A DNA stretch of 64,000 nt from Pleurocapsa sp. PCC 7327. Lineage in GTDB: Bacteria > Cyanobacteriota > Cyanobacteriia > Cyanobacteriales > Microcystaceae. Both the position numbers and the translations under genes were made by a program. The stretch is from positions 4,232,024 to 4,296,023 of the forward strand of contig NC_019689.1 of assembly GCF_000317025.1 (NCBI RefSeq). Reading direction: 5' to 3'. Below, one piece after another: positions 1-64,000 of the stretch (its first letter is position 1; every line of letters begins with the position of its first letter). The notes under the pieces were generated by a model, which saw only the letters and a list, made by a program, of their open reading frames with translations, searched no databases and was not told where the DNA came from.

Positions 1-1854
1 GAAAACTTTTTTTTGCAAATCCGAGATTGCTTCAGAGCGCGATTTATTTGGCGACGTTTCTATAAACCGCTCGATAACTTTTAGCTCGTACAGTTTGCGA
101 TTCAACTGCAAGCTAATATCTTGACCTGCGCCTGCTACTTCCTTAATTAAGGTATAGCGCAGTGCATCAGTACCGTATTCATCGATCAAAATTAAGGGAT
201 CGATGCCGTTATTGGCTGATTTAGACATTTTCTTGCCATTTTCGTCCCTTACCAAGCCGTGGATATAAACGTCTTTAAACGGCATCTGACCGGTGAAATG
301 TCCTGCCATCATCGTCATGCGAGCAACCCAGAAGAAGATAATGTCAAACCCGGTGACTAAAACGCTTGTTGGATAATAGGTTTTGAGATCGGTTGTTTCT
401 TGGGGCCATCCCATCGTCGAGAAGGGCCACAAACCCGACGAAAACCAAGTATCGAGAACGTCGGGGTCTTGTTCTAGCCGAATCTCGTCCCCGTATTGCC
501 GTTTGGCTTTTTCCCATGCTTCTTCTTCGCTGTAGGCAACCACGAAGGGGGTATCCTCTGCAATTTCTCCGTTGGTTTCACTGACGACGTACCAAGCTGG
601 AATTTGATGACCCCACCACAACTGACGAGAGATGCACCAGTCTTTGATTTTAACTAGCCAATCCCTGTAAACTTTCGTCCAGCGATCGGGCACGAATCGC
701 GGCGAGTTTTCTTCGTCGAGACAGGTCAAAGCTTTTTTGGCCAAGGGTTCTATCTTGACAAACCACTGGGTTGATAGTAGAGGTTCGACGGGCACTTTTC
801 CGCGATCGCTATAGGGAACTGCGTGGCGATAGGGTTCCACTTTCACCAGGAAACCATCTTCCTCTAGTTGCTTAACCACATTTTGGCGGGCGACAAAGCG
901 ATCCTCTCCGGCAAACGGACCCGCATTTTCATTGAGGGTGCCGTCTTTGTTCATGATGTTGATAAACGGCAGTTGATGGCGCTTGCCCATCTCGAAGTCA
1001 TTGGGATCGTGGGCGGGCGTTACCTTCACGCAACCCGTTCCGAATTCAGGATCGACCAATTCGTCGGCAATAATAGGAATTTCCCGCCCCATAATTGGCA
1101 GCGTCAAGGTTTTGCCGATAATGGACTTGTAGCGATCGTCGTTGGGGTTCACTGCTACTGCCGTATCGCCCAACATGGTTTCGGGGCGAGTAGTTGCCAC
1201 TTCAACATAACCCGTCCCATCGGTTAGGGGATAGCGAAAATGCCACAGATTCCCGTCTACTTCTTTGCTTTCGACCTCTAGGTCGGATACTGCCGACTGA
1301 GATTCCGGGCACCAATTCACTAAATAATTGCCTCGATAAATGAGTCCTTCTTCGTAGAGTTGGATAAAAGCTCGCTTTACTGCGCGGGATAGACTTTCAT
1401 CTAGGGTAAATCTTTCTCGCGACCAATCTGCTGAGAGTCCCAAGCGTTTGAGTTGGTTGACAATCGTGCCGCCAGATTCTTTTTTCCACTGCCAAGCTCG
1501 CTCTAAGAACTTTTCCCGTCCTATATCGTAGCGAGTTTTCCCCTCTTGCTTTAGCTCCTTTTCTAGGAGCGTCTGCACGGCAATGCTAGCGTGATCGGTT
1601 CCTGGTAGGCAAAGCGTGTTGTAACCGCACATGCGATGATAGCGCACCAAGACATCCATTAACGCTGTATTGAAAGCATGCCCCATATGCAAGCTTCCCG
1701 TTACGTTTGGTGGCGGGATAACGATACAATAGGGATTACCACCGCGATCGGGGTTGGCTTGAAAAACTTGTTTGTTTTCCCAGTACTGCTGCCACTTGGC
1801 TTCTGTTGCTTTCGGGTCATACTGGGTTGGCAGGATTGGTAAAGTTGCGGTCAT
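1..1854 (-). CDS. valS: Valine--tRNA ligase, N-terminal part (cut by window edge)
   Basis: Class I aminoacyl-tRNA synthetase that charges tRNA-Val in the cytoplasm. The reading frame opens at the ATG complementary to 1852-1854 and stays open to base 1, about 618 codons. The start reads [20 protein letters not shown]. The HIGH motif is present as SLHMGHAF, and the KMSKS loop is present as [10 protein letters not shown] near the left edge. The editing domain with its conserved DP and [13 protein letters not shown] motifs lies between them. After [10 protein letters not shown] the family normally continues with a YNRK-type stretch leading to the anticodon-binding helix bundle. Here it reads [14 protein letters not shown] and then unfamiliar hydrophilic sequence to the window edge, so an insertion may begin there. 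Identity is certain; the C-terminal structure is not visible. Confidence 0.95.
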
Positions 1855-2201
1855 CGAAAAAATGCGAACCAGGCTTTATAGTTTTTGACAGATATTAAAA
1901 ATTGTTTCACCTATCCAGTTTACTACTTTTCTTTCAATCCCCGATCGCGATTGAAGATGATTTTCTCTATAGTAGAGTTAAATAATCATCGAACGCTAAT
2001 TTAAGAGCTAGCGATCGAAGCATAACAAAACATAACTCGATGGTTTTAGTCTCCTAATAGATTTTCTGTGAATCCATCCTTAGGATTAAATATGTTTTTA
2101 TCAATCTGAAGTCAAAATAGTTGATAATTTTCGGCAACCTTTAAATCCCCAGTAGCCTCTTTAAAGCCGCTTTATCCACTTAATCTGTAGTGCTTCAATT
2201 T
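1855..2201. other. Intergenic region between valS and the HMA2-type gene
   Basis: AT-rich spacer of about 350 bp. It must hold the valS promoter, since valS is transcribed leftwards from 1854. No convincing ORF, RNA gene or strong terminator is visible. Confidence 0.5.
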
Positions 2202-2804
2202 TTAAATTCTCTCGCCTTCTTCCTTAAGATTCTGTTCCGGTTCGTTAGTGTAATGAAACTTGACAAAACTATCAAAAGCATACCAAGCCAAAACATACCA
2301 AGGGATAATTTCGAGTTGCCATCCCTTGGCGAGCAACTGCCGCAGCGCTAGGGCACTAAAACCGAGGGGGACGAGAAACCGCAGATCGACAGCTCCATTA
2401 GTAAGCTCTTTAACGCGCTGGTCGAGATCGCTAACAACGCTCGTTACTTGTGCCGCTGCTGCTGATTTTCCGCTAGGAATAGCCGCTTCTTCGCCAGTGA
2501 TATCGAGGATAATAATACCCAAATCTCGCAAAATAGCACGGATATCTTCAAAAGTGCTGTATTCTTTGGCGTGGTATACAGTGATGCTGCCGCTGTCAAC
2601 GTTACTTCTGACTCGATAAATCTCAAGACGCTGTTTCAATGCGTCGGTAATTGGTTCTATGTGGCGTTTTTGACGGTGCGGATGAGAGACTCGAAAGCGA
2701 ACTCGCCCCGGACTCTGACTGATTATCTGGGCGCGAACGGGGGATAGTTTGGTTGTAGGCACTGCTTGAGTTAGCTGTGACGCTTTGTTGTTATCATCCA
2801 TCAC
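2202..2804 (-). CDS. HMA2-type (heavy-metal-associated-like) membrane protein
   Basis: A 200-residue protein. An N-terminal ferredoxin-like segment (about residues 25-100) contains SPGRVRFRVSH and a RVRSNVDSGSITVYH strand typical of the HMA2 family, which resembles heavy-metal-associated domains but lacks the CXXC metal site. The C-terminal third has hydrophobic segments (LRFLVPLGFSALALRQLL and LEIIPWYVLAWYAFDSFV), so it is probably membrane-anchored. The start has two ATG codons in tandem, preceded by a GAGG-like ribosome site. It is followed upstream by the DUF5132 gene on the same strand, about 40 bp away, and such pairs are common in cyanobacteria. Function is unknown; a role in metal or stress response is only inferred from the fold. 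Confidence 0.75.
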   Translation of the reverse strand: MMDDNNKASQLTQAVPTTKLSPVRAQIISQSPGRVRFRVSHPHRQKRHIEPITDALKQRLEIYRVRSNVDSGSITVYHAKEYSTFEDIRAILRDLGIIILDITGEEAAIPSGKSAAAAQVTSVVSDLDQRVKELTNGAVDLRFLVPLGFSALALRQLLAKGWQLEIIPWYVLAWYAFDSFVKFHYTNEPEQNLKEEGERI

Positions 2805-2845
2805 CGTACCTCGACAATTAGCGTGTAATGTAGCTAAATTCCGTT

Positions 2846-3157
2846 TTAGTTGGCTTCAGGATTGGATGATGCCGAGTCGGGGTCGAGAACTTGTTGAGAT
2901 TGCTCCTCAGCAATTTCAGCCTGAACTTCTGCTATAAGATCTTCAAACACTTCACCCGTCTCTGCAACAGTACTTTTCACTTTTTCGTAGGCAAGGATAC
3001 CACCTTTGATAGCAGCCTTAGCCACGGGTTTGCCAACTTTAGCAGCAGCAGGAATAACGACCGGAGCAAGAACGACAGCGCCGAGACCCGCTACAACGCC
3101 AGGAATTCCTAGGGTTTCGCCTAACTCTTCAAAGAAATTACCAATTTTTAACGCCAT
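2846..3157 (-). CDS. DUF5132-family small protein
   Basis: About 103 residues starting MALKIGNFFEELGETLGI. I chose the ATG complementary to 3155-3157 because GAGGAG lies a few bases upstream; a longer frame starting at 3223 adds basic residues with no ribosome site. The middle (about residues 20-45) is a glycine-, alanine- and valine-rich hydrophobic segment that could lie in a membrane. The C-terminal half is an acidic amphipathic helix (EVFEDLIAEVQAEIAEEQ). This matches the DUF5132 family found beside HMA2 proteins. It is probably cotranscribed with the downstream HMA2-type gene. The biochemical role is unknown. Confidence 0.7.
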   Translation of the reverse strand: MALKIGNFFEELGETLGIPGVVAGLGAVVLAPVVIPAAAKVGKPVAKAAIKGGILAYEKVKSTVAETGEVFEDLIAEVQAEIAEEQSQQVLDPDSASSNPEAN

Positions 3158-3383
3158 CTTTACTCTCCTCGATCGAGAATTTCTTGCTTGTTTTGTAGCT
3201 ACATCTGATATATCGTAATACATCTATTCAAATTATCTCATCTTCATTTGGTCTAGTCCCCATCGCAAAGGTTGGGAAAAAATAAAGATTTGCTGAGTCG
3301 CTCATCTTATTCGCAAATAATCATCAAAAGTCTTTTAAAATTTTGTTGGTAATTACAGCTTTCAACTACCTACCGAGGCGGTC

Positions 3384-4787
3384 TTGAGTGGAAATTCCAG
3401 TCCTAATCCATCTGTCTCCAACCCCTTAGTCTCTCGCAAGGAACTGCGGCAGTTAGTTCGCTCCGAACTAAAAATCCTACTTGAAGAAGGATACTTAGAA
3501 GCTGCTAAAACAGTACTAATGCCTGTACAGCCCGCAGATATTGCTGAGGCGATTGAGGGATTGCCAGAAAAAATTCAGGCGATCGCGTTTCGTTTACTTC
3601 CCAAAGACAAGGCGATCGAGGTTTACGAGTATCTCGATTCTAGCGTCCAGCAAGCATTGATCGAAGACTTCAAGCGACAGGATGTCATCGATATCGTGGA
3701 CAAAATGTCGCCCGACGATCGCGCTAGATTATTTGACGAACTACCTGCAAAAGTCGTCCGCCGTCTGCTAGAACACATGACTCCCCAGCAGAGGCAATCA
3801 ACGGCTTTGCTGTTGGGTTACAAACCCGATACGGCGGGTCGCATCATGACCCCAGAATACGTCTCCCTAAAAGAAGAGTGGACGGTAGAGCAAGCTTTTG
3901 AGTCGATTCGCCGCCTAGCGCCGACTAGCGAAACGATTTATTCTCTCTACGTCACCGATGCGCTGCATCGCTTAACCGGACATCTCTCCCTGCGAACTTT
4001 GGTGATGGCTCAACCAGAACAAACCATCGGCGAAATAATGGAACGCCATCTTATCTTTGTTCACACCGATACGCCTCAAGAAGAAGTTGCCCGCTTGCTG
4101 CAACGCTATGATTTTCTGGCCGTACCCGTAGTCGATACAGAGAATCGCTTAGTAGGAATTGTAACCGTTGACGACGCGATCGATATTCTGCACGAAAAAA
4201 CGACACAAGACATTCATGCTCTTGGCGGCGTTCAATCGCGGGGCGATCGCTATTTTCGCAGTTCTCTAATGGGGATGGTTCGCCAACGCGCTCTCTGGCT
4301 AATTATCGTCCTTTTGACCACTGCCCTCGCTAGCATTATTATCAAAGGGCAGGAAGCACTGATAGAGAGAGTGGTTGTCCTGGCTGCCTTTATCCCCCTC
4401 TTGAATGATACGGCAGGCGACATCGGCTGTCAGTCTTCTACCGTCGTGATTCGGGGGTTAAATACCGAAGCTATTCGCGATCGCGGCGTTCTCTGGGTAG
4501 TCTACCGGGAAGCCGTAGCAGGAACTTTGCTGGGCTTGGTATTGGGGCTAGGAGCGGTTATCTGGGCTTACTTTTTCCAGGGAAATTTTCTTATCGCACT
4601 GATTGTCGGAATTAGCCTTTTGTTTCTCTCCATTTTCTCAACAGTTGCTGGAGCTGCCCTGCCATTCCTCTTCGCTTTTTTAGGTTTCGATCCGGCGATG
4701 ATGTCTGCTCCATTTATTACCACAATTGCTGATGTTTTAGGCGTTCTTGTTTATTTTTACATAGCCGACCTAGTTTTGCAATTGTAA
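3384..4787 (+). CDS. mgtE: Magnesium transporter MgtE family
   Basis: A 467-residue inner-membrane Mg2+ channel. The cytosolic N domain covers about residues 20-150, two CBS domains about 150-275 (GRIMTPEYVSL begins the first, VGIVTVDDAIDIL ends the second), and five membrane helices follow from about 305. The start is a TTG with GAGG upstream at 3375-3378; no ATG is suitably placed. The C-terminal helix keeps PFITTIADVLGVLVYF, which contains the aspartate equivalent to the pore residue of the Thermus protein. The pore-lining loop, usually GGNxGxQ in the family, reads AGDIGCQ here (about residues 344-350), which is unusual. CBS domains in MgtE sense cytosolic Mg2+ and gate the pore. Confidence 0.93.
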   Translation: MSGNSSPNPSVSNPLVSRKELRQLVRSELKILLEEGYLEAAKTVLMPVQPADIAEAIEGLPEKIQAIAFRLLPKDKAIEVYEYLDSSVQQALIEDFKRQDVIDIVDKMSPDDRARLFDELPAKVVRRLLEHMTPQQRQSTALLLGYKPDTAGRIMTPEYVSLKEEWTVEQAFESIRRLAPTSETIYSLYVTDALHRLTGHLSLRTLVMAQPEQTIGEIMERHLIFVHTDTPQEEVARLLQRYDFLAVPVVDTENRLVGIVTVDDAIDILHEKTTQDIHALGGVQSRGDRYFRSSLMGMVRQRALWLIIVLLTTALASIIIKGQEALIERVVVLAAFIPLLNDTAGDIGCQSSTVVIRGLNTEAIRDRGVLWVVYREAVAGTLLGLVLGLGAVIWAYFFQGNFLIALIVGISLLFLSIFSTVAGAALPFLFAFLGFDPAMMSAPFITTIADVLGVLVYFYIADLVLQL

Positions 4788-4831
4788 CTAAAAGAATTCG
4801 GAATTTGGAGTTTAAAAATAGTAGCCAGAGT

Positions 4832-4922
4832 AGACAGAGAATTTATTCTCTGTCTGCGATCTACGATGCCCAAGTCCGTTTAAACGGACTTGATGTTTGG
4901 GGGACAAGAAATAAATTTCTTG
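4832..4922. repeat. Cluster of three short perfect palindromes
   Basis: Three hairpins lie within 91 bp downstream of mgtE. AGACAGAGAAT (4832-4842) pairs with 4845-4855. A 22-bp perfect palindrome with the core CGTTTAAACG spans 4871-4892. CAAGAAAT (4905-4912) pairs with 4915-4922. The loops are only 0-2 nt and A/T-only. A related layout occurs at 21850-21897 and 44823-44865, so this looks like a dispersed repeat family, not a simple terminator. Confidence 0.7.
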
Positions 4923-5018
4923 GTGCGGTCGAGTCACAATGAAATAACCTTGTGCTAATGGCGATCGCACGCTACGCTTTCCGCACTATCTATTATGACT
5001 AATTAAACGGATTTAATC

Positions 5019-5417
5019 TTAAAATTGTGAATTAATCAATGAAAGACTAATTCCTATTAACGATCCGAGTAGTAATGCCATACTAGTGAGAGAACTAATC
5101 GCAAATCCTATTCTTCTTTTTTCAGCAGCTTGATAATATCCCCAAGCGTAAATAATGCGACCGATTAGCCAAATCGCACCTATCCCGGAACCCCATACCG
5201 GATCGACGTAAATAGAAAATAACCAGAGAAGGGGAAGAAAAAAAACTAACTGTTCGAGGGTATTTTGTTGTACTCTCAAAACTCTTTCAAAATTGGGATC
5301 TCCTGTCGTTGCAGGGGGCATTACTTTATATTTTGCTCTTGCTCTACCTACATTAATTGTTAATATTAAATAAACCAGTAAAGTTAAGGCAGTAATTAAA
5401 CTGGGAAAAGGTGACAT
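5019..5417 (-). CDS. MAPEG-family membrane protein
   Basis: A 132-residue integral membrane protein with four hydrophobic helices. The segment NFERVLRVQQNTLEQLVFFLP matches the core of the MAPEG superfamily (membrane-associated proteins in eicosanoid and glutathione metabolism), whose animal members are microsomal glutathione S-transferases. A helix with GRIIYAWGYYQAAEKRR follows, as in bacterial members. It stands alone on the minus strand, between mgtE and petJ. Glutathione-dependent detoxification or peroxidase activity is inferred from the family; the substrate is unknown. Confidence 0.85.
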   Translation of the reverse strand: MSPFPSLITALTLLVYLILTINVGRARAKYKVMPPATTGDPNFERVLRVQQNTLEQLVFFLPLLWLFSIYVDPVWGSGIGAIWLIGRIIYAWGYYQAAEKRRIGFAISSLTSMALLLGSLIGISLSLINSQF

Positions 5418-5527
5418 GATTTACTCCTAAATCAACTGTTTATTTTTAGTTTTGCGCAGATACGCAAAGAGAATTTTTGAAAAAATTTAAAGGTCTTTTC
5501 AACAAGAGAAACCCAAATAATTATGAC

Positions 5528-5866
5528 TTAACTTTTCCAATCATTTTTAGCTCTTCCCATAACATAAGCAGCTACATCTTCTATTTCTTGTTTTGTCAAG
5601 CGATCGCGGTAGGCAGACATATTATTTTTCCCATTGGTTACTATATCTTGTATTGCTTCTAAAGAGTCCATTTTATTACGCTGCAATGCCTTGATTTTGA
5701 GGGTTTTATTACGCCTTACAATATTGCCGCCATTTAGATGGCAGCCAGCACAATTAACATTAAAGATTTTAGCTCCGTTTAGGGTATCTAATGCGATAGC
5801 TGGATCGTTCAATCCACTCGTCATTACTATGAGAAAAATCCCAAGAAATATTAGTAGTTGCTTCAA
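5528..5866 (-). CDS. petJ: Cytochrome c6 family protein
   Basis: A 112-residue soluble c-type cytochrome, predicted to carry electrons in the thylakoid lumen from cytochrome b6f to photosystem I as an alternative to plastocyanin. Residues 1-26 form a signal peptide ending in AIA. The haem motif is CAGCH at residues 39-43, and Met83 in NNMSAYRDRL is the expected axial ligand. The sequence NGGNIVRRNKTLK follows the haem motif as in cytochrome c6. Mature length is about 86 residues, normal for the family. Some cyanobacteria have several c6-like paralogues, so this could be an isoform and not the main donor. Confidence 0.87.
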   Translation of the reverse strand: MKQLLIFLGIFLIVMTSGLNDPAIALDTLNGAKIFNVNCAGCHLNGGNIVRRNKTLKIKALQRNKMDSLEAIQDIVTNGKNNMSAYRDRLTKQEIEDVAAYVMGRAKNDWKS

Positions 5867-5928
5867 GACAATCGATCTCCTTTACATGCGCAATTTAATT
5901 ATCTAAAAAGAATTCAGAAGGAAAGTTG

Positions 5929-6678
5929 TTAAAGTGGTTTTTGTACGGGAATACCGATTGCGCGAGGAAATTGAGGAGGTGTTGACAACATTTTACGCAA
6001 GTAAATACAATGACGAATACTTTGACTCAAGGGCGTTACGAATTCAGTAACTCGTTCAATTTTACCACCGAGTTTTTCTGCGGCTAACTGTAGGGACAAA
6101 TTATCTTTCTCATCCCAATGGCCGCGATAGAGGATTGCCAAACCTCCAATTTTTAAAAGCGGCAAAGCATATTCGGCGCAGACAGTGGCTTCTCCCACTG
6201 CCCGAATGAGAGCGAGATCGTAGGCTTGTCTGTGTAAAGGATTTTGTCCGATTTCTTCAGCCCTACCGATTAAAGTTTGAATATTTTTAAGATCTAATTT
6301 GGTGATTAAGCCACTCAAAAAAACCATTTTTTTGCGAGTGGAATCGAGTAGCGTAACTATCCAAAATGGTAGCGCGATCGCGATGGGAATTCCTGGAAAT
6401 CCCGCGCCAGTACCAATATCGATAACATAAAGGGGTTGACCTGCCTCTAGTTCGTTAGCGATTCCCAATCCGTTCAATCCTGCAAGAGAATCCCAGAGAT
6501 GTTTCTCCCAAAATTCCCTAGGTTCGGTAATGCGAGTCAGATTAAATTGACGGTTTCCGATGATAATTTCTTCATACAATTTTTGAAATTGCTCTTGCTG
6601 TTTTTTGTTGGGTTGCCAGTCCAAAGTGGTTTGCCAAACTTCTCCTAGTATTGGCAACTGTTGTATTCGATCTATCAT
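5929..6678 (-). CDS. rsmG: 16S rRNA (guanine527-N7)-methyltransferase RsmG
   Basis: A 249-residue S-adenosylmethionine-dependent methyltransferase that modifies G527 in the 530 loop of 16S rRNA (GidB family). The SAM-binding motif is VIDIGTGAGFPGIPIAIALP around residue 90, followed by VTLLDSTRKKMVFLSGL, which carries the acidic motif II and the KK pair typical of RsmG. A third motif, DLALIRAVGEA, follows. It lies 14 bp downstream of the ABC ATPase gene on the same strand, so the two are probably cotranscribed. Confidence 0.95.
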   Translation of the reverse strand: MIDRIQQLPILGEVWQTTLDWQPNKKQQEQFQKLYEEIIIGNRQFNLTRITEPREFWEKHLWDSLAGLNGLGIANELEAGQPLYVIDIGTGAGFPGIPIAIALPFWIVTLLDSTRKKMVFLSGLITKLDLKNIQTLIGRAEEIGQNPLHRQAYDLALIRAVGEATVCAEYALPLLKIGGLAILYRGHWDEKDNLSLQLAAEKLGGKIERVTEFVTPLSQSIRHCIYLRKMLSTPPQFPRAIGIPVQKPL

Positions 6679-6692
6679 AAATCTTATAAAAT

Positions 6693-7352
6693 TTAGCTTG
6701 AAGAATTAACTAATAGCTCTGCTGGTTTGACAGACACGAGTTTGCCGCGAGCGATCTTCCAGCAGCGATCGGCGATCGGCAATAACTCGCCGGGATCGTG
6801 GCTGACGATTAATAGCGTCCAATGAGTTTTGAGTTTCGCCAGTAGTTTTGCTAGCTGACGGCGCATGGACCAATCCAATCCAGCCGTAGGTTCGTCCAAC
6901 AGCAATAAATTAGGCTGACGAATGAGCTGTACGGCTAGGGCAAGCCGTCTCTGCTGACCGCCGCTAAGGGAGTGGGGAGGAGTATTCCACGGTATATGCT
7001 CTAATCCTACCTCTTGAAGCGCCTCCTCGATGCGATCGCGTCCCAATTCGGGATGACCCAAGCGCAATTCCTCTAAAATCGTCCCCCCGCAAAAATGCCT
7101 CTCAGGAAACTGAAATACTAAACCTGCCAATTGTTGTAAATGTAAAGGAGTCAGTTCTTGGTCGCGCCAAAGAATCTCGCCTTTGGTTTTCTCAGCCAAA
7201 CCTGCCAAAATCTCCAGAAGCGTCGTTTTACCGGAACCGCTTGGTCCGATAACCAATCCTAATTCTTGGGGAGCCAATTCTAGGTTAATACCATTGAGTA
7301 TTGGTGTAGATGTGGCAGGAGGATGATAAACCAGATTTTTTAGATATAGCAT
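6693..7352 (-). CDS. ABC transporter ATP-binding protein (EcfA/CbiO-like)
   Basis: A 219-residue stand-alone ABC ATPase. Walker A is GPSGSGKTT (about residues 37-45), the Q-loop region is LVFQFPERHFCGGTI, the signature is SLSGGQQRRLALA, Walker B is LLLLDEPTAGLD and the switch histidine is in IVSHD. The FQFPERHF segment resembles energy-coupling-factor ATPases (CbiO/EcfA) and the plastid-type soluble ABC proteins of plants. No membrane partner gene is adjacent; the next gene is rsmG. The transported substrate cannot be inferred. Confidence 0.85.
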   Translation of the reverse strand: MLYLKNLVYHPPATSTPILNGINLELAPQELGLVIGPSGSGKTTLLEILAGLAEKTKGEILWRDQELTPLHLQQLAGLVFQFPERHFCGGTILEELRLGHPELGRDRIEEALQEVGLEHIPWNTPPHSLSGGQQRRLALAVQLIRQPNLLLLDEPTAGLDWSMRRQLAKLLAKLKTHWTLLIVSHDPGELLPIADRCWKIARGKLVSVKPAELLVNSSS

Positions 7353-7474
7353 TAACGCGCTAACTTATATAAAAGAGTCATTCTAGCTTTTCTCAATTGT
7401 GACAGATCCTTTGATAGCATCGAGTCATTAAATTTAATCCCCATCAAACTTGCTATGATTTCTTGGAGAAAACC

Positions 7475-8395
7475 ATGAAAGCGCGGCTGACGACACGAAA
7501 ACAAATTTCCGTGACTTTTTCTGTAGCAACTGCGATCGCTCTGAGTCTGTGGGGAAATCCAACCCTAGCAGGCGATCCCTTTCGCAAAACCAATCCTGAG
7601 AATATAGGAGAAAAAACCGAAGCAGCCTTTGAAGCAATTTTTCGTCAGGGAAACTATAAAGAGGCGAAAAATTACCTGATTGAAGTGGATAACACCGAAG
7701 AAGCTAACGAACCCCTCGCCCATGCCATGCGGGCATCTATCGCCTACACCGAGAAAGATTGGGAAACGCTGAAAACCTATGCAAGCAAGACCATAGAAAC
7801 GGCAGAACAGTTAAAAGAGCAAAATCCCGTACGAGGAAATCTTTACGTCGCCGTCGGCCACTTTTTAGAAGGAGCTTATATCTATACGCAACAACAAGAT
7901 CCGGTCAGTGCGCTGACGAAGCTTCAACAGGTTTTTCAATACCTCGATGCCGCAGAAGCAAGCGCTCCCGACGATCCAGAACTGAATTTAATCAAAGGCT
8001 ATTTAGATTTAATTTTATCGGTCAATCTGCCGTTTTCCAGTCCCGAACAAGCGATCGCTCGCTTCGAGAAATATGCTTCTCCCGATTATCTCGTCGATCG
8101 CGGCATTGCCGTCGCCTATCGAGATTTAAAAGAGTACGATCGAGCCTTACAGTTTGCTGAAAAAGCGCTAGAAACTGCCCCCGAAAACCCAGAATTGCAG
8201 TATCTTAAAGGACAAATTCTCCGTAAGCAGGGCAAGCAAAATAAAGATCTCGGTCTCATGAAACAAGCCTTCTCCTATTTCGACCAAGTCCTCACCAAAG
8301 AAAGGCAACTTCCTGAAACCGTTTTAATAGCCGTTCGGCACGAACGTAAAGTACTTGAGCAAGAAATGAACGAGTTTCAAGCCGATCGCTCTTAA
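7475..8395 (+). CDS. Sll0314/Alr1548-type TPR repeat protein, secreted
   Basis: About 306 residues. I chose the ATG at 7475 because GGAG at 7465-7468 sits six bases upstream; a TTG at 7463 overlaps that site. An N-terminal signal peptide (hydrophobic core FSVATAIALSLW, cleavage near TLAGD) suggests periplasmic or lumenal location. The rest is helical with TPR-like units, clearest at about residues 210-270 (DRGIAVAYRDLKEYDRALQF followed by LQYLKGQILRKQGKQ). It matches a family conserved in cyanobacteria. The specific function is unknown; TPR arrays usually mediate protein binding. Confidence 0.8.
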   Translation: MKARLTTRKQISVTFSVATAIALSLWGNPTLAGDPFRKTNPENIGEKTEAAFEAIFRQGNYKEAKNYLIEVDNTEEANEPLAHAMRASIAYTEKDWETLKTYASKTIETAEQLKEQNPVRGNLYVAVGHFLEGAYIYTQQQDPVSALTKLQQVFQYLDAAEASAPDDPELNLIKGYLDLILSVNLPFSSPEQAIARFEKYASPDYLVDRGIAVAYRDLKEYDRALQFAEKALETAPENPELQYLKGQILRKQGKQNKDLGLMKQAFSYFDQVLTKERQLPETVLIAVRHERKVLEQEMNEFQADRS

Positions 8396-8445
8396 ATAGG
8401 GATAACCAACTATATTAGGATAGAGATCTAATCGCGAAATGATTG

Positions 8446-9756
8446 ATGATGGTTGCGACTCCCATTGAATCCCCTTCTCTAATAGAACTTGCTAAAAAAA
8501 CCCGCGACAGCGCGCGTCAATTAGCAATGCTTTCTAGCCAAGAGCGCGATCGCGCCATTGAAGCGATCGCTCGATCGTTAGAATCCGCATCCCCGGAAAT
8601 TATTGCTGCCAACGAAGCCGACTGCAAACAGGCAGAAGTGGATGGTATTTCCAAAGCCTTGTTGGCGCGATTAAAATTAGGCGAAACAAAACTAAAAGCA
8701 ACCATTGACGGGGTAAGAGACGTAAAAAAACTTCCCGATCCCGTCGGGCAAGTGCAAATTCATCGAGAATTAGATAAGGGATTAATTCTCAAGCGAATTA
8801 CTTGTCCTTTAGGCGTATTAGGCATTATTTTCGAAGCGCGTCCCGAAGCGTTAATTCAAATTATCAGTTTGGCAATTAAATCTGGGAATGGCGTAATTCT
8901 CAAAGGCGGAAAAGAAGCTACTCGATCTTGTCAAACCTTGGTTAAAGTTATCAAGCAAGGATTGGCAAATACTAAAGTTAATCCCGATGCCGTTCAATTG
9001 CTTGCGACTAGAGAAGAAATTCAGGCGCTATTAAAATTAGATGAATATGTCGATCTAATTATTCCCAGAGGGTCTAACGATTTTGTGCGATACGTGCAGG
9101 AAAATACCCGCATTCCCGTTTTAGGACATGCCGACGGGATTTGTCATTTGTATGTCGATAAAGCAGCTAACATCGAGAAAGCAGTGGAGATCGCAGTAGA
9201 TTCTAAAACTCAATATCCTGCTGCCTGTAATGCCATTGAAACTTTATTAGTGCATAAAGATATTGCTTCTCAATTTTTGCCCAAAGTAGCAGAAGCTTTA
9301 GGTCGCTACAAAGTAGAATTAAAAGGCGATGAAATCACTCGCGAATTTCTCAGTATTGCCCCCGCGACCGAAGAGGATTGGAAGACCGAATATTGCGATC
9401 TGATTTTATCTATTAAAGTGGTAGATTCCTTAGAAGCTGCGATCGAGCATATCAATACCTACGGTTCAAAACATACCGACGCGATCGCTACTGAAGATAA
9501 TTTTGCTGCCGAAACTTTTCTCAGTCAAGTTGATTCTGCGGGCGTTTTTCACAACTGTTCGACTCGCTTTGCAGATGGTTTCCGCTACGGTTTCGGTGCA
9601 GAAGTCGGGATTAGTACCCAAAAAATACCTCCCAGAGGACCAGTCGGTTTAGAAGGACTTGTCACTTACAAATATCAAATTACGGGTAACGGTCACATTG
9701 TTGCTGATTATACAGGAGCAAAGGCTAAATTTTTTACCCATCGAGATTTAACATAA
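8446..9756 (+). CDS. proA: Glutamate-5-semialdehyde dehydrogenase (gamma-glutamyl phosphate reductase)
   Basis: Second enzyme of proline synthesis: NADPH-dependent reduction of gamma-glutamyl phosphate to glutamate-5-semialdehyde. About 436 residues of the aldehyde dehydrogenase fold. Visible family motifs are [30 protein letters not shown] and the active-site region [15 protein letters not shown] with the catalytic cysteine, plus the C-terminal [15 protein letters not shown] and [13 protein letters not shown]. Two ATG codons at 8446 and 8449 are equally possible starts. It stands as a single gene following the TPR protein by about 50 bp. Confidence 0.95.
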
Positions 9757-9769
9757 TGTTAGCAGAATT

Positions 9770-10415
9770 CCCCAGCCTCCGGCGAGTGGGGATGCATGCT
9801 GACCGATAAACAAACCGCGAAGCGACCACGTCTCTTTTTCTTATGCTATACTCTTATCATTATTAAATAAAAGCGATAATGTACAATCAACTGGCTATCC
9901 GGCTAACGTCAGACTCGTTGGAGATTATATAAAACTACCAGGAAAAGTTGGGTCGGTTTATTGCAAACAGGATAGAAAGATTGACGGTTTAATCAAAACT
10001 GTTACTATCTCACAAAACCCTGATGGTAGATATTATGCTTCTATTTTGGTAGATGACGGAAAAGAGACTCCGGAACCAAATAGTCAAGGAAAAGCAAAGG
10101 AAAAACTTATCTTGAAGTAGATAGTTTTTTTTGCTTCCTCTAAGATTTGTAACGTTTGTCTCAATCGAGTTGATAGCTTAGATTTAGATATCAGAAGTTG
10201 GACTTGCAGTAAATATCAAACCCATCACGACAGAGATGTCAATGCAGCTATCAATATTAGAAATGAAGCCTTGCGGATATTGGCGTTAGGAACTAGCGCT
10301 ACTGCCAGTGGAAGGAGCGTAAGACAACCTGGTAAGACTTCGGTTTTATTAGATGCAGTTCCCGTTGAAGTTGGAAACCCCATCCTTCTTTAAGGTGGGG
10401 TAGTTCATTTTAGAA
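9770..10415 (+). pseudogene. tnpB: Decayed IS200/IS605-type element with TnpB remnant
   Basis: Two in-frame TnpB fragments are recognisable. 9908-10120 encodes VRLVGDYIKLPGKVGSVYCK and a following VSQNPDGRYYASILVDD segment typical of the middle domain, ending in a stop. 10139-10393 encodes a zinc-finger region (SKICNVCLNRVDSL, then WTCSKYQTHHDRDVNAAINI) and the final RuvC aspartate block. The RuvC-I and RuvC-II regions are deleted and the fourth zinc cysteine is a tyrosine, so it is dead. A hairpin CCCCA...TGGGG at 9770-9791 and an imperfect hairpin at about 10379-10402 (CCCCATCC...GGTGGGG) look like left and right element ends. No tnpA is present. Confidence 0.8.
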
Positions 10416-10461
10416 AAAAGGGCATACAAAATCGCTGCTTTTCTCAACTCAAATAGAGCAT

Positions 10462-11751
10462 TTACCTGCACCCCAAACCATCTCCCCCACAACCTTCTTG
10501 CTTGACACCACATTCGGCTTTTTGGCGCTTGCCTTTAAGCTTTCCTAAATGGCCGCCTTCATAAACTGCTTTCAATCCCTCTTCGATAAAACCATTCATC
10601 TCTACAGGCAACACGCCGCACTCGATCAGAACTTCTTTGGGATTATCGCCCATGCTAGTTGCTAAAACGGCCCGACAATCTTTAAGCGCGTCGGCTAGTT
10701 TTTGCCACCGTTCAAATCCCATTCCCTTGTCAGGGGCAACCCGTTCTTCTACCATATGGAAACCTTGGTCGGTTTTTTCCCAAATCTCGAACTGATCGGC
10801 TTGACCTAAATGTTGATTGACCAAAACCCCTTCGTAGGAAGCAACTGCTACATAAGGTCTATTTTGGGATTCTAAAGGAACGAGCGTCTTAGAACAAGAA
10901 ATCAGACAGCCATGAAACTCTTCTGATTGGTCAGCCCCTAACAATCCTACCGCATCAGCGCGACAGCGCGTACAGTGACGCATCTGGGGTAAATATTGCT
11001 CGCATTCGTGGCGAATTTTCGCCATTGTCAAGGCATCGGGTTCGATTAAATCTTCAAAGGGGGTTTCCGCCGTGGGATACAACGCCATTGCATTGAAGAG
11101 ATCTGCGCCCAATTCTGACATTTTCTTGGCGACTTCAACGGCGTGATGGTCGTTGATTCCTGGAATGATGATGCAATTGATTTTTACGGTAATCCCTGCT
11201 GCTTTCAGTCCCTTTACGGCTTCGAGTTGGCGTTGCAGTAATAATTCTGCTCCCTTGCGTCCTTGATAGACGGTTTTGCCATCACGAACCCAACGGTAAA
11301 CCTTGCGAGTAATTTCTGGATCGATCGCGTTAATGGTTACTGTAACGTGAGAAACCCCCATTTCCGCTATCTCTTCAATATATTCTGGTTTTAATCCCAA
11401 TCCGTTCGTTGCCAGACACAAGATTAACTCTGGATAGCGATTTCTAAGCAAACGCATCGTCTCCAAAGTTTCTTGTGCATTTGCAAAAGGATCCCCTGGG
11501 CCAGCAATACCAGCTACAGTAATTCTGGGTTCCTTCTCCAATACTTTATCCATGTAGAGAACCGCTTGGGCAGGAGAAAGAACGGTGCTAGTTACCCCCG
11601 GACGGCTTTCATTGACACAATCATACTTGCGATTGCAATAGTTACATTGAATATTGCACTTTGGCGCGACGGGTAAATGAACTCGTCCAAATTGTCCTTT
11701 TACCTTAACGTTAAAACAGGGATGTTTTTCATAATTTACCGTGACAGTCAT
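10462..11751 (-). CDS. nifB: Nitrogenase cofactor biosynthesis protein NifB (radical SAM, with NifX-like tail)
   Basis: Radical-SAM enzyme that builds the 8Fe-9S-carbide NifB cofactor, the core of FeMo-co. I start at the ATG complementary to 11749-11751 (MTVTVNYEKHPCFNVKVKG) because AGGAGGAA lies just upstream; the frame extends to 11859 but through repeat DNA. The radical-SAM cluster motif CNIQCNYC is at residues 32-39, followed by ESRPGV and AGPGDPFAN. CTRCRADAVGLLG is near residue 260, and a NifX/NifY-like domain occupies about residues 290-400 (AVASYEGVLVNQHLGQADQF). The short N-terminus and the GRVHLPVAP start resemble NifB of anaerobic bacteria more than the usual cyanobacterial protein. 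The last ~20 residues (KRQKAECGVKQEGCGGDGLG) look like repeat-derived read-through. Confidence 0.93.
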   Translation of the reverse strand: MTVTVNYEKHPCFNVKVKGQFGRVHLPVAPKCNIQCNYCNRKYDCVNESRPGVTSTVLSPAQAVLYMDKVLEKEPRITVAGIAGPGDPFANAQETLETMRLLRNRYPELILCLATNGLGLKPEYIEEIAEMGVSHVTVTINAIDPEITRKVYRWVRDGKTVYQGRKGAELLLQRQLEAVKGLKAAGITVKINCIIIPGINDHHAVEVAKKMSELGADLFNAMALYPTAETPFEDLIEPDALTMAKIRHECEQYLPQMRHCTRCRADAVGLLGADQSEEFHGCLISCSKTLVPLESQNRPYVAVASYEGVLVNQHLGQADQFEIWEKTDQGFHMVEERVAPDKGMGFERWQKLADALKDCRAVLATSMGDNPKEVLIECGVLPVEMNGFIEEGLKAVYEGGHLGKLKGKRQKAECGVKQEGCGGDGLGCR

Positions 11752-11764
11752 AGTTCTTCCTCCT

Positions 11765-11881
11765 ATTCTGTAGTGCGGGCATCTTGCCCGTGCGAGCGGG
11801 ACGTATGCCCTCCGGGCACGCTGGGAGCCTCCGGCTCCGCTACGCGAACGCGAATACACTACTTGGTCGCTGCGTGCTGAT
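11765..11881. repeat. Dispersed palindromic repeat DNA between nifB and nifN
   Basis: The spacer contains GTAGTGCGGGCATCTTGCCC and GGGAGCCTCCGGCTCC followed by GCTACGCGAACGCG. These are short inverted repeats of the kind scattered through cyanobacterial genomes. A related GTAGTGCG...CGCACTAC pair sits between nifU and nifS (22977-23060). They probably arrived after the nif genes and separate nifB from nifN by about 130 bp. Confidence 0.65.
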
Positions 11882-12548
11882 TTAAAGATATCCGTAACTA
11901 ACAGGCGAATCTGCTTGTTTTTTATCGATGAAGGCGTTAATAATGCTATCTAACAGGGTTTGAGTGCCCCGATAGCCTAGATGTAAAATTCGCTGGCTGC
12001 CAAAGCGATCGTGGATGGGAAAACCCGCGCGAATGAGCGGAATGTTATGCTTGCGAGCGATAGGATAACCTTTGCTCGTGCCAATCAGGATATCGGGTTT
12101 TAAATTCTCGATTTCTTCAGCAATTTCGTAAAAATCGAAACCTTCTTTAACGATGGGCGGTTCGGTTAAAATGTCAGAAGTGACGGCTGCGATCGCGTCT
12201 TGAAAATGCCCGCTATTGCCTCCAGAAGCGCATAGGACGGGTTTTAGTCCGATTTCTGCCAAAAATGCCGTCAGCCCGACGACTAAGTCCTCCTCGCCAT
12301 ACACCACCGCCCGCTTGCCGAATACGTATTTGTGTCCGTCTACATAAGCATCTACTAGCCGTCCCCGTTCGAGTTCGTGTTTTCTAGGAGTTAGGCAACC
12401 GGAAACTTCTTCGAGAATATCAAAAAAGCGATCGCACTCCCGCAAGCCTATGGGCATTCCAATAGAATATAAAGGGACATGAAAGCGTTCTTGTAGGAGT
12501 TGACCCCCAGTAGAGTGCGATCGCGACAAGACTTGTCCGAACTCAATC

Positions 12549-12694
12549 GTAACTTGAGAACTGCCCATGCCCTGAATTGCTGCAAGCGGGGTTCCGCCTT
12601 CAGGAATCTTCTCATAGTCTAGTAACTTGAGAACTGCCCATGCCCTGAATTGCTGCAAGCGGGGTTCCGCCTTCAGGAATCTTCTCATAGTCTA
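12549..12694. repeat. Exact 73-bp tandem duplication inside nifN
   Basis: Bases 12549-12621 and 12622-12694 are identical, each starting GTAACTTGAGAACTGCCCAT and ending CTCATAGTCTA. Because 73 is not a multiple of three, the duplication shifts the nifN frame. The upstream frame runs through the first-read copy and stops just after SSQVT, while the downstream frame continues with SSQVTIEFGQVLSR. Deleting either copy restores the frame. Confidence 0.97.
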
Positions 12695-12814
12695 ATTGAG
12701 CCGGAGCATCCAAAGTTTCAGAAATATCTGGTAAAATTATCCCAGAAATACCAAAATCTCCAAGGATTTCTTTTAAATAACGAATATCGGCTGGAGAACA
12801 TAAGCCAGGGAGGA

Positions 12815-12998
12815 GATTAAGGATTTTGGATTTTGGATTGCGGTCGCCGTTGTGCTGGAAGTGCAAGGTACTCCGCTGTGAGACGGCGGAGCCTGCTTGC
12901 ACTTCGTCAATTCCAGCGGCGTGCGGCGACTGCGTTCCGCAGATTTTGGATTGGAAATTAGGAATATTCCTTATCTTTGAATTTCCGTACCTCTGCGT
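12815..12998. repeat. Dispersed-repeat insertion in frame within nifN
   Basis: Between the codons for GDGE and NLLPGLCSP there are about 60 codons with no NifN similarity. The DNA contains TTTTGGATTTTGGATTG-like repeats and a nested palindrome (GCGGTCGCCG at 12840 against CGGCGACTGC at 12924). It also holds a 26-bp palindromic core at 12869-12894 that recurs with 23 of 26 matches at 48426-48451 in egtD. The insertion keeps the reading frame. Exact ends are uncertain by a few bases. Confidence 0.75.
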
Positions 12999-13396
12999 CT
13001 CTCCATCTCCAGTCGCTAACTGGTCGATTACTTCTCTCACTGTAGCGTGAAAGCCTTCCATATGGGCGCCACTATAGCTAGGAGTCGAAACGTTTACTAG
13101 CGTTGGTAATTCTCTGTCACCAAATTAGCTTCAAACTCTTTCAAGAGTCTGGAAACGTCATCGCCGATGGTTTCAGTTAGACAAGTAGTAGCGACACCGA
13201 TAATTTTAGCGCCGTATTTATCCATGATGTTGAGGATACCTTTCATGAGATTGGGTCCCCCACCATAAACGGCGTGTTTTTCGCTTAAAGACGATGAGGC
13301 GATGTCAATTGGTTCTCGAAAATGGCTGATAATATAGCGGCGCATATAGGTTGCGCATCCCTGAGAACCGTGCAAGTAAGGCACGCACCCTTCAAT

Positions 13397-14319
13397 AGAC
13401 CTCCAGCAAAAGTCAGAGTAAGTTAGGTAAAATAAAACCAAATTACAATTCGAGTTATGACTTACTCTCAAGTAAAAAATTTAAAACCGACAGAGTTTAA
13501 ACGGCTTTGTGGAGTATATCCAGAGACGTTTAAAGAGATGGTAAAAGTTCTAGAAGCCGAAAAAGTCTTACAAAAAAAAACAGGACGACCAAATAAATTA
13601 AGCGCAGAAGACCAAATCTTAATGACTCTTGAATATTGGCGAGAGTATCGCACCTATTTTCATATCGGAACTAGCTGGGGAATAAACGAGACAACGGCTT
13701 TACGAATCACCAGAAAAGTAGAAGATATTTTAATGAAATCGGGACTTTTCAATCTGCCTGGGAAAAAAGCTGTTCAACCCCAAAATACAGAAATTGAAAT
13801 TGTCGTAGTAGATGTAGCAGAACATGAAATAGAAAGACCGAAAAAAAACAAAAAGCTTACTACAGTGGTCGGCAAAAGTGTCACACGATAAAATCGCAAG
13901 TTTTAGCTGACGCAAAAACGAGACAAATTCTTTGTATTGCTCATGAGAAGGGAAAAAGTCATGATTTTAAGATTTGGAAAAATAGTAAAATAGGAATCGA
14001 ACAACAGATAGAATGTTTGGCTGATAAAGGATATCAAGGAATTCAGAAACTTCATCCCAACAGTAGAATTCCCAACAAAAAAAAGCGCAATCAACAGTTA
14101 AGTCTAGAGCAAAAGAAGTTTAATCGTAAGTTAGCAAGTGAAAGGATTGTAATTGAAAATATTCATCGCAGTCTAAAAATATTCAGAATTCTTTCAAGTC
14201 GATATCGCAACCGAAGAAGACGGTTTGGGTTGAGATTTAATTTGATTGCTGGCATTTATAATTATGAACTTCTTTCCCACTCCAATTATGCGATCGCGTA
14301 ACACTTTTGCAGGAGGTCT
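13397..14319 (+). mobile_element. IS5-family (ISL2-like) insertion sequence, 923 bp, inserted in nifN
   Basis: The terminal inverted repeats are AGACCTCCAGCAAAAGT at 13397-13413 and its complement with one mismatch at 14303-14319. The element is flanked by a 3-bp direct repeat AAT at 13394-13396 and 14320-14322; removing the element and one AAT rejoins nifN as FRGIEGCV. The AAT duplication fits the ANT target pattern of the ISL2 group. The element looks complete and carries a single transposase read through a frameshift. Confidence 0.92.
13457..14301 (+). CDS. IS5-family transposase, predicted -1 programmed frameshift
   Basis: Two overlapping frames make one DDE transposase of about 281 residues. 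The first frame (13457-13891) starts MTYSQVKNLKPTEFKRLCGV, with a helix-turn-helix region (WGINETTALRITRKVE) and the first catalytic aspartate in VVVDVAEHEIERPKK. At 13841-13849 the run of eight A and a C contains the heptamer A AAA AAC in the zero frame, a classic -1 slippery site. After slippage the product continues QKAYYSGRQKCHTIKSQVLA with the second aspartate in LADKGYQG and the glutamate in SERIVIENIHRSLKIF. The gene ends at 14301. Frameshift control of this kind is known in the IS5 family; that it works here is inferred. Confidence 0.88.
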
Positions 14320-14478
14320 AATGCCTCGAAAAGCTAGGCAAGCACCTAATGGCTTACATAGTTTGCAAGCGTTGGTGGTGGAGACGTAAGACTCAGTTTT
14401 TTGTCTAATTTTTAAAGTTTTAGACATTGCTTTAAGCCTCGATTATATAAGTGTTTTTATCTCACGCAGAGGCGCTCC

Positions 14479-14522
14479 AGGCGCAGAGAATATACACAGG
14501 AGGCGCAGAGAATATACACAGG
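14479..14522. repeat. 22-bp tandem repeat between nifN and nifE
   Basis: Two exact copies of a 22-bp unit beginning AGGCGCAGAGAATATACACA occupy 14479-14500 and 14501-14522, upstream of the nifN start and downstream of nifE. It follows the CACGCAGAGGCGC type of intergenic repeat seen in cyanobacteria. Confidence 0.9.
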
Positions 14523-14541
14523 GGGGCTATGCTTTTGCGAT

Positions 14542-15936
14542 TTATTTCTTCCCCTCTGCCTTCTGCCCTCTGCCTTCTGCCTTCGTCAAGCGGGTTCTGC
14601 GAGGGACGAATCGCCAGACGGGGGACATGACGGTGGAATGCACTTCTTTGGCAAAGTTGAGCATTCCGACAAAGCCTTCTAAGGCTTCTTTGCGTTCGTG
14701 GTTGTGGTCGCAGAAGCCAAGTCCTAGTTTGTAGGCAATGGGACGTTCTTTTACGCCACCGACGAAGATATCTACATCTTTTTCTTTAAGGAAGGCAGAT
14801 AGTTCTAAGGGGTTGGAATCGTCTACAATAATCGTGCCTTCATCGGTGACTTCGTGCAGTTCTTTGTAGTCTTCGCTGGTTCCTGTTTGCGAACCGACCA
14901 TCACGACATCCATTCCCAATAGACGAAAGGCTTTGACAAGTGAGAAAGCTTTGAAGGCACCGCCGACGTAGATAGCGGCTTTTTTCCCCTGCAAGTCTTT
15001 GCGGTATTCTTGAAGTTTGGGATAGAGGACAGCGATTTCATCGCGTACTACTTGTTGAGCGCGTTTGAGGATTTCGGGGTCGTCTTTGAAGAAGTTGGCG
15101 ACTTTGTAAAGGGCATCTGCCATGTCTTCGATGCCGAAGTAGGAAACCTTGATGAAAGGAGTTCCGTATCCTTCTTTCATCAGTTTAGCGAAGTCCATCG
15201 TCGCCCCAGAACATTGCACGACGTTGAGAGCAGCACCGTGCGATCGCGCGATATCTTTGACTCGTCCGTCGCCCGTAATTTTAGCAACTACCTGGACACC
15301 CATACGTTCAAAATATTCTCGGATAATCCAGATTTCCCCTGCCAGGTTAAAATCGCCTAGAATGTTAATACTATGGGGAGAAATGTCTGTAATATCCTCC
15401 GTTCCTACCAAGCGGAACATGGCTCTGCAAGCGGCATTGTATCCTGCTCGCTTATTGCCTTTAAATCCTTCAGACTGCACGGGGATGACTGGGATACCTT
15501 TTTCTTGGCTAACTTGCTTGCAGATGCTCTCCATATCGTCGCCGATAATGCCGACAATGCAAGTAGAGTAGACAAAGGCAGCATTGGGATGATGGCGATC
15601 GATTAGTTCGATTAACGCTTGCTGAAGTTTTTTCTCGCCGCCGAAGATGACATCTCTTTCTTGTAAGTCAGTGGAAAAACTCAGGCGGTGTAATTCAGGA
15701 CCAGAAGACAATGCACCCCGAATATCCCAAGTATAGGCGGCACAACCGATGGGGCCGTGGACTAAGTGTATTGCATCGGCGATGGGATAGAGGACGACCC
15801 GCGAACCACAAAAGACGCACGCTCTTTGACTGACAGCTCCCGCTAAACTATCCTTATTGCAGGCTAACTGAAAGGGAGCATCGCCTTTGCGGTGAATTTG
15901 ATCGGCACGTTCTTGAAAGATAACTGTGTCAGTCAT
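14542..15936 (-). CDS. nifE: Nitrogenase FeMo-cofactor scaffold subunit NifE
   Basis: A 464-residue NifD-like protein; with NifN it forms the tetrameric scaffold that turns NifB cofactor into FeMo-co. Cluster-binding cysteines are visible in SQRACVFCGSRVV (about residues 36-48), HGPIGCAAYTWDIRGA (about 60-75) and YSTCIVGIIGDD (about 122-135). The C-terminal region has VGGVKERPIAYKLGLGFCDH. The last ~15 residues (RLTKAEGRGQKAEGKK) come from a CTGCCTTCTGCC-type intergenic repeat, so the original end has been overrun. Start ATG complementary to 15934-15936. Intact, but its partner gene nifN is broken. Confidence 0.95.
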   Translation of the reverse strand: MTDTVIFQERADQIHRKGDAPFQLACNKDSLAGAVSQRACVFCGSRVVLYPIADAIHLVHGPIGCAAYTWDIRGALSSGPELHRLSFSTDLQERDVIFGGEKKLQQALIELIDRHHPNAAFVYSTCIVGIIGDDMESICKQVSQEKGIPVIPVQSEGFKGNKRAGYNAACRAMFRLVGTEDITDISPHSINILGDFNLAGEIWIIREYFERMGVQVVAKITGDGRVKDIARSHGAALNVVQCSGATMDFAKLMKEGYGTPFIKVSYFGIEDMADALYKVANFFKDDPEILKRAQQVVRDEIAVLYPKLQEYRKDLQGKKAAIYVGGAFKAFSLVKAFRLLGMDVVMVGSQTGTSEDYKELHEVTDEGTIIVDDSNPLELSAFLKEKDVDIFVGGVKERPIAYKLGLGFCDHNHERKEALEGFVGMLNFAKEVHSTVMSPVWRFVPRRTRLTKAEGRGQKAEGKK

Positions 15937-16025
15937 GGGTCGTTATACCTTTAGTTATTGGTTGGTGGTTAGTTGTGAGTAGCTAGTTGTTTTTTGACTT
16001 CTACCTACTACCCACTAACGACTAA

Positions 16026-16343
16026 CTATTTAGCAAATAAATAATCTTCTGCCGCTTTTCCTTCTTCTAGCGCATCGAGAATTTCGTCGATCGCATCTTC
16101 ATCGACTTCTCCATACCAATAGTTATCGGGGTAAATCATCATGACGGGGCCATGGTCGCACAGTTTCAGGCATCCCGTTGAAGAAACGAGGACATCGTCT
16201 AAACCGCGATCGCTCAGTTCGCCTTCTAGATATTGAATGAGCGGAACAGCCCCTTTGCGTCCGCAAACGCCCTGAGCATCGCCTTTCATTCTAAAGGACG
16301 CACAAACAAAAATGTGATGTTTTGGTTTTGTTAGTTTACCCAT
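16026..16343 (-). CDS. Thioredoxin-like [2Fe-2S] ferredoxin, nif-associated
   Basis: A 105-residue ferredoxin with the four cluster cysteines at positions 14, 27, 58 and 62 (HHIFVCASFR, QGVCGRKG, STGCLKLCDHGP). The sequence KPKHHIFVC and the YPDNYWYGEV segment closely follow the Clostridium pasteurianum type [2Fe-2S] ferredoxin, which has a thioredoxin fold and is linked with nitrogenase. A strong AAGGAGGT ribosome site precedes the ATG. It lies between nifK and nifE, as in nif operons of anaerobic bacteria such as Desulfovibrio. It probably delivers electrons to nitrogenase or to cofactor assembly; the exact partner is inferred. Confidence 0.9.
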   Translation of the reverse strand: MGKLTKPKHHIFVCASFRMKGDAQGVCGRKGAVPLIQYLEGELSDRGLDDVLVSSTGCLKLCDHGPVMMIYPDNYWYGEVDEDAIDEILDALEEGKAAEDYLFAK

Positions 16344-16422
16344 TTTCGTGACCTCCTTTTTTAGTTAATAGTTAGCAGTTAATCGTTCCACTAACTACTA
16401 ACCATTAACCACTAACTATTAA

Positions 16423-17793
16423 CTACAGCACTAATTCGAACACTTCATCGGGATCGTCGCGATCTTTGCGTTCGAGTATCGTGTTGATAATGTTGCATAA
16501 TAAGTGCATACTGCCACGATAGCCGAAGCTGGGGAATAAGCTATGACCGACGCGATCGAGAATGGGCCAGCCGTAGCGTACTAAGGGAATGTCTTCTGCG
16601 CGGGCGATATACTTGCCATAGACGTTGCTAATTAACAAGTCTACGGGTTCGTTCTTAATCAGTTGATGCAGATAGAATAGGTCGGCGTTGTCGCGGATAA
16701 CGGCATCGGGTACCCAATCTTGAAGAATTTCCTTACACCGAGTGACAAAATATGGAGAAACCGTACCCGTAATGACGTAGATGGGTTTAGCGCCGCAGCT
16801 TACCAAGAATTCGGTTACTGCAACCATTTGATCGGGGTCGCCGGAGAGGGCAACCCGCTTACCATAGAGATATTGTTGCCAGTCAGTCATTAAGTCTACC
16901 AGCTTGCCTCGTTCGTCCATGAGGGATTCTGGCGGTTCGATTCCGGTGGTTTCGATGACTGCTTGGACAAAGCGATCGCATGCAGCAATACCGACGGGTA
17001 AATCAAGTACTTTATAAGGAACTTGGCATTTATTCTCTAATGCCACTGCTGCTGCCTTACTAGCATCTCCCAACGCTAGCGTATAGAGGCTGTCGCCTGT
17101 AGAACGAAGGGCTTCTACGGTCGTTCCGCCTTTTGGATACATCCGAAAATCGCCCGTTTGAGGGGTATCGACGACATCGGAAGTGTCGGGGAATACTACT
17201 GACTCAACTCCAAGCGTTTGCAAAAACTGCTTCAGATGGCGAACGTCGGATGGCTCTACATAGCCAGGGATGACGTTAAGCTGGTTTTTGGTCGTACCAG
17301 TCTTCTCAGACAGATACTTCACCATCGCTTCGGTCATGTTCGACCAACCCGTGATATGGGTGCCGACGTAGCTGGGCGTGTTAGCGTGAATAACGGTTTT
17401 GCCTTCTGGAATAATTCCGCTTTCGCGAGCTTCTCGGATAATGGTAGGAATGTCATCCCCAATGGTTTCCGATAAGCAAGTGGTATTGACGGCAATTACG
17501 TCTGGATTGTACAGCTTGTACATCGTCGTGAATGCCTGCCGCAAGTTGGCACTGCCGCCAAATACTGCCGCCCCTTCCGTAAAAGAGCTAGTAGCTGCCA
17601 TAATTGGCTCTTTGTAGTGACGAGTCAAGTGCGATCTGTGATAAGCGCAGCAGCCTTGCGAGCCGTGGGAATGGGGCAAACAGCCATGAATCCCTAGAGC
17701 AGCGTACATTGCACCGATTGGCTGACAAGTTTTGGCGGGATTGATGCGTAATGCCTTGCGTTCGACAATTTCTTTGGGGGTCAATTCTAACAT
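16423..17793 (-). CDS. nifK: Nitrogenase MoFe protein beta subunit NifK
   Basis: A 456-residue beta chain of dinitrogenase. P-cluster cysteines are at 23 (PAKTCQPIGA), 48 (GSQGCCAYHR) and 106 (NTTCLSETIGDD). The chain starts almost directly at the first cysteine region and lacks the N-terminal extension of about 50 residues found in the usual cyanobacterial NifK, a trait of anaerobe-type enzymes. GAGGAGAA precedes the ATG, the same style of ribosome site as in nifD. The C-terminus (FGYRGSMHLLCNIINTILER) is complete. It is separated from nifD by about 110 bp holding TCATTTGTC-type repeats. Confidence 0.97.
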   Translation of the reverse strand: MLELTPKEIVERKALRINPAKTCQPIGAMYAALGIHGCLPHSHGSQGCCAYHRSHLTRHYKEPIMAATSSFTEGAAVFGGSANLRQAFTTMYKLYNPDVIAVNTTCLSETIGDDIPTIIREARESGIIPEGKTVIHANTPSYVGTHITGWSNMTEAMVKYLSEKTGTTKNQLNVIPGYVEPSDVRHLKQFLQTLGVESVVFPDTSDVVDTPQTGDFRMYPKGGTTVEALRSTGDSLYTLALGDASKAAAVALENKCQVPYKVLDLPVGIAACDRFVQAVIETTGIEPPESLMDERGKLVDLMTDWQQYLYGKRVALSGDPDQMVAVTEFLVSCGAKPIYVITGTVSPYFVTRCKEILQDWVPDAVIRDNADLFYLHQLIKNEPVDLLISNVYGKYIARAEDIPLVRYGWPILDRVGHSLFPSFGYRGSMHLLCNIINTILERKDRDDPDEVFELVL

Positions 17794-17901
17794 AATAGGT
17801 TCTCCTCGATTTTAAGTCTCTTGTCATTTGTCCCTTGTCTTTTGTATTACTCATGACCAGTGTCTACCAAGGACAAATGACCAATGACAAAGGACAAATA
17901 A

Positions 17902-19575
17902 CTACTTCTGCCACGGTGCTTTGATGTATTTCCAAGCTTGACCGTTGACGCGCAGATCGACATCTTTTGCAAAGTTAACTGCGCCTCGGAAACCAGCAAA
18001 GGGTCCGCCGTAGTCGTAGCTGTGCAACTGTTTGCAAGGGATACCAAACTTCTCGATGATGTATTTGTCTTTAATCCCAGAACCGATGAGATCGGGTTTA
18101 AAGCGTTTAATCAATACATCGAGTTCGTGGTGAGAGATATTGTCTACCAGTAAGGCATCTTCACCCATGTCTGGCATCATCCCTTCGTAATCCCCAATCA
18201 CTTTTTCTTCCCGCAACTGTTCTAGGACTTCTGGGGGACGAGTGGGATTGTACCGTTCGGGGTCGGGTTCGACTTCTAATTCTTCGATGTTGCGGCTGTC
18301 GGCATCAACCCTAATTTTGGGCAATGCCTGCCGTCCTTCGTAGTCGTCGCGGTGAGCGAACTCATATCCTGCTACAATCGTCTTCATACCAAGATCGGCA
18401 AACAATTCTTGGTAGTGGTGGGCGCGAGAACCACCAACAAATAGGAACACAGTTTTACCTTCCAAGCGCTTGCGATACTCGGCAAGTTGTGCCTCGGCAA
18501 GCGTTATTTCTTCAGCGAGTACTTCTTCTACCCGTGCGGTGAGTTCTGGGTTATCAAAGAAGCGAGCAACTTTACGGATGCTCTTAGCGAATGCATGGAT
18601 GCCAATGAAGTTGACTTTAATCCAAGGAACTCCATATTTAGTCTCCATCATTGTCGCCATATAGTTGATGGAACGGTGGCACATGACTAAGTTAACTTTC
18701 GCCAGGTGCGCCTTAGTTGCTGCATCATAAGTACCGTCGCCACTAAAAGTCGCTACGGTTTTAATGCCGCATTTTTCGAGAACTCTCTCGATTTCCCAAG
18801 CATCGCCGCCGATGTTGTATTCTCCCATCAGGTTGACGGTGAAGCCCTCGATTTCTTCGGTTTCTGTATCCGTACCAATCCAGTGTTTGAAGAAACCGTT
18901 GTTGGCGATGTGGTGTCCTGCCGATTGGCTGACTCCTTTGTAGCCTTCGCAGTTAAAAGCAACTACGGGAAGTCCCAGTTCCTCGGTTAACTCTTTCGCT
19001 GCACCTTGAATGTCGTCGCCAATTAAACCTACTGGACAGGTAGCGTGAATGGTAATAGATTTTGGCTTGGGATCGAAAGTATTGTATGCTTCGCGAACAG
19101 CTGTTTTGAGTTTATTGATGCCGCCAAAGACGATATCCTCTTCCTGCAAGTCGGTGGAGAAGCTATAGTTAATCCAATTTCGACCGTCTTCGCGGGTTTT
19201 ATATTGGTTGCGTCGCGTCATCCAGGCATAGTAAGAACAGCCAATGGGTCCGTGAACGATGTGGATGCAATCGCCAAAGGGTCCGACGACCACCCCTTTA
19301 CAACCTGCATAAGCGCAACCCCTCTGGGTGATGATGCCAGGAGTCGTTCTTTCGTTGGCGGCGATTTCTTGGTCTATTTCTTCGGGATTGCGAATGATGA
19401 TGTGTTTGCTGCGTTTTTTAGCCACTTTGGCGGGGTAAGCTTCGAGAATTTCTTCAACTGTTTCCCGTGTCTCCTCTTTACTAATCGGAGATCTGGAGAG
19501 CATTACTTCTTCTTTTGCTTGCGCCGCCTGAACTTCTACATCGGTTTTAGGCGCTAAAAATGTGTTGTCTGTCAT
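17902..19575 (-). CDS. nifD: Nitrogenase MoFe protein alpha subunit NifD (anaerobe-type)
   Basis: A 557-residue alpha chain of dinitrogenase. P-cluster cysteines are at 87 (QRGCAYAGCKG), 113 (GPIGCSYYAW) and 180 (HATCPVGLIGDD). FeMo-co ligands are Cys299 (NLVMCHRSINYM) and His518 (KQLHSYDYGGPF), with the catalytically important histidine in SQSAGHHIANN. Residues of about 425-480 form an extra segment (EVEPDPERYNPTRPPEVLEQ and following) that matches the insertion known from the Clostridium pasteurianum type and absent in ordinary cyanobacterial NifD. The N-terminal ~35 residues look unusual and poorly conserved. All key residues are intact. Confidence 0.97.
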   Translation of the reverse strand: MTDNTFLAPKTDVEVQAAQAKEEVMLSRSPISKEETRETVEEILEAYPAKVAKKRSKHIIIRNPEEIDQEIAANERTTPGIITQRGCAYAGCKGVVVGPFGDCIHIVHGPIGCSYYAWMTRRNQYKTREDGRNWINYSFSTDLQEEDIVFGGINKLKTAVREAYNTFDPKPKSITIHATCPVGLIGDDIQGAAKELTEELGLPVVAFNCEGYKGVSQSAGHHIANNGFFKHWIGTDTETEEIEGFTVNLMGEYNIGGDAWEIERVLEKCGIKTVATFSGDGTYDAATKAHLAKVNLVMCHRSINYMATMMETKYGVPWIKVNFIGIHAFAKSIRKVARFFDNPELTARVEEVLAEEITLAEAQLAEYRKRLEGKTVFLFVGGSRAHHYQELFADLGMKTIVAGYEFAHRDDYEGRQALPKIRVDADSRNIEELEVEPDPERYNPTRPPEVLEQLREEKVIGDYEGMMPDMGEDALLVDNISHHELDVLIKRFKPDLIGSGIKDKYIIEKFGIPCKQLHSYDYGGPFAGFRGAVNFAKDVDLRVNGQAWKYIKAPWQK

Positions 19576-19684
19576 AATATTTTCTCCTCTGTTTCAGTTA
19601 CCAGTTATTTGTCATTTGTCCTTTGTCACTTGTTCTTTGTACTAATGACTAATGACAAAGGACAATCTTCACTGGTTACTGTAA

Positions 19685-20080
19685 TTAGCCAGTCATTTCA
19701 TCAACAGCGATCGCGCCAGCGATACCATTGCTTACCCGAACGGCTTCTTCTACTGGCATAACGAAGATCTTACCGTCTCCAGGATTGCCTGTTTGGTTGG
19801 CGGCGATTAAGGTTTCAAGAACTTTTGCTACTTTGTCGTCGGGAACGACTACGCTAATCAAACGCTTAGCAAGCAACTGAGGTCCACGAGCAAGTATCGA
19901 CAATACATCGCTGCTATCTTCTGGGTGTTCGTTGAGATTAGCGCACAGTTGAAAGTCAACAGCTTGCTTTCCTCGACCGACGACTTTAATGGCATTGAAG
20001 GCGGGAAAACCTGCTGCTACTAATGCTTCTTTTGTCGGGGTAATTTTGTTGGGCCTGATAACTGCCATCACTTCTTTCAT
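19685..20080 (-). CDS. nifI2: PII-like nitrogen regulator NifI2
   Basis: A 131-residue PII-family protein starting MKEVMAVIRPNKITPTKEAL. The PII core is visible: VVGRGKQAVDF before the T-loop, and NPGDGKIFVMPVEEAVRVSNG at the C-terminal nucleotide-binding region. The T-loop is long and divergent, as in NifI2 and not GlnB. With NifI1 it forms a heteromeric complex that, in methanogens, binds dinitrogenase directly and blocks it when ammonium is present, with 2-oxoglutarate and ATP relieving the block. Position between nifI1 and nifD is diagnostic. Ribosome site GAGGAG. Confidence 0.93.
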   Translation of the reverse strand: MKEVMAVIRPNKITPTKEALVAAGFPAFNAIKVVGRGKQAVDFQLCANLNEHPEDSSDVLSILARGPQLLAKRLISVVVPDDKVAKVLETLIAANQTGNPGDGKIFVMPVEEAVRVSNGIAGAIAVDEMTG

Positions 20081-20184
20081 GACACATCTCCTCGCTAAAT
20101 TCAGTTCTTAGTGATGTATTGGTCATTTGTCAGTTGTCTTCTGTCGATCGTTTGGCAAATGACCAACGATGCGCGAAAAAAGGA

Positions 20185-20550
20185 TTAGACTTTGGCTAAT
20201 GGTTTAGTCGGGGGAGCGGCGGCATATTCTTGTTTCCCAGAGCTAACTGTATAGACTTCTTCGACTGGGGTAACAAAAATCTTGCCGTCTCCAGGTGCCC
20301 CTGTGTCCCCAGTGCGGGCACTTGCCAAGATGGTTTGGATGACGAAGCGTTTTTCTGAGTTGGGGACGACTACCATTAAGCAAACCTTGGGCAGTTCGTC
20401 GTAAACGACATTGCCGATTTTGAGACCCCCTTGTTTACCTCGACCGTAAACGTCAATTTTGGTAACTGCTGGATATCCTGCATCCAAAAGCGCCTGCATG
20501 ACTTCGGCACATTTTTCAGGTCGAATAATCGCTCTGACCATAAGAGTCAT
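20185..20550 (-). CDS. nifI1: PII-like nitrogen regulator NifI1
   Basis: A 121-residue PII-family protein, starting MTLMVRAIIRPEKCAEVMQA. VYGRGKQGGLKIGNVVYDEL carries the shortened T-loop of NifI1, and APGDGKIFVTPVEEVYTVSSG the C-terminal ligand-binding loop. The tail EYAAAPPTKPLAKV is extended. It sits directly after nifH, 73 bp away. It is the partner of NifI2 in ammonium-dependent switch-off of nitrogenase. Ordinary cyanobacterial nif clusters do not contain nifI genes; these organisms normally use a single glnB elsewhere. Confidence 0.93.
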   Translation of the reverse strand: MTLMVRAIIRPEKCAEVMQALLDAGYPAVTKIDVYGRGKQGGLKIGNVVYDELPKVCLMVVVPNSEKRFVIQTILASARTGDTGAPGDGKIFVTPVEEVYTVSSGKQEYAAAPPTKPLAKV

Positions 20551-20623
20551 GGTAGTTTATCTCCATTTCATTAAGGGGGATGAGAGATGACAAACTCTCT
20601 TAGTTCTTAGTTTTCCGTCGCCA

Positions 20624-22055
<1,432 letters not shown>

Positions 22056-22952
22056 TTACAAAATAGCTTCAACTACGAGATCGGGAGAAACTCTTTCTTG
22101 CAACTTTGCTTCAATTCCCATTTTGAGAGTAGCAGTCACGCTCGGACAACCATCGCAAGCACCTTTTAGCATTACTAGCACTCGGTTTCCTTCAACGTCG
22201 TACAATTCTACATCTCCACCATCTGTAGCAAGAAACGGACGCACTTCTTTATCGAGAATTTCTTGGATGAGAGATATCTTTTGCAAATTAGTTAGAGGGA
22301 CAGATGCAGAGGCTTTGGAGAGAGAAGGAGAGCGAGTGAAACTAGCTTCTATTTGTTGTGTCTGTTCGTTAACTTCTGCTAGTAGATCGTCTATATCTGC
22401 TAAACAGGAACCGCATCCGCCACCTGCTTTGATGTAGTTGGTGACTTCTTCGGCAGTGGTCAGGTGATTTTCTCGAATGACTCGTTTGATTTGACCTTGA
22501 CTAACGGCAAAGCATTTACATACTAAGGAACTGTCATCATCTTCGTCTTGTCTGATGGAAACACCTTTGTAGTTGGCAATGGCAGCTTCTAGTGCTTCTT
22601 GTCCCATGACGGAACAATGCATCTTTTCCTGGGGCAAACCGTCTAGATAGTTAGCAATGTCGCGGTTGCTAATTTTAAGGGCATCATCTACCTTCATTCC
22701 CTTAACTAAATCGGTGAGTGCAGAGGACGATGCGATCGCGCTGGCACAGCCAAAGGTCTGAAAGCGAGCATCTAGAATAGTGTCAGTTTCTCGATCTATT
22801 TTCAGATATAGTCTTAAAGCATCTCCACAAGCAACACTCCCCACCTCGCCTATCGCGATCGTTTCTCCCGCTTTGCATTCATCAGGCGCGATCGCTCCGA
22901 TGTTATGGGGATGATAAAATAGATTCATTACTTTTTCGCTATAATCCCACAT
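22056..22952 (-). CDS. nifU: Nitrogenase Fe-S scaffold protein NifU
   Basis: A 298-residue three-domain scaffold that assembles Fe-S clusters for nitrogenase proteins. The IscU-like N-terminal domain has Cys42 (GSVACGDALRL), Cys69 (TFGCASAIA) and a third cysteine in EKMHCSVMG. The central [2Fe-2S] domain has VCKCF and GGGCGSC. The C-terminal Nfu domain has the CXXC motif in KGACDGCPSVT. The start MWDYSEKVMNLFYHP fits NifU of cyanobacteria and proteobacteria; no good Shine-Dalgarno is visible. It follows nifS by about 100 bp of repeat DNA. Its sulfur comes from NifS. Confidence 0.96.
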   Translation of the reverse strand: MWDYSEKVMNLFYHPHNIGAIAPDECKAGETIAIGEVGSVACGDALRLYLKIDRETDTILDARFQTFGCASAIASSSALTDLVKGMKVDDALKISNRDIANYLDGLPQEKMHCSVMGQEALEAAIANYKGVSIRQDEDDDSSLVCKCFAVSQGQIKRVIRENHLTTAEEVTNYIKAGGGCGSCLADIDDLLAEVNEQTQQIEASFTRSPSLSKASASVPLTNLQKISLIQEILDKEVRPFLATDGGDVELYDVEGNRVLVMLKGACDGCPSVTATLKMGIEAKLQERVSPDLVVEAIL

Positions 22953-22974
22953 TTTTTCAGTTACCAGTCCCCTT

Positions 22975-23064
22975 AAGTAGTGCGAGCGTCTCGCTCGCGT
23001 GTGCAGAATACCTGTTGTGCGGGAGGATATCCCATTGGCGGGCAGGATGCCCGCACTACATTTT
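22975..23064. repeat. Palindromic repeat between nifS and nifU
   Basis: The spacer begins with GTAGTGCGAGCGTCTCGCTC and ends with GGGCAGGATGCCCGCACTAC, giving outer arms GTAGTGCG/CGCACTAC plus two inner hairpins (GCGAGC/GCTCGC and GCGGGCA/TGCCCGC). A related copy lies between nifN and nifB at about 11770. The end of nifS partly overlaps it. Confidence 0.75.
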
Positions 23065-24297
23065 TGTGACCAACTGTTCGTTGCTCACTGATTTCAGCCA
23101 GCCTTTTTCTTCATCTTTCTCGCCCTTAAAAGGTGAAATAGAGCGCAGGCGTTCTACAATTGTTGGCATGACTTCCAACACTCTCTCGATCTGTTCTCCA
23201 CTGTTGTAACGGGAGAGGCTAAAGCGGAGCGAACCGTGGAGAAGGGTGTAAGGCAGTCCCATTGCACGCAAGACGTGGGAGGGTTCCAAGGAACCGGAAG
23301 TACAGGCGGAACCGGAAGAGGCGCAAATGCCTTCGCGATCGAGCATTAACAGTAGCGCTTCGCCTTCGACGTATTTGAAACCAATATTAGTAGTATTAGG
23401 CAAGCGTTTACTGTGATGACCGTTGAGTTGACAGTCGGGGATGGTAGTCAGTAGTCCTTGTTCGAGGCGATCGCGCAATGCTCTAACTCTGGTACTTTCT
23501 TCTTTTAGATGCGCGATCGCCAGTTCTGCGGCTTTCCCCATCCCAACGATACCAGGGACATTTTCCGTTCCACCTCTTCGTCTTCGTTCCTGGTGTCCGC
23601 CTATCAGGAAAGGACGGAAGCGAACGCCTTTACGGATATAAAGAGCGCCAATTCCCTTGGGAGCATTAAATTTATGACCGGACATCACCAAGAAATCGAC
23701 GGTACTATCTTTCATGTTTAAAGGAATTTTTCCAACTCCTTGCACCGCATCGACGTGGAATAAAATGCCTCGCTCTTTTACGATATGTCCGATGCGCTCG
23801 ATGGGGAAAATGTTGCCCGTTTCATTGTTAGCGCACATAATTGAAACGAGGGCAGTATTATCGTTGAGCGAGGCTCTTAGCTCGTTTAAGTTGAGTTGAC
23901 CTTTGCGATCTACTGAAAGATATGTAACGCTGTAACCTTCTTGTTCCAGCTTTTTGCAAAGATTAAGAACTGCCGGATGTTCTACTTGAGTCGTAACGAT
24001 GTGGCGCTTATCCGGCAGTGCTGCCAATGCAGCGCGAATGGCAGCGTTATCCCCTTCACTTCCACAGCTTGTAAAAACGATTTCAGTCGCTTCTGCGCCA
24101 ATTAATGCTGCTACCTTTTCCCTTGCTTCTTTAACCTGCCTACTAACCTGTCCGCCAAAGGCATGCATGCTCGAGGGGTTGCCATAGTAATTTTTTAGGT
24201 AGGGAAGCATTGCTTCTATAACTTCCTCAGCTACTTGAGTTGTGGCATTGTTATCGAGATAGATGACAGGTGGGGTATGGTCTTCGATCGCACTCAT
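23056..24297 (-). CDS. nifS: Cysteine desulfurase NifS
   Basis: A 413-residue PLP-dependent cysteine desulfurase supplying sulfur to NifU. The PLP lysine is in VMSGHKFNAPKGIGALY (about residue 205) and the catalytic cysteine is in SSGSACTSGSLEPSHVL (about residue 328). The N-terminus has VIYLDNNATTQ. The first four bases overlap the end of the NifX-like gene (ATGA at 24294-24297), so translation is probably coupled. The last ~25 residues (ISPFKGEKDEEKGWLKSVSN onwards) look like read-through into repeat sequence. Confidence 0.95.
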   Translation of the reverse strand: MSAIEDHTPPVIYLDNNATTQVAEEVIEAMLPYLKNYYGNPSSMHAFGGQVSRQVKEAREKVAALIGAEATEIVFTSCGSEGDNAAIRAALAALPDKRHIVTTQVEHPAVLNLCKKLEQEGYSVTYLSVDRKGQLNLNELRASLNDNTALVSIMCANNETGNIFPIERIGHIVKERGILFHVDAVQGVGKIPLNMKDSTVDFLVMSGHKFNAPKGIGALYIRKGVRFRPFLIGGHQERRRRGGTENVPGIVGMGKAAELAIAHLKEESTRVRALRDRLEQGLLTTIPDCQLNGHHSKRLPNTTNIGFKYVEGEALLLMLDREGICASSGSACTSGSLEPSHVLRAMGLPYTLLHGSLRFSLSRYNSGEQIERVLEVMPTIVERLRSISPFKGEKDEEKGWLKSVSNEQLVTKM

Positions 24298-24677
24298 ACT
24301 TGCACCTCCTGTATTGGTGTGGATGAATTAATTTCATGCCATTGCTCGTAGAAGTCGAGAACAGCGGTTTCTATTGCGTCATAGACTTGAACGGCTTCAA
24401 TTCCTGCTGTCCGCAAGCGCTCTTCGGCTCCAGCACCGATTTTTAAGACCAGAACTGCCGTACAATCAGAGAGCTTTTGCAAGATGTCGTCCATAGCGCT
24501 TTGTTCGCCATAGCCGCCTTTACAGTAGGGAATGACCTGGCGAGTTTCGAGGAAGGTAGCTTGTGCGTCATTTACCTCATAAATTTGAAATTCCTTGGCG
24601 TGACCGAAGTGTTCGTTGACGATTCCTCCGCCTTTGGTAGCAACAGCTACTCGAATTGAATTCCGGACAGTAATCAT
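24294..24677 (-). CDS. NifX/NifY-family cofactor-binding protein
   Basis: A 127-residue protein of the dinitrogenase iron-molybdenum cofactor-binding family. IRVAVATKGGGIVNEHFGHAK matches the start of NifX and of the C-terminal domain of NifB, with VNEHFGHA as the conserved histidine segment. It probably binds or carries NifB-co or FeMo-co precursors. It is the first gene of the nifX-nifS-nifU unit and overlaps nifS by 4 bp. It could equally be called NifB-like accessory protein; I do not assign it firmly to NifX. Confidence 0.85.
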   Translation of the reverse strand: MITVRNSIRVAVATKGGGIVNEHFGHAKEFQIYEVNDAQATFLETRQVIPYCKGGYGEQSAMDDILQKLSDCTAVLVLKIGAGAEERLRTAGIEAVQVYDAIETAVLDFYEQWHEINSSTPIQEVQV

Positions 24678-25626
24678 TTTTCTAGCTATTTAGCATGAAT
24701 GTAATTCTCTTGTTGGCTCTTGTCGCACTTGTGTTTAATTTTGCGTTCCAGGTACGGAGATTGGGATGCGAGATTAAGAGTCTTGAGCTTTAACTAAATT
24801 AAAAAGAACCGAAAGTAGAAAAGTAGAGAAGGTGTACTTTTGCCAGTAGACTTTCTTTTGAAGTTCTAGAGAGTTTATGTGGCTCGTGTCTTTTGATAAG
24901 TATTCGGCTGCTTTAGTTGCAATCGTACAATAACCTCTGTTCGACCAGTCTCTTGATTTTGTATAAGTTTTATCTAAATAATATTTTTTTAATATTTGTT
25001 GAGCTTATGTTTTAACGATCGATCTATTAATTTACGAACTTTCTATCAACTCGATGTTTCTTTTGAGATTTATTGCAGATTTTTTTTTGCCTGGGGGGTA
25101 CGGGGATAGTTTAGATAGGCATAAAACCTTCCAGATCTCTTTCAAAGCCTTTAAGATCGGGTTTTGCCATTAATTATTGCCTGCTCGGTCTTGAGTACAA
25201 ATAATTTGTTACAGCGATCGCTTTAAAAATTAAATATTACGAAAATATTTCTCTGAATTCTAAATTAAATGAAGCTTTAGAAAAAAATTTAAAATTTATA
25301 TTGCAAAAAATTAACGCGATCGCGAAAATATAGATTTTGCTGAATTAGAAATATATATGAATCTCAATTTAGCTCTTAGACAAAGTTGAATTCTGTATTA
25401 AAGCTAACATTATTTCTATGATGCATTTTTAAATGTAATTTGTGCATCGAGAAGTATAATTTTGTTTGATAGAGTATTTTTACTCAGTAGATTTAGAATC
25501 TTCTGGGTAGATTTACACTGTTAGAAAAAATACTTTTTAGATTAAAATAAAATTAAAAATAATAGCTCTACATCTTAATGAATCGAAAGAAGTAGTAGTA
25601 ATTAGCTAAAAGTAGAGAAAAACCTC
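24678..25626. promoter_or_regulatory. Divergent promoter region upstream of the nifX-like gene
   Basis: About 950 bp, very AT-rich, between the leftward nif unit and the rightward Zn-ribbon gene. It should contain promoters for both. A GTA-N9-TAC match (GTAGAGAAGGTGTAC) near 24822-24836 is one base too long for the NtcA consensus. No ORF, tRNA or clear terminator seen. Confidence 0.45.
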
Positions 25627-25929
25627 ATGAAGATTCAAATAGAAAGTAATGACTTCGAGGAAAAATCTTATTGCCACTTATGCGGTAGTATCTTTTATCC
25701 CACCGAGGTCATAGCAAGAGCTTATAGGGATTCCGGCGAATACATAAGCGATGTTTGTCCCCAGTGTATCGCTGCCGAACCAGAGGGAATGCGTCTGAGA
25801 ATGCGCCGACGTGCTGAAACTATGAAAGCGATCGCATCCGAACTCGAACGAATGACGAGAGACGAGATTGAATCTCCCAGCCTCGACCATTTCAGGGTTG
25901 CCAATCAAATTGCTAAGGCAATGCAGTAG
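25627..25929 (+). CDS. Small zinc-ribbon-like protein of unknown function
   Basis: A 100-residue protein with two CXXC pairs: CHLC at residues 16-19 and CPQC at about 44-47, spaced like a zinc ribbon. The second half is basic and helical (EGMRLRMRRRAETMKAIASE). It could be a small DNA- or protein-binding factor. It is divergent from the nifX-like gene across about 950 bp. Its KAIASELER segment is echoed downstream by two DNA fragments around 26024-26050 and 26287-26310. I do not recognise a named family. Confidence 0.65.
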   Translation: MKIQIESNDFEEKSYCHLCGSIFYPTEVIARAYRDSGEYISDVCPQCIAAEPEGMRLRMRRRAETMKAIASELERMTRDEIESPSLDHFRVANQIAKAMQ

Positions 25930-26187
25930 GTTTGAGCTATTAATTAATAAATATATCTTATTGTTTAATATCGGAGCGAACAGCCCGAAAATCTATGAAG
26001 AACCAGTTCCGCTTCCGAAGATAAAGCGATTGCATCCGAACTCGAAGGTAAACGTTAATGCAATAAATTTATAACTTTTGGATAATAGGCGGCATCTCAA
26101 ACTTTTGAGCGATGCTAGATATTTTGACTCGTGCGACGTTAATAAAATAGTCATCGCTTAATAATAGTAAAGCATAGGGAAAAAACG

Positions 26188-26334
26188 ATGCCGGATGAAA
26201 TATTAAGAAAAAACCTTCCAGAAAATGCTCTCATTAGTATTGTCTGCGATCGCAAAGTGGATGCGAATCCAAAGAACTATCTAAACGCGATCGCATCCCA
26301 ACTCGAACGACAACAACACCTTCTCACAATTTGA
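26188..26334 (+). CDS. Possible small protein, 48 residues
   Basis: ATG at 26188 opens a 48-codon frame, MPDEILRKNLPENALISIVC onwards, ending TGA at 26334. It ends in NAIASQLERQQ, which resembles the AIASELERM segment of the Zn-ribbon protein at 25627. A second relic of the same segment (GATTGCATCCGAACTCGAAG) lies at 26031-26050. This suggests a duplicated and decaying gene family. A weak GGGA lies upstream of the start. It overlaps the end of the convergent DOMON-like gene by 11 bp. Confidence 0.35.
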   Translation: MPDEILRKNLPENALISIVCDRKVDANPKNYLNAIASQLERQQHLLTI

Positions 26335-26860
26335 TAATAAAACTGTCTCGCCGATGAAAGTCTGCTTGCGAACCGCGATGACTCAACGCCCAGTAAGTAA
26401 CATCCTCGTCTTTAGATTTGACGACGGCAGTAACGGCAACGTCTAGGGTTCGATCGGCTAGGATACACTCATTCAAATCGAGTTCTAAAGTCAGCAGCAA
26501 AGCACTCGCTTGACGCTGGACGCTAAACGGCAGAGACGCAATGGCAAGTTCCTCTTGCATCCCTTGCCGATAATCGTCAAAGCAATAAACATTCCAATGT
26601 CCTGCTGGCGAAAGGTTAAACTCCCAATAACGGGTTGAATTCTCAATGCCAAGGAAGAACTCGAAACAAGTTTCTTGCCAAAGTTCGTGCTTGCGGGCTG
26701 GCAAATCCGCGATCGCGGGAATGATAATTTTGGCTAAATCGCCGAGAAGTGCATAGCGAACGGTCAATCTATTCGCATTTCGGGCAATGCTGCCGTTAAT
26801 CTTTAAATCGGGCAGCGGGTTTAAGCCAAATGGCTGCAAGGAAAAACTTTGCTCGTTCAT
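26324..26860 (-). CDS. DOMON-like domain protein
   Basis: A 178-residue protein with a beta-sandwich pattern. LWQETCFEFFLGIENSTRYW and EFNLSPAGHWNVYCFDDYR match the DOMON-like family common in cyanobacteria, and YWALSHRGSQADFHRRDSFI closes the domain. DOMON relatives bind haem or sugars, but no haem-binding Met/His pair can be assigned here. It overlaps the preceding kinase-like gene by 4 bp (ATGA at 26857-26860), so the two are translationally coupled and may act together, perhaps in sugar handling. Confidence 0.8.
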   Translation of the reverse strand: MNEQSFSLQPFGLNPLPDLKINGSIARNANRLTVRYALLGDLAKIIIPAIADLPARKHELWQETCFEFFLGIENSTRYWEFNLSPAGHWNVYCFDDYRQGMQEELAIASLPFSVQRQASALLLTLELDLNECILADRTLDVAVTAVVKSKDEDVTYWALSHRGSQADFHRRDSFIIKL

Positions 26861-27972
26861 CGCGTTGCCTGAATAATGTTGCCAATGGTGGCTTCCTGAG
26901 ATTCGATACTCTCGGTGAGCTTAAATTGTACGAGTGCCCTAGCAAGATTGTGTTCTGGATACTTAACCTTAAAGTAGACATTCCCTTCTAAATAATCGGT
27001 GAAAAATCTCAGCCCTAACTCGAAAGCAATCAGGCGAATTGCGTCGTACAGATATTCATAGTCATTTTCGGTGAGGAAATCTTTTGCCACGGAGAGATAG
27101 CCTTGCAGGATGGACTGGCAAATGTCGGTGTCGAAACGCACCATCTCCCACTGTTCGGTTTCTTCTCCTAAAGGGTTGCAGCCCGATCGCAAGCAATCTC
27201 CGATATCATAATGAACTAAGCCAGGTTTAACGGTGTCGAGGTCGATCAGACTAATGGCATGCCCGGTGGTAGTGTCGATCATGACATTGTTAACCTTCGG
27301 GTCGCCATGGATGGGACGCAGGCGCAGATGTCCTTTCGCTTGGGCATTTTCGAGGACGTGCGCCCAAGCTTTGCGATCGCGAACAAACTGCAAACAATAC
27401 TCCACTTCTCTAGGTTGATTCGCGCTGGTTTGTGGAGACCTTACATGTAAAGTCTCGACCTTTTCATAATGCTGAAGGTAGCGCGATGTAATGTGAAACC
27501 CTTCTAATGTGTCAACCAATTTTTCGATGGGCAAATCGCCGATCAGGTTATGAAATGTAGCGAGTGCATAGCCGACTTCGCGGGCGTGTTTGCTATCTTT
27601 AATGGTGTCAAAAGACTGCGCAGCTTCAATAAAACTAATTGCCCGCCAGAACGATCCCTTAGAATCAATCCAGTAATCTTGAGCATCCTGCGTCAGGAGG
27701 ACTCGCGGCACCTCCCAGCGTCGTCCGCCGCCGAGAGGGGCGCGTTGCAAGCGATCGCGAACATGCTGGGTAAAGGTACTCATGTTCTGCATAACGAGTT
27801 CTGGTTGACGAAACACTTGCGTGTTGATGCGTTGCAGGATAAAGTGTTTTTCTTGTGGGGAATCTAGGATTACCAAAAAAGTGCTATTGATATTGCCATG
27901 CCCAAATTCCTGGATATCGATAACTTTCCCCTGCGGCTTGAATCGATTTGCAATGTCAATAAGATTATTCAA
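26857..27972 (-). CDS. Aminoglycoside phosphotransferase-fold kinase (NahK-like)
   Basis: A 371-residue small-molecule kinase. The ATP-binding start is FGHGNINSTFLV with the lysine in EKHFILQRIN. The catalytic loop is IHGDPKVNNVMID, with the metal-binding motif ISLIDLDTVKPGLVHYDIGD. The same layout occurs in N-acetylhexosamine 1-kinases and homoserine kinase-like proteins, so a sugar is the likely substrate, although this is inferred. It overlaps the DOMON-like gene by 4 bp. Confidence 0.82.
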   Translation of the reverse strand: MNNLIDIANRFKPQGKVIDIQEFGHGNINSTFLVILDSPQEKHFILQRINTQVFRQPELVMQNMSTFTQHVRDRLQRAPLGGGRRWEVPRVLLTQDAQDYWIDSKGSFWRAISFIEAAQSFDTIKDSKHAREVGYALATFHNLIGDLPIEKLVDTLEGFHITSRYLQHYEKVETLHVRSPQTSANQPREVEYCLQFVRDRKAWAHVLENAQAKGHLRLRPIHGDPKVNNVMIDTTTGHAISLIDLDTVKPGLVHYDIGDCLRSGCNPLGEETEQWEMVRFDTDICQSILQGYLSVAKDFLTENDYEYLYDAIRLIAFELGLRFFTDYLEGNVYFKVKYPEHNLARALVQFKLTESIESQEATIGNIIQATR

Positions 27973-28152
27973 GGTTTTGCCCGTTGGATTGAGATACTGG
28001 AAGAATTATAGAAAAATTTTTTGTATAACACCTCTAGATGGATGATTAAGCAGAAAGTTCCGGTTCATTTCCCGGCTTGCGATCGCATACTTGGAAGGTT
28101 AACTCGTTATTTGGTATTATCTCAGTGCCGAACTTGACTGGCTTAAAAACTA

Positions 28153-28252
28153 GGTGTTGCTGAAAAGTAATGATATGTGCGCAGATATGTAATCTAGAAA
28201 TCCTATTGTTTTGTATGATGTTGATTTAAAATCATTACCCATTCAGCAATAC
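28153..28252. mobile_element. Candidate MITE (inverted-repeat element)
   Basis: GGTGTTGCTGAA at 28153-28164 faces TTCAGCAATAC at 28242-28252, and the inner sequence GTAATGAT at 28167-28174 pairs with ATCATTAC at 28231-28238. The roughly 100-bp body has no ORF. The ends resemble those of common cyanobacterial transposons. It lies in the non-coding stretch 27973-28297, which otherwise shows nothing recognisable. Confidence 0.5.
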
Positions 28253-28297
28253 TGATTTTTGAAAAAGACTTATTCAGCGTTAGAAAATAGAGTTAAG

Positions 28298-28468
28298 TTA
28301 ATAAGCTATGCCGCGATATTTGAGTTTTTTTACAGTTAAAGGACTAGCAACAATAGGACAGCGAATTTTGTAAGTACCTCCGCGAAACTTTCCAGTAATT
28401 CCAGAATTAATGGTGTCAATGGAAAGCGGAAAACAGTGATAGGACAAGCCGAGAAAATAAAGTTTCAT
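28298..28468 (-). CDS. DUF4278 protein, 56 residues
   Basis: A small frame from the ATG complementary to 28466-28468 to TAA at 28298, preceded by GGAGATAAAACA. The product starts MKLYFLGLSYHC and ends LKYRGIAY, with GKFRGGTYKIRCP in the middle. These are the marks of the cyanobacterial DUF4278 family (MKLxYRGxxY start, GKYRG repeat, LKYRGxxY end). The first repeat is degenerate (YFLGLSY). Function of the family is unknown. It lies downstream of the response regulator but separated from it by about 290 bp. Confidence 0.75.
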   Translation of the reverse strand: MKLYFLGLSYHCFPLSIDTINSGITGKFRGGTYKIRCPIVASPLTVKKLKYRGIAY

Positions 28469-28507
28469 TGTTTTATCTCCAGTTGTTTTATCGGGTTGCT
28501 GGTATTG

Positions 28508-28548
28508 ATATTTGAGGATGTTAGGAAAACCCCGCGCTCCTCAAATAT
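28508..28548. repeat. Inverted repeat upstream of the DUF4278 gene
   Basis: ATATTTGAGGA at 28508-28518 pairs exactly with TCCTCAAATAT at 28538-28548 around a 19-nt loop. It lies between the response regulator's 3' end and the DUF4278 start. It could be an attenuating hairpin in the DUF4278 leader or a terminator for the regulator, though no run of T follows on the minus strand. Confidence 0.55.
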
Positions 28549-28761
28549 CTTTCTTAACTGTCTTTATCGTAGAGATTTCACCCTTAAAAAACATCTAAAA
28601 AACGTCTTGAATGAGATCGACGAAGTAGATTAAATTGCTACTTACTTTCGTTGAGGCGCTAAGTGAAATGGCTTAAATCGGTTGTCGATCGCGATCGCAC
28701 AAAACTACTGCAACTTAACAAAGTTAAGCCGATTGCACGTTCTAATTAGAAACTTGTTAAC

Positions 28762-29418
28762 TTAACTATTTAAAGACGAAGCGATCGCATTAGCATAAAT
28801 GGCTAGTTGAGAACGGTTTTTGAACGTCAAACGGTTTAATAAGTGAGTAACGTAGGTTTTGATCGTCCCTTCTGCAAGATGCAGTTGAGTAGCAATTTCG
28901 CGGTTTGTGCAACCTTGTCCAATTAAACGCAAGACATCTCTTTCTCTCGGCGGTAACTGAACTAATTCCTCTGGTATGCTTTGAGCCTCTGCCTCATTTG
29001 AGTCAGGAACTCTCATCACTAACTTTTCCATCAATCCTGGAGCCATTTGGCTGTAGCCGCGATGCACAAAACGAATCGCGTCTGCCAGTTCGGGGGCTGG
29101 CATATCTTTGAGTAAATAGCCTTTGGCACCTGCCCGCATCGATTGAGCAATGTCGCGATCGTCGTCAAAGGTACTCAGCACTAAAACTTTGATGTCTGGA
29201 AACTGCTCTTTGATGAGCCGAGTAGCTTCTATGCCCGTCATGATAGGCATTCGGATATCCATCAGCACCACGTCAGGCTGTAAAGACGCGATCGCATCAA
29301 GAGCAACTTGCCCATTTTCGGCGCATCCTACCACTTCTAAATCGGGTTCCTCGCCGAGTAACGCTTGTAACCCCTGACAAATTAAACTTTGATCGTCCAC
29401 TAGTAATAAACGAATCAA
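28762..29418 (-). CDS. NarL/FixJ-family response regulator
   Basis: A 218-residue two-component regulator. The receiver domain has VDD at 8-10, the phosphoacceptor Asp54 in VVLMDIRMP, and K104-type lysine in GYLLKDMPAPEL. A LuxR-type helix-turn-helix follows from about residue 150 (LPPRERDVLRLIGQGCTNRE, then IATQLHLAEGTIKTYVTHLL). It is the last gene of the unit ccp-like, hybrid kinase, receiver-kinase, regulator; its start overlaps the kinase gene by 4 bp (29415-29418), so the two are a cognate pair. Confidence 0.93.
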   Translation of the reverse strand: MIRLLLVDDQSLICQGLQALLGEEPDLEVVGCAENGQVALDAIASLQPDVVLMDIRMPIMTGIEATRLIKEQFPDIKVLVLSTFDDDRDIAQSMRAGAKGYLLKDMPAPELADAIRFVHRGYSQMAPGLMEKLVMRVPDSNEAEAQSIPEELVQLPPRERDVLRLIGQGCTNREIATQLHLAEGTIKTYVTHLLNRLTFKNRSQLAIYANAIASSLNS

Positions 29419-30527
29419 GATAGCACCTCCGATAAAGGGATTTCAATTTCGATCTGACAACCCGCTCCTGGCTGTGATGTTAGGCGAAAATTGCCATTGA
29501 GGGCAGCGACTCGTTCTTGCATTCCTTGCAGCCCAAATCCGCTGGTTTGCTGGTTACAATTAAACCCTTTACCATTGTCGTGAAAGGTAAGACAGACGCG
29601 ATCGCCTGTCGTCGCTAACTGAATTTGCACTTGAGTAGCGTCTGCATATTTGAAAACATTTGTCAAGGCTTCTTGTACGGCTCGGTAAAGGGTTTTAGCG
29701 GCAAAAGTCGGAACGGGTTCTATTAGTCGAACGTGGGTGGTGGTAACAATACCAGTGGCTTGTCGAAACTCTTCTGCTAAAGATGCGATCGCATCTTGTA
29801 GCGGCTGTTCGGTTTCTTCATCTTCGCGAAGCGCGCTCACCGATTTCCGCACCTCATGCATGGCAGTCGTGCCGAGGCGTTGCGCCTGAGCCAGAAAAGA
29901 CGCGGCTTGCTCTACATCGCTATATAACAGGGTTGCAACTGCTTGTAACTGAATGTTTAGCGCAGTCAAGGCATGTCCGAGGGAGTCGTGAATGTCGCGA
30001 GCAATGCGGTTGCGTTCTTCAATTGCCGCCATCTCTTCAATGCGTTGTTTGAGCGATCGCTCTTGTTCTAAGGCTTGCAGGAGTTCGCTTTGCGTTTGCT
30101 GTAACTGATGATTTTGTGTCTGTAGTTGTATTTGCAACCGTCGGATCGCGAGTTGATTTTCCAGTCGAGCTAAAACTTCTTCGATCTGGAAAGGCTTTTG
30201 AATGTAGTCTACGCCGCCGCTCGTAAATGCTTTGACTTTATCGAGTACTTCATCGAGAGCGCTGATAAAAATAATAGGGATCTCGCGGGTGCGATCGTCC
30301 GCTTTCAATTGCTGGCATACCTCATAGCCGTCTATCTGCGGCATTTTGATATCAAGCATAATCAGGTCGGGAGGAGCCGCTTGCGCTCCCATCAATGCCA
30401 TCGCTCCATCAATGGCACAGCGAACTTTGTAACCGCTATCGGTTAGCACAGACGATAGCAAACGCAGATTATCGGGCGTGTCGTCCACAATAAGAATATT
30501 GCCTTTGGGTGCGGTATCGGGATTCAT
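29415..30527 (-). CDS. Receiver-histidine kinase (HisKA_3 type)
   Basis: A 370-residue soluble protein. An N-terminal receiver domain has Asp59 (LIMLDIKMPQIDG). A coiled-coil linker (about residues 125-165, rich in Q and L) leads to a HisKA_3 dimerisation helix with phosphorylatable His180 (RNRIARDIHDSLGHALTALN). The HATPase_c domain has HDNGKGFN and GFGLQGMQERV. HisKA_3 kinases normally phosphorylate NarL-type regulators, which fits the overlapping downstream gene. It probably receives a signal from the upstream hybrid kinase through its receiver domain, making a phosphorelay. Confidence 0.93.
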   Translation of the reverse strand: MNPDTAPKGNILIVDDTPDNLRLLSSVLTDSGYKVRCAIDGAMALMGAQAAPPDLIMLDIKMPQIDGYEVCQQLKADDRTREIPIIFISALDEVLDKVKAFTSGGVDYIQKPFQIEEVLARLENQLAIRRLQIQLQTQNHQLQQTQSELLQALEQERSLKQRIEEMAAIEERNRIARDIHDSLGHALTALNIQLQAVATLLYSDVEQAASFLAQAQRLGTTAMHEVRKSVSALREDEETEQPLQDAIASLAEEFRQATGIVTTTHVRLIEPVPTFAAKTLYRAVQEALTNVFKYADATQVQIQLATTGDRVCLTFHDNGKGFNCNQQTSGFGLQGMQERVAALNGNFRLTSQPGAGCQIEIEIPLSEVLS

Positions 30528-30550
30528 CTCGTGTACTGTCCTTCCTCAAT

Positions 30551-33241
30551 TTAGGCTGAAGGTTGAGTTAATGCAACGATGCGATCGAACCGATAGCCAT
30601 CGACCAGATCGGCGAGAGCAAGAATAAGGCTATCATATTCGGGCGGAATTTGCTGAATTAACCGAACAATTTCCTCGGCATCGACTTGAGTAGCGGCTTG
30701 GTGCAGTTGTTCTCGCCACTCTACAGGCATCGCATCGAGCAGTTCGCGATCGATTTGAGATTGCGTCGCTTCCGCTTTAGAAACTGGGACAAGCGGTTCG
30801 TAAATATAACGCACGCCCAAATAATGCGCCATTTTCTCAAAAATCTCCTCTTCTCGGAATGGTTTGCGAACAAAATCATCGCAACCCGCAGATAGAGCAA
30901 CAACGCGCTCCTCCTCAAAAACGCTGGCAGTAAGGGCGATAATCACCGTCGCTTGCCCTTTGAGATGGGATTTAATCTGTTTGGTCGCTTCATGGCCATC
31001 CATGACTGGCATACGCAGATCCATCCAAATTAAATGGGGTTCAAAAGCTTCCCATTGGGCGATCGCTTCTTGACCGTTGCTAGCTTCTTTAACTTCAAAC
31101 CCTAGCGGTTCTAACATTTTGAGCAACAACTGGCGATTTTCCCAGCGATCTTCCACCAGCAACAAGCGATAGCGCGGTTGGTCGGGCGCTAATCCTATAA
31201 CTCGCCGATGGCGCTGTTTGGGAGATCTTTCGATCGCATCTGCGCTCGCGATGGGAATATTAAACTGGAACTTGGTTCCTTTTCCTACTTGCGTTTCTAA
31301 GGTGATATCTCCGCCCATCAACTGCACGAATTCTCGGCTTATCGCCAAACCGAGTCCGGTTCCTTGCTGGGAACGGCGACCCGTTTCGGTTTGCACGAAG
31401 GCATTAAACAGGGTTGTCAATTCCTCTGGAGCGATGCCCGATCCTGTGTCTTCGACCTCGAATTGAATGGTCACTTGTCCTTTGTCACTTGTCGCTTGTT
31501 CGACTAATGACACGCGCAGCGTTACGCTTCCCTTTTGGGTGAATTTGATCGCGTTGGAGAGCAGGTTCATTAAGACTTGGCGTAATTTACTTTCGTCGGT
31601 TTGGACGTATTGAGGGATGTCTGGTTGTCGCTCTACGATTAATTGGATGCCCCCAGAAATGGCTTTGGGTCGCCACATTTCTTCTAAGGTGTCGATTAGG
31701 TAATAAAGGTCGAAGTTGGTTTCGTTTAAGCGTGTTTGTCCCGCTTCGATTTTGGACATTTCCAACACGTCGTTAATCAATTCCAGCAAATGTTCGCCGC
31801 TACGAGTAATCGTGCCTAAATAGTCTTGCTGTTGGGTGGAGAGCAGGCGATCGCGTGCCATGAGTTGGGTAAAGCCAAGAACGACGTTAAGGGGGGTACG
31901 CAGTTCGTGGCTCATATTTGCCAGAAATTGACTCTTGGTGCGGTTGGCAGATTCTGCTATCAGTTTTGCTTCTTTGAGCGCTGCTTCTGCTTGTTTGCGA
32001 TCGCTGATATCGGTGACGGTGCCTTCGTAATAGAGTAACTCGCCACTGCAATCGCGCACGCTACGGGTATTTTCGGAAATCCAGATCGTCGTGCCATCCT
32101 GCCGATAAACTTGCGATTCAAAATTTTCTACCGCGCCTTTCTCTTGCATTAAGCCAACTAACTCTTGTCGTCGCTCTGGCAAAATATAGATCTGTCGTTC
32201 GATATCCGTCACGTTTTCGAGTAAGGATGAAACGGATTCACAGCCATAAATCTCTGCTAGTCTGGGATTGGTGCTCAAAAAACGACCTTCAGGCGTACTC
32301 TGAAAGATCCCCGTCACAGAGTTTTCAAAAATACTGCGATATTTCTCTTCTGCTTGCTCGGTAGCTGCGGCATAGGCTCTAATTTTCAGCACGATCCAAG
32401 CAGAAATGCCAGCCAACAGGACAATCGATAGCAAGTAAAACCAGAGTCGATAGTTATTAGTTGCGTCGATCGCTTGTTGATAATAGCGATTATATGCGAT
32501 CGCTAATTCTTCGATGCTCTGTGAGGCGGGCAATTCCATAACGAGCGCGACTAAATCGTTGACCCGAGCGCGTCGGTTGAGAATTATTTTTGCATGGGTC
32601 ATTGCCATATCGACATCGGCATTATTTGGCTTTGATGTGGCGAGAATCTGTTGAATTTCGCTATTTATTCGATCTACTAAGGCTGTATCGGTTGAGAGAT
32701 TAAATAGCAAGATGTCTCTGAGTAGCGCATTTAAACGGGTTGCTTGAGTTGGTTCTTTCTCGGTTAAATCGGCGATCGCAACGGGAAAATAGCTTAGGGA
32801 GTTGAGTAAAACCGCATTTTGCGTTTGAAATTTTAAAATCGATTCTTCCCGCTTCTGCGAAATATTCGTGTAAGTTTGCAGGAGGCGATCGAGTTCTTTG
32901 CGTCCTTCTGCGCTAACAAAGCTAGGCATTTGCTTGAGATCGGTTTGTAATTGCTTGAGTTTTGCTAAATCGTTGACAATTGGATCGTAATGTGTTAGAA
33001 GACCATCTCGTGTTTGCAAAACATTGCGATCGATGCGGGCATCTAATTGTTGCATTTGGCGTAAGTTCGCGAGATACTCACTGTGGCGATCGACATCGAT
33101 CTCGGCAGACTTGACCCACAAAAATCCCAACACCAGCACTATCCCCGGTAAAAGATAACCGCTCAAGGATAAAAACGTTTGCGCGTAATCTCGTTTTTTA
33201 AAGAGTTTTGACGGGAATGTGGCTAGAATGCTGCGACTCAT
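30551..33241 (-). CDS. Membrane hybrid sensor histidine kinase (DAHL-PAS-HisKA-HATPase-REC)
   Basis: An 896-residue sensor. A membrane helix at about residues 25-43 (LPGIVLVLGFLWV) and another at about 270-290 (LLSIVLLAGISAWIVLKI) bracket a helical periplasmic region that resembles the DAHL sensory domain. A PAS domain follows (YRSIFENSVTGIFQSTPEGR), then HisKA with the H-box SQFLANMSHELRTPLNVVLG, a HATPase domain (NLLSNAIKFT, DTGSGI, GTGLGLAIS) and a C-terminal receiver with LIWMDLRMPVMDG. It overlaps the dihaem peroxidase gene by 4 bp and precedes the receiver-kinase by 23 bp. The sensed signal is unknown. Confidence 0.9.
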   Translation of the reverse strand: MSRSILATFPSKLFKKRDYAQTFLSLSGYLLPGIVLVLGFLWVKSAEIDVDRHSEYLANLRQMQQLDARIDRNVLQTRDGLLTHYDPIVNDLAKLKQLQTDLKQMPSFVSAEGRKELDRLLQTYTNISQKREESILKFQTQNAVLLNSLSYFPVAIADLTEKEPTQATRLNALLRDILLFNLSTDTALVDRINSEIQQILATSKPNNADVDMAMTHAKIILNRRARVNDLVALVMELPASQSIEELAIAYNRYYQQAIDATNNYRLWFYLLSIVLLAGISAWIVLKIRAYAAATEQAEEKYRSIFENSVTGIFQSTPEGRFLSTNPRLAEIYGCESVSSLLENVTDIERQIYILPERRQELVGLMQEKGAVENFESQVYRQDGTTIWISENTRSVRDCSGELLYYEGTVTDISDRKQAEAALKEAKLIAESANRTKSQFLANMSHELRTPLNVVLGFTQLMARDRLLSTQQQDYLGTITRSGEHLLELINDVLEMSKIEAGQTRLNETNFDLYYLIDTLEEMWRPKAISGGIQLIVERQPDIPQYVQTDESKLRQVLMNLLSNAIKFTQKGSVTLRVSLVEQATSDKGQVTIQFEVEDTGSGIAPEELTTLFNAFVQTETGRRSQQGTGLGLAISREFVQLMGGDITLETQVGKGTKFQFNIPIASADAIERSPKQRHRRVIGLAPDQPRYRLLLVEDRWENRQLLLKMLEPLGFEVKEASNGQEAIAQWEAFEPHLIWMDLRMPVMDGHEATKQIKSHLKGQATVIIALTASVFEEERVVALSAGCDDFVRKPFREEEIFEKMAHYLGVRYIYEPLVPVSKAEATQSQIDRELLDAMPVEWREQLHQAATQVDAEEIVRLIQQIPPEYDSLILALADLVDGYRFDRIVALTQPSA

Positions 33242-34278
33242 AGCGCTTTACCTTGATATACTCCGTTAAGGGTGCGTAAGAACTGAGCGATGAGATCGAT
33301 CTGTTCTTGGGAAAGCGGGCGACCGAGTTGATATTTGGTCATAATTGCGATCGCCCCTTCTAAGGTTTCGGCAGACCCATCGTGAAAGTAAGGCGGAGTT
33401 AAAGCAACGTTCCGCAAGCTAGGAACTCGAAACACGTAGCGATCGGCTTCATTTTTGGTAATGTTATAACGTCCGTAGTCGGCTTTAGTTATGTTACCGC
33501 GATCGGCAAAATAGTTTCCGATCGCGCCAAAGGGTTGAAACATATTCCCCCCAACATTTACCCCTTGATGACAGCTTACGCAGCCATAGGCTTTAAAAAG
33601 TCGATAACCTTCTTGTTCTGCTGCGGTTAGCGCCTGTTTATTGCCACTCAAAAAGCGATCGAAACGAGAGTTGGGCGTGTTAAGGGATAATTCGTAAGCG
33701 ACGATCGCATCTTTAATATTAGTTTGCGTCACGCCATCGGGATAAATTTGGTTAAACGACCGCGCGTATTCTGGCGTATTTTGGAACGATTCAATGGCTT
33801 TTTGCCATTGGGTATCCATCACCTTTGGGTTGGTCATCAGCGCATCGAGATGATCGAAAAGACGCTCGAATTCTCCATCCCAATTAAATCGAAAGTTGAA
33901 ACGGACATTAAAAACGGTCGGGGTATTCACTTTCGTTTTAGCACCATCAATTCCAGGCGAATGAGAGCGGCGAGCGGCTCCACCTTGGCTAAGATTATGA
34001 CAGCTAACACAAGATACCCGATTATTTTGAGAAAGACGCACGTCCTGAAATAATTTCTCTCCTAATGCGACTTTAGCGCTGTCAATCGCGATCGCGATTG
34101 GAATTGGTTGGATTGGTTCGTTAGTTTGAGCGATCTCTACTGGTTTGGTTGCCCTCAGATTGACTGACTCTGAAGATAGGAAATGTCGCCAGATAAGCGC
34201 AACCAGAATTGCGAGTAGAATTAAAGCAACTAAGTTAAACCTTCGCCGAATTCGCCGATCGATCCTCAAGAATTTCAT
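33238..34278 (-). CDS. Dihaem cytochrome c peroxidase / MauG-family protein
   Basis: A 346-residue protein with an N-terminal membrane anchor (about residues 14-33) and two c-type haem motifs: CVSCH at 90-94 and CVSCH at 233-237. The segments KLFQDVRLSQNNRVSC and TPTVFNVRFNFRFNWDG are typical of bacterial cytochrome c peroxidases, and the axial methionine candidate is in a C-terminal IAIMTKYQLGRPLS segment. It reduces peroxide in the periplasm in known members; MauG-like oxidation is an alternative. Its 3' end overlaps the hybrid kinase gene by 4 bp, so redox chemistry and signalling are tied in one transcript. Confidence 0.88.
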   Translation of the reverse strand: MKFLRIDRRIRRRFNLVALILLAILVALIWRHFLSSESVNLRATKPVEIAQTNEPIQPIPIAIAIDSAKVALGEKLFQDVRLSQNNRVSCVSCHNLSQGGAARRSHSPGIDGAKTKVNTPTVFNVRFNFRFNWDGEFERLFDHLDALMTNPKVMDTQWQKAIESFQNTPEYARSFNQIYPDGVTQTNIKDAIVAYELSLNTPNSRFDRFLSGNKQALTAAEQEGYRLFKAYGCVSCHQGVNVGGNMFQPFGAIGNYFADRGNITKADYGRYNITKNEADRYVFRVPSLRNVALTPPYFHDGSAETLEGAIAIMTKYQLGRPLSQEQIDLIAQFLRTLNGVYQGKAL

Positions 34279-34484
34279 TATCGTTCTCGTTTTTCTAATT
34301 TTCTCTCGACAACCGATCGTTTTTGCGATCGCAGTTATTATTTACTCGAATCGTTCGCCAATCTTTTATGCAAAGTTTCGATATTCCCATCTGAGGCGTT
34401 GCCGAAATCGTCCAGGAGCAAGTCAGCCAACAACTACACCCCAATCGATAACTTAGCGAGCTAGCTTGTTAAGCGGTTCGATCT

Positions 34485-35789
34485 CTAAAACCCAAAATCC
34501 AGAATCCGCAGTCGAATCGAGTCGGCAGCAGCGGGCAATCCTTCGGTTTGGGCGAGAATTTGCAAGGCGCTAGAGATTTTTTTGAGCGCAGCGGGAGAGT
34601 ATTCGATCATATTCGCCTGCTTCATAAACGTTTCAACTCCTACCGTAGACGCATAGCGAGCCGTTCCAGAGGTGGGAAGAATGGCAGAAGAACCGCCCAG
34701 ATAATCGCCCACTACTTTTGGAGTGGAGTTGCCTAAGAAAATGGCTCCAGCATGGCGAATTTGCTTCGATAATTCCCAGGGATCGCTGACTTGTAGGGCG
34801 AGATACTGAGGTGCAAAATGGTTGGCGAGTTCGACGGCTTCCTCTAAGCTATCGACGATCGCGATAAATCCATAGTGAGCGATCGCTTTTTCGGCAAAAA
34901 TCCGTTGGGGATGGTGTTGCAGTTGTTGGCTGACTTGCTCCTGGACGATTTCAGCTAATTGAGCATCGGGCGTTAGCAGAATGGCGGCAGCCGAGGTATC
35001 CTGTTCGGCTTGTGCTAAGAGATCGGCGGCGACTTGGATGGGGTTAGCTTCGCTGTCGGCAATAATCATTAAATCCGATACGCCTGCGGGAAAGTCGATC
35101 CCCACCGTTCCATAGACCATTTTCTTCGCCAGCGTGACGTAAATATCTCCCGGTCCGGTAATGACTTCTACCTTAGGGATGGTTTCCGTGCCAAACGCCA
35201 AAGCCGCGATCGCAGCAGCGCCGCCAATGCAATAAATCTCCGTCACTCCCGCTTCTTGAGCGGCTACTAAAATTCTCGGATCGATTCTCTGTTGAGCGTC
35301 TGGCGGCGTAACCATGACAATCTGTTCCACGTTAATTGCCTTGGCGGGGATCGCTTGCATTAGAACGGTACTCAGAGATGGAGTCGTGCCTCCTGGTACG
35401 TAGAGTCCCGCTCGTTGGACAGGTAGATAGCGCTTGCCCCAGGCAACGTCGTCCTCGCGAAATTGCACCCAGGATTTGGGGACTCGCTGGCGATAAAATT
35501 CTTCGAGTTGGCGACAAGCCAACTTAATGGCATCGAGCAATTCTTTGGGAATTTGTTGATAGGCAGCATCGAGTACCGAGCCGCTTAAGCGCAATCGCTG
35601 CAATTCCAGCGGACGCTGCTCCAACTTGTCAGCATAGTCTAAAATCGCTCGATCGCCTTGCAATCTCACGGTTTCGAGGATTTCTCTAACCAACGCCTCT
35701 TTGGAGCGAATCTCGTCGTCGCGAGCGCGATCGCTGATTCTCCGCAGTTCTGTTCGTGCTTCGGCTTGCCCGGTAATGATTCGCAGCAT
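34485..35789 (-). CDS. hisD: Histidinol dehydrogenase
   Basis: A 434-residue NAD-dependent enzyme that oxidises L-histidinol to L-histidine in the last two steps of histidine synthesis, with a catalytic zinc. Family motifs: VPGGTTPSLSTVLM, GGAAAIAALAFGTETIPKVE, GPGDIYVTLAKKMVYG, GIDFPAGVSDLMII and ILPTSGTARYASTVGVETF. The start ATG is complementary to 35787-35789. Monocistronic in this window. Confidence 0.96.
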   Translation of the reverse strand: MLRIITGQAEARTELRRISDRARDDEIRSKEALVREILETVRLQGDRAILDYADKLEQRPLELQRLRLSGSVLDAAYQQIPKELLDAIKLACRQLEEFYRQRVPKSWVQFREDDVAWGKRYLPVQRAGLYVPGGTTPSLSTVLMQAIPAKAINVEQIVMVTPPDAQQRIDPRILVAAQEAGVTEIYCIGGAAAIAALAFGTETIPKVEVITGPGDIYVTLAKKMVYGTVGIDFPAGVSDLMIIADSEANPIQVAADLLAQAEQDTSAAAILLTPDAQLAEIVQEQVSQQLQHHPQRIFAEKAIAHYGFIAIVDSLEEAVELANHFAPQYLALQVSDPWELSKQIRHAGAIFLGNSTPKVVGDYLGGSSAILPTSGTARYASTVGVETFMKQANMIEYSPAALKKISSALQILAQTEGLPAAADSIRLRILDFGF

Positions 35790-35927
35790 GGAGTCTAAAT
35801 GCCCGCAGTAGCTACTATCCGCGTAAGTTTGGCGAGACCCTTGCTCGCAAAACTCACACCTAATAGCTTAACTTGGATTTTTACTCGCTCGCTTTATGAA
35901 GAAAGAAACTTCTTTCTTCCAGATTAA

Positions 35928-35957
35928 TTGAAAATCAATGGCTCTTGTTGTTATAAT
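35928..35957 (+). promoter_or_regulatory. Putative sigma-70-type promoter of rpsT
   Basis: TTGAAA at 35928-35933 and TATAAT at 35952-35957 are separated by 18 bp, about 55 bp upstream of the rpsT start codon. Both hexamers fit the consensus well. Assignment is by sequence only. Confidence 0.65.
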
Positions 35958-36010
35958 GATATGTCCTATTCTATTGTTTCCGTCTACCCAAACGATTTTA
36001 TAAGACAACT

Positions 36011-36304
36011 GTGGCTAATACGAAGTCTGCTATCAAGCGCATCCAAATCGCCGAACGCAACCGCCTGCGCAATAAAGCTTATAAGTCGGCGGTCAAAACC
36101 CTAATGAAAAAATATTTTAAGGCTGTAGAGGACTATGCTGCCAACCCCAGTCCCGAAACTCAACAAGTGGTTCAAAAGGCAATGTCAGAAGCTTACAGTA
36201 AGATAGATAAGGCAGTAAAGCGTCGAGTCCTGCATCGCAACAATGGCGCTCGCAAAAAAGCTCGTTTGGCGAAAGTTCTGGCGCAAGTTGCAACGGCTTC
36301 CTAG
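36011..36304 (+). CDS. rpsT: 30S ribosomal protein S20
   Basis: A 97-residue basic ribosomal protein that binds 16S rRNA in the 30S subunit. The start is a GTG at 36011 followed by [20 protein letters not shown], the conserved S20 N-terminus; no ATG is close. The C-terminal [20 protein letters not shown] is also typical. It precedes tatD and rpoB on the same strand, the order known in several cyanobacteria. Confidence 0.96.
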
Positions 36305-36438
36305 GCGGGACACAAGCGAGTTGACCAGCTAACACAAAACTGCCAAACTTTCTCAAGGGAGGTTAGATTGCGGGGAATTGCGGCTCAGTTAGCTCTCAGG
36401 AGGACGATACGAGCAAAACGTCTCGCCGGGAGGATTAG

Positions 36439-37257
36439 ATGCAGCTAATCGATACCCACGTCCACCTCAACTTTGATGTTTTTGCAGGGGAACTCGATGC
36501 CCTGCGATCGCGATGGCGAGAGGCACAAGTTGTTCGGCTCGTTCATTCCTGCGTAGAACCGGGAGAATTTGCTAGTATAAAAGTCCTAGCCGATCGCTTC
36601 CTCGAACTCTCGTTCGCCGTTGGCTTGCATCCCCTAGATGTTCACAAGTGGACGCGATCGATGGCAGAGGAAATTTTAACGCTTGCCAGTTCGGATAAGC
36701 GAGTCGTCGCTATCGGAGAAACGGGACTGGATTTCTACAAAGCCAACAACGAAGTCCTGCAAAAAGAAGCCTTAGAAGCGCAACTGACAATTGCCAAACA
36801 ACTAGGTAAGCCAGTTATCATCCACTGTCGGGACGCAGCGGCAGTCCTGCGAGAATTCTTGCAGGATTTCTGGCAGCGATGCGGTTCGGTAGAGGGAGTG
36901 ATGCACTGTTGGGGCGGCACGAAAGAAGAAACGCAATGGTTTTTAGACTTGGGACTCTATATAAGTTTTAGCGGCATCGTGACCTTTAAAAACGCACGGG
37001 ACATCCAGGAGTCAGCTAAGATGGTGCCGAGCGATCGCTTGCTCGTCGAAACTGACTGTCCCTTTCTCGCCCCCACTCCCAAGCGAGGAAAAAGAAACGA
37101 ACCTGCCTACGTTCGTTACGTGGCAGAATCCGTTGCCAATTTGCGCAACGTCTCCTTAGAAACCCTCGCCGAACAGACGACGGAAAATGCCTGCCGACTT
37201 TTTGGTCTATCATTAGTGGAACCTATCGATGCCAGAACGACCGCGATCGCCAAATAG
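36439..37257 (+). CDS. tatD: TatD-family metal-dependent hydrolase (DNase)
   Basis: A 272-residue TIM-barrel hydrolase. Metal ligands are visible in [10 protein letters not shown] (residues 4-13), [27 protein letters not shown] and [12 protein letters not shown]. Family members act as 3'-5' exonucleases or deoxyribonucleases and in quality control. GGGAGGA sits before the ATG. The gene lies between rpsT and rpoB, a conserved cyanobacterial neighbourhood. Confidence 0.94.
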
Positions 37258-37418
37258 ACATAACTACCCCACTACCCCCAACTAGGGAATGACCGAATCA
37301 GCAATCAGCAATCAGTAATTAAGAATCAGTAATCAGTTAGCGCGCTAACTGATTACTAAATGTTGTTAATAGGATTTTTCCAATTCTTCTACATTTCTTA
37401 GCGCAAGTACGGACAGCG

Positions 37419-40400
37419 ATGACGAATCTAACCTACAACCTGCTACCCGACCTCATCGAAATTCAACACGCCAGCTTTCGTTGGTTTCTTGAAGAAGGAT
37501 TGATCGAGGAACTCGATAGCTTCTCTCCCATTACCGACTATACAGGCAAGTTGGAGCTGCATTTCATCGGTTCCGACTACAAACTCAAAGAACCCAAATA
37601 CAGCGTCGATGAAGCTAAGCGTCGAGATAGTACTTACTCGGTGCAAATGTACGTTCCCACTCGCTTGATTAACAAAGAGACGGGAGACATGATCGACCAA
37701 GAGGTCTTCATCGGCGACCTGCCCTTGATGACCGAACGGGGGACTTTTATTATTAACGGGGCAGAGCGAGTTATTGTCAACCAAATCGTGCGTTCCCCAG
37801 GGGTATATTACAAGGCAGAAACCGATAAGAACGGTCGTCGCACCTACTCTGCCTCGCTCATTCCCAACCGGGGCGCTTGGCTGAAATTTGAAACCGACAA
37901 AAACGGTTTAGTCTGGGTACGGATCGACAAAACTCGGAAACTGTCGGCTCAAGTGTTGCTCAAAGCGATCGGATTGAGCGATAACGAAATTATCGATACC
38001 TTGCGCCACCCAGAATACTATCAAAAGACGCTCGATAAAGAAGGCAACCCCAGCGAAGAAGAAGCACTTCTAGAACTGTACCGCAAACTGCGTCCCGGCG
38101 AGCCGCCAACCGTCAGTGGCGGTCAGCAGTTACTCGATTCTCGCTTCTTCGATCCCAAACGCTACGATCTCGGACGGGTAGGACGCTACAAGCTCAATCG
38201 GAAATTGCGCCTCAACGTGCCAGATACGTTACGAGTACTAACGCCTACCGATATTTTGGCAGCGATCGACTACCTGATCAACCTGGAGTTCGATACGGGC
38301 AACACCGACGATATCGACCACTTGGGCAACCGCCGCGTGCGATCGGTCGGCGAACTCTTGCAAAACCAAGTTCGAGTGGGACTCAATCGCTTGGAGCGTA
38401 TCATTCGCGAGCGGATGACGGTCAGCGAAGCCGATAAACTCACCCCAGCTTCCCTCGTTAACCCTAAGCCGCTCGTCGCTGCGATTAAAGAGTTCTTTGG
38501 CTCCTCCCAGTTGTCTCAGTTCATGGATCAGACCAATCCCTTAGCCGAGTTAACCCACAAGCGGCGCTTGTCGGCTCTCGGTCCCGGAGGACTGACCCGC
38601 GAACGCGCTGGATTTGCGGTGCGCGATATTCATCCCTCTCACTACGGTCGCATCTGTCCGGTAGAAACGCCAGAAGGTCCCAATGCTGGCTTGATCGGCT
38701 CCTTGGCAACCTATGCCCGCATCAACCAATATGGCTTCATCGAAACACCCTATTACCAAGTCGAAAACAAACGCGTCAGACGGGATTTACCGCCCGTTTA
38801 TCTGACAGCAGATGAAGAAGACGACTTACAAGTCGCGCCGGGAGACGTACCGACCGATGCCGAGGGCAACATCCTCGGCGAAACCGTTCCCGTTCGCTAC
38901 CGTCAAGAATTCTCGACCACAACGCCAGACCAAGTGGACTACGTTGCCGTTTCCCCCGTCCAGATCGTCTCGGTGGCTACCTCATTAATTCCCTTCTTGG
39001 AACATGACGATGCCAACCGCGCTCTTATGGGATCGAACATGCAGCGTCAAGCCGTACCCTTGCTCAAACCAGAACGTCCTTTAGTTGGGACGGGACTGGA
39101 AGCGCAAGCCGCTCGCGATTCGGGGATGGTAGTCGTCTCTCGCCATGAGGGTAAAGTAACCCACGTGGACGCAACCCAGATTAAAGTTCGAGTCAACGAG
39201 ACAGGACATGAGATCGTCTATCGCTTGCAGAAGTACGAGCGCTCCAACCAGGATACTTGTTTGAACCAGCGTCCCCTCGTTTATATCGGCGAAGATGTCG
39301 TGCCGGGACAAGTGCTGGCTGACGGTTCCGCTACAGAAGGCGGCGAACTTGCTCTGGGACAAAATATTCTGGTAGCGTATATGCCGTGGGAAGGCTATAA
39401 CTACGAAGATGCCATTCTAATCAGCGAACGACTAGTATACGACGACGTTTACACCAGCATCCACGTCGAAAAATACGAAATCGAAGCCCGACAAACGAAA
39501 TTGGGACCCGAAGAGATCACGCGGGAAATTCCCAACGTCGGCGAAGATGCTCTGAGAAACTTAGACGAACGGGGAATCATTCGTACCGGTGCTTGGGTTG
39601 AAGCGGGCGACATCTTGGTAGGGAAAGTCACTCCTAAAGGGGAATCCGACCAACCGCCAGAAGAAAAGTTACTGCGGGCAATCTTCGGCGAAAAAGCTCG
39701 CGACGTGCGCGATAACTCGTTGCGCGTGCCCAACGGCGAGAAAGGTCGGGTATTAGATGTCCGCGTCTTCACTCGCGAACAAGGCGACGAATTGCCGCCA
39801 GGAGCCAATATGGTCGTGCGGGTATACGTGGCTCAGAAACGGAAAATTCAGGTGGGAGACAAAATGGCGGGTCGCCACGGGAATAAAGGGATTATTTCCC
39901 GCATTCTCCCCATTGAAGATATGCCTTATTTGCCAGACGGTCGTCCGGTCGATATCGTACTCAATCCCTTGGGGGTTCCCTCGCGCATGAACGTTGGACA
40001 AGTGTTTGAATGTTTGCTGGGATGGGCAGGAGAAAACCTGGGCATGCGGTTTAAGGTGACTCCCTTCGACGAAATGTATGGAGAAGAAGCATCCCGCCAT
40101 ACCGTACATGGTTTGCTACAGGATGCCGCAGCCAAACCCGGAAAAAATTGGATTTACAACGCCGAACATCCCGGCAAAATTCAAGTGTATGACGGTCGCA
40201 CGGGAGAACCTTTCGATCGCCCGGTCACGGTCGGTCAGGCATATATGTTGAAGCTAGTTCACTTGGTAGACGACAAGATTCATGCCCGTTCGACCGGACC
40301 TTACTCGCTGGTCACGCAACAACCGCTGGGCGGAAAAGCGCAACAAGGCGGGCAGCGATTCGGAGAAATGGAAGTCTGGGCGCTGGAAGCTTATGGCGCT

Positions 40401-40703
40401 GCCTATACCCTGCAAGAATTGCTGACCGTGAAGTCAGATGACATGCAAGGACGCAACGAAGCGCTCAACGCGATCGTCAAAGGCAAGCCCATTCCTCGTC
40501 CGGGAACGCCAGAATCCTTCAAAGTATTGATGAGAGAATTGCAGTCCTTAGGATTAGATATTGCCGTTCACAAGGTAGAAACGACAGAAGATGGCACTCA
40601 GGATGTGGAAGTCGATTTGATGGCAGATTTCAGCCGACGCACCCCCAGCCGTCCCACCTACGAATCCCTCACGGCAGAAGACCTAGAGGAAGAAGAAGTC
40701 TAG
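37419..40703 (+). CDS. rpoB: DNA-directed RNA polymerase subunit beta
   Basis: A 1094-residue beta subunit, normal length for cyanobacteria. It starts [20 protein letters not shown]. The rifampicin-region sequence [20 protein letters not shown], the [20 protein letters not shown] block, [20 protein letters not shown] and the C-terminal [20 protein letters not shown] are all present. It is followed 105 bp later by rpoC2, with no rpoC1 in between. Confidence 0.98.
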
Positions 40704-40705
40704 AT

Positions 40706-40800
40706 TGGGTCATTGGTCATTAGTCATTGGCGATTAGTAAAAAACAAATGACCAATGACAAAAGACAACTGACAAACACGAACTGATAATTGGTAACTGA
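40706..40800. repeat. Heptamer-type repeat spacer between rpoB and rpoC2
   Basis: The spacer consists almost entirely of GGTCATTAGTCATTGG-type units on one side and AAATGACCAATGACAAAAGA-type units on the other, so it can fold into a long imperfect hairpin. The same units fill the nifK-nifD (about 17815-17900), nifD-nifI2 (about 19605-19670) and phaA-phaB (about 50860-51030) spacers. Confidence 0.8.
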
Positions 40801-40808
40801 AGAAAGAA

Positions 40809-43800
40809 ATGGTATTTTACAATCACATTGTCGATAAAAATCGCCTAAAGAAATTAATTGCCTGGGCTTACCGCCAGTACGGTTCGGCTCGCTGTGCCCA
40901 AATGGCAGACGAACTGAAAGATTTGGGCTTTCGCTACGCGACAAAAGCAGGCGTGTCGATCAGCGTAGACGATTTGACCATCCCGCCCACCAAACGCAAG
41001 TTGCTCGATTCCGCCGAACAGGAAATTAAAGTAACCGAGCAACGCTACGCGCGAGGAGAAATCACAGAGGTCGAGCGCTTTCAAAAAGTGATCGACACTT
41101 GGAACAGCACCTCGGAGTCGCTCAAAGATGAAGTCGTGCGGAATTTCCAAGAGACAGACCCCCTCAATTCCGTCTATATGATGGCATTCTCTGGGGCACG
41201 AGGAAATATGAGCCAGGTGCGGCAGTTGGTAGGAATGCGGGGATTGATGGCAGATCCGCAAGGAGAAATCATTGCCCTGCCCATTAAAACCAATTTCCGT
41301 GAAGGACTGACAGTGACGGAATACATTATTTCTTCCTACGGCGCGAGAAAGGGATTGGTAGACACGGCGCTGCGGACGGCAGATTCTGGCTATCTGACTC
41401 GTCGCTTGGTAGACGTTGCCCAGGATGTGATCGTGCGAGAAATCGACTGCGGCACCACTAGAGGGATACGAGTCACAGCCATGAAAGATGGCGATCGCAT
41501 CTTGATTCCTCTTGCCGACCGCCTGATGGGGCGAGTACTCGCCGAAGATGTCGTTGTAGGGGGTGAAGTCATTGCCAAGCGCAACGATAGTATCGATCCC
41601 GAATTAGCTTCCAAACTAGGCAAGCTAGTCGATTCAGTCCTCGTGCGATCGCCCCTGACTTGCGAAGCAGCGCGTTCGGTCTGCCAGCACTGCTATGGCT
41701 GGAGTCTGGCGCACGGTCACATGGTAGATCTGGGCGAAGCGATCGGGATCATCGCCGCTCAATCGATTGGCGAACCCGGCACCCAATTGACCATGCGGAC
41801 TTTCCACACAGGCGGCGTATTTACCGGAGAAGTCGCCCGTCAAATTCGCGCTCAAACCAGCGGCACGGTGCGCTATAGTTCAGAACTCAGTACCCGTAAG
41901 GTGCGAACTCGCCACGGCGAAGACCGCGAACAAGTTGAAGTTGCTGGGGATCTAATTTTAGAGTCCGACTCTGGCGAGTCGATTCGCTATTCTACAACGC
42001 CGGGTTCCACCCTATTCGTAGCAGAAGGCGAGCGGGTAGAAGCCGGACAACTGCTCGCAGAAGTGGCAATGGCTAAGTTACAGCGTTCGACGGAGCGAGC
42101 AACCAAAGACGTAGCTTCGGATTTGGCAGGTGAAGTTTTGTTTGCCAACGTTGTGCCAGAAGAAAAAACCGACCGCCAAGGCAACACGACGCGCATCGCC
42201 CAGCGGGGGGGGTTGGTTTGGATTTTGTCGGGCGAAGTCTATAATCTGCCCCCAGGTGCCGAACCCGTAGTCAACAACGGCGATCGCGTCGAAATCGGAA
42301 CGGTTTTAGCCGAAACGCGGTTGATTACTAATAATGGCGGTGTAGTACGCTTGACCCCCGGCAGTCGCGAAATCGATATCGTCACGGCTTCCGTTCTGCT
42401 CGATAAAGCCCAGGTCAAGCTCGAAAGCACCGGCGGGCGAGAACAGTATACGATCTATACAGCCGAAGGGCAGCGCTTTCTACTCAAAGCTGCACCGGGA
42501 ACGAAGGTGCAAAACCACGCGATCGTTGCCGAATTAATCGACGATCGCTACCGAACGGAAACGGGAGGCATGATTCGCTATGCGGGAGTAGAAGTCTCTA
42601 AGGGAACTCGCAAGCAAGGTTATGAAGTGACCAAAGGCGGAACGATCCTTTGGATTCCCGAAGAAACCCACGAAGTCAACAAAGACATTTCCTTGTTAAT
42701 TGTTGAAGACGGTCAATACGTCGAAGCAGGAACCGAGATCGTCAAAGATATCTTCTGTCAAATGAGCGGGGTAGTTGAGGTAATTCAAAAGAACGATATC
42801 CTGCGCGAGATTATCGTCAAGCCAGGAGACCTGCATCTAGATATAGATCCGGATGTAGCAGCGACGATCGAATTGGGACAACTCGTTCGACCCGGCACCG
42901 AAATTCTCCCCGGCGTTGTCGTCTCCGACTTGCGCCAAGCCGAATGGGTAGAAACTACCGAAGGATTGGGGCTACTTTTGCGTCCGGTCGTAGAATATCA
43001 AGTCTTTGACGAACCCGCAGCGCCATCTCAAGGCTCCATCAATCAGGAAGGCGGGCGACAGATCGAACTGCGATCGGTACAGCGCACATACTTCAAGGAT
43101 GGAGAGCGGGTCAAGTCGGTGGAAGGCTGTCAATTACTCAGCACTCAATTAGTGTTAGAGATTTCCGGCGACGAATCGGATTCGACAACAACGCTGTCTG
43201 CCGATATCGAATTGCAGGAAGATGAAGCCGAAGGCTGCCAGCGCTTGCAGTTAGTCATTCTCGAATCCCTCGTCCTACGTCGGGAAACCGATATCGACCC
43301 CCACGGCGGTAGCATCCAGACTAGGGTTCTAGTTGAAGACGGACAACAAATTCCGCCAGGAGCTGTAGTCGCCCGTACCGAGATTCAATGTAAAGAGCCG
43401 GGTCAAGTGCGCGGGATCCGCAGTGGGAACGAAGCCATTCGTCGCGTTCTCGTCGTGCGCAATTCCGACTTGGTAACCCTGTCGATAGCCGAGAAACCAT
43501 CAGTGGCTGACGGGGACTTAATAGTAGCAGGCACCCAAATAGCGCCGGGATATCAAGCATCGGAGTCGGGTCAAGTTCTCTCTGTGCGAAAATCGGCAGA
43601 TGCTTACGAAGTGATTCTACGGGTCGCTCGTCCCTATCGAGTTTCTGCTGGTGCCATCCTGCACGTCGATAATGGAGATTTAGTACAGCGCGGCGATAAC
43701 CTGGTCTTGTTGGTATTCGAGCGAGCCAAAACCGGGGATATCATTCAGGGGTTGCCTCGGATTGAAGAACTGTTAGAAGCTCGCAAACCGAAGGAAGCCT

Positions 43801-44732
43801 GTGTCTTATCTCGCAAGCCAGGAATCTGCCAGGTAGAGTACTTGGAAGACGAAACGGTCGATCTCAAGATCGTTGAAGATGACGGTACTGTCACTCAGTA
43901 TCCCATTCTTCCCGGACAAAACCTTATGGTCTCTGACGGACAGCGGGTGGGGGTTGGAGAACCTTTGACCGACGGTCCTGCCAATCCTCACGAAATTTTA
44001 GAGGTTTTCTTCGAGTATTATGTGGAAGAGAAGGGCGTTTACGAGGCTGCTTTGAAAGGATTGCAGGCGACCCAGAGTTTCTTGGTCGATCAGGTACAGT
44101 CAGTTTATCAATCTCAGGGCATTGATATTGCCGACAAGCACATTGAAACGATCGTGCGCCAGATGACTTCTAAAGTCAGAGTCGATGATGGCGGCGACAC
44201 GACCATGCTTCCCGGCGAACTTGTCGAGTTGCGTCAAATCGAGCAGGTAAACGAAGCAATGGCGATTACCGGAGGTGCTCCCGCCCAGTATACGCCCGTT
44301 CTCTTGGGGATTACTAAAGCATCGCTCAATACCGACAGCTTTATTAGTGCTGCTTCCTTCCAAGAAACGACTCGCGTCTTGACAGAAGCAGCAATTGAAG
44401 GTAAATCGGATTGGCTGCGCGGTTTGAAGGAAAACGTCATCATCGGACGATTGATTCCCGCTGGAACGGGATTTAATGCCCATGAAGACGCGATTGTCAA
44501 CCCTGAGAGTGCGGAAGACATGGGATACGGTCGTCCTCTCGTTTACGGCGTGGACGAGAATTCCTCTTCGTCGCGGTTGTTTACGAACAACTTGGAGGAC
44601 GATGATAATATGATTCTTGACGATCGCATCGCCAGAGCTTATGCAGGAGGAGACTCTAACGATTCCTTCGAGCCATTTCTAGATGATTTCTCGCCGGATG
44701 AGGATGAAGACTTTGATGGCGAAGAAGAATAG
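40809..44732 (+). CDS. rpoC2: DNA-directed RNA polymerase subunit beta' C-terminal part (RpoC2)
   Basis: A 1307-residue subunit of the split cyanobacterial/plastid RNA polymerase; rpoC1 encodes the N-terminal part with the active-site Mg loop. The start [20 protein letters not shown] and the trigger-loop region [20 protein letters not shown], then [20 protein letters not shown], are diagnostic. The middle carries the long cyanobacterial insertion of repeated barrel-sandwich-like modules with G-rich [12 protein letters not shown]-like turns. The C-terminus ([18 protein letters not shown]) is complete. The acidic tail ends [11 protein letters not shown]. Confidence 0.97.
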
Positions 44733-44771
44733 ACGCGGCTAACGCTTTTAAATTTCATCTATCTAGCTTTG

Positions 44772-44800
44772 GCACGGACAAGTTTTGTCCGTGCTTTATT
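44772..44800 (+). terminator. Rho-independent terminator after rpoC2
   Basis: GCACGGACAA at 44772-44781 pairs perfectly with 44785-44794 around a GTT loop and is followed by TTTATTTT. It lies 40 bp after the rpoC2 stop codon. Confidence 0.9.
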
Positions 44801-44822
44801 TTCTCTTAGTACATCAACGCCC

Positions 44823-44865
44823 AGAACTAAAGTTCTAGGCTCAAAGCTCAACCCGATTAAAATCG
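44823..44865. repeat. Paired short palindromes downstream of rpoC2
   Basis: AGAACT-AA-AGTTCT at 44823-44836 and CGATT-AA-AATCG at 44854-44865. The A/T-only loops and the spacing resemble the clusters at 4832-4922 and 21850-21897. Confidence 0.6.
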
Positions 44866-44960
44866 ACTGAAATTCCTATTGGGTCTTCTTTAGAAGACTT
44901 TTTCGATCGGACAGAAAATTCATTACAACAACAGTTGTTGAGAATGGTGCAAGATCTCAG

Positions 44961-45431
44961 TTACATCTTACTCACAATTCTTTGTAAAATCTCCATTCCC
45001 GTAACGGCTTGCCAGCCAAACAGAACCAACAGCGCTACATTGAGAAAAATATGAGTATAGCGAGCAAATTCATTTCCTTTTTGCATGTAAGGAACCAAGG
45101 CAGTAGAGGTAGCGATCGCACCTGTCATGCCCAAACCAACCAGTAAATGCGGTCCGAAAAAGAGTTTGCCATTGTTGATATAGGTTACTGCCATACCGCC
45201 AATGGTTCCTAGCACCATTAACGCTAATAGAATCGAACCTACCTTGTGATGTCTGATGTTAAAGCCTTTCCCCATCAGTTCTTTTCTGATTTCTTTTTCG
45301 GCGGTACGAGTGCGCCGAACTTGAATGCCAAGGTACAGTGCATAAATGGATAGTCCCAAAAGAACCCACATCAGAATTGGATGACCGAATTGAGACCAAG
45401 TTTTTACGGCTTCTGGAATTTCAAAATTCAT
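44961..45431 (-). CDS. DUF4079 membrane protein (cytochrome b561-like)
   Basis: A 156-residue protein with four membrane helices: about residues 15-35 (FGHPILMWVLLGLSIYALYL), 62-80, 93-112 and 125-145 (HIFLNVALLVLFGWQAVTG). Histidines in the helices (GHP, RHHKVG, GPHLLVG, THIFLN) could ligate haems as in b561-type proteins, which DUF4079 members resemble. The family is largely cyanobacterial. Function is unknown; transmembrane electron transfer is inferred. Confidence 0.78.
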   Translation of the reverse strand: MNFEIPEAVKTWSQFGHPILMWVLLGLSIYALYLGIQVRRTRTAEKEIRKELMGKGFNIRHHKVGSILLALMVLGTIGGMAVTYINNGKLFFGPHLLVGLGMTGAIATSTALVPYMQKGNEFARYTHIFLNVALLVLFGWQAVTGMEILQRIVSKM

Positions 45432-45567
45432 CGTGTTCTCTCCGCTGAGGTGCGAATCTTAAATCTTCATAAAACTTAACTTAGCACAAGCTCTTTGTGA
45501 ATTTTGAATTTAGAATTCTCAATGCCTCTAATCTGGAAATAGAAAAATTTTTGTTTTGGGGATAGGC

Positions 45568-47022
45568 ATGGCTTCACACCTAGATGTTCGCTTGATTCAA
45601 GCCGTTCGCAGTGGCAATCTCAGTCAAGTCCAACTGTTATTAGCTAAAGGAGCAAGGGTTGATGCGACCGATTTGAACGGTACGAGCGCTCTCATGTATG
45701 CTGCTGGGCGAGGAGACTTGGACAGCGTAAAAGTCCTCTTAGAAGCAGGAGCATCGGTAAACCAGCAGAGACAACCCTACGGCGCAAGTGCTTTAATGTT
45801 AGCCGCCGCAGCTAACCAAGTCGAGGTTGTACGAGCCTTATTGAAGGCGGGTGCCGATGTCAATCAAACAAATGACGATGGGACTCCAGCACTGACAATC
45901 GCGGCATACAAAGGTCACATCGAGGTTGTGAAACTGCTTTTAGCTGCGGGTGCCAATGTCAATATCCAGGATAAGGATGGCGATACTCCTCTGAATGTAG
46001 CAGCTCAAACCAATCATCGCGAGGTTGTCGCTACGCTGCTTCAGGCAGGCTCCGATCCCTTCGCCGGAGTAGGATCGTTAACCTTAGCCGTTGGTGCGGG
46101 AAATCTGGCTACAGTAGAAGTTTTTTTGGCAGCAGGAATCGATGTCAATACCACCAACGATCGCGGACGAACTGCCCTAATGGAGGCTGCCGCGACGGGA
46201 AATATCGCTATTGCCCAAAAATTAATTCAAGCTGGTGCAGACGTAAATTTTCAAGACCCCGATGAAGTCACTCCTCTAACGCTAGCAGCAGAGCAAGGCA
46301 ATTTGGAAATGCTACAAGTCTTACTCAATGCCGGGGCAAAAGTTCGAGGGGATATTCTCGCCGCTGCTGCCGCCGAGGGGCATTCAGAAATGGTAAAAGC
46401 TTTGTTAAAAGCAGGTGCGAACGTTAACGATCGCGATCGCGACGGCGAGACGGCATTACATTTAGCTGCCATTGAAGGTCATCTGGAAATCGTGCGAACC
46501 TTGCTTGAGGCGGGTGCCGATGTCCATCTGCGCAATCAGTCGGGAGATACTGCCTTGATAGTCGCTTCTTGGCAAGGTCACGACAAGATCGTCAGAGAAC
46601 TTTTGCGTCATGGTGCCGATCCCAATGCGAGCAACCAAGGAGAAACGCCGCTAACCCTTGCTCTCGCTCAAGGATTCGATCGAATCGTTCGTATTTTACT
46701 CGACGCAGGTGCCGATCCCAATACCCGTTTCCCCGACAAAAAAACGGTTTTGATGCAAGCTTGCGATCGCGGCGATCCTGCGATCGCGCAACTTCTCTTA
46801 GATGCGGGTGCCGATCCCAATCTCAAAGATGAGGCAGATGGGACAGCCCTAATGCGGGCTAGCTATCGCGGTCATGCCGATGTCGTCAAGATTTTACTAC
46901 AAAGCGATCGAGTCGCGCTCAACGAACGAAATCGAGGAGGCTATACAGCTTTGATGCTAGCTCAGCTCAACAACTATCCTGAAGTCGTTCGCTTATTGCA
47001 AGTGGCAGGAGCGAGAGAGTAA
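45568..47022 (+). CDS. Ankyrin repeat protein
   Basis: About 484 residues built almost entirely of ankyrin repeats, roughly 14 units of 33 residues. Typical units read GTSALMYAAGRGDLDSVKVL, DGTPALTIAAYKGHIEVVKL and DGETALHLAAIEGHLEIVRT, each followed by LLxAGADVN. I chose the ATG at 45568, just after GGGGATAGG; a TTG at 45556 is less likely. There is no signal peptide or other domain, so it is probably a cytoplasmic binding protein. Partner unknown. Confidence 0.9.
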   Translation: MASHLDVRLIQAVRSGNLSQVQLLLAKGARVDATDLNGTSALMYAAGRGDLDSVKVLLEAGASVNQQRQPYGASALMLAAAANQVEVVRALLKAGADVNQTNDDGTPALTIAAYKGHIEVVKLLLAAGANVNIQDKDGDTPLNVAAQTNHREVVATLLQAGSDPFAGVGSLTLAVGAGNLATVEVFLAAGIDVNTTNDRGRTALMEAAATGNIAIAQKLIQAGADVNFQDPDEVTPLTLAAEQGNLEMLQVLLNAGAKVRGDILAAAAAEGHSEMVKALLKAGANVNDRDRDGETALHLAAIEGHLEIVRTLLEAGADVHLRNQSGDTALIVASWQGHDKIVRELLRHGADPNASNQGETPLTLALAQGFDRIVRILLDAGADPNTRFPDKKTVLMQACDRGDPAIAQLLLDAGADPNLKDEADGTALMRASYRGHADVVKILLQSDRVALNERNRGGYTALMLAQLNNYPEVVRLLQVAGARE

Positions 47023-47050
47023 GGGAACCGAGGGAGTGTGGGGGAACAAG

Positions 47051-47176
47051 GAGATGGGGAGATTGGGAGATGGGGAGATTGGGAGATGGGGAGACAATTA
47101 ACGACTAACTACTGTACGGGCGGGTTTTTGACAGTAACTGTTGGTAAATCTCTTGCGTTTTTAGATAAACCCGCCC
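47051..47176. repeat. 16-bp tandem repeat and long-armed hairpin between the ankyrin gene and uppP
   Basis: GAGATGGGGAGATTGG is repeated at 47051-47066 and 47067-47082, with a partial third copy to 47094. GGGCGGGTTT at 47118-47127 pairs with AAACCCGCCC at 47167-47176, an arrangement common in cyanobacterial spacers. The rest of 47023-47327 has TAACGACTAAC-type repeats and no gene. Confidence 0.8.
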
Positions 47177-47327
47177 CTACTAACGACTAACCAATCCAAA
47201 ATCCTTTCATCCAAAATCGGATCGCTGGTCGCTGGTCACTGATAAGATAGCTTGGGTTAAACCAAGGTTTGGTTTACCTCAAAAAAGGCGGGAAAAGAAA
47301 TAATTAAAGTAGAGATTTTAAGCATTC

Positions 47328-48152
47328 ATGGAATACATTCAAGCTTTTATTCTAGGGATCGTTCAAGGAGTTACTGAATTTTTGCCAATCAGCAGTACGG
47401 CACATCTTTTAATCTTTACCAAAGTATTTGGCTGGAAAGAACTTGGTAGTAAAGACTTTGTTGATGCCATTCAATTTGGTAGCGTTGGGGCAATTTTGCT
47501 GTATTTTTGGTCGCTTTTATCCGATTTGCTCAAAGGTGGAATAGCAGCAATACATCAAAAAGACTGGCAGCGGGAAGAATGGAAAATTCTTGTCGGTATT
47601 GCAGTGGGAACCTTACCTGCATTAATCACTGGTTTTTTGTTCCAAGATATTTTGCCCGAAAGTGCGCCAATTATTGCGATCGCATCAATTATGATGGCAC
47701 TTTTATTGGGAGCAGCAGAACAAATTGGCAGCCGCAAACGAGGTTTTGATGGATTGCAAATCAGAGATGGGATCCTCGTCGGATTCGGTCAAGCGCTCGC
47801 GCTTATTCCTGGTGTTTCTCGTTCTGGTTCTACGTTGACTACTGGCTTATTTTTGGGTTTGCACAGAGAAGCAGCCGCAAGATTCTCTTTTTTACTAGGA
47901 TTTCCCACGCTTACCATTGCAACGTTATATAAAGCGCTCAAAATTTTTAAAGACTATCAAGCTCAATTGCTCCCAGATAATATAGTAGGCTTATTGATTG
48001 TCGGCATTATCTCTACGTTTATTTTTTCCTATTTGGCGATCGCAGTTCTCCTACGCTATTTGCAAACCCAAAACACTTGGATTTTCGTCTGGTATCGATT
48101 AGCTTTTGGAACTGTCATTTTATTGGCGATCGCAACAGGTTGGCAAGCATAG
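47328..48152 (+). CDS. uppP: Undecaprenyl-diphosphatase UppP (BacA)
   Basis: A 274-residue multi-span membrane enzyme that removes one phosphate from undecaprenyl pyrophosphate to recycle the lipid carrier for peptidoglycan and other envelope polymers. Both catalytic regions are present: GIVQGVTEFLPISSTAHL near the start, with the (E/Q)XXXE glutamate, and LIPGVSRSGSTLTTGLFLG in the middle. About seven to eight hydrophobic helices. Full family length. Stand-alone gene. Confidence 0.95.
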   Translation: MEYIQAFILGIVQGVTEFLPISSTAHLLIFTKVFGWKELGSKDFVDAIQFGSVGAILLYFWSLLSDLLKGGIAAIHQKDWQREEWKILVGIAVGTLPALITGFLFQDILPESAPIIAIASIMMALLLGAAEQIGSRKRGFDGLQIRDGILVGFGQALALIPGVSRSGSTLTTGLFLGLHREAAARFSFLLGFPTLTIATLYKALKIFKDYQAQLLPDNIVGLLIVGIISTFIFSYLAIAVLLRYLQTQNTWIFVWYRLAFGTVILLAIATGWQA

Positions 48153-48369
48153 GAGAAGGGGATGGGAGAAGTGTGGGGAGTTTGAGAAGTGTGGGGGAAT
48201 GGGGAGAAAACTAACCACTAACCATTAACTACTCCTCAATCCTTTCATCAAATGACCGATGACAAATGACCAATCCCCAATCCTTTCATCGAATAACTGA
48301 CTACTGGTAAGCGATCCCCAGATTGTTGTATGGTTGTCCGCAATTGGCAACAGCAATCAGAGGAGATTT

Positions 48370-49449
48370 ATGGCAACTTTTCCATCCCCAGACAACACCC
48401 ATCCCGATTTTCACGAAGTTAGGGGAGGCTCTGCCGTCTCGCGGCGGAGTATTTCTAACTCGGCAATTGAGGAAAGATTGCACCTTGAGTACCTGCTCGC
48501 TCCAAATCTAGCGACAGAGAAAGAAGACGGACAAGATGTTGTTTGGGGACTAACGCAACCGCAAAAATCTTTATCCCCTCGCTATTTTTACGACGACAGA
48601 GGGTCTCAGTTATTCGAGCAAATTTGCAAGCTACCGGAATATTATCCAACCCGGACGGAAGCCTGGATTTTACAAAATTACGCCACAGAAATTGCCCAGA
48701 TGACGGGAATTTGCGAACTGGTAGAACTCGGTAGCGGCAATTCTAGCAAAACTCGCCTGCTGTTGGATGCCTATCGGGGATTGGGTTATCCTTTGCGCTA
48801 CGTGCCAATCGATGTCAGTGCAGGAATTTTAGAAGCGAGTGCCAAACAGTTGCTGGCGGATTATCCGACTTTACAGGTTTATGGGTTGGTAAGTACCTAC
48901 GAACTTGCCCTCCAAAAGTTAATGCCAACGCCGCTACCTTCGCGCACGATTTGTTTTTTGGGAAGTACTTTAGGAAATTTTAATCAAGCGCAATGCGATC
49001 GCTTTTTTGCTCAAGTGACTGCGGCATTACAACCAGGGGATTATTTCCTACTTGGGATAGATTTACAAAAACCAAAAGATATCCTAGAAGCTGCCTATAA
49101 CGACAGTCAGGGAGTAACGGCAGAATTTAACCGCAATATGCTGCGCCATTTAAACTGGCGTTTTGGCGGGAATTTTGACCCAAATTTATTTGAACATCGT
49201 GCATTTTACAACGCGTCTGAAGCGCAAATAGAAATGCATTTGTATGTAAAGCGATCGCACTCGGTTCGTTTGAAAGCTCTCGATTTAACGGTACAGTTTA
49301 GCGAGGGAGAAACCATCCTCACAGAAATCTCTCGCAAGTTCGATCGCGAACAGATGCAGAAATACTTAGCCAAGCAAGGATTAAAACTACGACAAACTTG
49401 GAGCGATCCCAACAATTGGTTTGGCTTGATGCTCGCTCAAGTTCCTTAA
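48370..49449 (+). CDS. egtD: L-histidine N-alpha-methyltransferase (EgtD-like)
   Basis: About 359 residues. The ATG at 48370 follows AGGAGA, so I prefer it to the upstream TTG at 48334. EgtD trimethylates histidine to hercynine, the first step of ergothioneine synthesis. Family motifs: SPRYFYDDRGSQLFEQIC, LPEYYPTRTEAWIL, VELGSGNSSKTRLLL (SAM site), YVPIDVSAGIL and FLGSTLGNFN. Residues of about 19-30 (VRGGSAVSRRSI) come from a 26-bp palindromic repeat that also occurs in nifN. No egtB is adjacent in this window, which is somewhat unusual. Confidence 0.9.
   Translation: MATFPSPDNTHPDFHEVRGGSAVSRRSISNSAIEERLHLEYLLAPNLATEKEDGQDVVWGLTQPQKSLSPRYFYDDRGSQLFEQICKLPEYYPTRTEAWILQNYATEIAQMTGICELVELGSGNSSKTRLLLDAYRGLGYPLRYVPIDVSAGILEASAKQLLADYPTLQVYGLVSTYELALQKLMPTPLPSRTICFLGSTLGNFNQAQCDRFFAQVTAALQPGDYFLLGIDLQKPKDILEAAYNDSQGVTAEFNRNMLRHLNWRFGGNFDPNLFEHRAFYNASEAQIEMHLYVKRSHSVRLKALDLTVQFSEGETILTEISRKFDREQMQKYLAKQGLKLRQTWSDPNNWFGLMLAQVP
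48426..48451. repeat. Dispersed palindromic repeat inside the egtD 5' end
   Basis: A 26-bp sequence starting AGGCTCTGCCGTCTC and ending GGCGGAGTA matches the reverse complement of 12869-12894 (nifN insertion) at 23 of 26 positions. The ends CTCYGC and GCGGAG can pair. Both copies are read in the same frame, giving GSAVS(R/Q)RS in both proteins. Confidence 0.8.
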
Positions 49450-49668
49450 GACTTACGACAATTCGTTTTAGCGAGTCGGGTTAAGGAAAGATAAGAATAT
49501 CGCTCCACTTTCCGATTCCCATGCTAGCCTCATTCTAAAGAAAGATTCCAATTAACTTCCCGCCAAGCGCAAATGAAGGAATCGAGCCAATACTTATCCA
49601 TTAGACGTTGAGTAACCACACTCAATTAGCAGCCTTTATTGTCGTCAAAAAAATTCAGGTGAAGACAT

Positions 49669-50859
49669 ATGAGCGAAGTTTATATCGTCTCAGCAGTACG
49701 CACGCCTATCGGTCGCTTTGGAGGGGCGTTAGTAGATTTTTCTCCAGCCGATTTAGGCGGTCACGCAATGAAAGCCGCCCTAGAGCGAGCAGGCATACCA
49801 GGAACAGCTTTAGATCTGTACATTATGGGCAACGTGTTGAGAGCAGGACACGGACAGGCATTAGCCCGTCAAGCGGCTTTTAAAGCAGGCATTCCCGAAG
49901 CCATAAATGGATATGCAGTCGATATGGTCTGCTCCTCGGCGATGATGAGCTTGATGAATGGAGCTACAGCGATTCGGGCGGGAGAAGCCAATTTAGTTCT
50001 TGCTGGCGGCATGGAATCAATGTCCCAAGCTGGCTTTTACCTCTCCCATCGAGCCAGATGGGGTTACAAGTTTCTCTTGGGCGCTCCAGAGCAACTCGTA
50101 GACATCATGCTCAACGACGGGCTGATGGATGGCGTGACTAGAGAGGGAATGGGAGATCAAACCGAACGGATAGCCGAAGAGCATGGCTTCAGTCGCAAAG
50201 ATGTCGATGAAATCGCCTTCTATTCGCAAAAACGTGCCGCAGAAGCAACAGAACGAGGAAGTTTCAAAAACGAGATCGTCCCGATTGAGATCGAAACGAA
50301 AAAAGGCACCCAAGTAGTCGATGCAGACGAGGGGATCCGTGCCGATACAAGCTTAGAAACTCTGGGCAAGCTCCGTCCCGCCTTTAGAAAGGATGGCATC
50401 CTTACGGCAGGCAATAGCAGTCAGATCTCTGATGGAGCAGCCGCTCTCATTTTAGCCAGTCAGTCAGCCATAGACCAATACGGACTGAAGCCGATCGCTA
50501 AATTTCTGGGAGGAGCTTGGGCAGGCGGTCCGACTTGGCGCTTTACAGAAGTTCCAGTGACGGCAGTGAAGAAGCTCCTAGATAAGCTCGGCAAGCAGCT
50601 CTCGGATTTTGAGCTGGTTGAGAATAACGAGGCATTTGCCGTCAACAGTTTACTGTTTAATAAAGTGCTGGGAATTCCTCTCGACAAGCTGAATGTCAAT
50701 GGAGGCGCGATCGCGCTGGGACACCCCATCGGTGCTTCTGGCGCGCGGATTGTCGTCACCTTGCTCAACGCTCTCAAAGAGCAGGATAAAACTCTCGGTT
50801 TGGCAGCCCTCTGTCACGGGACGGGCGGCGGAACAGCGGTCGCGATCGAACGGGTGTAG
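49669..50859 (+). CDS. phaA: Acetyl-CoA acetyltransferase (beta-ketothiolase) PhaA
   Basis: A 396-residue thiolase joining two acetyl-CoA to acetoacetyl-CoA, the first step of polyhydroxybutyrate synthesis. The nucleophilic cysteine is Cys88 in VDMVCSSAMMS, where the family more often has CSSG or CGSG. The remaining active-site motifs are ELVENNEAFAVNSLL, GALGHPIGASGAR-type sequence (IALGHPIGASGARI) and LCHGTGGGTA with the second cysteine. It precedes phaB by about 185 bp of TCATTTGTC-type repeat DNA. Confidence 0.95.
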   Translation: MSEVYIVSAVRTPIGRFGGALVDFSPADLGGHAMKAALERAGIPGTALDLYIMGNVLRAGHGQALARQAAFKAGIPEAINGYAVDMVCSSAMMSLMNGATAIRAGEANLVLAGGMESMSQAGFYLSHRARWGYKFLLGAPEQLVDIMLNDGLMDGVTREGMGDQTERIAEEHGFSRKDVDEIAFYSQKRAAEATERGSFKNEIVPIEIETKKGTQVVDADEGIRADTSLETLGKLRPAFRKDGILTAGNSSQISDGAAALILASQSAIDQYGLKPIAKFLGGAWAGGPTWRFTEVPVTAVKKLLDKLGKQLSDFELVENNEAFAVNSLLFNKVLGIPLDKLNVNGGAIALGHPIGASGARIVVTLLNALKEQDKTLGLAALCHGTGGGTAVAIERV

Positions 50860-51043
50860 TCATTTGCCATCGGTCATCGGTCATTAGTCACCAGTCATCG
50901 CTCGCTGATGACTGGTGACAAAGGTAAATACAAATACCTTCCGTTCCGCCAATGACAAAGGACAAATGACAAAGGACAAAGGCGAAGCCGAGGCAGGTTC
51001 CCTGCGTCCAGGGGAACGTCGGACAAATGACAAAGGAGGAATT

Positions 51044-51766
51044 ATGGTATCTCTGGGATTGGAAGATAAAGTTGTGGTTGTCACGGGCGGTAATCGCGGG
51101 ATTGGCGCTGCCATTGTCAAGTTGCTGCAAGAATTGGGAGCCAAGGTAGCCTACACCGATATCGCGATCGACGGCGGTCCTAGCGGCGTATTAGCCATTA
51201 AAGCTGATGTGACCAAGCTGGAGTCGATGGAAGCGGCAGCAAAACAGATCGAAGAAAAGCTTGGACCCGTTTACGGGATCGTTGCCAACGCGGGGATTAC
51301 CAAAGATAACTTTTTTGCCAAATTGACCCCTGAAGATTGGGATGCAGTAATTAACGTCAATTTAAAAGGCGTTGCTTACACGATCAAGCCCTTTATCGCC
51401 GGAATGTACGAACGGGGAGAAGGGTCTATTGTTGGCATTAGTTCGATTTCGGGCGAGAGGGGCAACCTCGGTCAGACTAATTACTCTGCAACTAAAGCCG
51501 GTGTCATTGGTATGATGAAATCTCTCGCCAGGGAAGGCGCTCGCTATAAAGTGCGAGCCAACGCTGTAGCACCGGGATTTATCGACACGGAAATGACTTT
51601 GGCAATGCCTGAAAAAGTCAGAGATAAAATTACTGCCGAAATTCCTCTCGGTCGCTTTGGCAAGCCTGAAGAGGTCGCTTGGGCAGTGGCATTTCTACTT
51701 TCTCCAGTTACCAGCAGCTTTGTGACCGGAGAAGTGCTGCGCGTCAACGGTGCCCATCATACTTAA
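51044..51766 (+). CDS. phaB: Acetoacetyl-CoA reductase PhaB
   Basis: About 240 residues, short-chain dehydrogenase family. The ATG at 51044 follows AAAGGAGGA; the frame extends upstream only through repeat DNA. The NADPH-binding glycine motif is TGGNRGIGAA (residues 14-23); NAG is in VANAGITKDN; the catalytic serine and Tyr-x-x-x-Lys are in GISSISGERGNLGQTNYSAT followed by KAG. It reduces acetoacetyl-CoA to (R)-3-hydroxybutyryl-CoA, the substrate of the PhaEC polymerase encoded at 57.5-59.8 kb. Confidence 0.94.
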   Translation: MVSLGLEDKVVVVTGGNRGIGAAIVKLLQELGAKVAYTDIAIDGGPSGVLAIKADVTKLESMEAAAKQIEEKLGPVYGIVANAGITKDNFFAKLTPEDWDAVINVNLKGVAYTIKPFIAGMYERGEGSIVGISSISGERGNLGQTNYSATKAGVIGMMKSLAREGARYKVRANAVAPGFIDTEMTLAMPEKVRDKITAEIPLGRFGKPEEVAWAVAFLLSPVTSSFVTGEVLRVNGAHHT

Positions 51767-51941
51767 TTAAGAGCAATAAGAAAATGGAAGGAGTCAAGGA
51801 GATCCACAAAGAAGAGGTATGCAATCTCCTTGGGGATGGAGAGACAGTGGGAGGAGAAGCTAACCAAATCATCCTCCCCAGGTGGAAGCTCTGGAGACCT
51901 ACATCCTTCATCCTTCCTCCCTCCACTGACTAAGCTTGTCT

Positions 51942-53435
51942 CTAGTCGTCGTCGTCAAGGCGAGCGAATTCTTCTAATTCTCGATAAGCTTGCTTGAGGC
52001 GAGCATAGTGAGCTTCTTTAATTTCCTCAAGCGCTTCTGTATCGACGAGGTGGCGATACACCGAATTAACTAATTCCGCATGATAGGTTTCGCGTTCGTT
52101 ACTGTAGTCAATCGTCACGCGAGAGCTATTATATTCATCGTCGGTATAGAACTGCTTCGCTTCGGTAGACGCAGCCATAGCAGTTGTTGACGATTGTCCG
52201 CCAGAAATCGCCATGGAGACGGCATCAAAATATCCGGTGCCGACTTCGCGCTGGTGGCGCGTTGCCGTATAGCCGTGAACCTCGCTAGCAAATTCGGCTT
52301 CCTGCATTTGGGAGTAGGCAGCCATGCCGCTTTGAGCATAACCGCGAGCCAACTCAAACATGCTGTAGTTGAGAGCGTGGAACCCAGCTAGGGTGACAAA
52401 TTGGAATTTATATCCCATTGCTCCGAGTTCTTTTTGGAACTTGGCAATGGTGGACTCGTCTAGGTTGGCTTTCCAGTTAAACGAGGGAGAGCAGTTATAA
52501 GCCAGCAGCTTGCCAGGATACTTGCTGTGAATCGCTTCTGCAAACAGGCGGGCTTCTTCCAAATTCGGCGTAGAGGTTTCCCACCATAGCAAGTCGGCAT
52601 AGGGGGCATAAGACAAGCCGCGAGCAATGCAGTGAGCAAGACCGGAACCGGGTTTGAGGCGATAGAATCCTTCAACCGTTCTTTCTCCCGTAATAAAGGG
52701 GCGATCGCGCTCGTCCACATCGCTGGTAATTAGCGTGGCACTTTCTGCATCGGTGCGAGCAACGACTAGCGTAGGGACTCCCATCACGTCTGCCGCCAGC
52801 CGTGCGGCGTTGAGGTTGCGAATGTGGGCGGCTGTGGGAATTAGAACTTTCCCGCCGAGATGACCGCATTTCTTTTCAGAAGCGAGTTGATCTTCATAGT
52901 GTACGGCAGCAGCACCAGCCTCGATATAGGCTTTCATGATTTCAAAGCTGTTTAAGGGACCGCCAAATCCAGCTTCTGCGTCGGCGACGATGGGCGCAAA
53001 CCAGTGGATATTGCCTTTTCCCTCCAGGTGTTGAATTTGATCGGCTCGCTGAAAAGTTCGGTTGATGCGACGGCACAATTCCGGACCGCTATTAGCCGGG
53101 TAGAGGCTTTGGTCGGGATACATGGCTCCGGCGACGTTAGCGTCGGCTGCTACTTGCCAGCCAGATAGGTAGATTGCCTTGAGTCCGGCACGTACCATTT
53201 GCATAGCCTGATTTCCCGTCACTGCGCCCAGCGCGTTGATGTAGTCTTCGCTGTGCAGGAGTTCCCAAAGCCGATTGGCTCCCATTTCAGCTAAGGTGTA
53301 GCAAATGGAAATCGAGCCGCGTAGTTTCTGTACGTCTTCGGGGGTATAATTGCGCTCGATCCCGTCGAAGCGACCTTTAGGGGCATGGGGAACGAGTTGT
53401 TCAAAGGTTAGTTGGCGTTGGCTAAGTTGACTCAT
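51942..53435 (-). CDS. aceA: Isocitrate lyase
   Basis: A 497-residue lyase that splits isocitrate to glyoxylate and succinate, bypassing the decarboxylating steps of the citric acid cycle. The catalytic loop [13 protein letters not shown] is present at about residue 210. [19 protein letters not shown] and [13 protein letters not shown] carry metal- and substrate-binding residues, and [10 protein letters not shown] is conserved. The gene is followed 105 bp upstream on the same strand by malate synthase, giving a complete glyoxylate shunt. This pathway is rare in cyanobacteria. Confidence 0.95.
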
Positions 53436-53539
53436 CTGCTCGTAATTCTCCTCTGGTTAATCTCAAAAATTGACAAAAGATTCCTCACCCGATCGCAAAC
53501 GTTGATGAGATCGGTTAATCGTTGCGCCAATCGGTTCGG

Positions 53540-55171
53540 CTAGTTAGAAAAAGTAACGAGGTGCCGATAGGCAGGTAGCGTTAAGAACTCTTCAAAGCGC
53601 TCGGAAGTTACCAGCTCTGTGAAAAGCTCTGTGGCGCGATCGAAAGTAGCCGTCCAACTGCTGCGATCGGCAATTTCTCGACGCAGTGCCGCAATTTCTT
53701 CTTCCAAAATGGTTTGGAAGAGGGCGCGATCGACAGTGCGACCGTCCTCTAATTTTGCCTGGTGGCGCAGCCATTGCCAAACCTGGGCGCGACAGATTTC
53801 AGCCGTAGCTGCGTCTTCCATCAGGTTATACAGAGGCACACAACCATTTCCAGCCAGCCAAGCCGTTAGGTATAAAATCCCGACGCGAATGTTATTGCGA
53901 AGACCGCCTTCAGTAATTTTCCCCCTTGGGATGGCGAGCAGATCCTCTGCCGTAATGGTGATATCATTCAGGAGAACAGACAGTTGATTTGGACCCGTCA
54001 TTTGTCTGTCAAACACCTCGCGTGCGATGGGAACGAGCGCGGGGTGTGCTACCCACGTGCCGTCGTGACCGTCGCCGACTTCCCGCTCTTTATCGGCGCG
54101 TACCTTGGCAAAGGCAGCTTCGTTAGCTGCGGGGTCGTTTTTGATCGGGATCTGAGCTGCCATTCCGCCCATGGCAAAAGCACCGCGACGATGGCAGGTT
54201 TTGATTACCAGTCGGCTGTAAGAGCGCATGAAATGACACGTCATGGTCACTTCATTGCGATCGGGCAAGACGAAATCGGGGCGATTGCGAAACTTTTTGA
54301 TAAAGCTGAAAATGTAGTCCCAGCGACCGCAATTGAGACCGACGATATGATCGCGCAGTTCGTATAGAATTTCGTCCATCTCAAAAGAAGCGAGAATGGT
54401 TTCAAGGAGGACAGTCGCCTTGATAGTCCCAATCGGCAATCCAAGCGCTTCCTGAGCCGCTACAAAAACTTGGTTCCACAAAGCCGCTTCGTACCTATTT
54501 TCCAGCTTGGGCAGGTAAAAATAGGGACCAGTGCCGTTTTCGATTAGCTTGCAGGCATTGTGAAAGAAATAAAGCCCAAAGTCGAATAGCGAACCCGACA
54601 TGGGACGACCGTCTACTAGAACGTGTGATTCTAGCAGATGCCAGCCACGGGGTCGAACGATCAAAACGGCAGTTTTTTCGTTGAGCTTGTATTCTTTTCC
54701 AGTTTTAGAATCGGTAAAGCCAATGGTTCGGTTGACGGCATCGCGCAAATTAATTTGCCCGGATACCATATTGTCCCAGGTCGGACTGTTGGAATCCTCG
54801 AAATCAGCCATAAAGGCATTAGCCCCTGAGTTGAGGGCATTAATGACCATCTTGCGATCGGTCGGTCCGGTGATTTCAACGCGACGGTCTAGTAAATCTT
54901 GGGGAATTGGCGCAATTTTCCAGTCGCCGTTGCGGATCGCTTCGGTTTCGGCGGGAAAGTCCGGCAGTATGCCAGCATCAAATTGCTGCTGAGCATATTC
55001 TCTAAGTTTGAGCAATTGCTCGCGTTCGGCACCAAAACGGCGTTGCAACATAGCGATAAACTCTAGCGCCTCTTTTGTCAAAATTTCAGCATATTCTGCC
55101 GATACTTTGCCGAGAAGATTTACTCCATTGACTATTTGATTATCTTTCTGTACGGGAGCGGTAAATGTCAT
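53540..55171 (-). CDS. aceB: Malate synthase (isoform A type)
   Basis: A 543-residue enzyme that condenses glyoxylate with acetyl-CoA to malate. Family segments: VEITGPTDRKMVINALNSGA, NAFMADFEDSNSPTWDNMVS, LIVRPRGWHLLE, KATVLLETILASFEMDEIL (catalytic region) and GLNCGRWDYIFSFIKKF. It is the first gene of an aceB-aceA pair read leftwards, divergent from the RHH/pha side. Acetyl-CoA released from stored polymer could enter the C4 pool through it. Confidence 0.95.
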   Translation of the reverse strand: MTFTAPVQKDNQIVNGVNLLGKVSAEYAEILTKEALEFIAMLQRRFGAEREQLLKLREYAQQQFDAGILPDFPAETEAIRNGDWKIAPIPQDLLDRRVEITGPTDRKMVINALNSGANAFMADFEDSNSPTWDNMVSGQINLRDAVNRTIGFTDSKTGKEYKLNEKTAVLIVRPRGWHLLESHVLVDGRPMSGSLFDFGLYFFHNACKLIENGTGPYFYLPKLENRYEAALWNQVFVAAQEALGLPIGTIKATVLLETILASFEMDEILYELRDHIVGLNCGRWDYIFSFIKKFRNRPDFVLPDRNEVTMTCHFMRSYSRLVIKTCHRRGAFAMGGMAAQIPIKNDPAANEAAFAKVRADKEREVGDGHDGTWVAHPALVPIAREVFDRQMTGPNQLSVLLNDITITAEDLLAIPRGKITEGGLRNNIRVGILYLTAWLAGNGCVPLYNLMEDAATAEICRAQVWQWLRHQAKLEDGRTVDRALFQTILEEEIAALRREIADRSSWTATFDRATELFTELVTSERFEEFLTLPAYRHLVTFSN

Positions 55172-56359
55172 TGTCGTTTCTCGCTTTTTAGTATTACCGA
55201 TCTCTACTTATAGCCAGTCTTGTTTGACTTTTCGTGCGTGAAAATAACGCAAAATTAAGTAAAGATACCTACAATAAATACAGCCCTTTTCTAAAAATGA
55301 AAAACCCCTCACACCTATCTTTTTTAATAGGCTGTATCGAGAATTTGACGAACTAGCAAAGTTTTATTGACTAGGTGGAGTTATATAGGCATTTGTTCAC
55401 CTAACCTAACAGCTTAGTCATTTTTGGGAGATTATCGTCGATCCCCAAAGATAACTGTATTTGGTTATATGGAATTTTAACAAAAAATCTTATTAAGTTT
55501 AGAGATTTTTCTCAAGATATTAACAAGATTTTAATAATCTACACTCATTATAGTTTAACCTCAAGTTTTTGGCAGGCGATCGCGTTTCCTAGAACATTTT
55601 TTTACAGTCAACTATGTTATTCAGTGTGTAACGATTAAGATTTTTTTATATATACTATCGCTGCTCGATCTTCTTGTTTTGATTAACAGGGTTATTCAGT
55701 GTAAAATTAATATCAATAATGTTTAATAAGGCGAGATAGAGTCAAATCCATCTAGCTTTTTTTCTATGAGTAGAAACAACTAATAAATAAAAAAATTGTA
55801 TTTTGAGAACTATTGTTCGATCGATTTAACAAAACTAATTTTAAGTTCGATCGATCGTCAAAGGCGTTCTATTGTCAAAAAGAGTGAGGATTCTAGTTAA
55901 CTGACAAAACTCAAATCGCCCTCACCCTAACCCCTCTCCCAGAGCGGGAGAGGGGCTTTCAACTTAAGACTTTGTCCTGAAGTTCCTTCGTCCCTTGTGG
56001 GAGAAGGGATTTAGGGATGAGGAGTCAAATCGTGAGACTGGGTATTGGGTTATTAATATGCAATAGATTTTACAAAGTAAGACAGTGTTTACAGCCATGG
56101 TTGCGTTTGATTCACCAAAAGTGACTGTCGCCCATTCCAGGTGCGAAATAGTTATTAGTCATTGGTATAAGTGACAAGTGACAAAGGACACGAATGGGGG
56201 AAATGCATGGCAAAGGCAAATGGTATTTGTCCCAATACCTTGTCTGTACTACACTGCTCGATCGTTGCTCGCAAATTCTAGAAATTGCAGAAAGCTCCAT
56301 CTCGCAGACAAAGTGACTGGGAAAATATTAACTTCTGCCCTGGAGCTTCTGCCTTCTGC
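55172..56359. other. Long intergenic region right of aceB
   Basis: About 1.2 kb with no convincing gene. It should hold the aceB promoter. 55896-56022 is a partial copy of a MITE-like repeat, listed separately. AT-rich stretches at 55200-55860 contain GATCGATC-type sites but no recognisable RNA gene. Short frames near 56112-56300 are not coding-like. Confidence 0.5.
55896..56022. mobile_element. MITE-like repeat, partial copy
   Basis: It begins GTTAACTGACAA at 55896-55907, continues ACTCAAATCGCCCTCACC, a CCCCTCTCCC...GGGAGAGGGG hairpin, and ends near GATTTAGGGATGAGG. The reverse complement of 60912-61060 has the same order, so the two are inverted copies about 5 kb apart, flanking the RHH-phaE-phaC-patatin genes. 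This copy lacks the right terminal repeat. Confidence 0.75.
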
Positions 56360-56698
56360 CTACTGTTTTTTAGCCGGGATGAGCTGTCGTTTCAAATTGT
56401 AGGTGTAGGCTAAAAATTTGTTGTCAATATAGTCTTTAATTTGCCGTTCTAAGTGTCTTTGATAGCGTTGAAGTGCCGTATTGATTCTTTCGTCGATAAT
56501 GTCTGGCGCGCGATCGTCGCTAGACTGCAATTGCATCTCGTGTTGTACTAAAAATTGCTCGATCGCATCCAAAATCACTTGAGAGCGATTAGGGTTTCTT
56601 CCTGCTCGACGCGATGGATACAATTTCTGTGCCAGCAAATCGATGCGTTCCAATGTTTCGGGTGGAATGCGGATAGATACTAAGGGGGATTTTGTCAT
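56360..56698 (-). CDS. Ribbon-helix-helix (CopG/MetJ-like) protein
   Basis: A 112-residue protein. Residues 5-55 fit a ribbon-helix-helix DNA-binding domain: a beta strand LVSIRIPPETLERIDLLAQK and a basic turn with RNPNRSQVILDAIEQFL as helix 2. The C-terminal part (INTALQRYQRHLERQIKDYI) is helical and amphipathic. It lies between the glyoxylate-shunt genes and phaE, on the opposite strand from phaE, so it could regulate either. It may equally be an antitoxin-type protein, but no toxin gene is adjacent. Confidence 0.7.
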   Translation of the reverse strand: MTKSPLVSIRIPPETLERIDLLAQKLYPSRRAGRNPNRSQVILDAIEQFLVQHEMQLQSSDDRAPDIIDERINTALQRYQRHLERQIKDYIDNKFLAYTYNLKRQLIPAKKQ

Positions 56699-57549
56699 TT
56701 CTATTAATTTTTACCTCATCTGTTTTACATTGTATAACATAGTCATACTAAATGTCGTCACCCCAACGTGAGAACTCGTTACCCAACCGTTGCTCTATTG
56801 AGATGGCAGCATGACTTGCGAGCGCTCCTTGCTTTTTTGTGTCGCTCAAAGTACTTGTGCAGAGATAAAAAGTCTGCATCTAAAAAAATAAAAATATGGA
56901 AAATTCTACTTTAGAAATCGATAAATATCTTAGTTTTGCCGTTTTCTTGGGATATTTTAGCAAAATCTGCTAAATTTTTAGTTGGGAATTTTCACAGTGC
57001 GCGATCGCTTCCAAGCAATCCCGAACAAAATCCGAACTCAATAATTTGTCTAGATCTCTATATTTCTAGAATAAATTAAGATTTTAAGATTTCCAGATGA
57101 GAAATATAATCTTTATAAAGATTTAAGATTAAGTCATCATTACCAGTATGATGTTAAGAAATGTTATTGTTACTCTAACAAGAGTAAGAAGCGCTCAGCT
57201 GTGGTGGGATGGCGGTCAAGCTCTGGGGTCATTCATGCAAAATGTCTAAGAAAGAGAATTTTATAGAGCGATCGAATCTGTTTCTGGTTCAAAATAACCG
57301 ATTGACAAAAAAGAAAAAGTAGGCGAGCTGCGATCGTCAATTCTTGACGATCCCTTAATTCTAAGATAGTCAGTTATCTAGTAGATATAAAATAGTAAAT
57401 GGAGCAAGAATAGAGGTAAATGCGCAACAAATTTAAATTTTTTCTAAAGAATTAAAGCCATGTCTAACTAAAGATAGAAGAAAGGAATAGATTAACACAG
57501 AGTAGAGTCACCGAGCAAAATTTTGTTTGTACTAAATTGAGGAAAGATC
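56699..57549. promoter_or_regulatory. Divergent region between the RHH gene and phaE
   Basis: About 850 bp of AT-rich DNA with promoters expected for both genes. I see no strong -10/-35 pair, riboswitch or ORF. GAGGAAAGATC just before 57550 gives phaE its ribosome site. Confidence 0.45.
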
Positions 57550-58641
57550 ATGGTAGAAACAACGAATCACTGGAGTGAGATGACCAACGATCTCGTTCGA
57601 GCTTGGGCTGATACGGGAACTCAAATGTGGAAAAGCTGGTTTAACTTGATGGGACTAGCACCAACTGCTGAGACGGTTGCCGATGCCAAACCGGCATTCA
57701 AGTACGTTGCCCAGCGATTTGTAGATAATCAAGACCTGTTTGTGCGCTTTCTCAGATTATCCTATAAAGCCTGGACGGATATTTTTCCCAAGGTAGAATC
57801 GGGCGAAGACTGGCAACAGACATTGAGCAAATACACCGAGCAGATTCGCCAGCAGTTTGACCAGTTTTTCACGGGAACGCTTAGAGTGAGTCAAGATACA
57901 GCCCAGTTGTGGCAGCTATACTTAAAAGAAACGCAGAAATTTAACCAGCTTTGGGCATCTGCTCTCCTGTCGTCCTCTGGATTGATTAGTAAGACGGTCA
58001 CGGGAACCAGCACGCCTTGGATCGAGCTAAATAACCTCTACTGGAACTTACTGTACGAAGAAACCTTTGGCAGCTTGATGCAAAGCCCCATCCTCGGACC
58101 GACTCGCGAGTTCAATGGTAAGTTGGTACGAGCTTTCGATGCCTGGACAGATCTTTATCAGGCGACCATCAATTATCAAATCGTGCTAGCCAACGTCCAA
58201 ATTCGTTCTTTTGAACAGTTGATGCGGGAGTTGGTTTCTTTAGCCGAAAAGGGCAAAACAGTGAAAAACTGGCGAGAGTTTCAGGATATTTGGAGCCAGG
58301 TTGCCGACGACGTTTTTGCCCAGGCGTTCTGCGATGAAGAGAACCTCAAGATTCGGGGTAAGTTCCTCAACTCCCTTAATACCTATAGGCTCCAACAGCA
58401 AGAGCTGTTAGAATTGTGGATGAAACTAGCGGGAATGCCCGTGCGCAGCGAAGTAGACGAGATGCATAAGAATATTTACGAGCTGCGTAAAGAGGTCAAG
58501 AACCTGAAAAAAACTTTGGCGAGGTATGAGGCGAGCGATCGCGAAAACCAAGAAGTGCTCAAGGAACTCAAGGCTCTCAAACAAACCCTACTTGCCTATG
58601 AGAGTAGCGAGCCACCAACCCAGCCACAAGCCCAAGATTAA
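57550..58641 (+). CDS. phaE: Class III polyhydroxyalkanoate synthase subunit PhaE
   Basis: A 363-residue non-catalytic subunit that binds and activates PhaC. It is mostly helical and tryptophan-rich at the start (LVRAWADTGTQMWKSWFNLM). It ends in a coiled coil at about residues 305-355 (YELRKEVKNLKKTLARYEAS, then LKELKALKQTLLAYE). Length and layout fit cyanobacterial PhaE. phaC follows 21 bp downstream, so they form one operon. Conserved central segments such as WIELNNLYWNLLYEETFG and PILGPTREFNGKL are also present. Confidence 0.93.
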   Translation: MVETTNHWSEMTNDLVRAWADTGTQMWKSWFNLMGLAPTAETVADAKPAFKYVAQRFVDNQDLFVRFLRLSYKAWTDIFPKVESGEDWQQTLSKYTEQIRQQFDQFFTGTLRVSQDTAQLWQLYLKETQKFNQLWASALLSSSGLISKTVTGTSTPWIELNNLYWNLLYEETFGSLMQSPILGPTREFNGKLVRAFDAWTDLYQATINYQIVLANVQIRSFEQLMRELVSLAEKGKTVKNWREFQDIWSQVADDVFAQAFCDEENLKIRGKFLNSLNTYRLQQQELLELWMKLAGMPVRSEVDEMHKNIYELRKEVKNLKKTLARYEASDRENQEVLKELKALKQTLLAYESSEPPTQPQAQD

Positions 58642-58662
58642 CCTCAATAGGAAATAGGACTG

Positions 58663-59823
58663 ATGCATTTTGATAGTCCTACAAGAAAAATTCATCTAGC
58701 GCAGTTAGATAAAGAGGAAACAAAAGATATGCTGCCGTTTTTAACTCAGATACGCCTTGAAGATGTGAGCCACGAGTACACCGAACTAACTAAAAAAGTC
58801 CTTCAAGGCATTGAAAATCTAAGTCGCTTGCGAGAGGAAGATATTGAAATCGGCGCTACGCCTAAAGAAGCGGTTTACAAAGAGGATAAAGTGATTCTAT
58901 ACCGCTTCAAGCCGATGGTCGAGCAGCCTTTGAGCATTCCCCTCCTAATTGTTTATGCTTTGGTTAACCGTCCCTATATGGTCGATCTGCAAGAGGATCG
59001 ATCCCTGGTTGCCAATTTGCTCAAACTGGGTTTGGATGTCTATTTGATTGACTGGGGATACCCCAGCAGAGCCGATCGCTGGTTAACTCTCGACGATTAC
59101 ATTAATGGCTATATCAATAACTGTGTCGATTTCATCAGAGAAAAGCACGGTTTGGAGAAAATTAACCTTTTAGGGATTTGTCAAGGGGGAGCTTTCAGTC
59201 TATGCTACTCTTCCCTTTATCCCGAAAAGGTGAAAAATTTAATCGTCATGGTTGCGCCAGTAGATTTTAACATGCCCAACACCTTGCTCAACATGCGCGG
59301 AGGCTGCACCCTTGGGGCAGAAGCTTTGGATGTGGATCTGATGGTCAAGAGCCTGGGCAATATTCCTGGCGATTTTCTTAACCTTGAGTTTTTGATGCTC
59401 AAACCCCAGCAGTTAGGAATTCAAAAATACCTTGACTTTCCAGAAGTCATGACCAGCGAAGACAAGCTATTAAACTTTATGCGGATGGAAAAGTGGATCT
59501 TTGACAGCCCCGATCAGGCAGGGGAGGCATACCGACAGTTCATGAAGGATTTTTATCAGGAAAATAAACTCATTAAAGGGGAAGTGATGCTCGGCGATAA
59601 GCGAGTGGATCTAAAAAACGTGCGGATGCCAGTCTTGAACCTTTACGCCGAAAAGGATCATCTGGTAGATCCCGAATCTTCTAAAGCACTAGAAAAATAC
59701 GTGGGAACAGACGATTATACGGTGCGCTCCTTCCCAGTCGGTCATATCGGCATGTATGTCAGCGGCAAGGTACAGCGAGATTTGCCGCCTACAATCGTCG
59801 ATTGGTTAAAGGCACGGATGTGA
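58663..59823 (+). CDS. phaC: Class III polyhydroxyalkanoate synthase subunit PhaC
   Basis: A 386-residue alpha/beta-hydrolase-fold polymerase that polymerises (R)-3-hydroxyacyl-CoA on the granule surface. The lipase-like box is GICQGG with the nucleophile Cys173. The other triad members are Asp in AEKDHLVDPESS (about residue 327) and His in FPVGHIGMYVSG (about residue 356). YLIDWGYPSRADR and the C-terminal LPPTIVDWLK are typical. An alternative start at an internal ATG (residue 23) is possible, but the given ATG follows AGGAAATAGGA-like sequence. Confidence 0.95.
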   Translation: MHFDSPTRKIHLAQLDKEETKDMLPFLTQIRLEDVSHEYTELTKKVLQGIENLSRLREEDIEIGATPKEAVYKEDKVILYRFKPMVEQPLSIPLLIVYALVNRPYMVDLQEDRSLVANLLKLGLDVYLIDWGYPSRADRWLTLDDYINGYINNCVDFIREKHGLEKINLLGICQGGAFSLCYSSLYPEKVKNLIVMVAPVDFNMPNTLLNMRGGCTLGAEALDVDLMVKSLGNIPGDFLNLEFLMLKPQQLGIQKYLDFPEVMTSEDKLLNFMRMEKWIFDSPDQAGEAYRQFMKDFYQENKLIKGEVMLGDKRVDLKNVRMPVLNLYAEKDHLVDPESSKALEKYVGTDDYTVRSFPVGHIGMYVSGKVQRDLPPTIVDWLKARM

Positions 59824-59901
59824 ATCTCATAGTTGGCTGCTGGCGATAGAGTTGACTTTGCAGACGTTTAGAGACGTAGATAGTATGCTACGTCTCTACC
59901 T

Positions 59902-60897
59902 GTGAGAGGCTATTTCTCAATTCACAACAGTAAGGACTTAGAAAAAATGCGAGAAAATGGTGAAAAGCGGCGGGTTGCGCTCGCCTGTCAAGGAGGTGGT
60001 AGCCATACGGCGTTTACTGCCGGAGTTTTGAAAAGAATCCTCAAACAAGCAGGAGAAGAGTTGGAAATTGTGGCTCTGAGCGGAACTTCAGGAGGCGCTA
60101 TCTGCGCTCTCTTAACTTGGTATGGTCTGCTCTTGGGAAGTCAACAGAAAGCGATCGAACTGCTCGATACTTTTTGGCGCGATAATTCTGCTACGTCGTG
60201 TTGGGATAGTTATCTCAACAACAGCCTTGTTTGGGCTTCTCGCCTTAGTAGCGTTTTTTCACTGCCCGAAGTTAGCCCGTATTTTTACCCCAATTGGGGT
60301 CAGCAGATCCTCAAGCAACTGTTGAAAAAGCACGTTCGATTTGACAAAATCGGGGAACTGCTCGACGAGTCAAGTCCCGTGTTAATTGTGGGAGCGGTCA
60401 ACGTCCTTGACGGTCGTTTTAAAGTTTTTAAGAATGCTGAAATTACTCTAGAGGCGATTCTCGCCTCAGCCGCGATTCCCATTTTATTTAGAGCCGTGCG
60501 AATCGGACAAGCGGCGTTTTGGGATGGGCTGTTTACGCAAAACCCCCCGATAAGAGACTTGCCAGATGCCAAACCCGACGAGATCTGGGTCATCCAAATC
60601 GAGCCGCCAGCTCGCAAGGAGGAGCCAAAGTCCGTAGAAGACATACGCGATCGGCGTACCGAACTCTCTGGTAATCTTTCCCTAGAACAGGAAATCCATT
60701 TTATAGAAAAGATCAATCAGTTGCTCCAAAGCAAGCTCCTTATAGATAGCAAGTACAAGCCTATTGAAGTCAAGCGAATTATGATGCTTCGCGAGCTTGA
60801 TTATTCGTCCAAAATAGATCGCAGCCCTTCATTTATCCAGAGTATGATGGCTTATGGTGAAACAGAGGCTGAAACCTTCTTGAAGAGTTATCAATGA
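59902..60897 (+). CDS. Patatin-like phospholipase family protein
   Basis: Up to 331 residues; the frame can start at GTG 59902 or at ATG 59947 (MRENGEKRRVALACQGGGSH), which I find about equally likely. The oxyanion loop is CQGGGSHTAFTAGV, the nucleophile serine is in LSGTSGGAICALL, and the dyad aspartate is probably in FWDGLFTQNPP. Patatins hydrolyse acyl esters. The position right after phaC suggests a role at the granule surface, for example lipid or polymer turnover, but that is inferred from location only. Confidence 0.88.
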   Translation: MRGYFSIHNSKDLEKMRENGEKRRVALACQGGGSHTAFTAGVLKRILKQAGEELEIVALSGTSGGAICALLTWYGLLLGSQQKAIELLDTFWRDNSATSCWDSYLNNSLVWASRLSSVFSLPEVSPYFYPNWGQQILKQLLKKHVRFDKIGELLDESSPVLIVGAVNVLDGRFKVFKNAEITLEAILASAAIPILFRAVRIGQAAFWDGLFTQNPPIRDLPDAKPDEIWVIQIEPPARKEEPKSVEDIRDRRTELSGNLSLEQEIHFIEKINQLLQSKLLIDSKYKPIEVKRIMMLRELDYSSKIDRSPSFIQSMMAYGETEAETFLKSYQ

Positions 60898-60911
60898 AAA
60901 TAAAACATCTG

Positions 60912-61060
60912 GTTGACTGACAAATCTTTATCCCCTCATCCCTAAATCCCTTCTCCCACAAGGGGCGAAGGGACTTCAGGCAAAAGTTTTAAGTGGAAAG
61001 CCCCTCTCCCAGAGCGGGAGAGGGGTCGGGGTGAGGGCGATTTGAGTCTTGTCAGTCAAC
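60912..61060. mobile_element. MITE-like element with 12-bp terminal inverted repeats
   Basis: 149 bp bounded by GTTGACTGACAA at 60912-60923 and TTGTCAGTCAAC at 61049-61060. It has no ORF. The interior holds CCCTCATCCCTAAATCCCTT, a CTTCTCCCACAAGGGG segment and a GAGAGGGG hairpin. A partial inverted copy lies at 55896-56022. No clear target duplication is visible at its ends. Confidence 0.8.
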
Positions 61061-61072
61061 TAGATAAAACAT

Positions 61073-61894
61073 TCAATTTCCAATAGGAGTCAACTTTGTT
61101 TCCAGAATCAGGCAAAAATTCCGTAAGGACGGTAGCCAAAATAGCAGCCACCACCCTCCTAGCCGCCAAATGTTACCCCAGCGTTCTGGATAGGCATCTA
61201 ACAGGGGCTGCACCCTCACTAAAGATAGTCCTAGCGCTGCCACATCCCGTTCGTCTTCTATAAACCATTTCATTGGCGCTCCCACACGGGTGGCTTTTCT
61301 CTCGTTGTACTGTTGGTAACCCTTTCCGCCAATATCTAAAGCTAGTGTAGCACCAGCAAACTTTTCTCGAAGTCGTTGGACTAATTGCTTAATTTCTGAC
61401 TCTTCAAAATAGTAAAACAACCCCTCAGCAATAAATAGAATATTTTCAGGCGAAATGCCAGGAATTTTATCCATCCAAGCCCAATCCAGTACCGAATATG
61501 CCAAAAATTGATGTTCGCTCGTCTGGGTGTCAAGCATAAGGCGGATGTCAATTACTTCTGGCAAGTCTAGCTCAATCCACTGAGTTTTTCCCACTCCCAC
61601 GCGATAGTAACGAGAAGATAAACCAGCTCCCAGTTCTACGACTAGAGAATTAGGGCGAGCGGCAATGTGCCGTGCTGTAATGTCATCCAATAGTTTTGTC
61701 CGCACGCTAATGCCGATTTGATGGCTACAGCCATACCAATCTTCTAAACCAGCATCCCAAGGCAGAGATTGAAACCATTCAACCGCGCGGGGATCTCGAA
61801 ACAAGGCATCGGCACGCGCATGTTCCTCCGCTCTTGCCCGCAGGGTAAAAAGCAGGGTACATGAAACTCCACTCAGTCGCTTTTCCTCTAACAT
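61073..61894 (-). CDS. SAM-dependent methyltransferase, LCMT/Ppm family
   Basis: A 273-residue class I methyltransferase of the leucine carboxyl methyltransferase-like family. The family's conserved SAM site is VVELGAGLSSRYYRVG with ELDLPEVIDIR next, and ILFIAEGLFYYFEESEIKQL is the other signature. Members methylate carboxyl or hydroxyl groups in natural-product and other pathways. The substrate here is unknown. It is read leftwards between a MITE and the phasin-like gene; it may simply be a neighbour of the pha genes. Confidence 0.82.
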   Translation of the reverse strand: MLEEKRLSGVSCTLLFTLRARAEEHARADALFRDPRAVEWFQSLPWDAGLEDWYGCSHQIGISVRTKLLDDITARHIAARPNSLVVELGAGLSSRYYRVGVGKTQWIELDLPEVIDIRLMLDTQTSEHQFLAYSVLDWAWMDKIPGISPENILFIAEGLFYYFEESEIKQLVQRLREKFAGATLALDIGGKGYQQYNERKATRVGAPMKWFIEDERDVAALGLSLVRVQPLLDAYPERWGNIWRLGGWWLLFWLPSLRNFCLILETKLTPIGN

Positions 61895-61913
61895 TTGTAT
61901 TCTTCTAAATGGA

Positions 61914-61939
61914 AACCCTCAAGCGCGATCTTGAGGGTT
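61914..61939 (-). terminator. Hairpin terminator of the phasin-like gene
   Basis: AACCCTCAAG at 61914-61923 pairs with CTTGAGGGTT at 61930-61939 around a 6-nt loop. On the minus strand the hairpin is followed by TTTCC. It lies downstream of the phasin-like gene at 62023 and upstream of the methyltransferase start. A very similar hairpin is at 63819-63848. Confidence 0.7.
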
Positions 61940-62022
61940 GGCTTTATTACAGTAGGTTTACGGCAGATCTTTTGAACCCTTTTTAGTTGGCTGCAAGAAG
62001 CACTCAAAGGTTGAGTGCAAAT

Positions 62023-62448
62023 TTAATTAACACTATTGACTTGTGTTATAGCACTACTGACTTGTGTTTTCTGCATCATATCGAAATAGCTATTCCAGAG
62101 CTGCCGTTGGGTTTCCACTATCGTTGGTGTTTTTTGCAGCAAGTCAAAATAGTTATTTACAAGCTGCTTTTGGGTTTCCATCACCGTTGGTACTTTCCGC
62201 AGCAAGTCAACATAATTATTCCAGAACTGTCGTTGGATTTCTATTAGCATCTGAGCTGTTTTCTCTTGAGCTTCAAGGGAAGTTTTTACGACTTCTTCTT
62301 GGAATTTCATTGTTTTATCGAAATTTTCCGAGAAATTGAGTGTATTGTTCCCAACAGTAGTAGGTATTGTTTCGAGCCAAATGTCGAAATACTTTTTCTG
62401 CCAATTGGCGATTTCTTGTTGATAATCTTCAAATACTTTGGTATCCAT
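62023..62448 (-). CDS. Phasin-like protein with 21-residue repeats
   Basis: About 141 residues starting MDTKVFEDYQQEIANWQ; a start 27 bp upstream (62475) is possible but would begin inside a hairpin. The C-terminal half has three 21-residue repeats: EIQRQFWNNYVDLLRKVPTV, ETQKQLVNNYFDLLQKTPTI and ETQRQLWNSYFDMMQKTQ, each an amphipathic helix with aromatic residues. This and the neighbourhood of phaE-phaC suggest a phasin, a granule-coating protein. A second, related gene starts beyond the right edge (63920 onwards). Assignment as phasin is inferred, not proven. Confidence 0.75.
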   Translation of the reverse strand: MDTKVFEDYQQEIANWQKKYFDIWLETIPTTVGNNTLNFSENFDKTMKFQEEVVKTSLEAQEKTAQMLIEIQRQFWNNYVDLLRKVPTVMETQKQLVNNYFDLLQKTPTIVETQRQLWNSYFDMMQKTQVSSAITQVNSVN

Positions 62449-62475
62449 TGATTTTTTGACCGCTAGATACCCCAT

Positions 62476-63101
62476 CCTTTTTTGTGGATGGAGAGGAAGC
62501 GGGGCGGGATATTAACCACTTCCTAATTTTTCCCTCTCATCCATTAATATTATAGGCTTTCGCCTTAAATTGAAGTCTTAAAAATAACATCTCGAAACTT
62601 ACAATTCTTATCAAAACTTGACAAAGTCTAGTCAAATTCTCATTTAGGTAGGAAACGATGTTTAATTATTTGTTGAAAAATGTTAAATAGATAACAGTCC
62701 CAATGAGTTGAATTGGTTACAATCTATCATTAGAGAGATGAAAAGATTAAAGATGTAACAGTCTTTACACAACTGAGTAAGGATTCACTTTTCTCGCTAG
62801 TATTGTTCTGTAAAGCTTTTGATTCTTATTCAACAATAGCTTTACCAGAGTTTTACCAAGAATTAAATTAGTAAAGAAGTTTGTGATTCTCTAGATGAGT
62901 ATTTGTGTAGATATTGCGCTAAAAATAATCATCAAAAAGAATTATCGCGTCTAGCGAGTTACTATGTACTACTTCTTGACTAGGATTCAAAAACCTTGAT
63001 AGTCGATCTAAACCTAAGTTCCAAAGAGAATCTGCCGAACAGACCTTATCTATCAATTTGTAGATAGATTTATAGACAGACGAGGTTGAAATAAATGCAC
63101 C
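62476..63101. other. Intergenic region between the phasin-like and SGNH genes
   Basis: About 630 bp. CCATCC at 62473-62478 pairs with GGATGG at 62486-62491, a hairpin like the TnpB-element right end at 10379-10402. Otherwise AT-rich with divergent promoters expected; no gene or RNA seen. Confidence 0.45.
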
Positions 63102-63803
63102 ATGCCAAATCTTTCTTCTCCCACGATGACATCAATGCTTCAACGCCATCGCTTTCCGCTAAGGATTATTGCCCTTGGGGATAGCCTGATCTATGGCTTT
63201 GGCGATCCTGTCGGCGGCGGTTGGGTAGAACGTCTGCGAAGGCAGTGGATGCATCTCGATGGTTCCGGTCACGCTCTCTATAATTTGGGCATTCGCGGGA
63301 ATGGTGTGGCTCAAGTGCATCAGCGACTCGAACAGGAGTTTCGCCAACGGGGCGAGCTGAAAAATCGAGTCCCAGATATGATTATTCTCTCGGTGGGAGT
63401 TAATGACTCGCCGAGAGTGGGTCGTCGAGACGGACGCACCTTAACCGATTTTGGAGTGTTTATGGCACAGCTAGCCGACCTGTTAGATCGAGCACAGCAG
63501 TTGTGCCCAGTCATGTTTGTGGGGATGACACCAGTCGATGAGAGCAAGATGCCCTTTCTTGACTGTTTGTATTACAATCGCGCCGAACAGTACCGCTATA
63601 AAGAAGCCACCAGAATTGCTTGCAAGCTGCGCCGAATCCCTTACTTAGACATTTTTGACCTGTGGATGGAACGCGGAGAAAGCTGGATAAAATCGCGCCT
63701 TTGCCCAGACGGACTTCATCCGAACGTTAAAGGCTACGAAGCTTTGCTAGAAGATATTCGGGCTTGGGAACCGTTTTCAAAGCTCTTTGTTCGCCATTCT
63801 TAG
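63102..63803 (+). CDS. SGNH/GDSL-type hydrolase
   Basis: A 233-residue esterase-like protein. Block I is IIALGDSLIYGFGDPVGGGW with the nucleophile serine, the Gly block is NLGIRGNGV, block III is SVGVNDSP with the Asn of the oxyanion hole, and block V is CPDGLHPNVKGYEAL with the Asp-His pair. There is no signal peptide, so it is probably cytoplasmic. Its start could also be one of the Met codons at residues 9 or 12. It lies between two phasin-like genes on the opposite strand, so a link with polymer or lipid turnover is possible but only inferred. Confidence 0.88.
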   Translation: MPNLSSPTMTSMLQRHRFPLRIIALGDSLIYGFGDPVGGGWVERLRRQWMHLDGSGHALYNLGIRGNGVAQVHQRLEQEFRQRGELKNRVPDMIILSVGVNDSPRVGRRDGRTLTDFGVFMAQLADLLDRAQQLCPVMFVGMTPVDESKMPFLDCLYYNRAEQYRYKEATRIACKLRRIPYLDIFDLWMERGESWIKSRLCPDGLHPNVKGYEALLEDIRAWEPFSKLFVRHS

Positions 63804-63818
63804 CTGATTTCTGTGGAA

Positions 63819-63848
63819 AACCCTCAACTGCGATCGCAGTTGAGGGTT
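63819..63848 (+). terminator. Hairpin after the SGNH gene
   Basis: A perfect 30-bp palindrome: AACCCTCAACTGCGA at 63819-63833 and its complement at 63834-63848. It includes a GCGATCGC core and is followed by CAGTTT. It lies between the SGNH stop and the convergent second phasin-like gene, so it may terminate both. Confidence 0.7.
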
Positions 63849-63919
63849 CAGTTTAGAATTAATATTTAACTGCCCGCCGGCTGGGCGCCGGAATACTGAC
63901 CGCAACCTTCCTACCCAAT

Positions 63920-64000
63920 CTAACCAGAAGTCGTAGCAGGTGTTTTGCGCATTGTTTCAAAATAATCACTCCAGAATTGCTTTTGAGTTTCTATCAGCAT
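63920..64000 (-). CDS. Second phasin-like protein, C-terminal end only
   Basis: The last 26 codons of a leftward gene, ending TAG at 63920-63922. The visible sequence is MLIETQKQFWSDYFETMRKT followed by PATTSG. It is clearly related to the MLIEIQRQFWNNYVDLLRK region of the phasin-like protein at 62023. The gene continues past the right edge. Confidence 0.8.
   Translation of the reverse strand: MLIETQKQFWSDYFETMRKTPATTSG

Follow-up and report, generated by a model that had tools for sequence, protein, structure and literature searches.

In Escherichia coli, aceB and aceA lie together in aceBAK and have a dedicated regulator, IclR. In the cyanobacterial work of Zhang and Bryant, acetate is said to raise the transcripts of both glyoxylate shunt genes as well as the yield of polyhydroxybutyrate (PHB), and the shunt reportedly occurs only in nitrogen fixers. 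A glyoxylate cycle in Chlorogloeopsis fritschii PCC 9212 is referred to in passages of three papers (Zhang and Bryant 2015, as cited in PMC5160925, PMC7871529 and PMC7281370). Isocitrate lyase (ICL) is also named in Cyanothece sp. PCC 7424/7822 in a passage of PMC7281370, phaABEC is recorded in C. fritschii in part of PMC12174442, and a passage of PMC7871529 describes the reason for a glyoxylate shunt in a photoautotroph as unclear. For Chlorogloeopsis, those passages show both the shunt and phaABEC to be published already; what the present analysis contributes is the RHH partner, the tail of the ICL and the counts of linkage given below.

The locus studied here belongs to a stretch of 64,000 nucleotides from Pleurocapsa sp. 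PCC 7327 (the window). Positions 49669-62475 hold phaA, phaB, aceA, aceB, an RHH gene, phaE, phaC, a patatin gene, an LCM-type methyltransferase gene and a phasin-like gene. These and the adjoining features are as follows, profile cut-offs being the NCBIfam and Pfam curated thresholds.

49669-50859, plus strand: phaA, acetyl-CoA acetyltransferase (NF042967 equivalog, 778 bits, cut-off 740)
51044-51766, plus strand: phaB, acetoacetyl-CoA reductase (NF042966 equivalog, 468 bits, cut-off 436); the ORF list gives a possible upstream extension to 50915, with a GTG start
51942-53435, minus strand: aceA, ICL with a C-terminal tail (NF011645, 764 bits, cut-off 562)
53540-55171, minus strand: aceB, malate synthase A (TIGR01344, 831 bits, cut-off 594)
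55172-56359, no strand: AT-rich non-coding leader of 1.19 kb, from RHH to aceB (ORF list, Rfam)
56360-56698, minus strand: RHH (CopG-type) protein, candidate dedicated aceBA regulator (PF01402 RHH_1, 27.3 bits, cut-off 20.5)
56699-57549, no strand: intergenic region of 0.85 kb between the divergent RHH and phaE genes, containing TACAATGTA at -36 of RHH
57550-58641, plus strand: phaE, class III PHA synthase subunit (TIGR01834, 227 bits, cut-off 155)
58663-59823, plus strand: phaC, class III PHA synthase catalytic subunit (TIGR01836, 547 bits, cut-off 365)
59902-60897, plus strand: patatin-like hydrolase, candidate intracellular PHB depolymerase (PF01734, 71 bits, cut-off 27.7)
61073-61894, minus strand: LCM/TIGR00027-type SAM methyltransferase (PF04072, 38 bits)
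62023-62475, minus strand: phasin-like protein of 150 aa (PHA_synth_III_E, 22.8 bits, below the cut-off of 25.7)
63102-63803, plus strand: GDSL/SGNH hydrolase (PF13472, 88 bits)
63920-64000, minus strand: second phasin-like frame, cut by the window end and continuing to about 64190

Gene content and proposed role of the block

The block is a real, conserved ace-pha unit, and we consider it probable that it works as an acetyl-CoA storage-and-reuse block. Surplus acetyl-CoA would be converted to PHB by the products of phaA, phaB and phaEC; aceA and aceB would turn acetyl-CoA derived either from the polymer or from external acetate into C4 acids without loss of CO2; and PEPCK, which is encoded elsewhere in the genome, would convert C4 acids to PEP. 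We infer both this direction of carbon flow and co-regulation of the genes. The RHH protein would most likely bind both its own promoter and the long leader of aceB, switching aceBA in response to local C2 supply. The linkage itself would have had one or very few origins and would have spread with pha among a few cyanobacterial lineages, with internal rearrangement.

Every member of the gene set proposed by a sequence-only reading (phaA, phaB, aceA, aceB, phaE, phaC and patatin) was found where that reading placed it, above its NCBIfam or Pfam cut-off. Both subunits of the class III PHA synthase exceed their cut-offs and are adjacent, and PhaC contains GICQG, which we take to be its catalytic Cys box. 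In the window, aceBA is opposite in strand to phaAB and phaEC, and the block is therefore not a single operon there. An Rfam search of positions 49000-64000 gave no match at E 0.1.

The patatin carries GTSGG and DGL, presumably the patatin dyad motifs, and matches the patatin of the G785 block at 73%. A type-2 PHA depolymerase was detected in four of the five f5 genomes; in the window genome none exceeds the cut-off (best 37 bits, cut-off 280), and the patatin is therefore the only depolymerase-type candidate inside the block. By its motifs it is a candidate intracellular PHB depolymerase. Mobilisation of the polymer in the dark, as suggested in the sequence-only reading, is accordingly conjectural. 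Deletion of Slr0060, a patatin-type protein of Synechocystis, gave no depolymerase phenotype according to a passage of PMC7203880.

Two phasin-like genes had also been proposed, correctly, although the case for them is weak: the first is below its profile cut-off and the second is cut by the window end. For the phasin-like proteins, no phasin family profile exceeded its cut-off, PHA_synth_III_E being the only one to match, so the label stands for place and similarity to neighbours only. Small proteins related to the 62023-62475 product are encoded near other blocks.

The LCM-type methyltransferase (61073-61894) and the GDSL/SGNH hydrolase (63102-63803), neither of which had been mentioned in the sequence-only reading, recur near such blocks elsewhere. 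A GDSL/SGNH hydrolase gene is also located close to the G785 and G334 blocks, and in the aceA-negative G551, G159 and G518 one lies close to phaC.

Linkage of the ace and pha genes across genomes

True ICL (aceA) is rare, being detected in 7 of the 388 genomes of the order. Class III phaC was found in 65 of these 388 genomes (E 1e-100 or better), including all seven that carry aceA; the overlap has a naive p of 3e-6, and of 0.003 when counted by genus. The usual state is phaC without aceA (58/65).

The sequence-only reading had staked its claim on conservation of the ace-pha linkage in relatives, and when this was tested the linkage survived: pha is near aceA in 8 of the 11 ICL-bearing photosynthetic genomes read (G000, G601, G632, G334, G695, G696, HT-58-2 and G785). 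The linked genomes fall in two families, f1 and f5, with different internal gene order. One f5 genus, g50, is presumably Chlorogloeopsis. In four of the five f5 genomes the order is RHH-aceB-aceA-phaA-phaB-phaE-phaC, and in the window genus it is phaA-phaB, reversed aceA-aceB-RHH, phaE-phaC. The other three genomes (G599, G550 and G621) carry aceBA-RHH with no pha within the 20 kb read; linkage is therefore not required. None of the genes flanking the block (ank, uppP and egtD) turned up in the sequence read near the f5 blocks, and conservation is thus confined to the block. PEPCK is present in 10 of the 11 aceA-positive genomes versus 9 of 17 aceA-negative, phaC-positive ones, a marginal difference in a test that ignores kinship (Fisher p 0.042).

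It is possible, but unlikely, that aceBA-RHH and pha were merely acquired or retained as one segment, and that they share no regulation and no metabolic coupling apart from the common use of acetyl-CoA. In line with such co-transfer, pha in the linked f5 genomes clusters separately from pha in G634 and G668, the other two f5 members tested, and a clade joining the pha genes of the window genus to those of G599, of the same family, is rejected (p-AU 1.8e-7). The LCM gene, which has no obvious pathway link, accompanies several blocks, and no operator common to ace and pha was found. However, the gene set holds together despite its different internal order in the two families and despite unshared flanks, and further PHB genes (a depolymerase, phasin-like genes and a second phaAB) gather at the f5 blocks.

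A convergent origin appears doubtful. It would require two separate insertions of aceBA-RHH next to an ancestral phaABEC operon, one ahead of phaA (f5) and the other separating phaB from phaE (window genus). The order phaA-phaB-phaE-phaC occurs in 9 of the 17 aceA-negative neighbourhoods read (from 58 phaC-positive, aceA-negative genomes), two of them, G131 and G395, with a 2-3 kb gap after phaA, and also in G599 and G550. The ace module differs in place and orientation between the two families, and their block patatins are not orthologous in three f5 genomes: the patatin beside phaC in G334, G696 and HT-58-2 matches a second patatin elsewhere in the window genome at 74%, and the block patatin at 44%. 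Against two insertions, LCM, phasin-like and SGNH genes are found repeatedly near the block in either version, and in the 25 genomes searched for LCM and patatin genes (G695, G696 and G785 being outside this set), LCM proteins of at least 70% identity were confined to genomes with ace-pha linkage. Not all linked genomes have the gene, as it is not in G632 and is a fragment in G601. In addition, a single pha clade for the window genus and the f5 and f11 ICL-bearing genomes is not rejected (p-AU 0.29). The recurrence of these genes and the restriction of LCM to linked genomes fit one ancestral block that was later inverted.

The RHH protein, the aceB leader and isocitrate lyase

RHH had been put forward as a candidate regulator shared by ace and pha, which the results do not support. 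RHH accompanies aceBA in all 11 ICL-bearing genomes (families f1, f5 and f11), and adjoins it in 10; in HT-58-2 it lies elsewhere within the block. In G599, G550 and G621, where pha is located elsewhere, RHH remains beside aceBA. Matches to RHH were obtained in 12 of the 388 genomes of the order, namely 7/7 aceA-positive (E 3e-22 or better) and 5/381 aceA-negative genomes (E 4e-12 to 6e-4); the sole match among the 58 phaC-positive, aceA-negative genomes is in G491 (E 6e-4). Comparison of the RHH and phaC genome lists ruled out that RHH tracks pha, its distribution following aceA instead. From co-occurrence and adjacency, RHH is best read as a dedicated regulator of aceBA; we infer its target and the sign of its action. 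It is most likely a partner of aceBA, and action on pha is not part of this reading.

It is improbable that RHH is a mere passenger, a DNA-binding protein of antitoxin-like or plasmid type, rather than a metabolic regulator. Its membership of the RHH_1 family might suggest this, as might a weak relative (52% over 52 residues) encoded in G408 near an apparent serine recombinase, identified by eye. Against it stand the absence of any further ORF of at least 80 aa in 55172-57549 (ORF list), the association of RHH with aceBA in all 11 ICL-bearing genomes, and an N-terminus in which 32 of the first 50 positions are invariant across 8 members. The AlphaFold2 model of RHH was too poor for a fold search (mean pLDDT 46), and in a PDB profile search NikR appeared at a weak E of 0.46, outranked by cytochrome P450 chains (0.14-0.15).

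The leader between RHH and aceB is of comparable length, 0.85-1.35 kb, in all nine genomes in which RHH is upstream of aceB (1182 bases in G696). With two hand-derived patterns, no motif common to the upstream regions of aceB, RHH, phaA and phaE was found. The pattern ACTGCT-NN-AGCAGT, spotted by eye upstream of aceB, was scored by mismatches against 200 shuffles. Upstream of aceB it has 0 or 1 mismatch in G550, G334 and HT-58-2 (0/200 shuffles equal in each); it is weaker in G785 (2 mismatches, equalled by 5/200), and in the other seven aceB regions, including that of the window, between 31 and all 200 shuffles equalled it. In all RHH and phaE regions at least 96/200 shuffles equalled it, and the best phaA region, that of G695, has 3 mismatches (28/200). 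This pattern is a lead only, because it was derived from the data on which it was scored. All five f1 genomes, but none of the six others, have the second pattern, TACAATGTA or ACAATGTA, at positions -35 to -37 relative to RHH; it may be no more than a -10 element.

The window ICL contains the loop KKCGH, presumably the ICL active-site motif, which is invariant across 10 cyanobacterial ICL sequences, and the PrpB model is far under its cut-off on this protein. ICL-type matches were obtained in 49 of 386 genomes; 35 of these 49 had nothing but short matches of PrpB/PEP-mutase type (E 9e-4 to 2e-12) and were excluded from the ICL count. A quick tree was built from 33 of the 79 alphaproteobacterial loci and from eight of the 11 cyanobacteria, the remaining three having come to light afterwards; in it the cyanobacterial ICLs group as a single clade next to those of alphaproteobacteria (SH-aLRT support 98). 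Descent from the ICL of other Cyanobacteriota was rejected, as the tree sets those 12 apart, some on long branches.

A C-terminal tail of 72 residues past position 425 is specific to the cyanobacterial clade, and its length has no equal in 91 outgroup sequences. A PDB search with the ICL returned 24 distinct sequences; the match stops at residue 429-434 in the 14 near full-length ones, and none of the matched stretches listed for the remaining 10 (best per sequence) extends into the tail. A structure model of the ICL, made from the window sequence, L003 and alphaproteobacterial sequences only, after four rows had been dropped (L016, L033, L065 and L066, the last containing a stop), was too poor for a fold search (mean pLDDT 50). 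RHH and the tail exist, are conserved and are restricted in clade. A further reading, which is a long shot, makes RHH a repressor that responds to C2 compounds and serves the cyanobacterial glyoxylate shunt alone, and the tail an extra element for control or for docking (to the PHB granule surface or to malate synthase, for instance); the shunt entry enzyme would thereby be tied to polymer turnover.

Comparison with known systems

The conserved tie between the shunt and PHB, with one small candidate regulator beside the shunt in 11 genomes, makes the shunt question experimentally tractable. The tail may serve as a marker separating the true shunt enzyme from PrpB/PEP-mutase-type relatives in other cyanobacterial genomes, and RHH as a native switch that engineers could try when installing acetate use in cyanobacteria.

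As in E. coli aceBAK with IclR, aceB and aceA lie together in the window with a dedicated regulator, here a candidate, but this candidate is an RHH protein, and the block has no recognisable isocitrate dehydrogenase kinase gene. In Synechocystis slr0058-slr0061, the patatin-domain Slr0060 is found with PHB proteins (a passage of PMC7203880), as is the patatin of the window; the window differs in that its patatin gene follows phaC. The ICL of G599 is in the same clade as the window ICL, whereas its aceBA-RHH is unlinked to pha. Like C. fritschii PCC 9212, as far as the cited passages describe it, the window organism has a cyanobacterial ICL and malate synthase, associated with acetate use, and the identical four PHB genes; unlike C. 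fritschii, it belongs to another family, and an inverted aceBA-RHH module separates its phaAB from its phaEC.

Composition of the storage and glyoxylate-shunt block

The stretch studied (genome positions 4,281,692-4,296,023; the genome is one contig of 4,986,817 bases) contains the following features, in window coordinates.

49669-62475, the block, in the order phaA (+), phaB (+), aceA (-, isocitrate lyase, ICL), aceB (-, malate synthase A), the CopG-type RHH_1 protein gene (-, RHH), phaE (+), phaC (+), patatin (+), LCM-type methyltransferase (-) and phasin-like (-)
51945-52160, the C-terminal end of ICL, in aceA
55172-56359, the aceB leader
61073-61894, - strand, the LCM-type SAM methyltransferase gene (LCM), intact in the window genome
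63102-63803, + strand, a GDSL/SGNH hydrolase gene (SGNH), beyond the phasin-like gene of the block
beyond the SGNH gene, a second phasin-like frame, truncated by the window end

All members of the carbon-storage block proposed in the sequence-only reading were present, and all six pathway enzymes passed curated NCBIfam cut-offs for a specific function or subfamily; the block is real. Its functional reading, in which polymer is mobilised to acetyl-CoA and returned to C4 acids, is plausible and partly supported.

The window ICL protein was used as a query against 386 genomes sampled from the phylum. Two genomes of the window's order had a true ICL (at least 54% identity across about 400 residues), as did 12 'same phylum' genomes, which are probably non-photosynthetic, judging from their kinship class; the remaining 35 genomes with hits gave only short PrpB/PEP-mutase-type matches. 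The rarity claimed for the shunt in cyanobacteria was borne out, as aceA was carried by just 7/388 genomes of the order; carriers were 5/217 in the family of G334 (f5) and 4/4 in the window's genus (family f1).

Linkage and gene order

Eleven distinct ICL-bearing genomes were read: the window genome (G000), G601, G632 and G621 of its genus, G599, G550, G334, G695, G696, HT-58-2 (G714) and G785. The aceAB-pha linkage survived the refuting condition proposed for it, a lack of conservation in relatives: it held in eight of them, with pha genes near aceA in the 20-30 kb read (in G632, a contig end splits the pha run). The exceptions were G599, where phaC lies 1.3 Mb from ace on the same contig, and G550 and G621, where phaC and ace are on separate contigs and may still be linked farther out than the 8-10 kb read on each side.

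In four of the five f5 genomes the order is RHH-aceB-aceA-phaA-phaB-phaE-phaC, all in one direction; in the fifth, HT-58-2, RHH is placed 3' of phaC. In the window genus, aceA-aceB-RHH is inverted and sited between phaB and phaE. The order phaA-phaB-phaE-phaC was found in 9/17 aceA-negative neighbourhoods. LCM, phasin-like and SGNH genes were found repeatedly around both versions of the block. Most simply, ace and pha were linked once, in an ancestral block that was internally inverted on one branch, though they may have been joined twice, independently. At 70% identity or more, LCM was present in the window genome, HT-58-2 and G334 among 25 genomes searched, all three with linked ace and pha, and also in G696 and G785. 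Among other linked genomes, LCM had no match in G632, was not observed in the G695 stretch read (20 kb), and was matched in G601, a near relative of the window genome, by a 46-residue fragment only (L120, around 18654-18791).

RHH as a partner of aceBA

The RHH protein has 112 residues and scored above the RHH_1 cut-off; an alignment of eight family members showed 32 invariant positions among the first 50 and a variable second half. Matches were found in 12/388 genomes of the order: all seven aceA-positive genomes (E 3e-22 or better) and 5/381 aceA-negative genomes (E 4e-12 to 6e-4). RHH adjoins aceBA in 10/11 ICL-bearing genomes and is four pha genes apart in HT-58-2. Where ace and pha are separated, RHH was found beside ace, and RHH is therefore a partner of aceBA. 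No operator common to the ace and pha upstream regions was found with two hand-derived patterns. These results speak against the proposal that RHH is a shared regulator of ace and pha, which should be replaced by that of a dedicated aceBA regulator; its protein type and gene place suggest a repressor.

The RHH-aceB spacer is AT-rich and 0.85-1.35 kb long in 9/9 genomes with RHH upstream of aceB; RHH is downstream in G599 and HT-58-2. In the window genus, a short hairpin-like element of the TTTGGGG ... CCCCAAA type was read by eye in the leader, within about 300 bases of aceB.

Origin and metabolic context

In a tree of 53 ICL rows, built with a quick method from 8 photosynthetic cyanobacteria, 33 alphaproteobacteria and 12 other Cyanobacteriota, the photosynthetic cyanobacteria formed a single group (98) beside the alphaproteobacteria, separate from the other Cyanobacteriota (99). 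In agreement with this placement, the best 80 ICL loci of a contig search, from which records close to the window are possibly missing, comprised 79 with alphaproteobacterial names and one cyanobacterium (HT-58-2, 82%). Past ICL position 425, the window protein has 72 residues and those of 10/10 other cyanobacterial loci have 54-93; alphaproteobacterial ICLs have 6-16 (79/79 sequences among the matches listed) and those of other Cyanobacteriota 4-31 (12/12), so that together 91/91 outgroup proteins end 4-31 residues past this point. The final 25 or so residues of the cyanobacterial tail are conserved, and no solved-structure chain matched over it in a search with ICL.

In a tree of the concatenated pha genes (28 rows), the ICL-bearing genomes of f5 and f11 formed one clade (100/100), distant from the other f5 members tested, G634 and G668. 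With groups named after a first tree, uniting this clade with the window genus was not rejected (p-AU 0.29), and uniting that genus with its fellow family member G599 was rejected (p-AU 1.8e-7). This fits a horizontal spread of pha together with ace; loss or hidden paralogy may instead account for the pattern.

The gluconeogenic enzyme PEPCK was present in 10/11 ICL-bearing genomes (missing in G632, which is 91% complete) versus 9/17 phaC-positive, aceA-negative genomes, a marginal difference uncorrected for kinship (p 0.042). PEPCK also lies about 1-12 kb from pha in aceA-negative G415, G395 and G493 (L184, L181 and L176), hinting that clustering of pha with gluconeogenic genes is more widespread. 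G550 has a gluconeogenic neighbour of RHH-aceBA, a PEP synthase gene (L123:1241-3685; NF005057, 1251 bits) that lies upstream and is divergently oriented. [NiFe]-hydrogenase-like genes of G695 (L219:1011-5445), below NCBIfam cut-offs for named types, extend nearly to RHH.

A type-2 short-chain PHA depolymerase scored above cut-off in 4/28 genomes, all f5 ICL-bearing (G695, G696, HT-58-2 and G785), and far below the cut-off of 280 in seven others, including the window genome (37 bits). Where read (G696, HT-58-2, G785), its gene sits at the block's outer end. These block-edge genes (L222:2496-3551, L220:40-939 and L224:5327-6358) adjoin one whose product, about 490 residues long, is phasin-like at its C-terminal end and matched nothing in Pfam (E 0.001) or NCBIfam (E 1e-10). 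In the window, the patatin is the in-block candidate hydrolase for polymer mobilisation. It is 73% identical to a patatin of the G785 block; the phaC-adjacent patatins of G334, G696 (74%) and HT-58-2 are closer to a second, non-block patatin of the window genome, and these similarities do not tell one simple story. According to the excerpt consulted (PMC7203880), Slr0060, a patatin-domain protein of Synechocystis, localises with PHB (polyhydroxybutyrate) proteins, and no rise in PHB followed from deleting it.

Among the literature matches listed, seen as excerpts, we found no published statement of ace-pha linkage, of an RHH-aceBA association or of an RHH shunt regulator; these searches do not establish the linkage itself as new. 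The excerpts, consulted on these other subjects, do not mention the ICL tail. They describe the shunt as occurring in few cyanobacteria, report that its activities have been demonstrated in Chlorogloeopsis fritschii, and call its role unclear (PMC5160925, PMC7871529, PMC7281370); the phaABEC genes of C. fritschii have been expressed as a gene cluster (PMC12174442).
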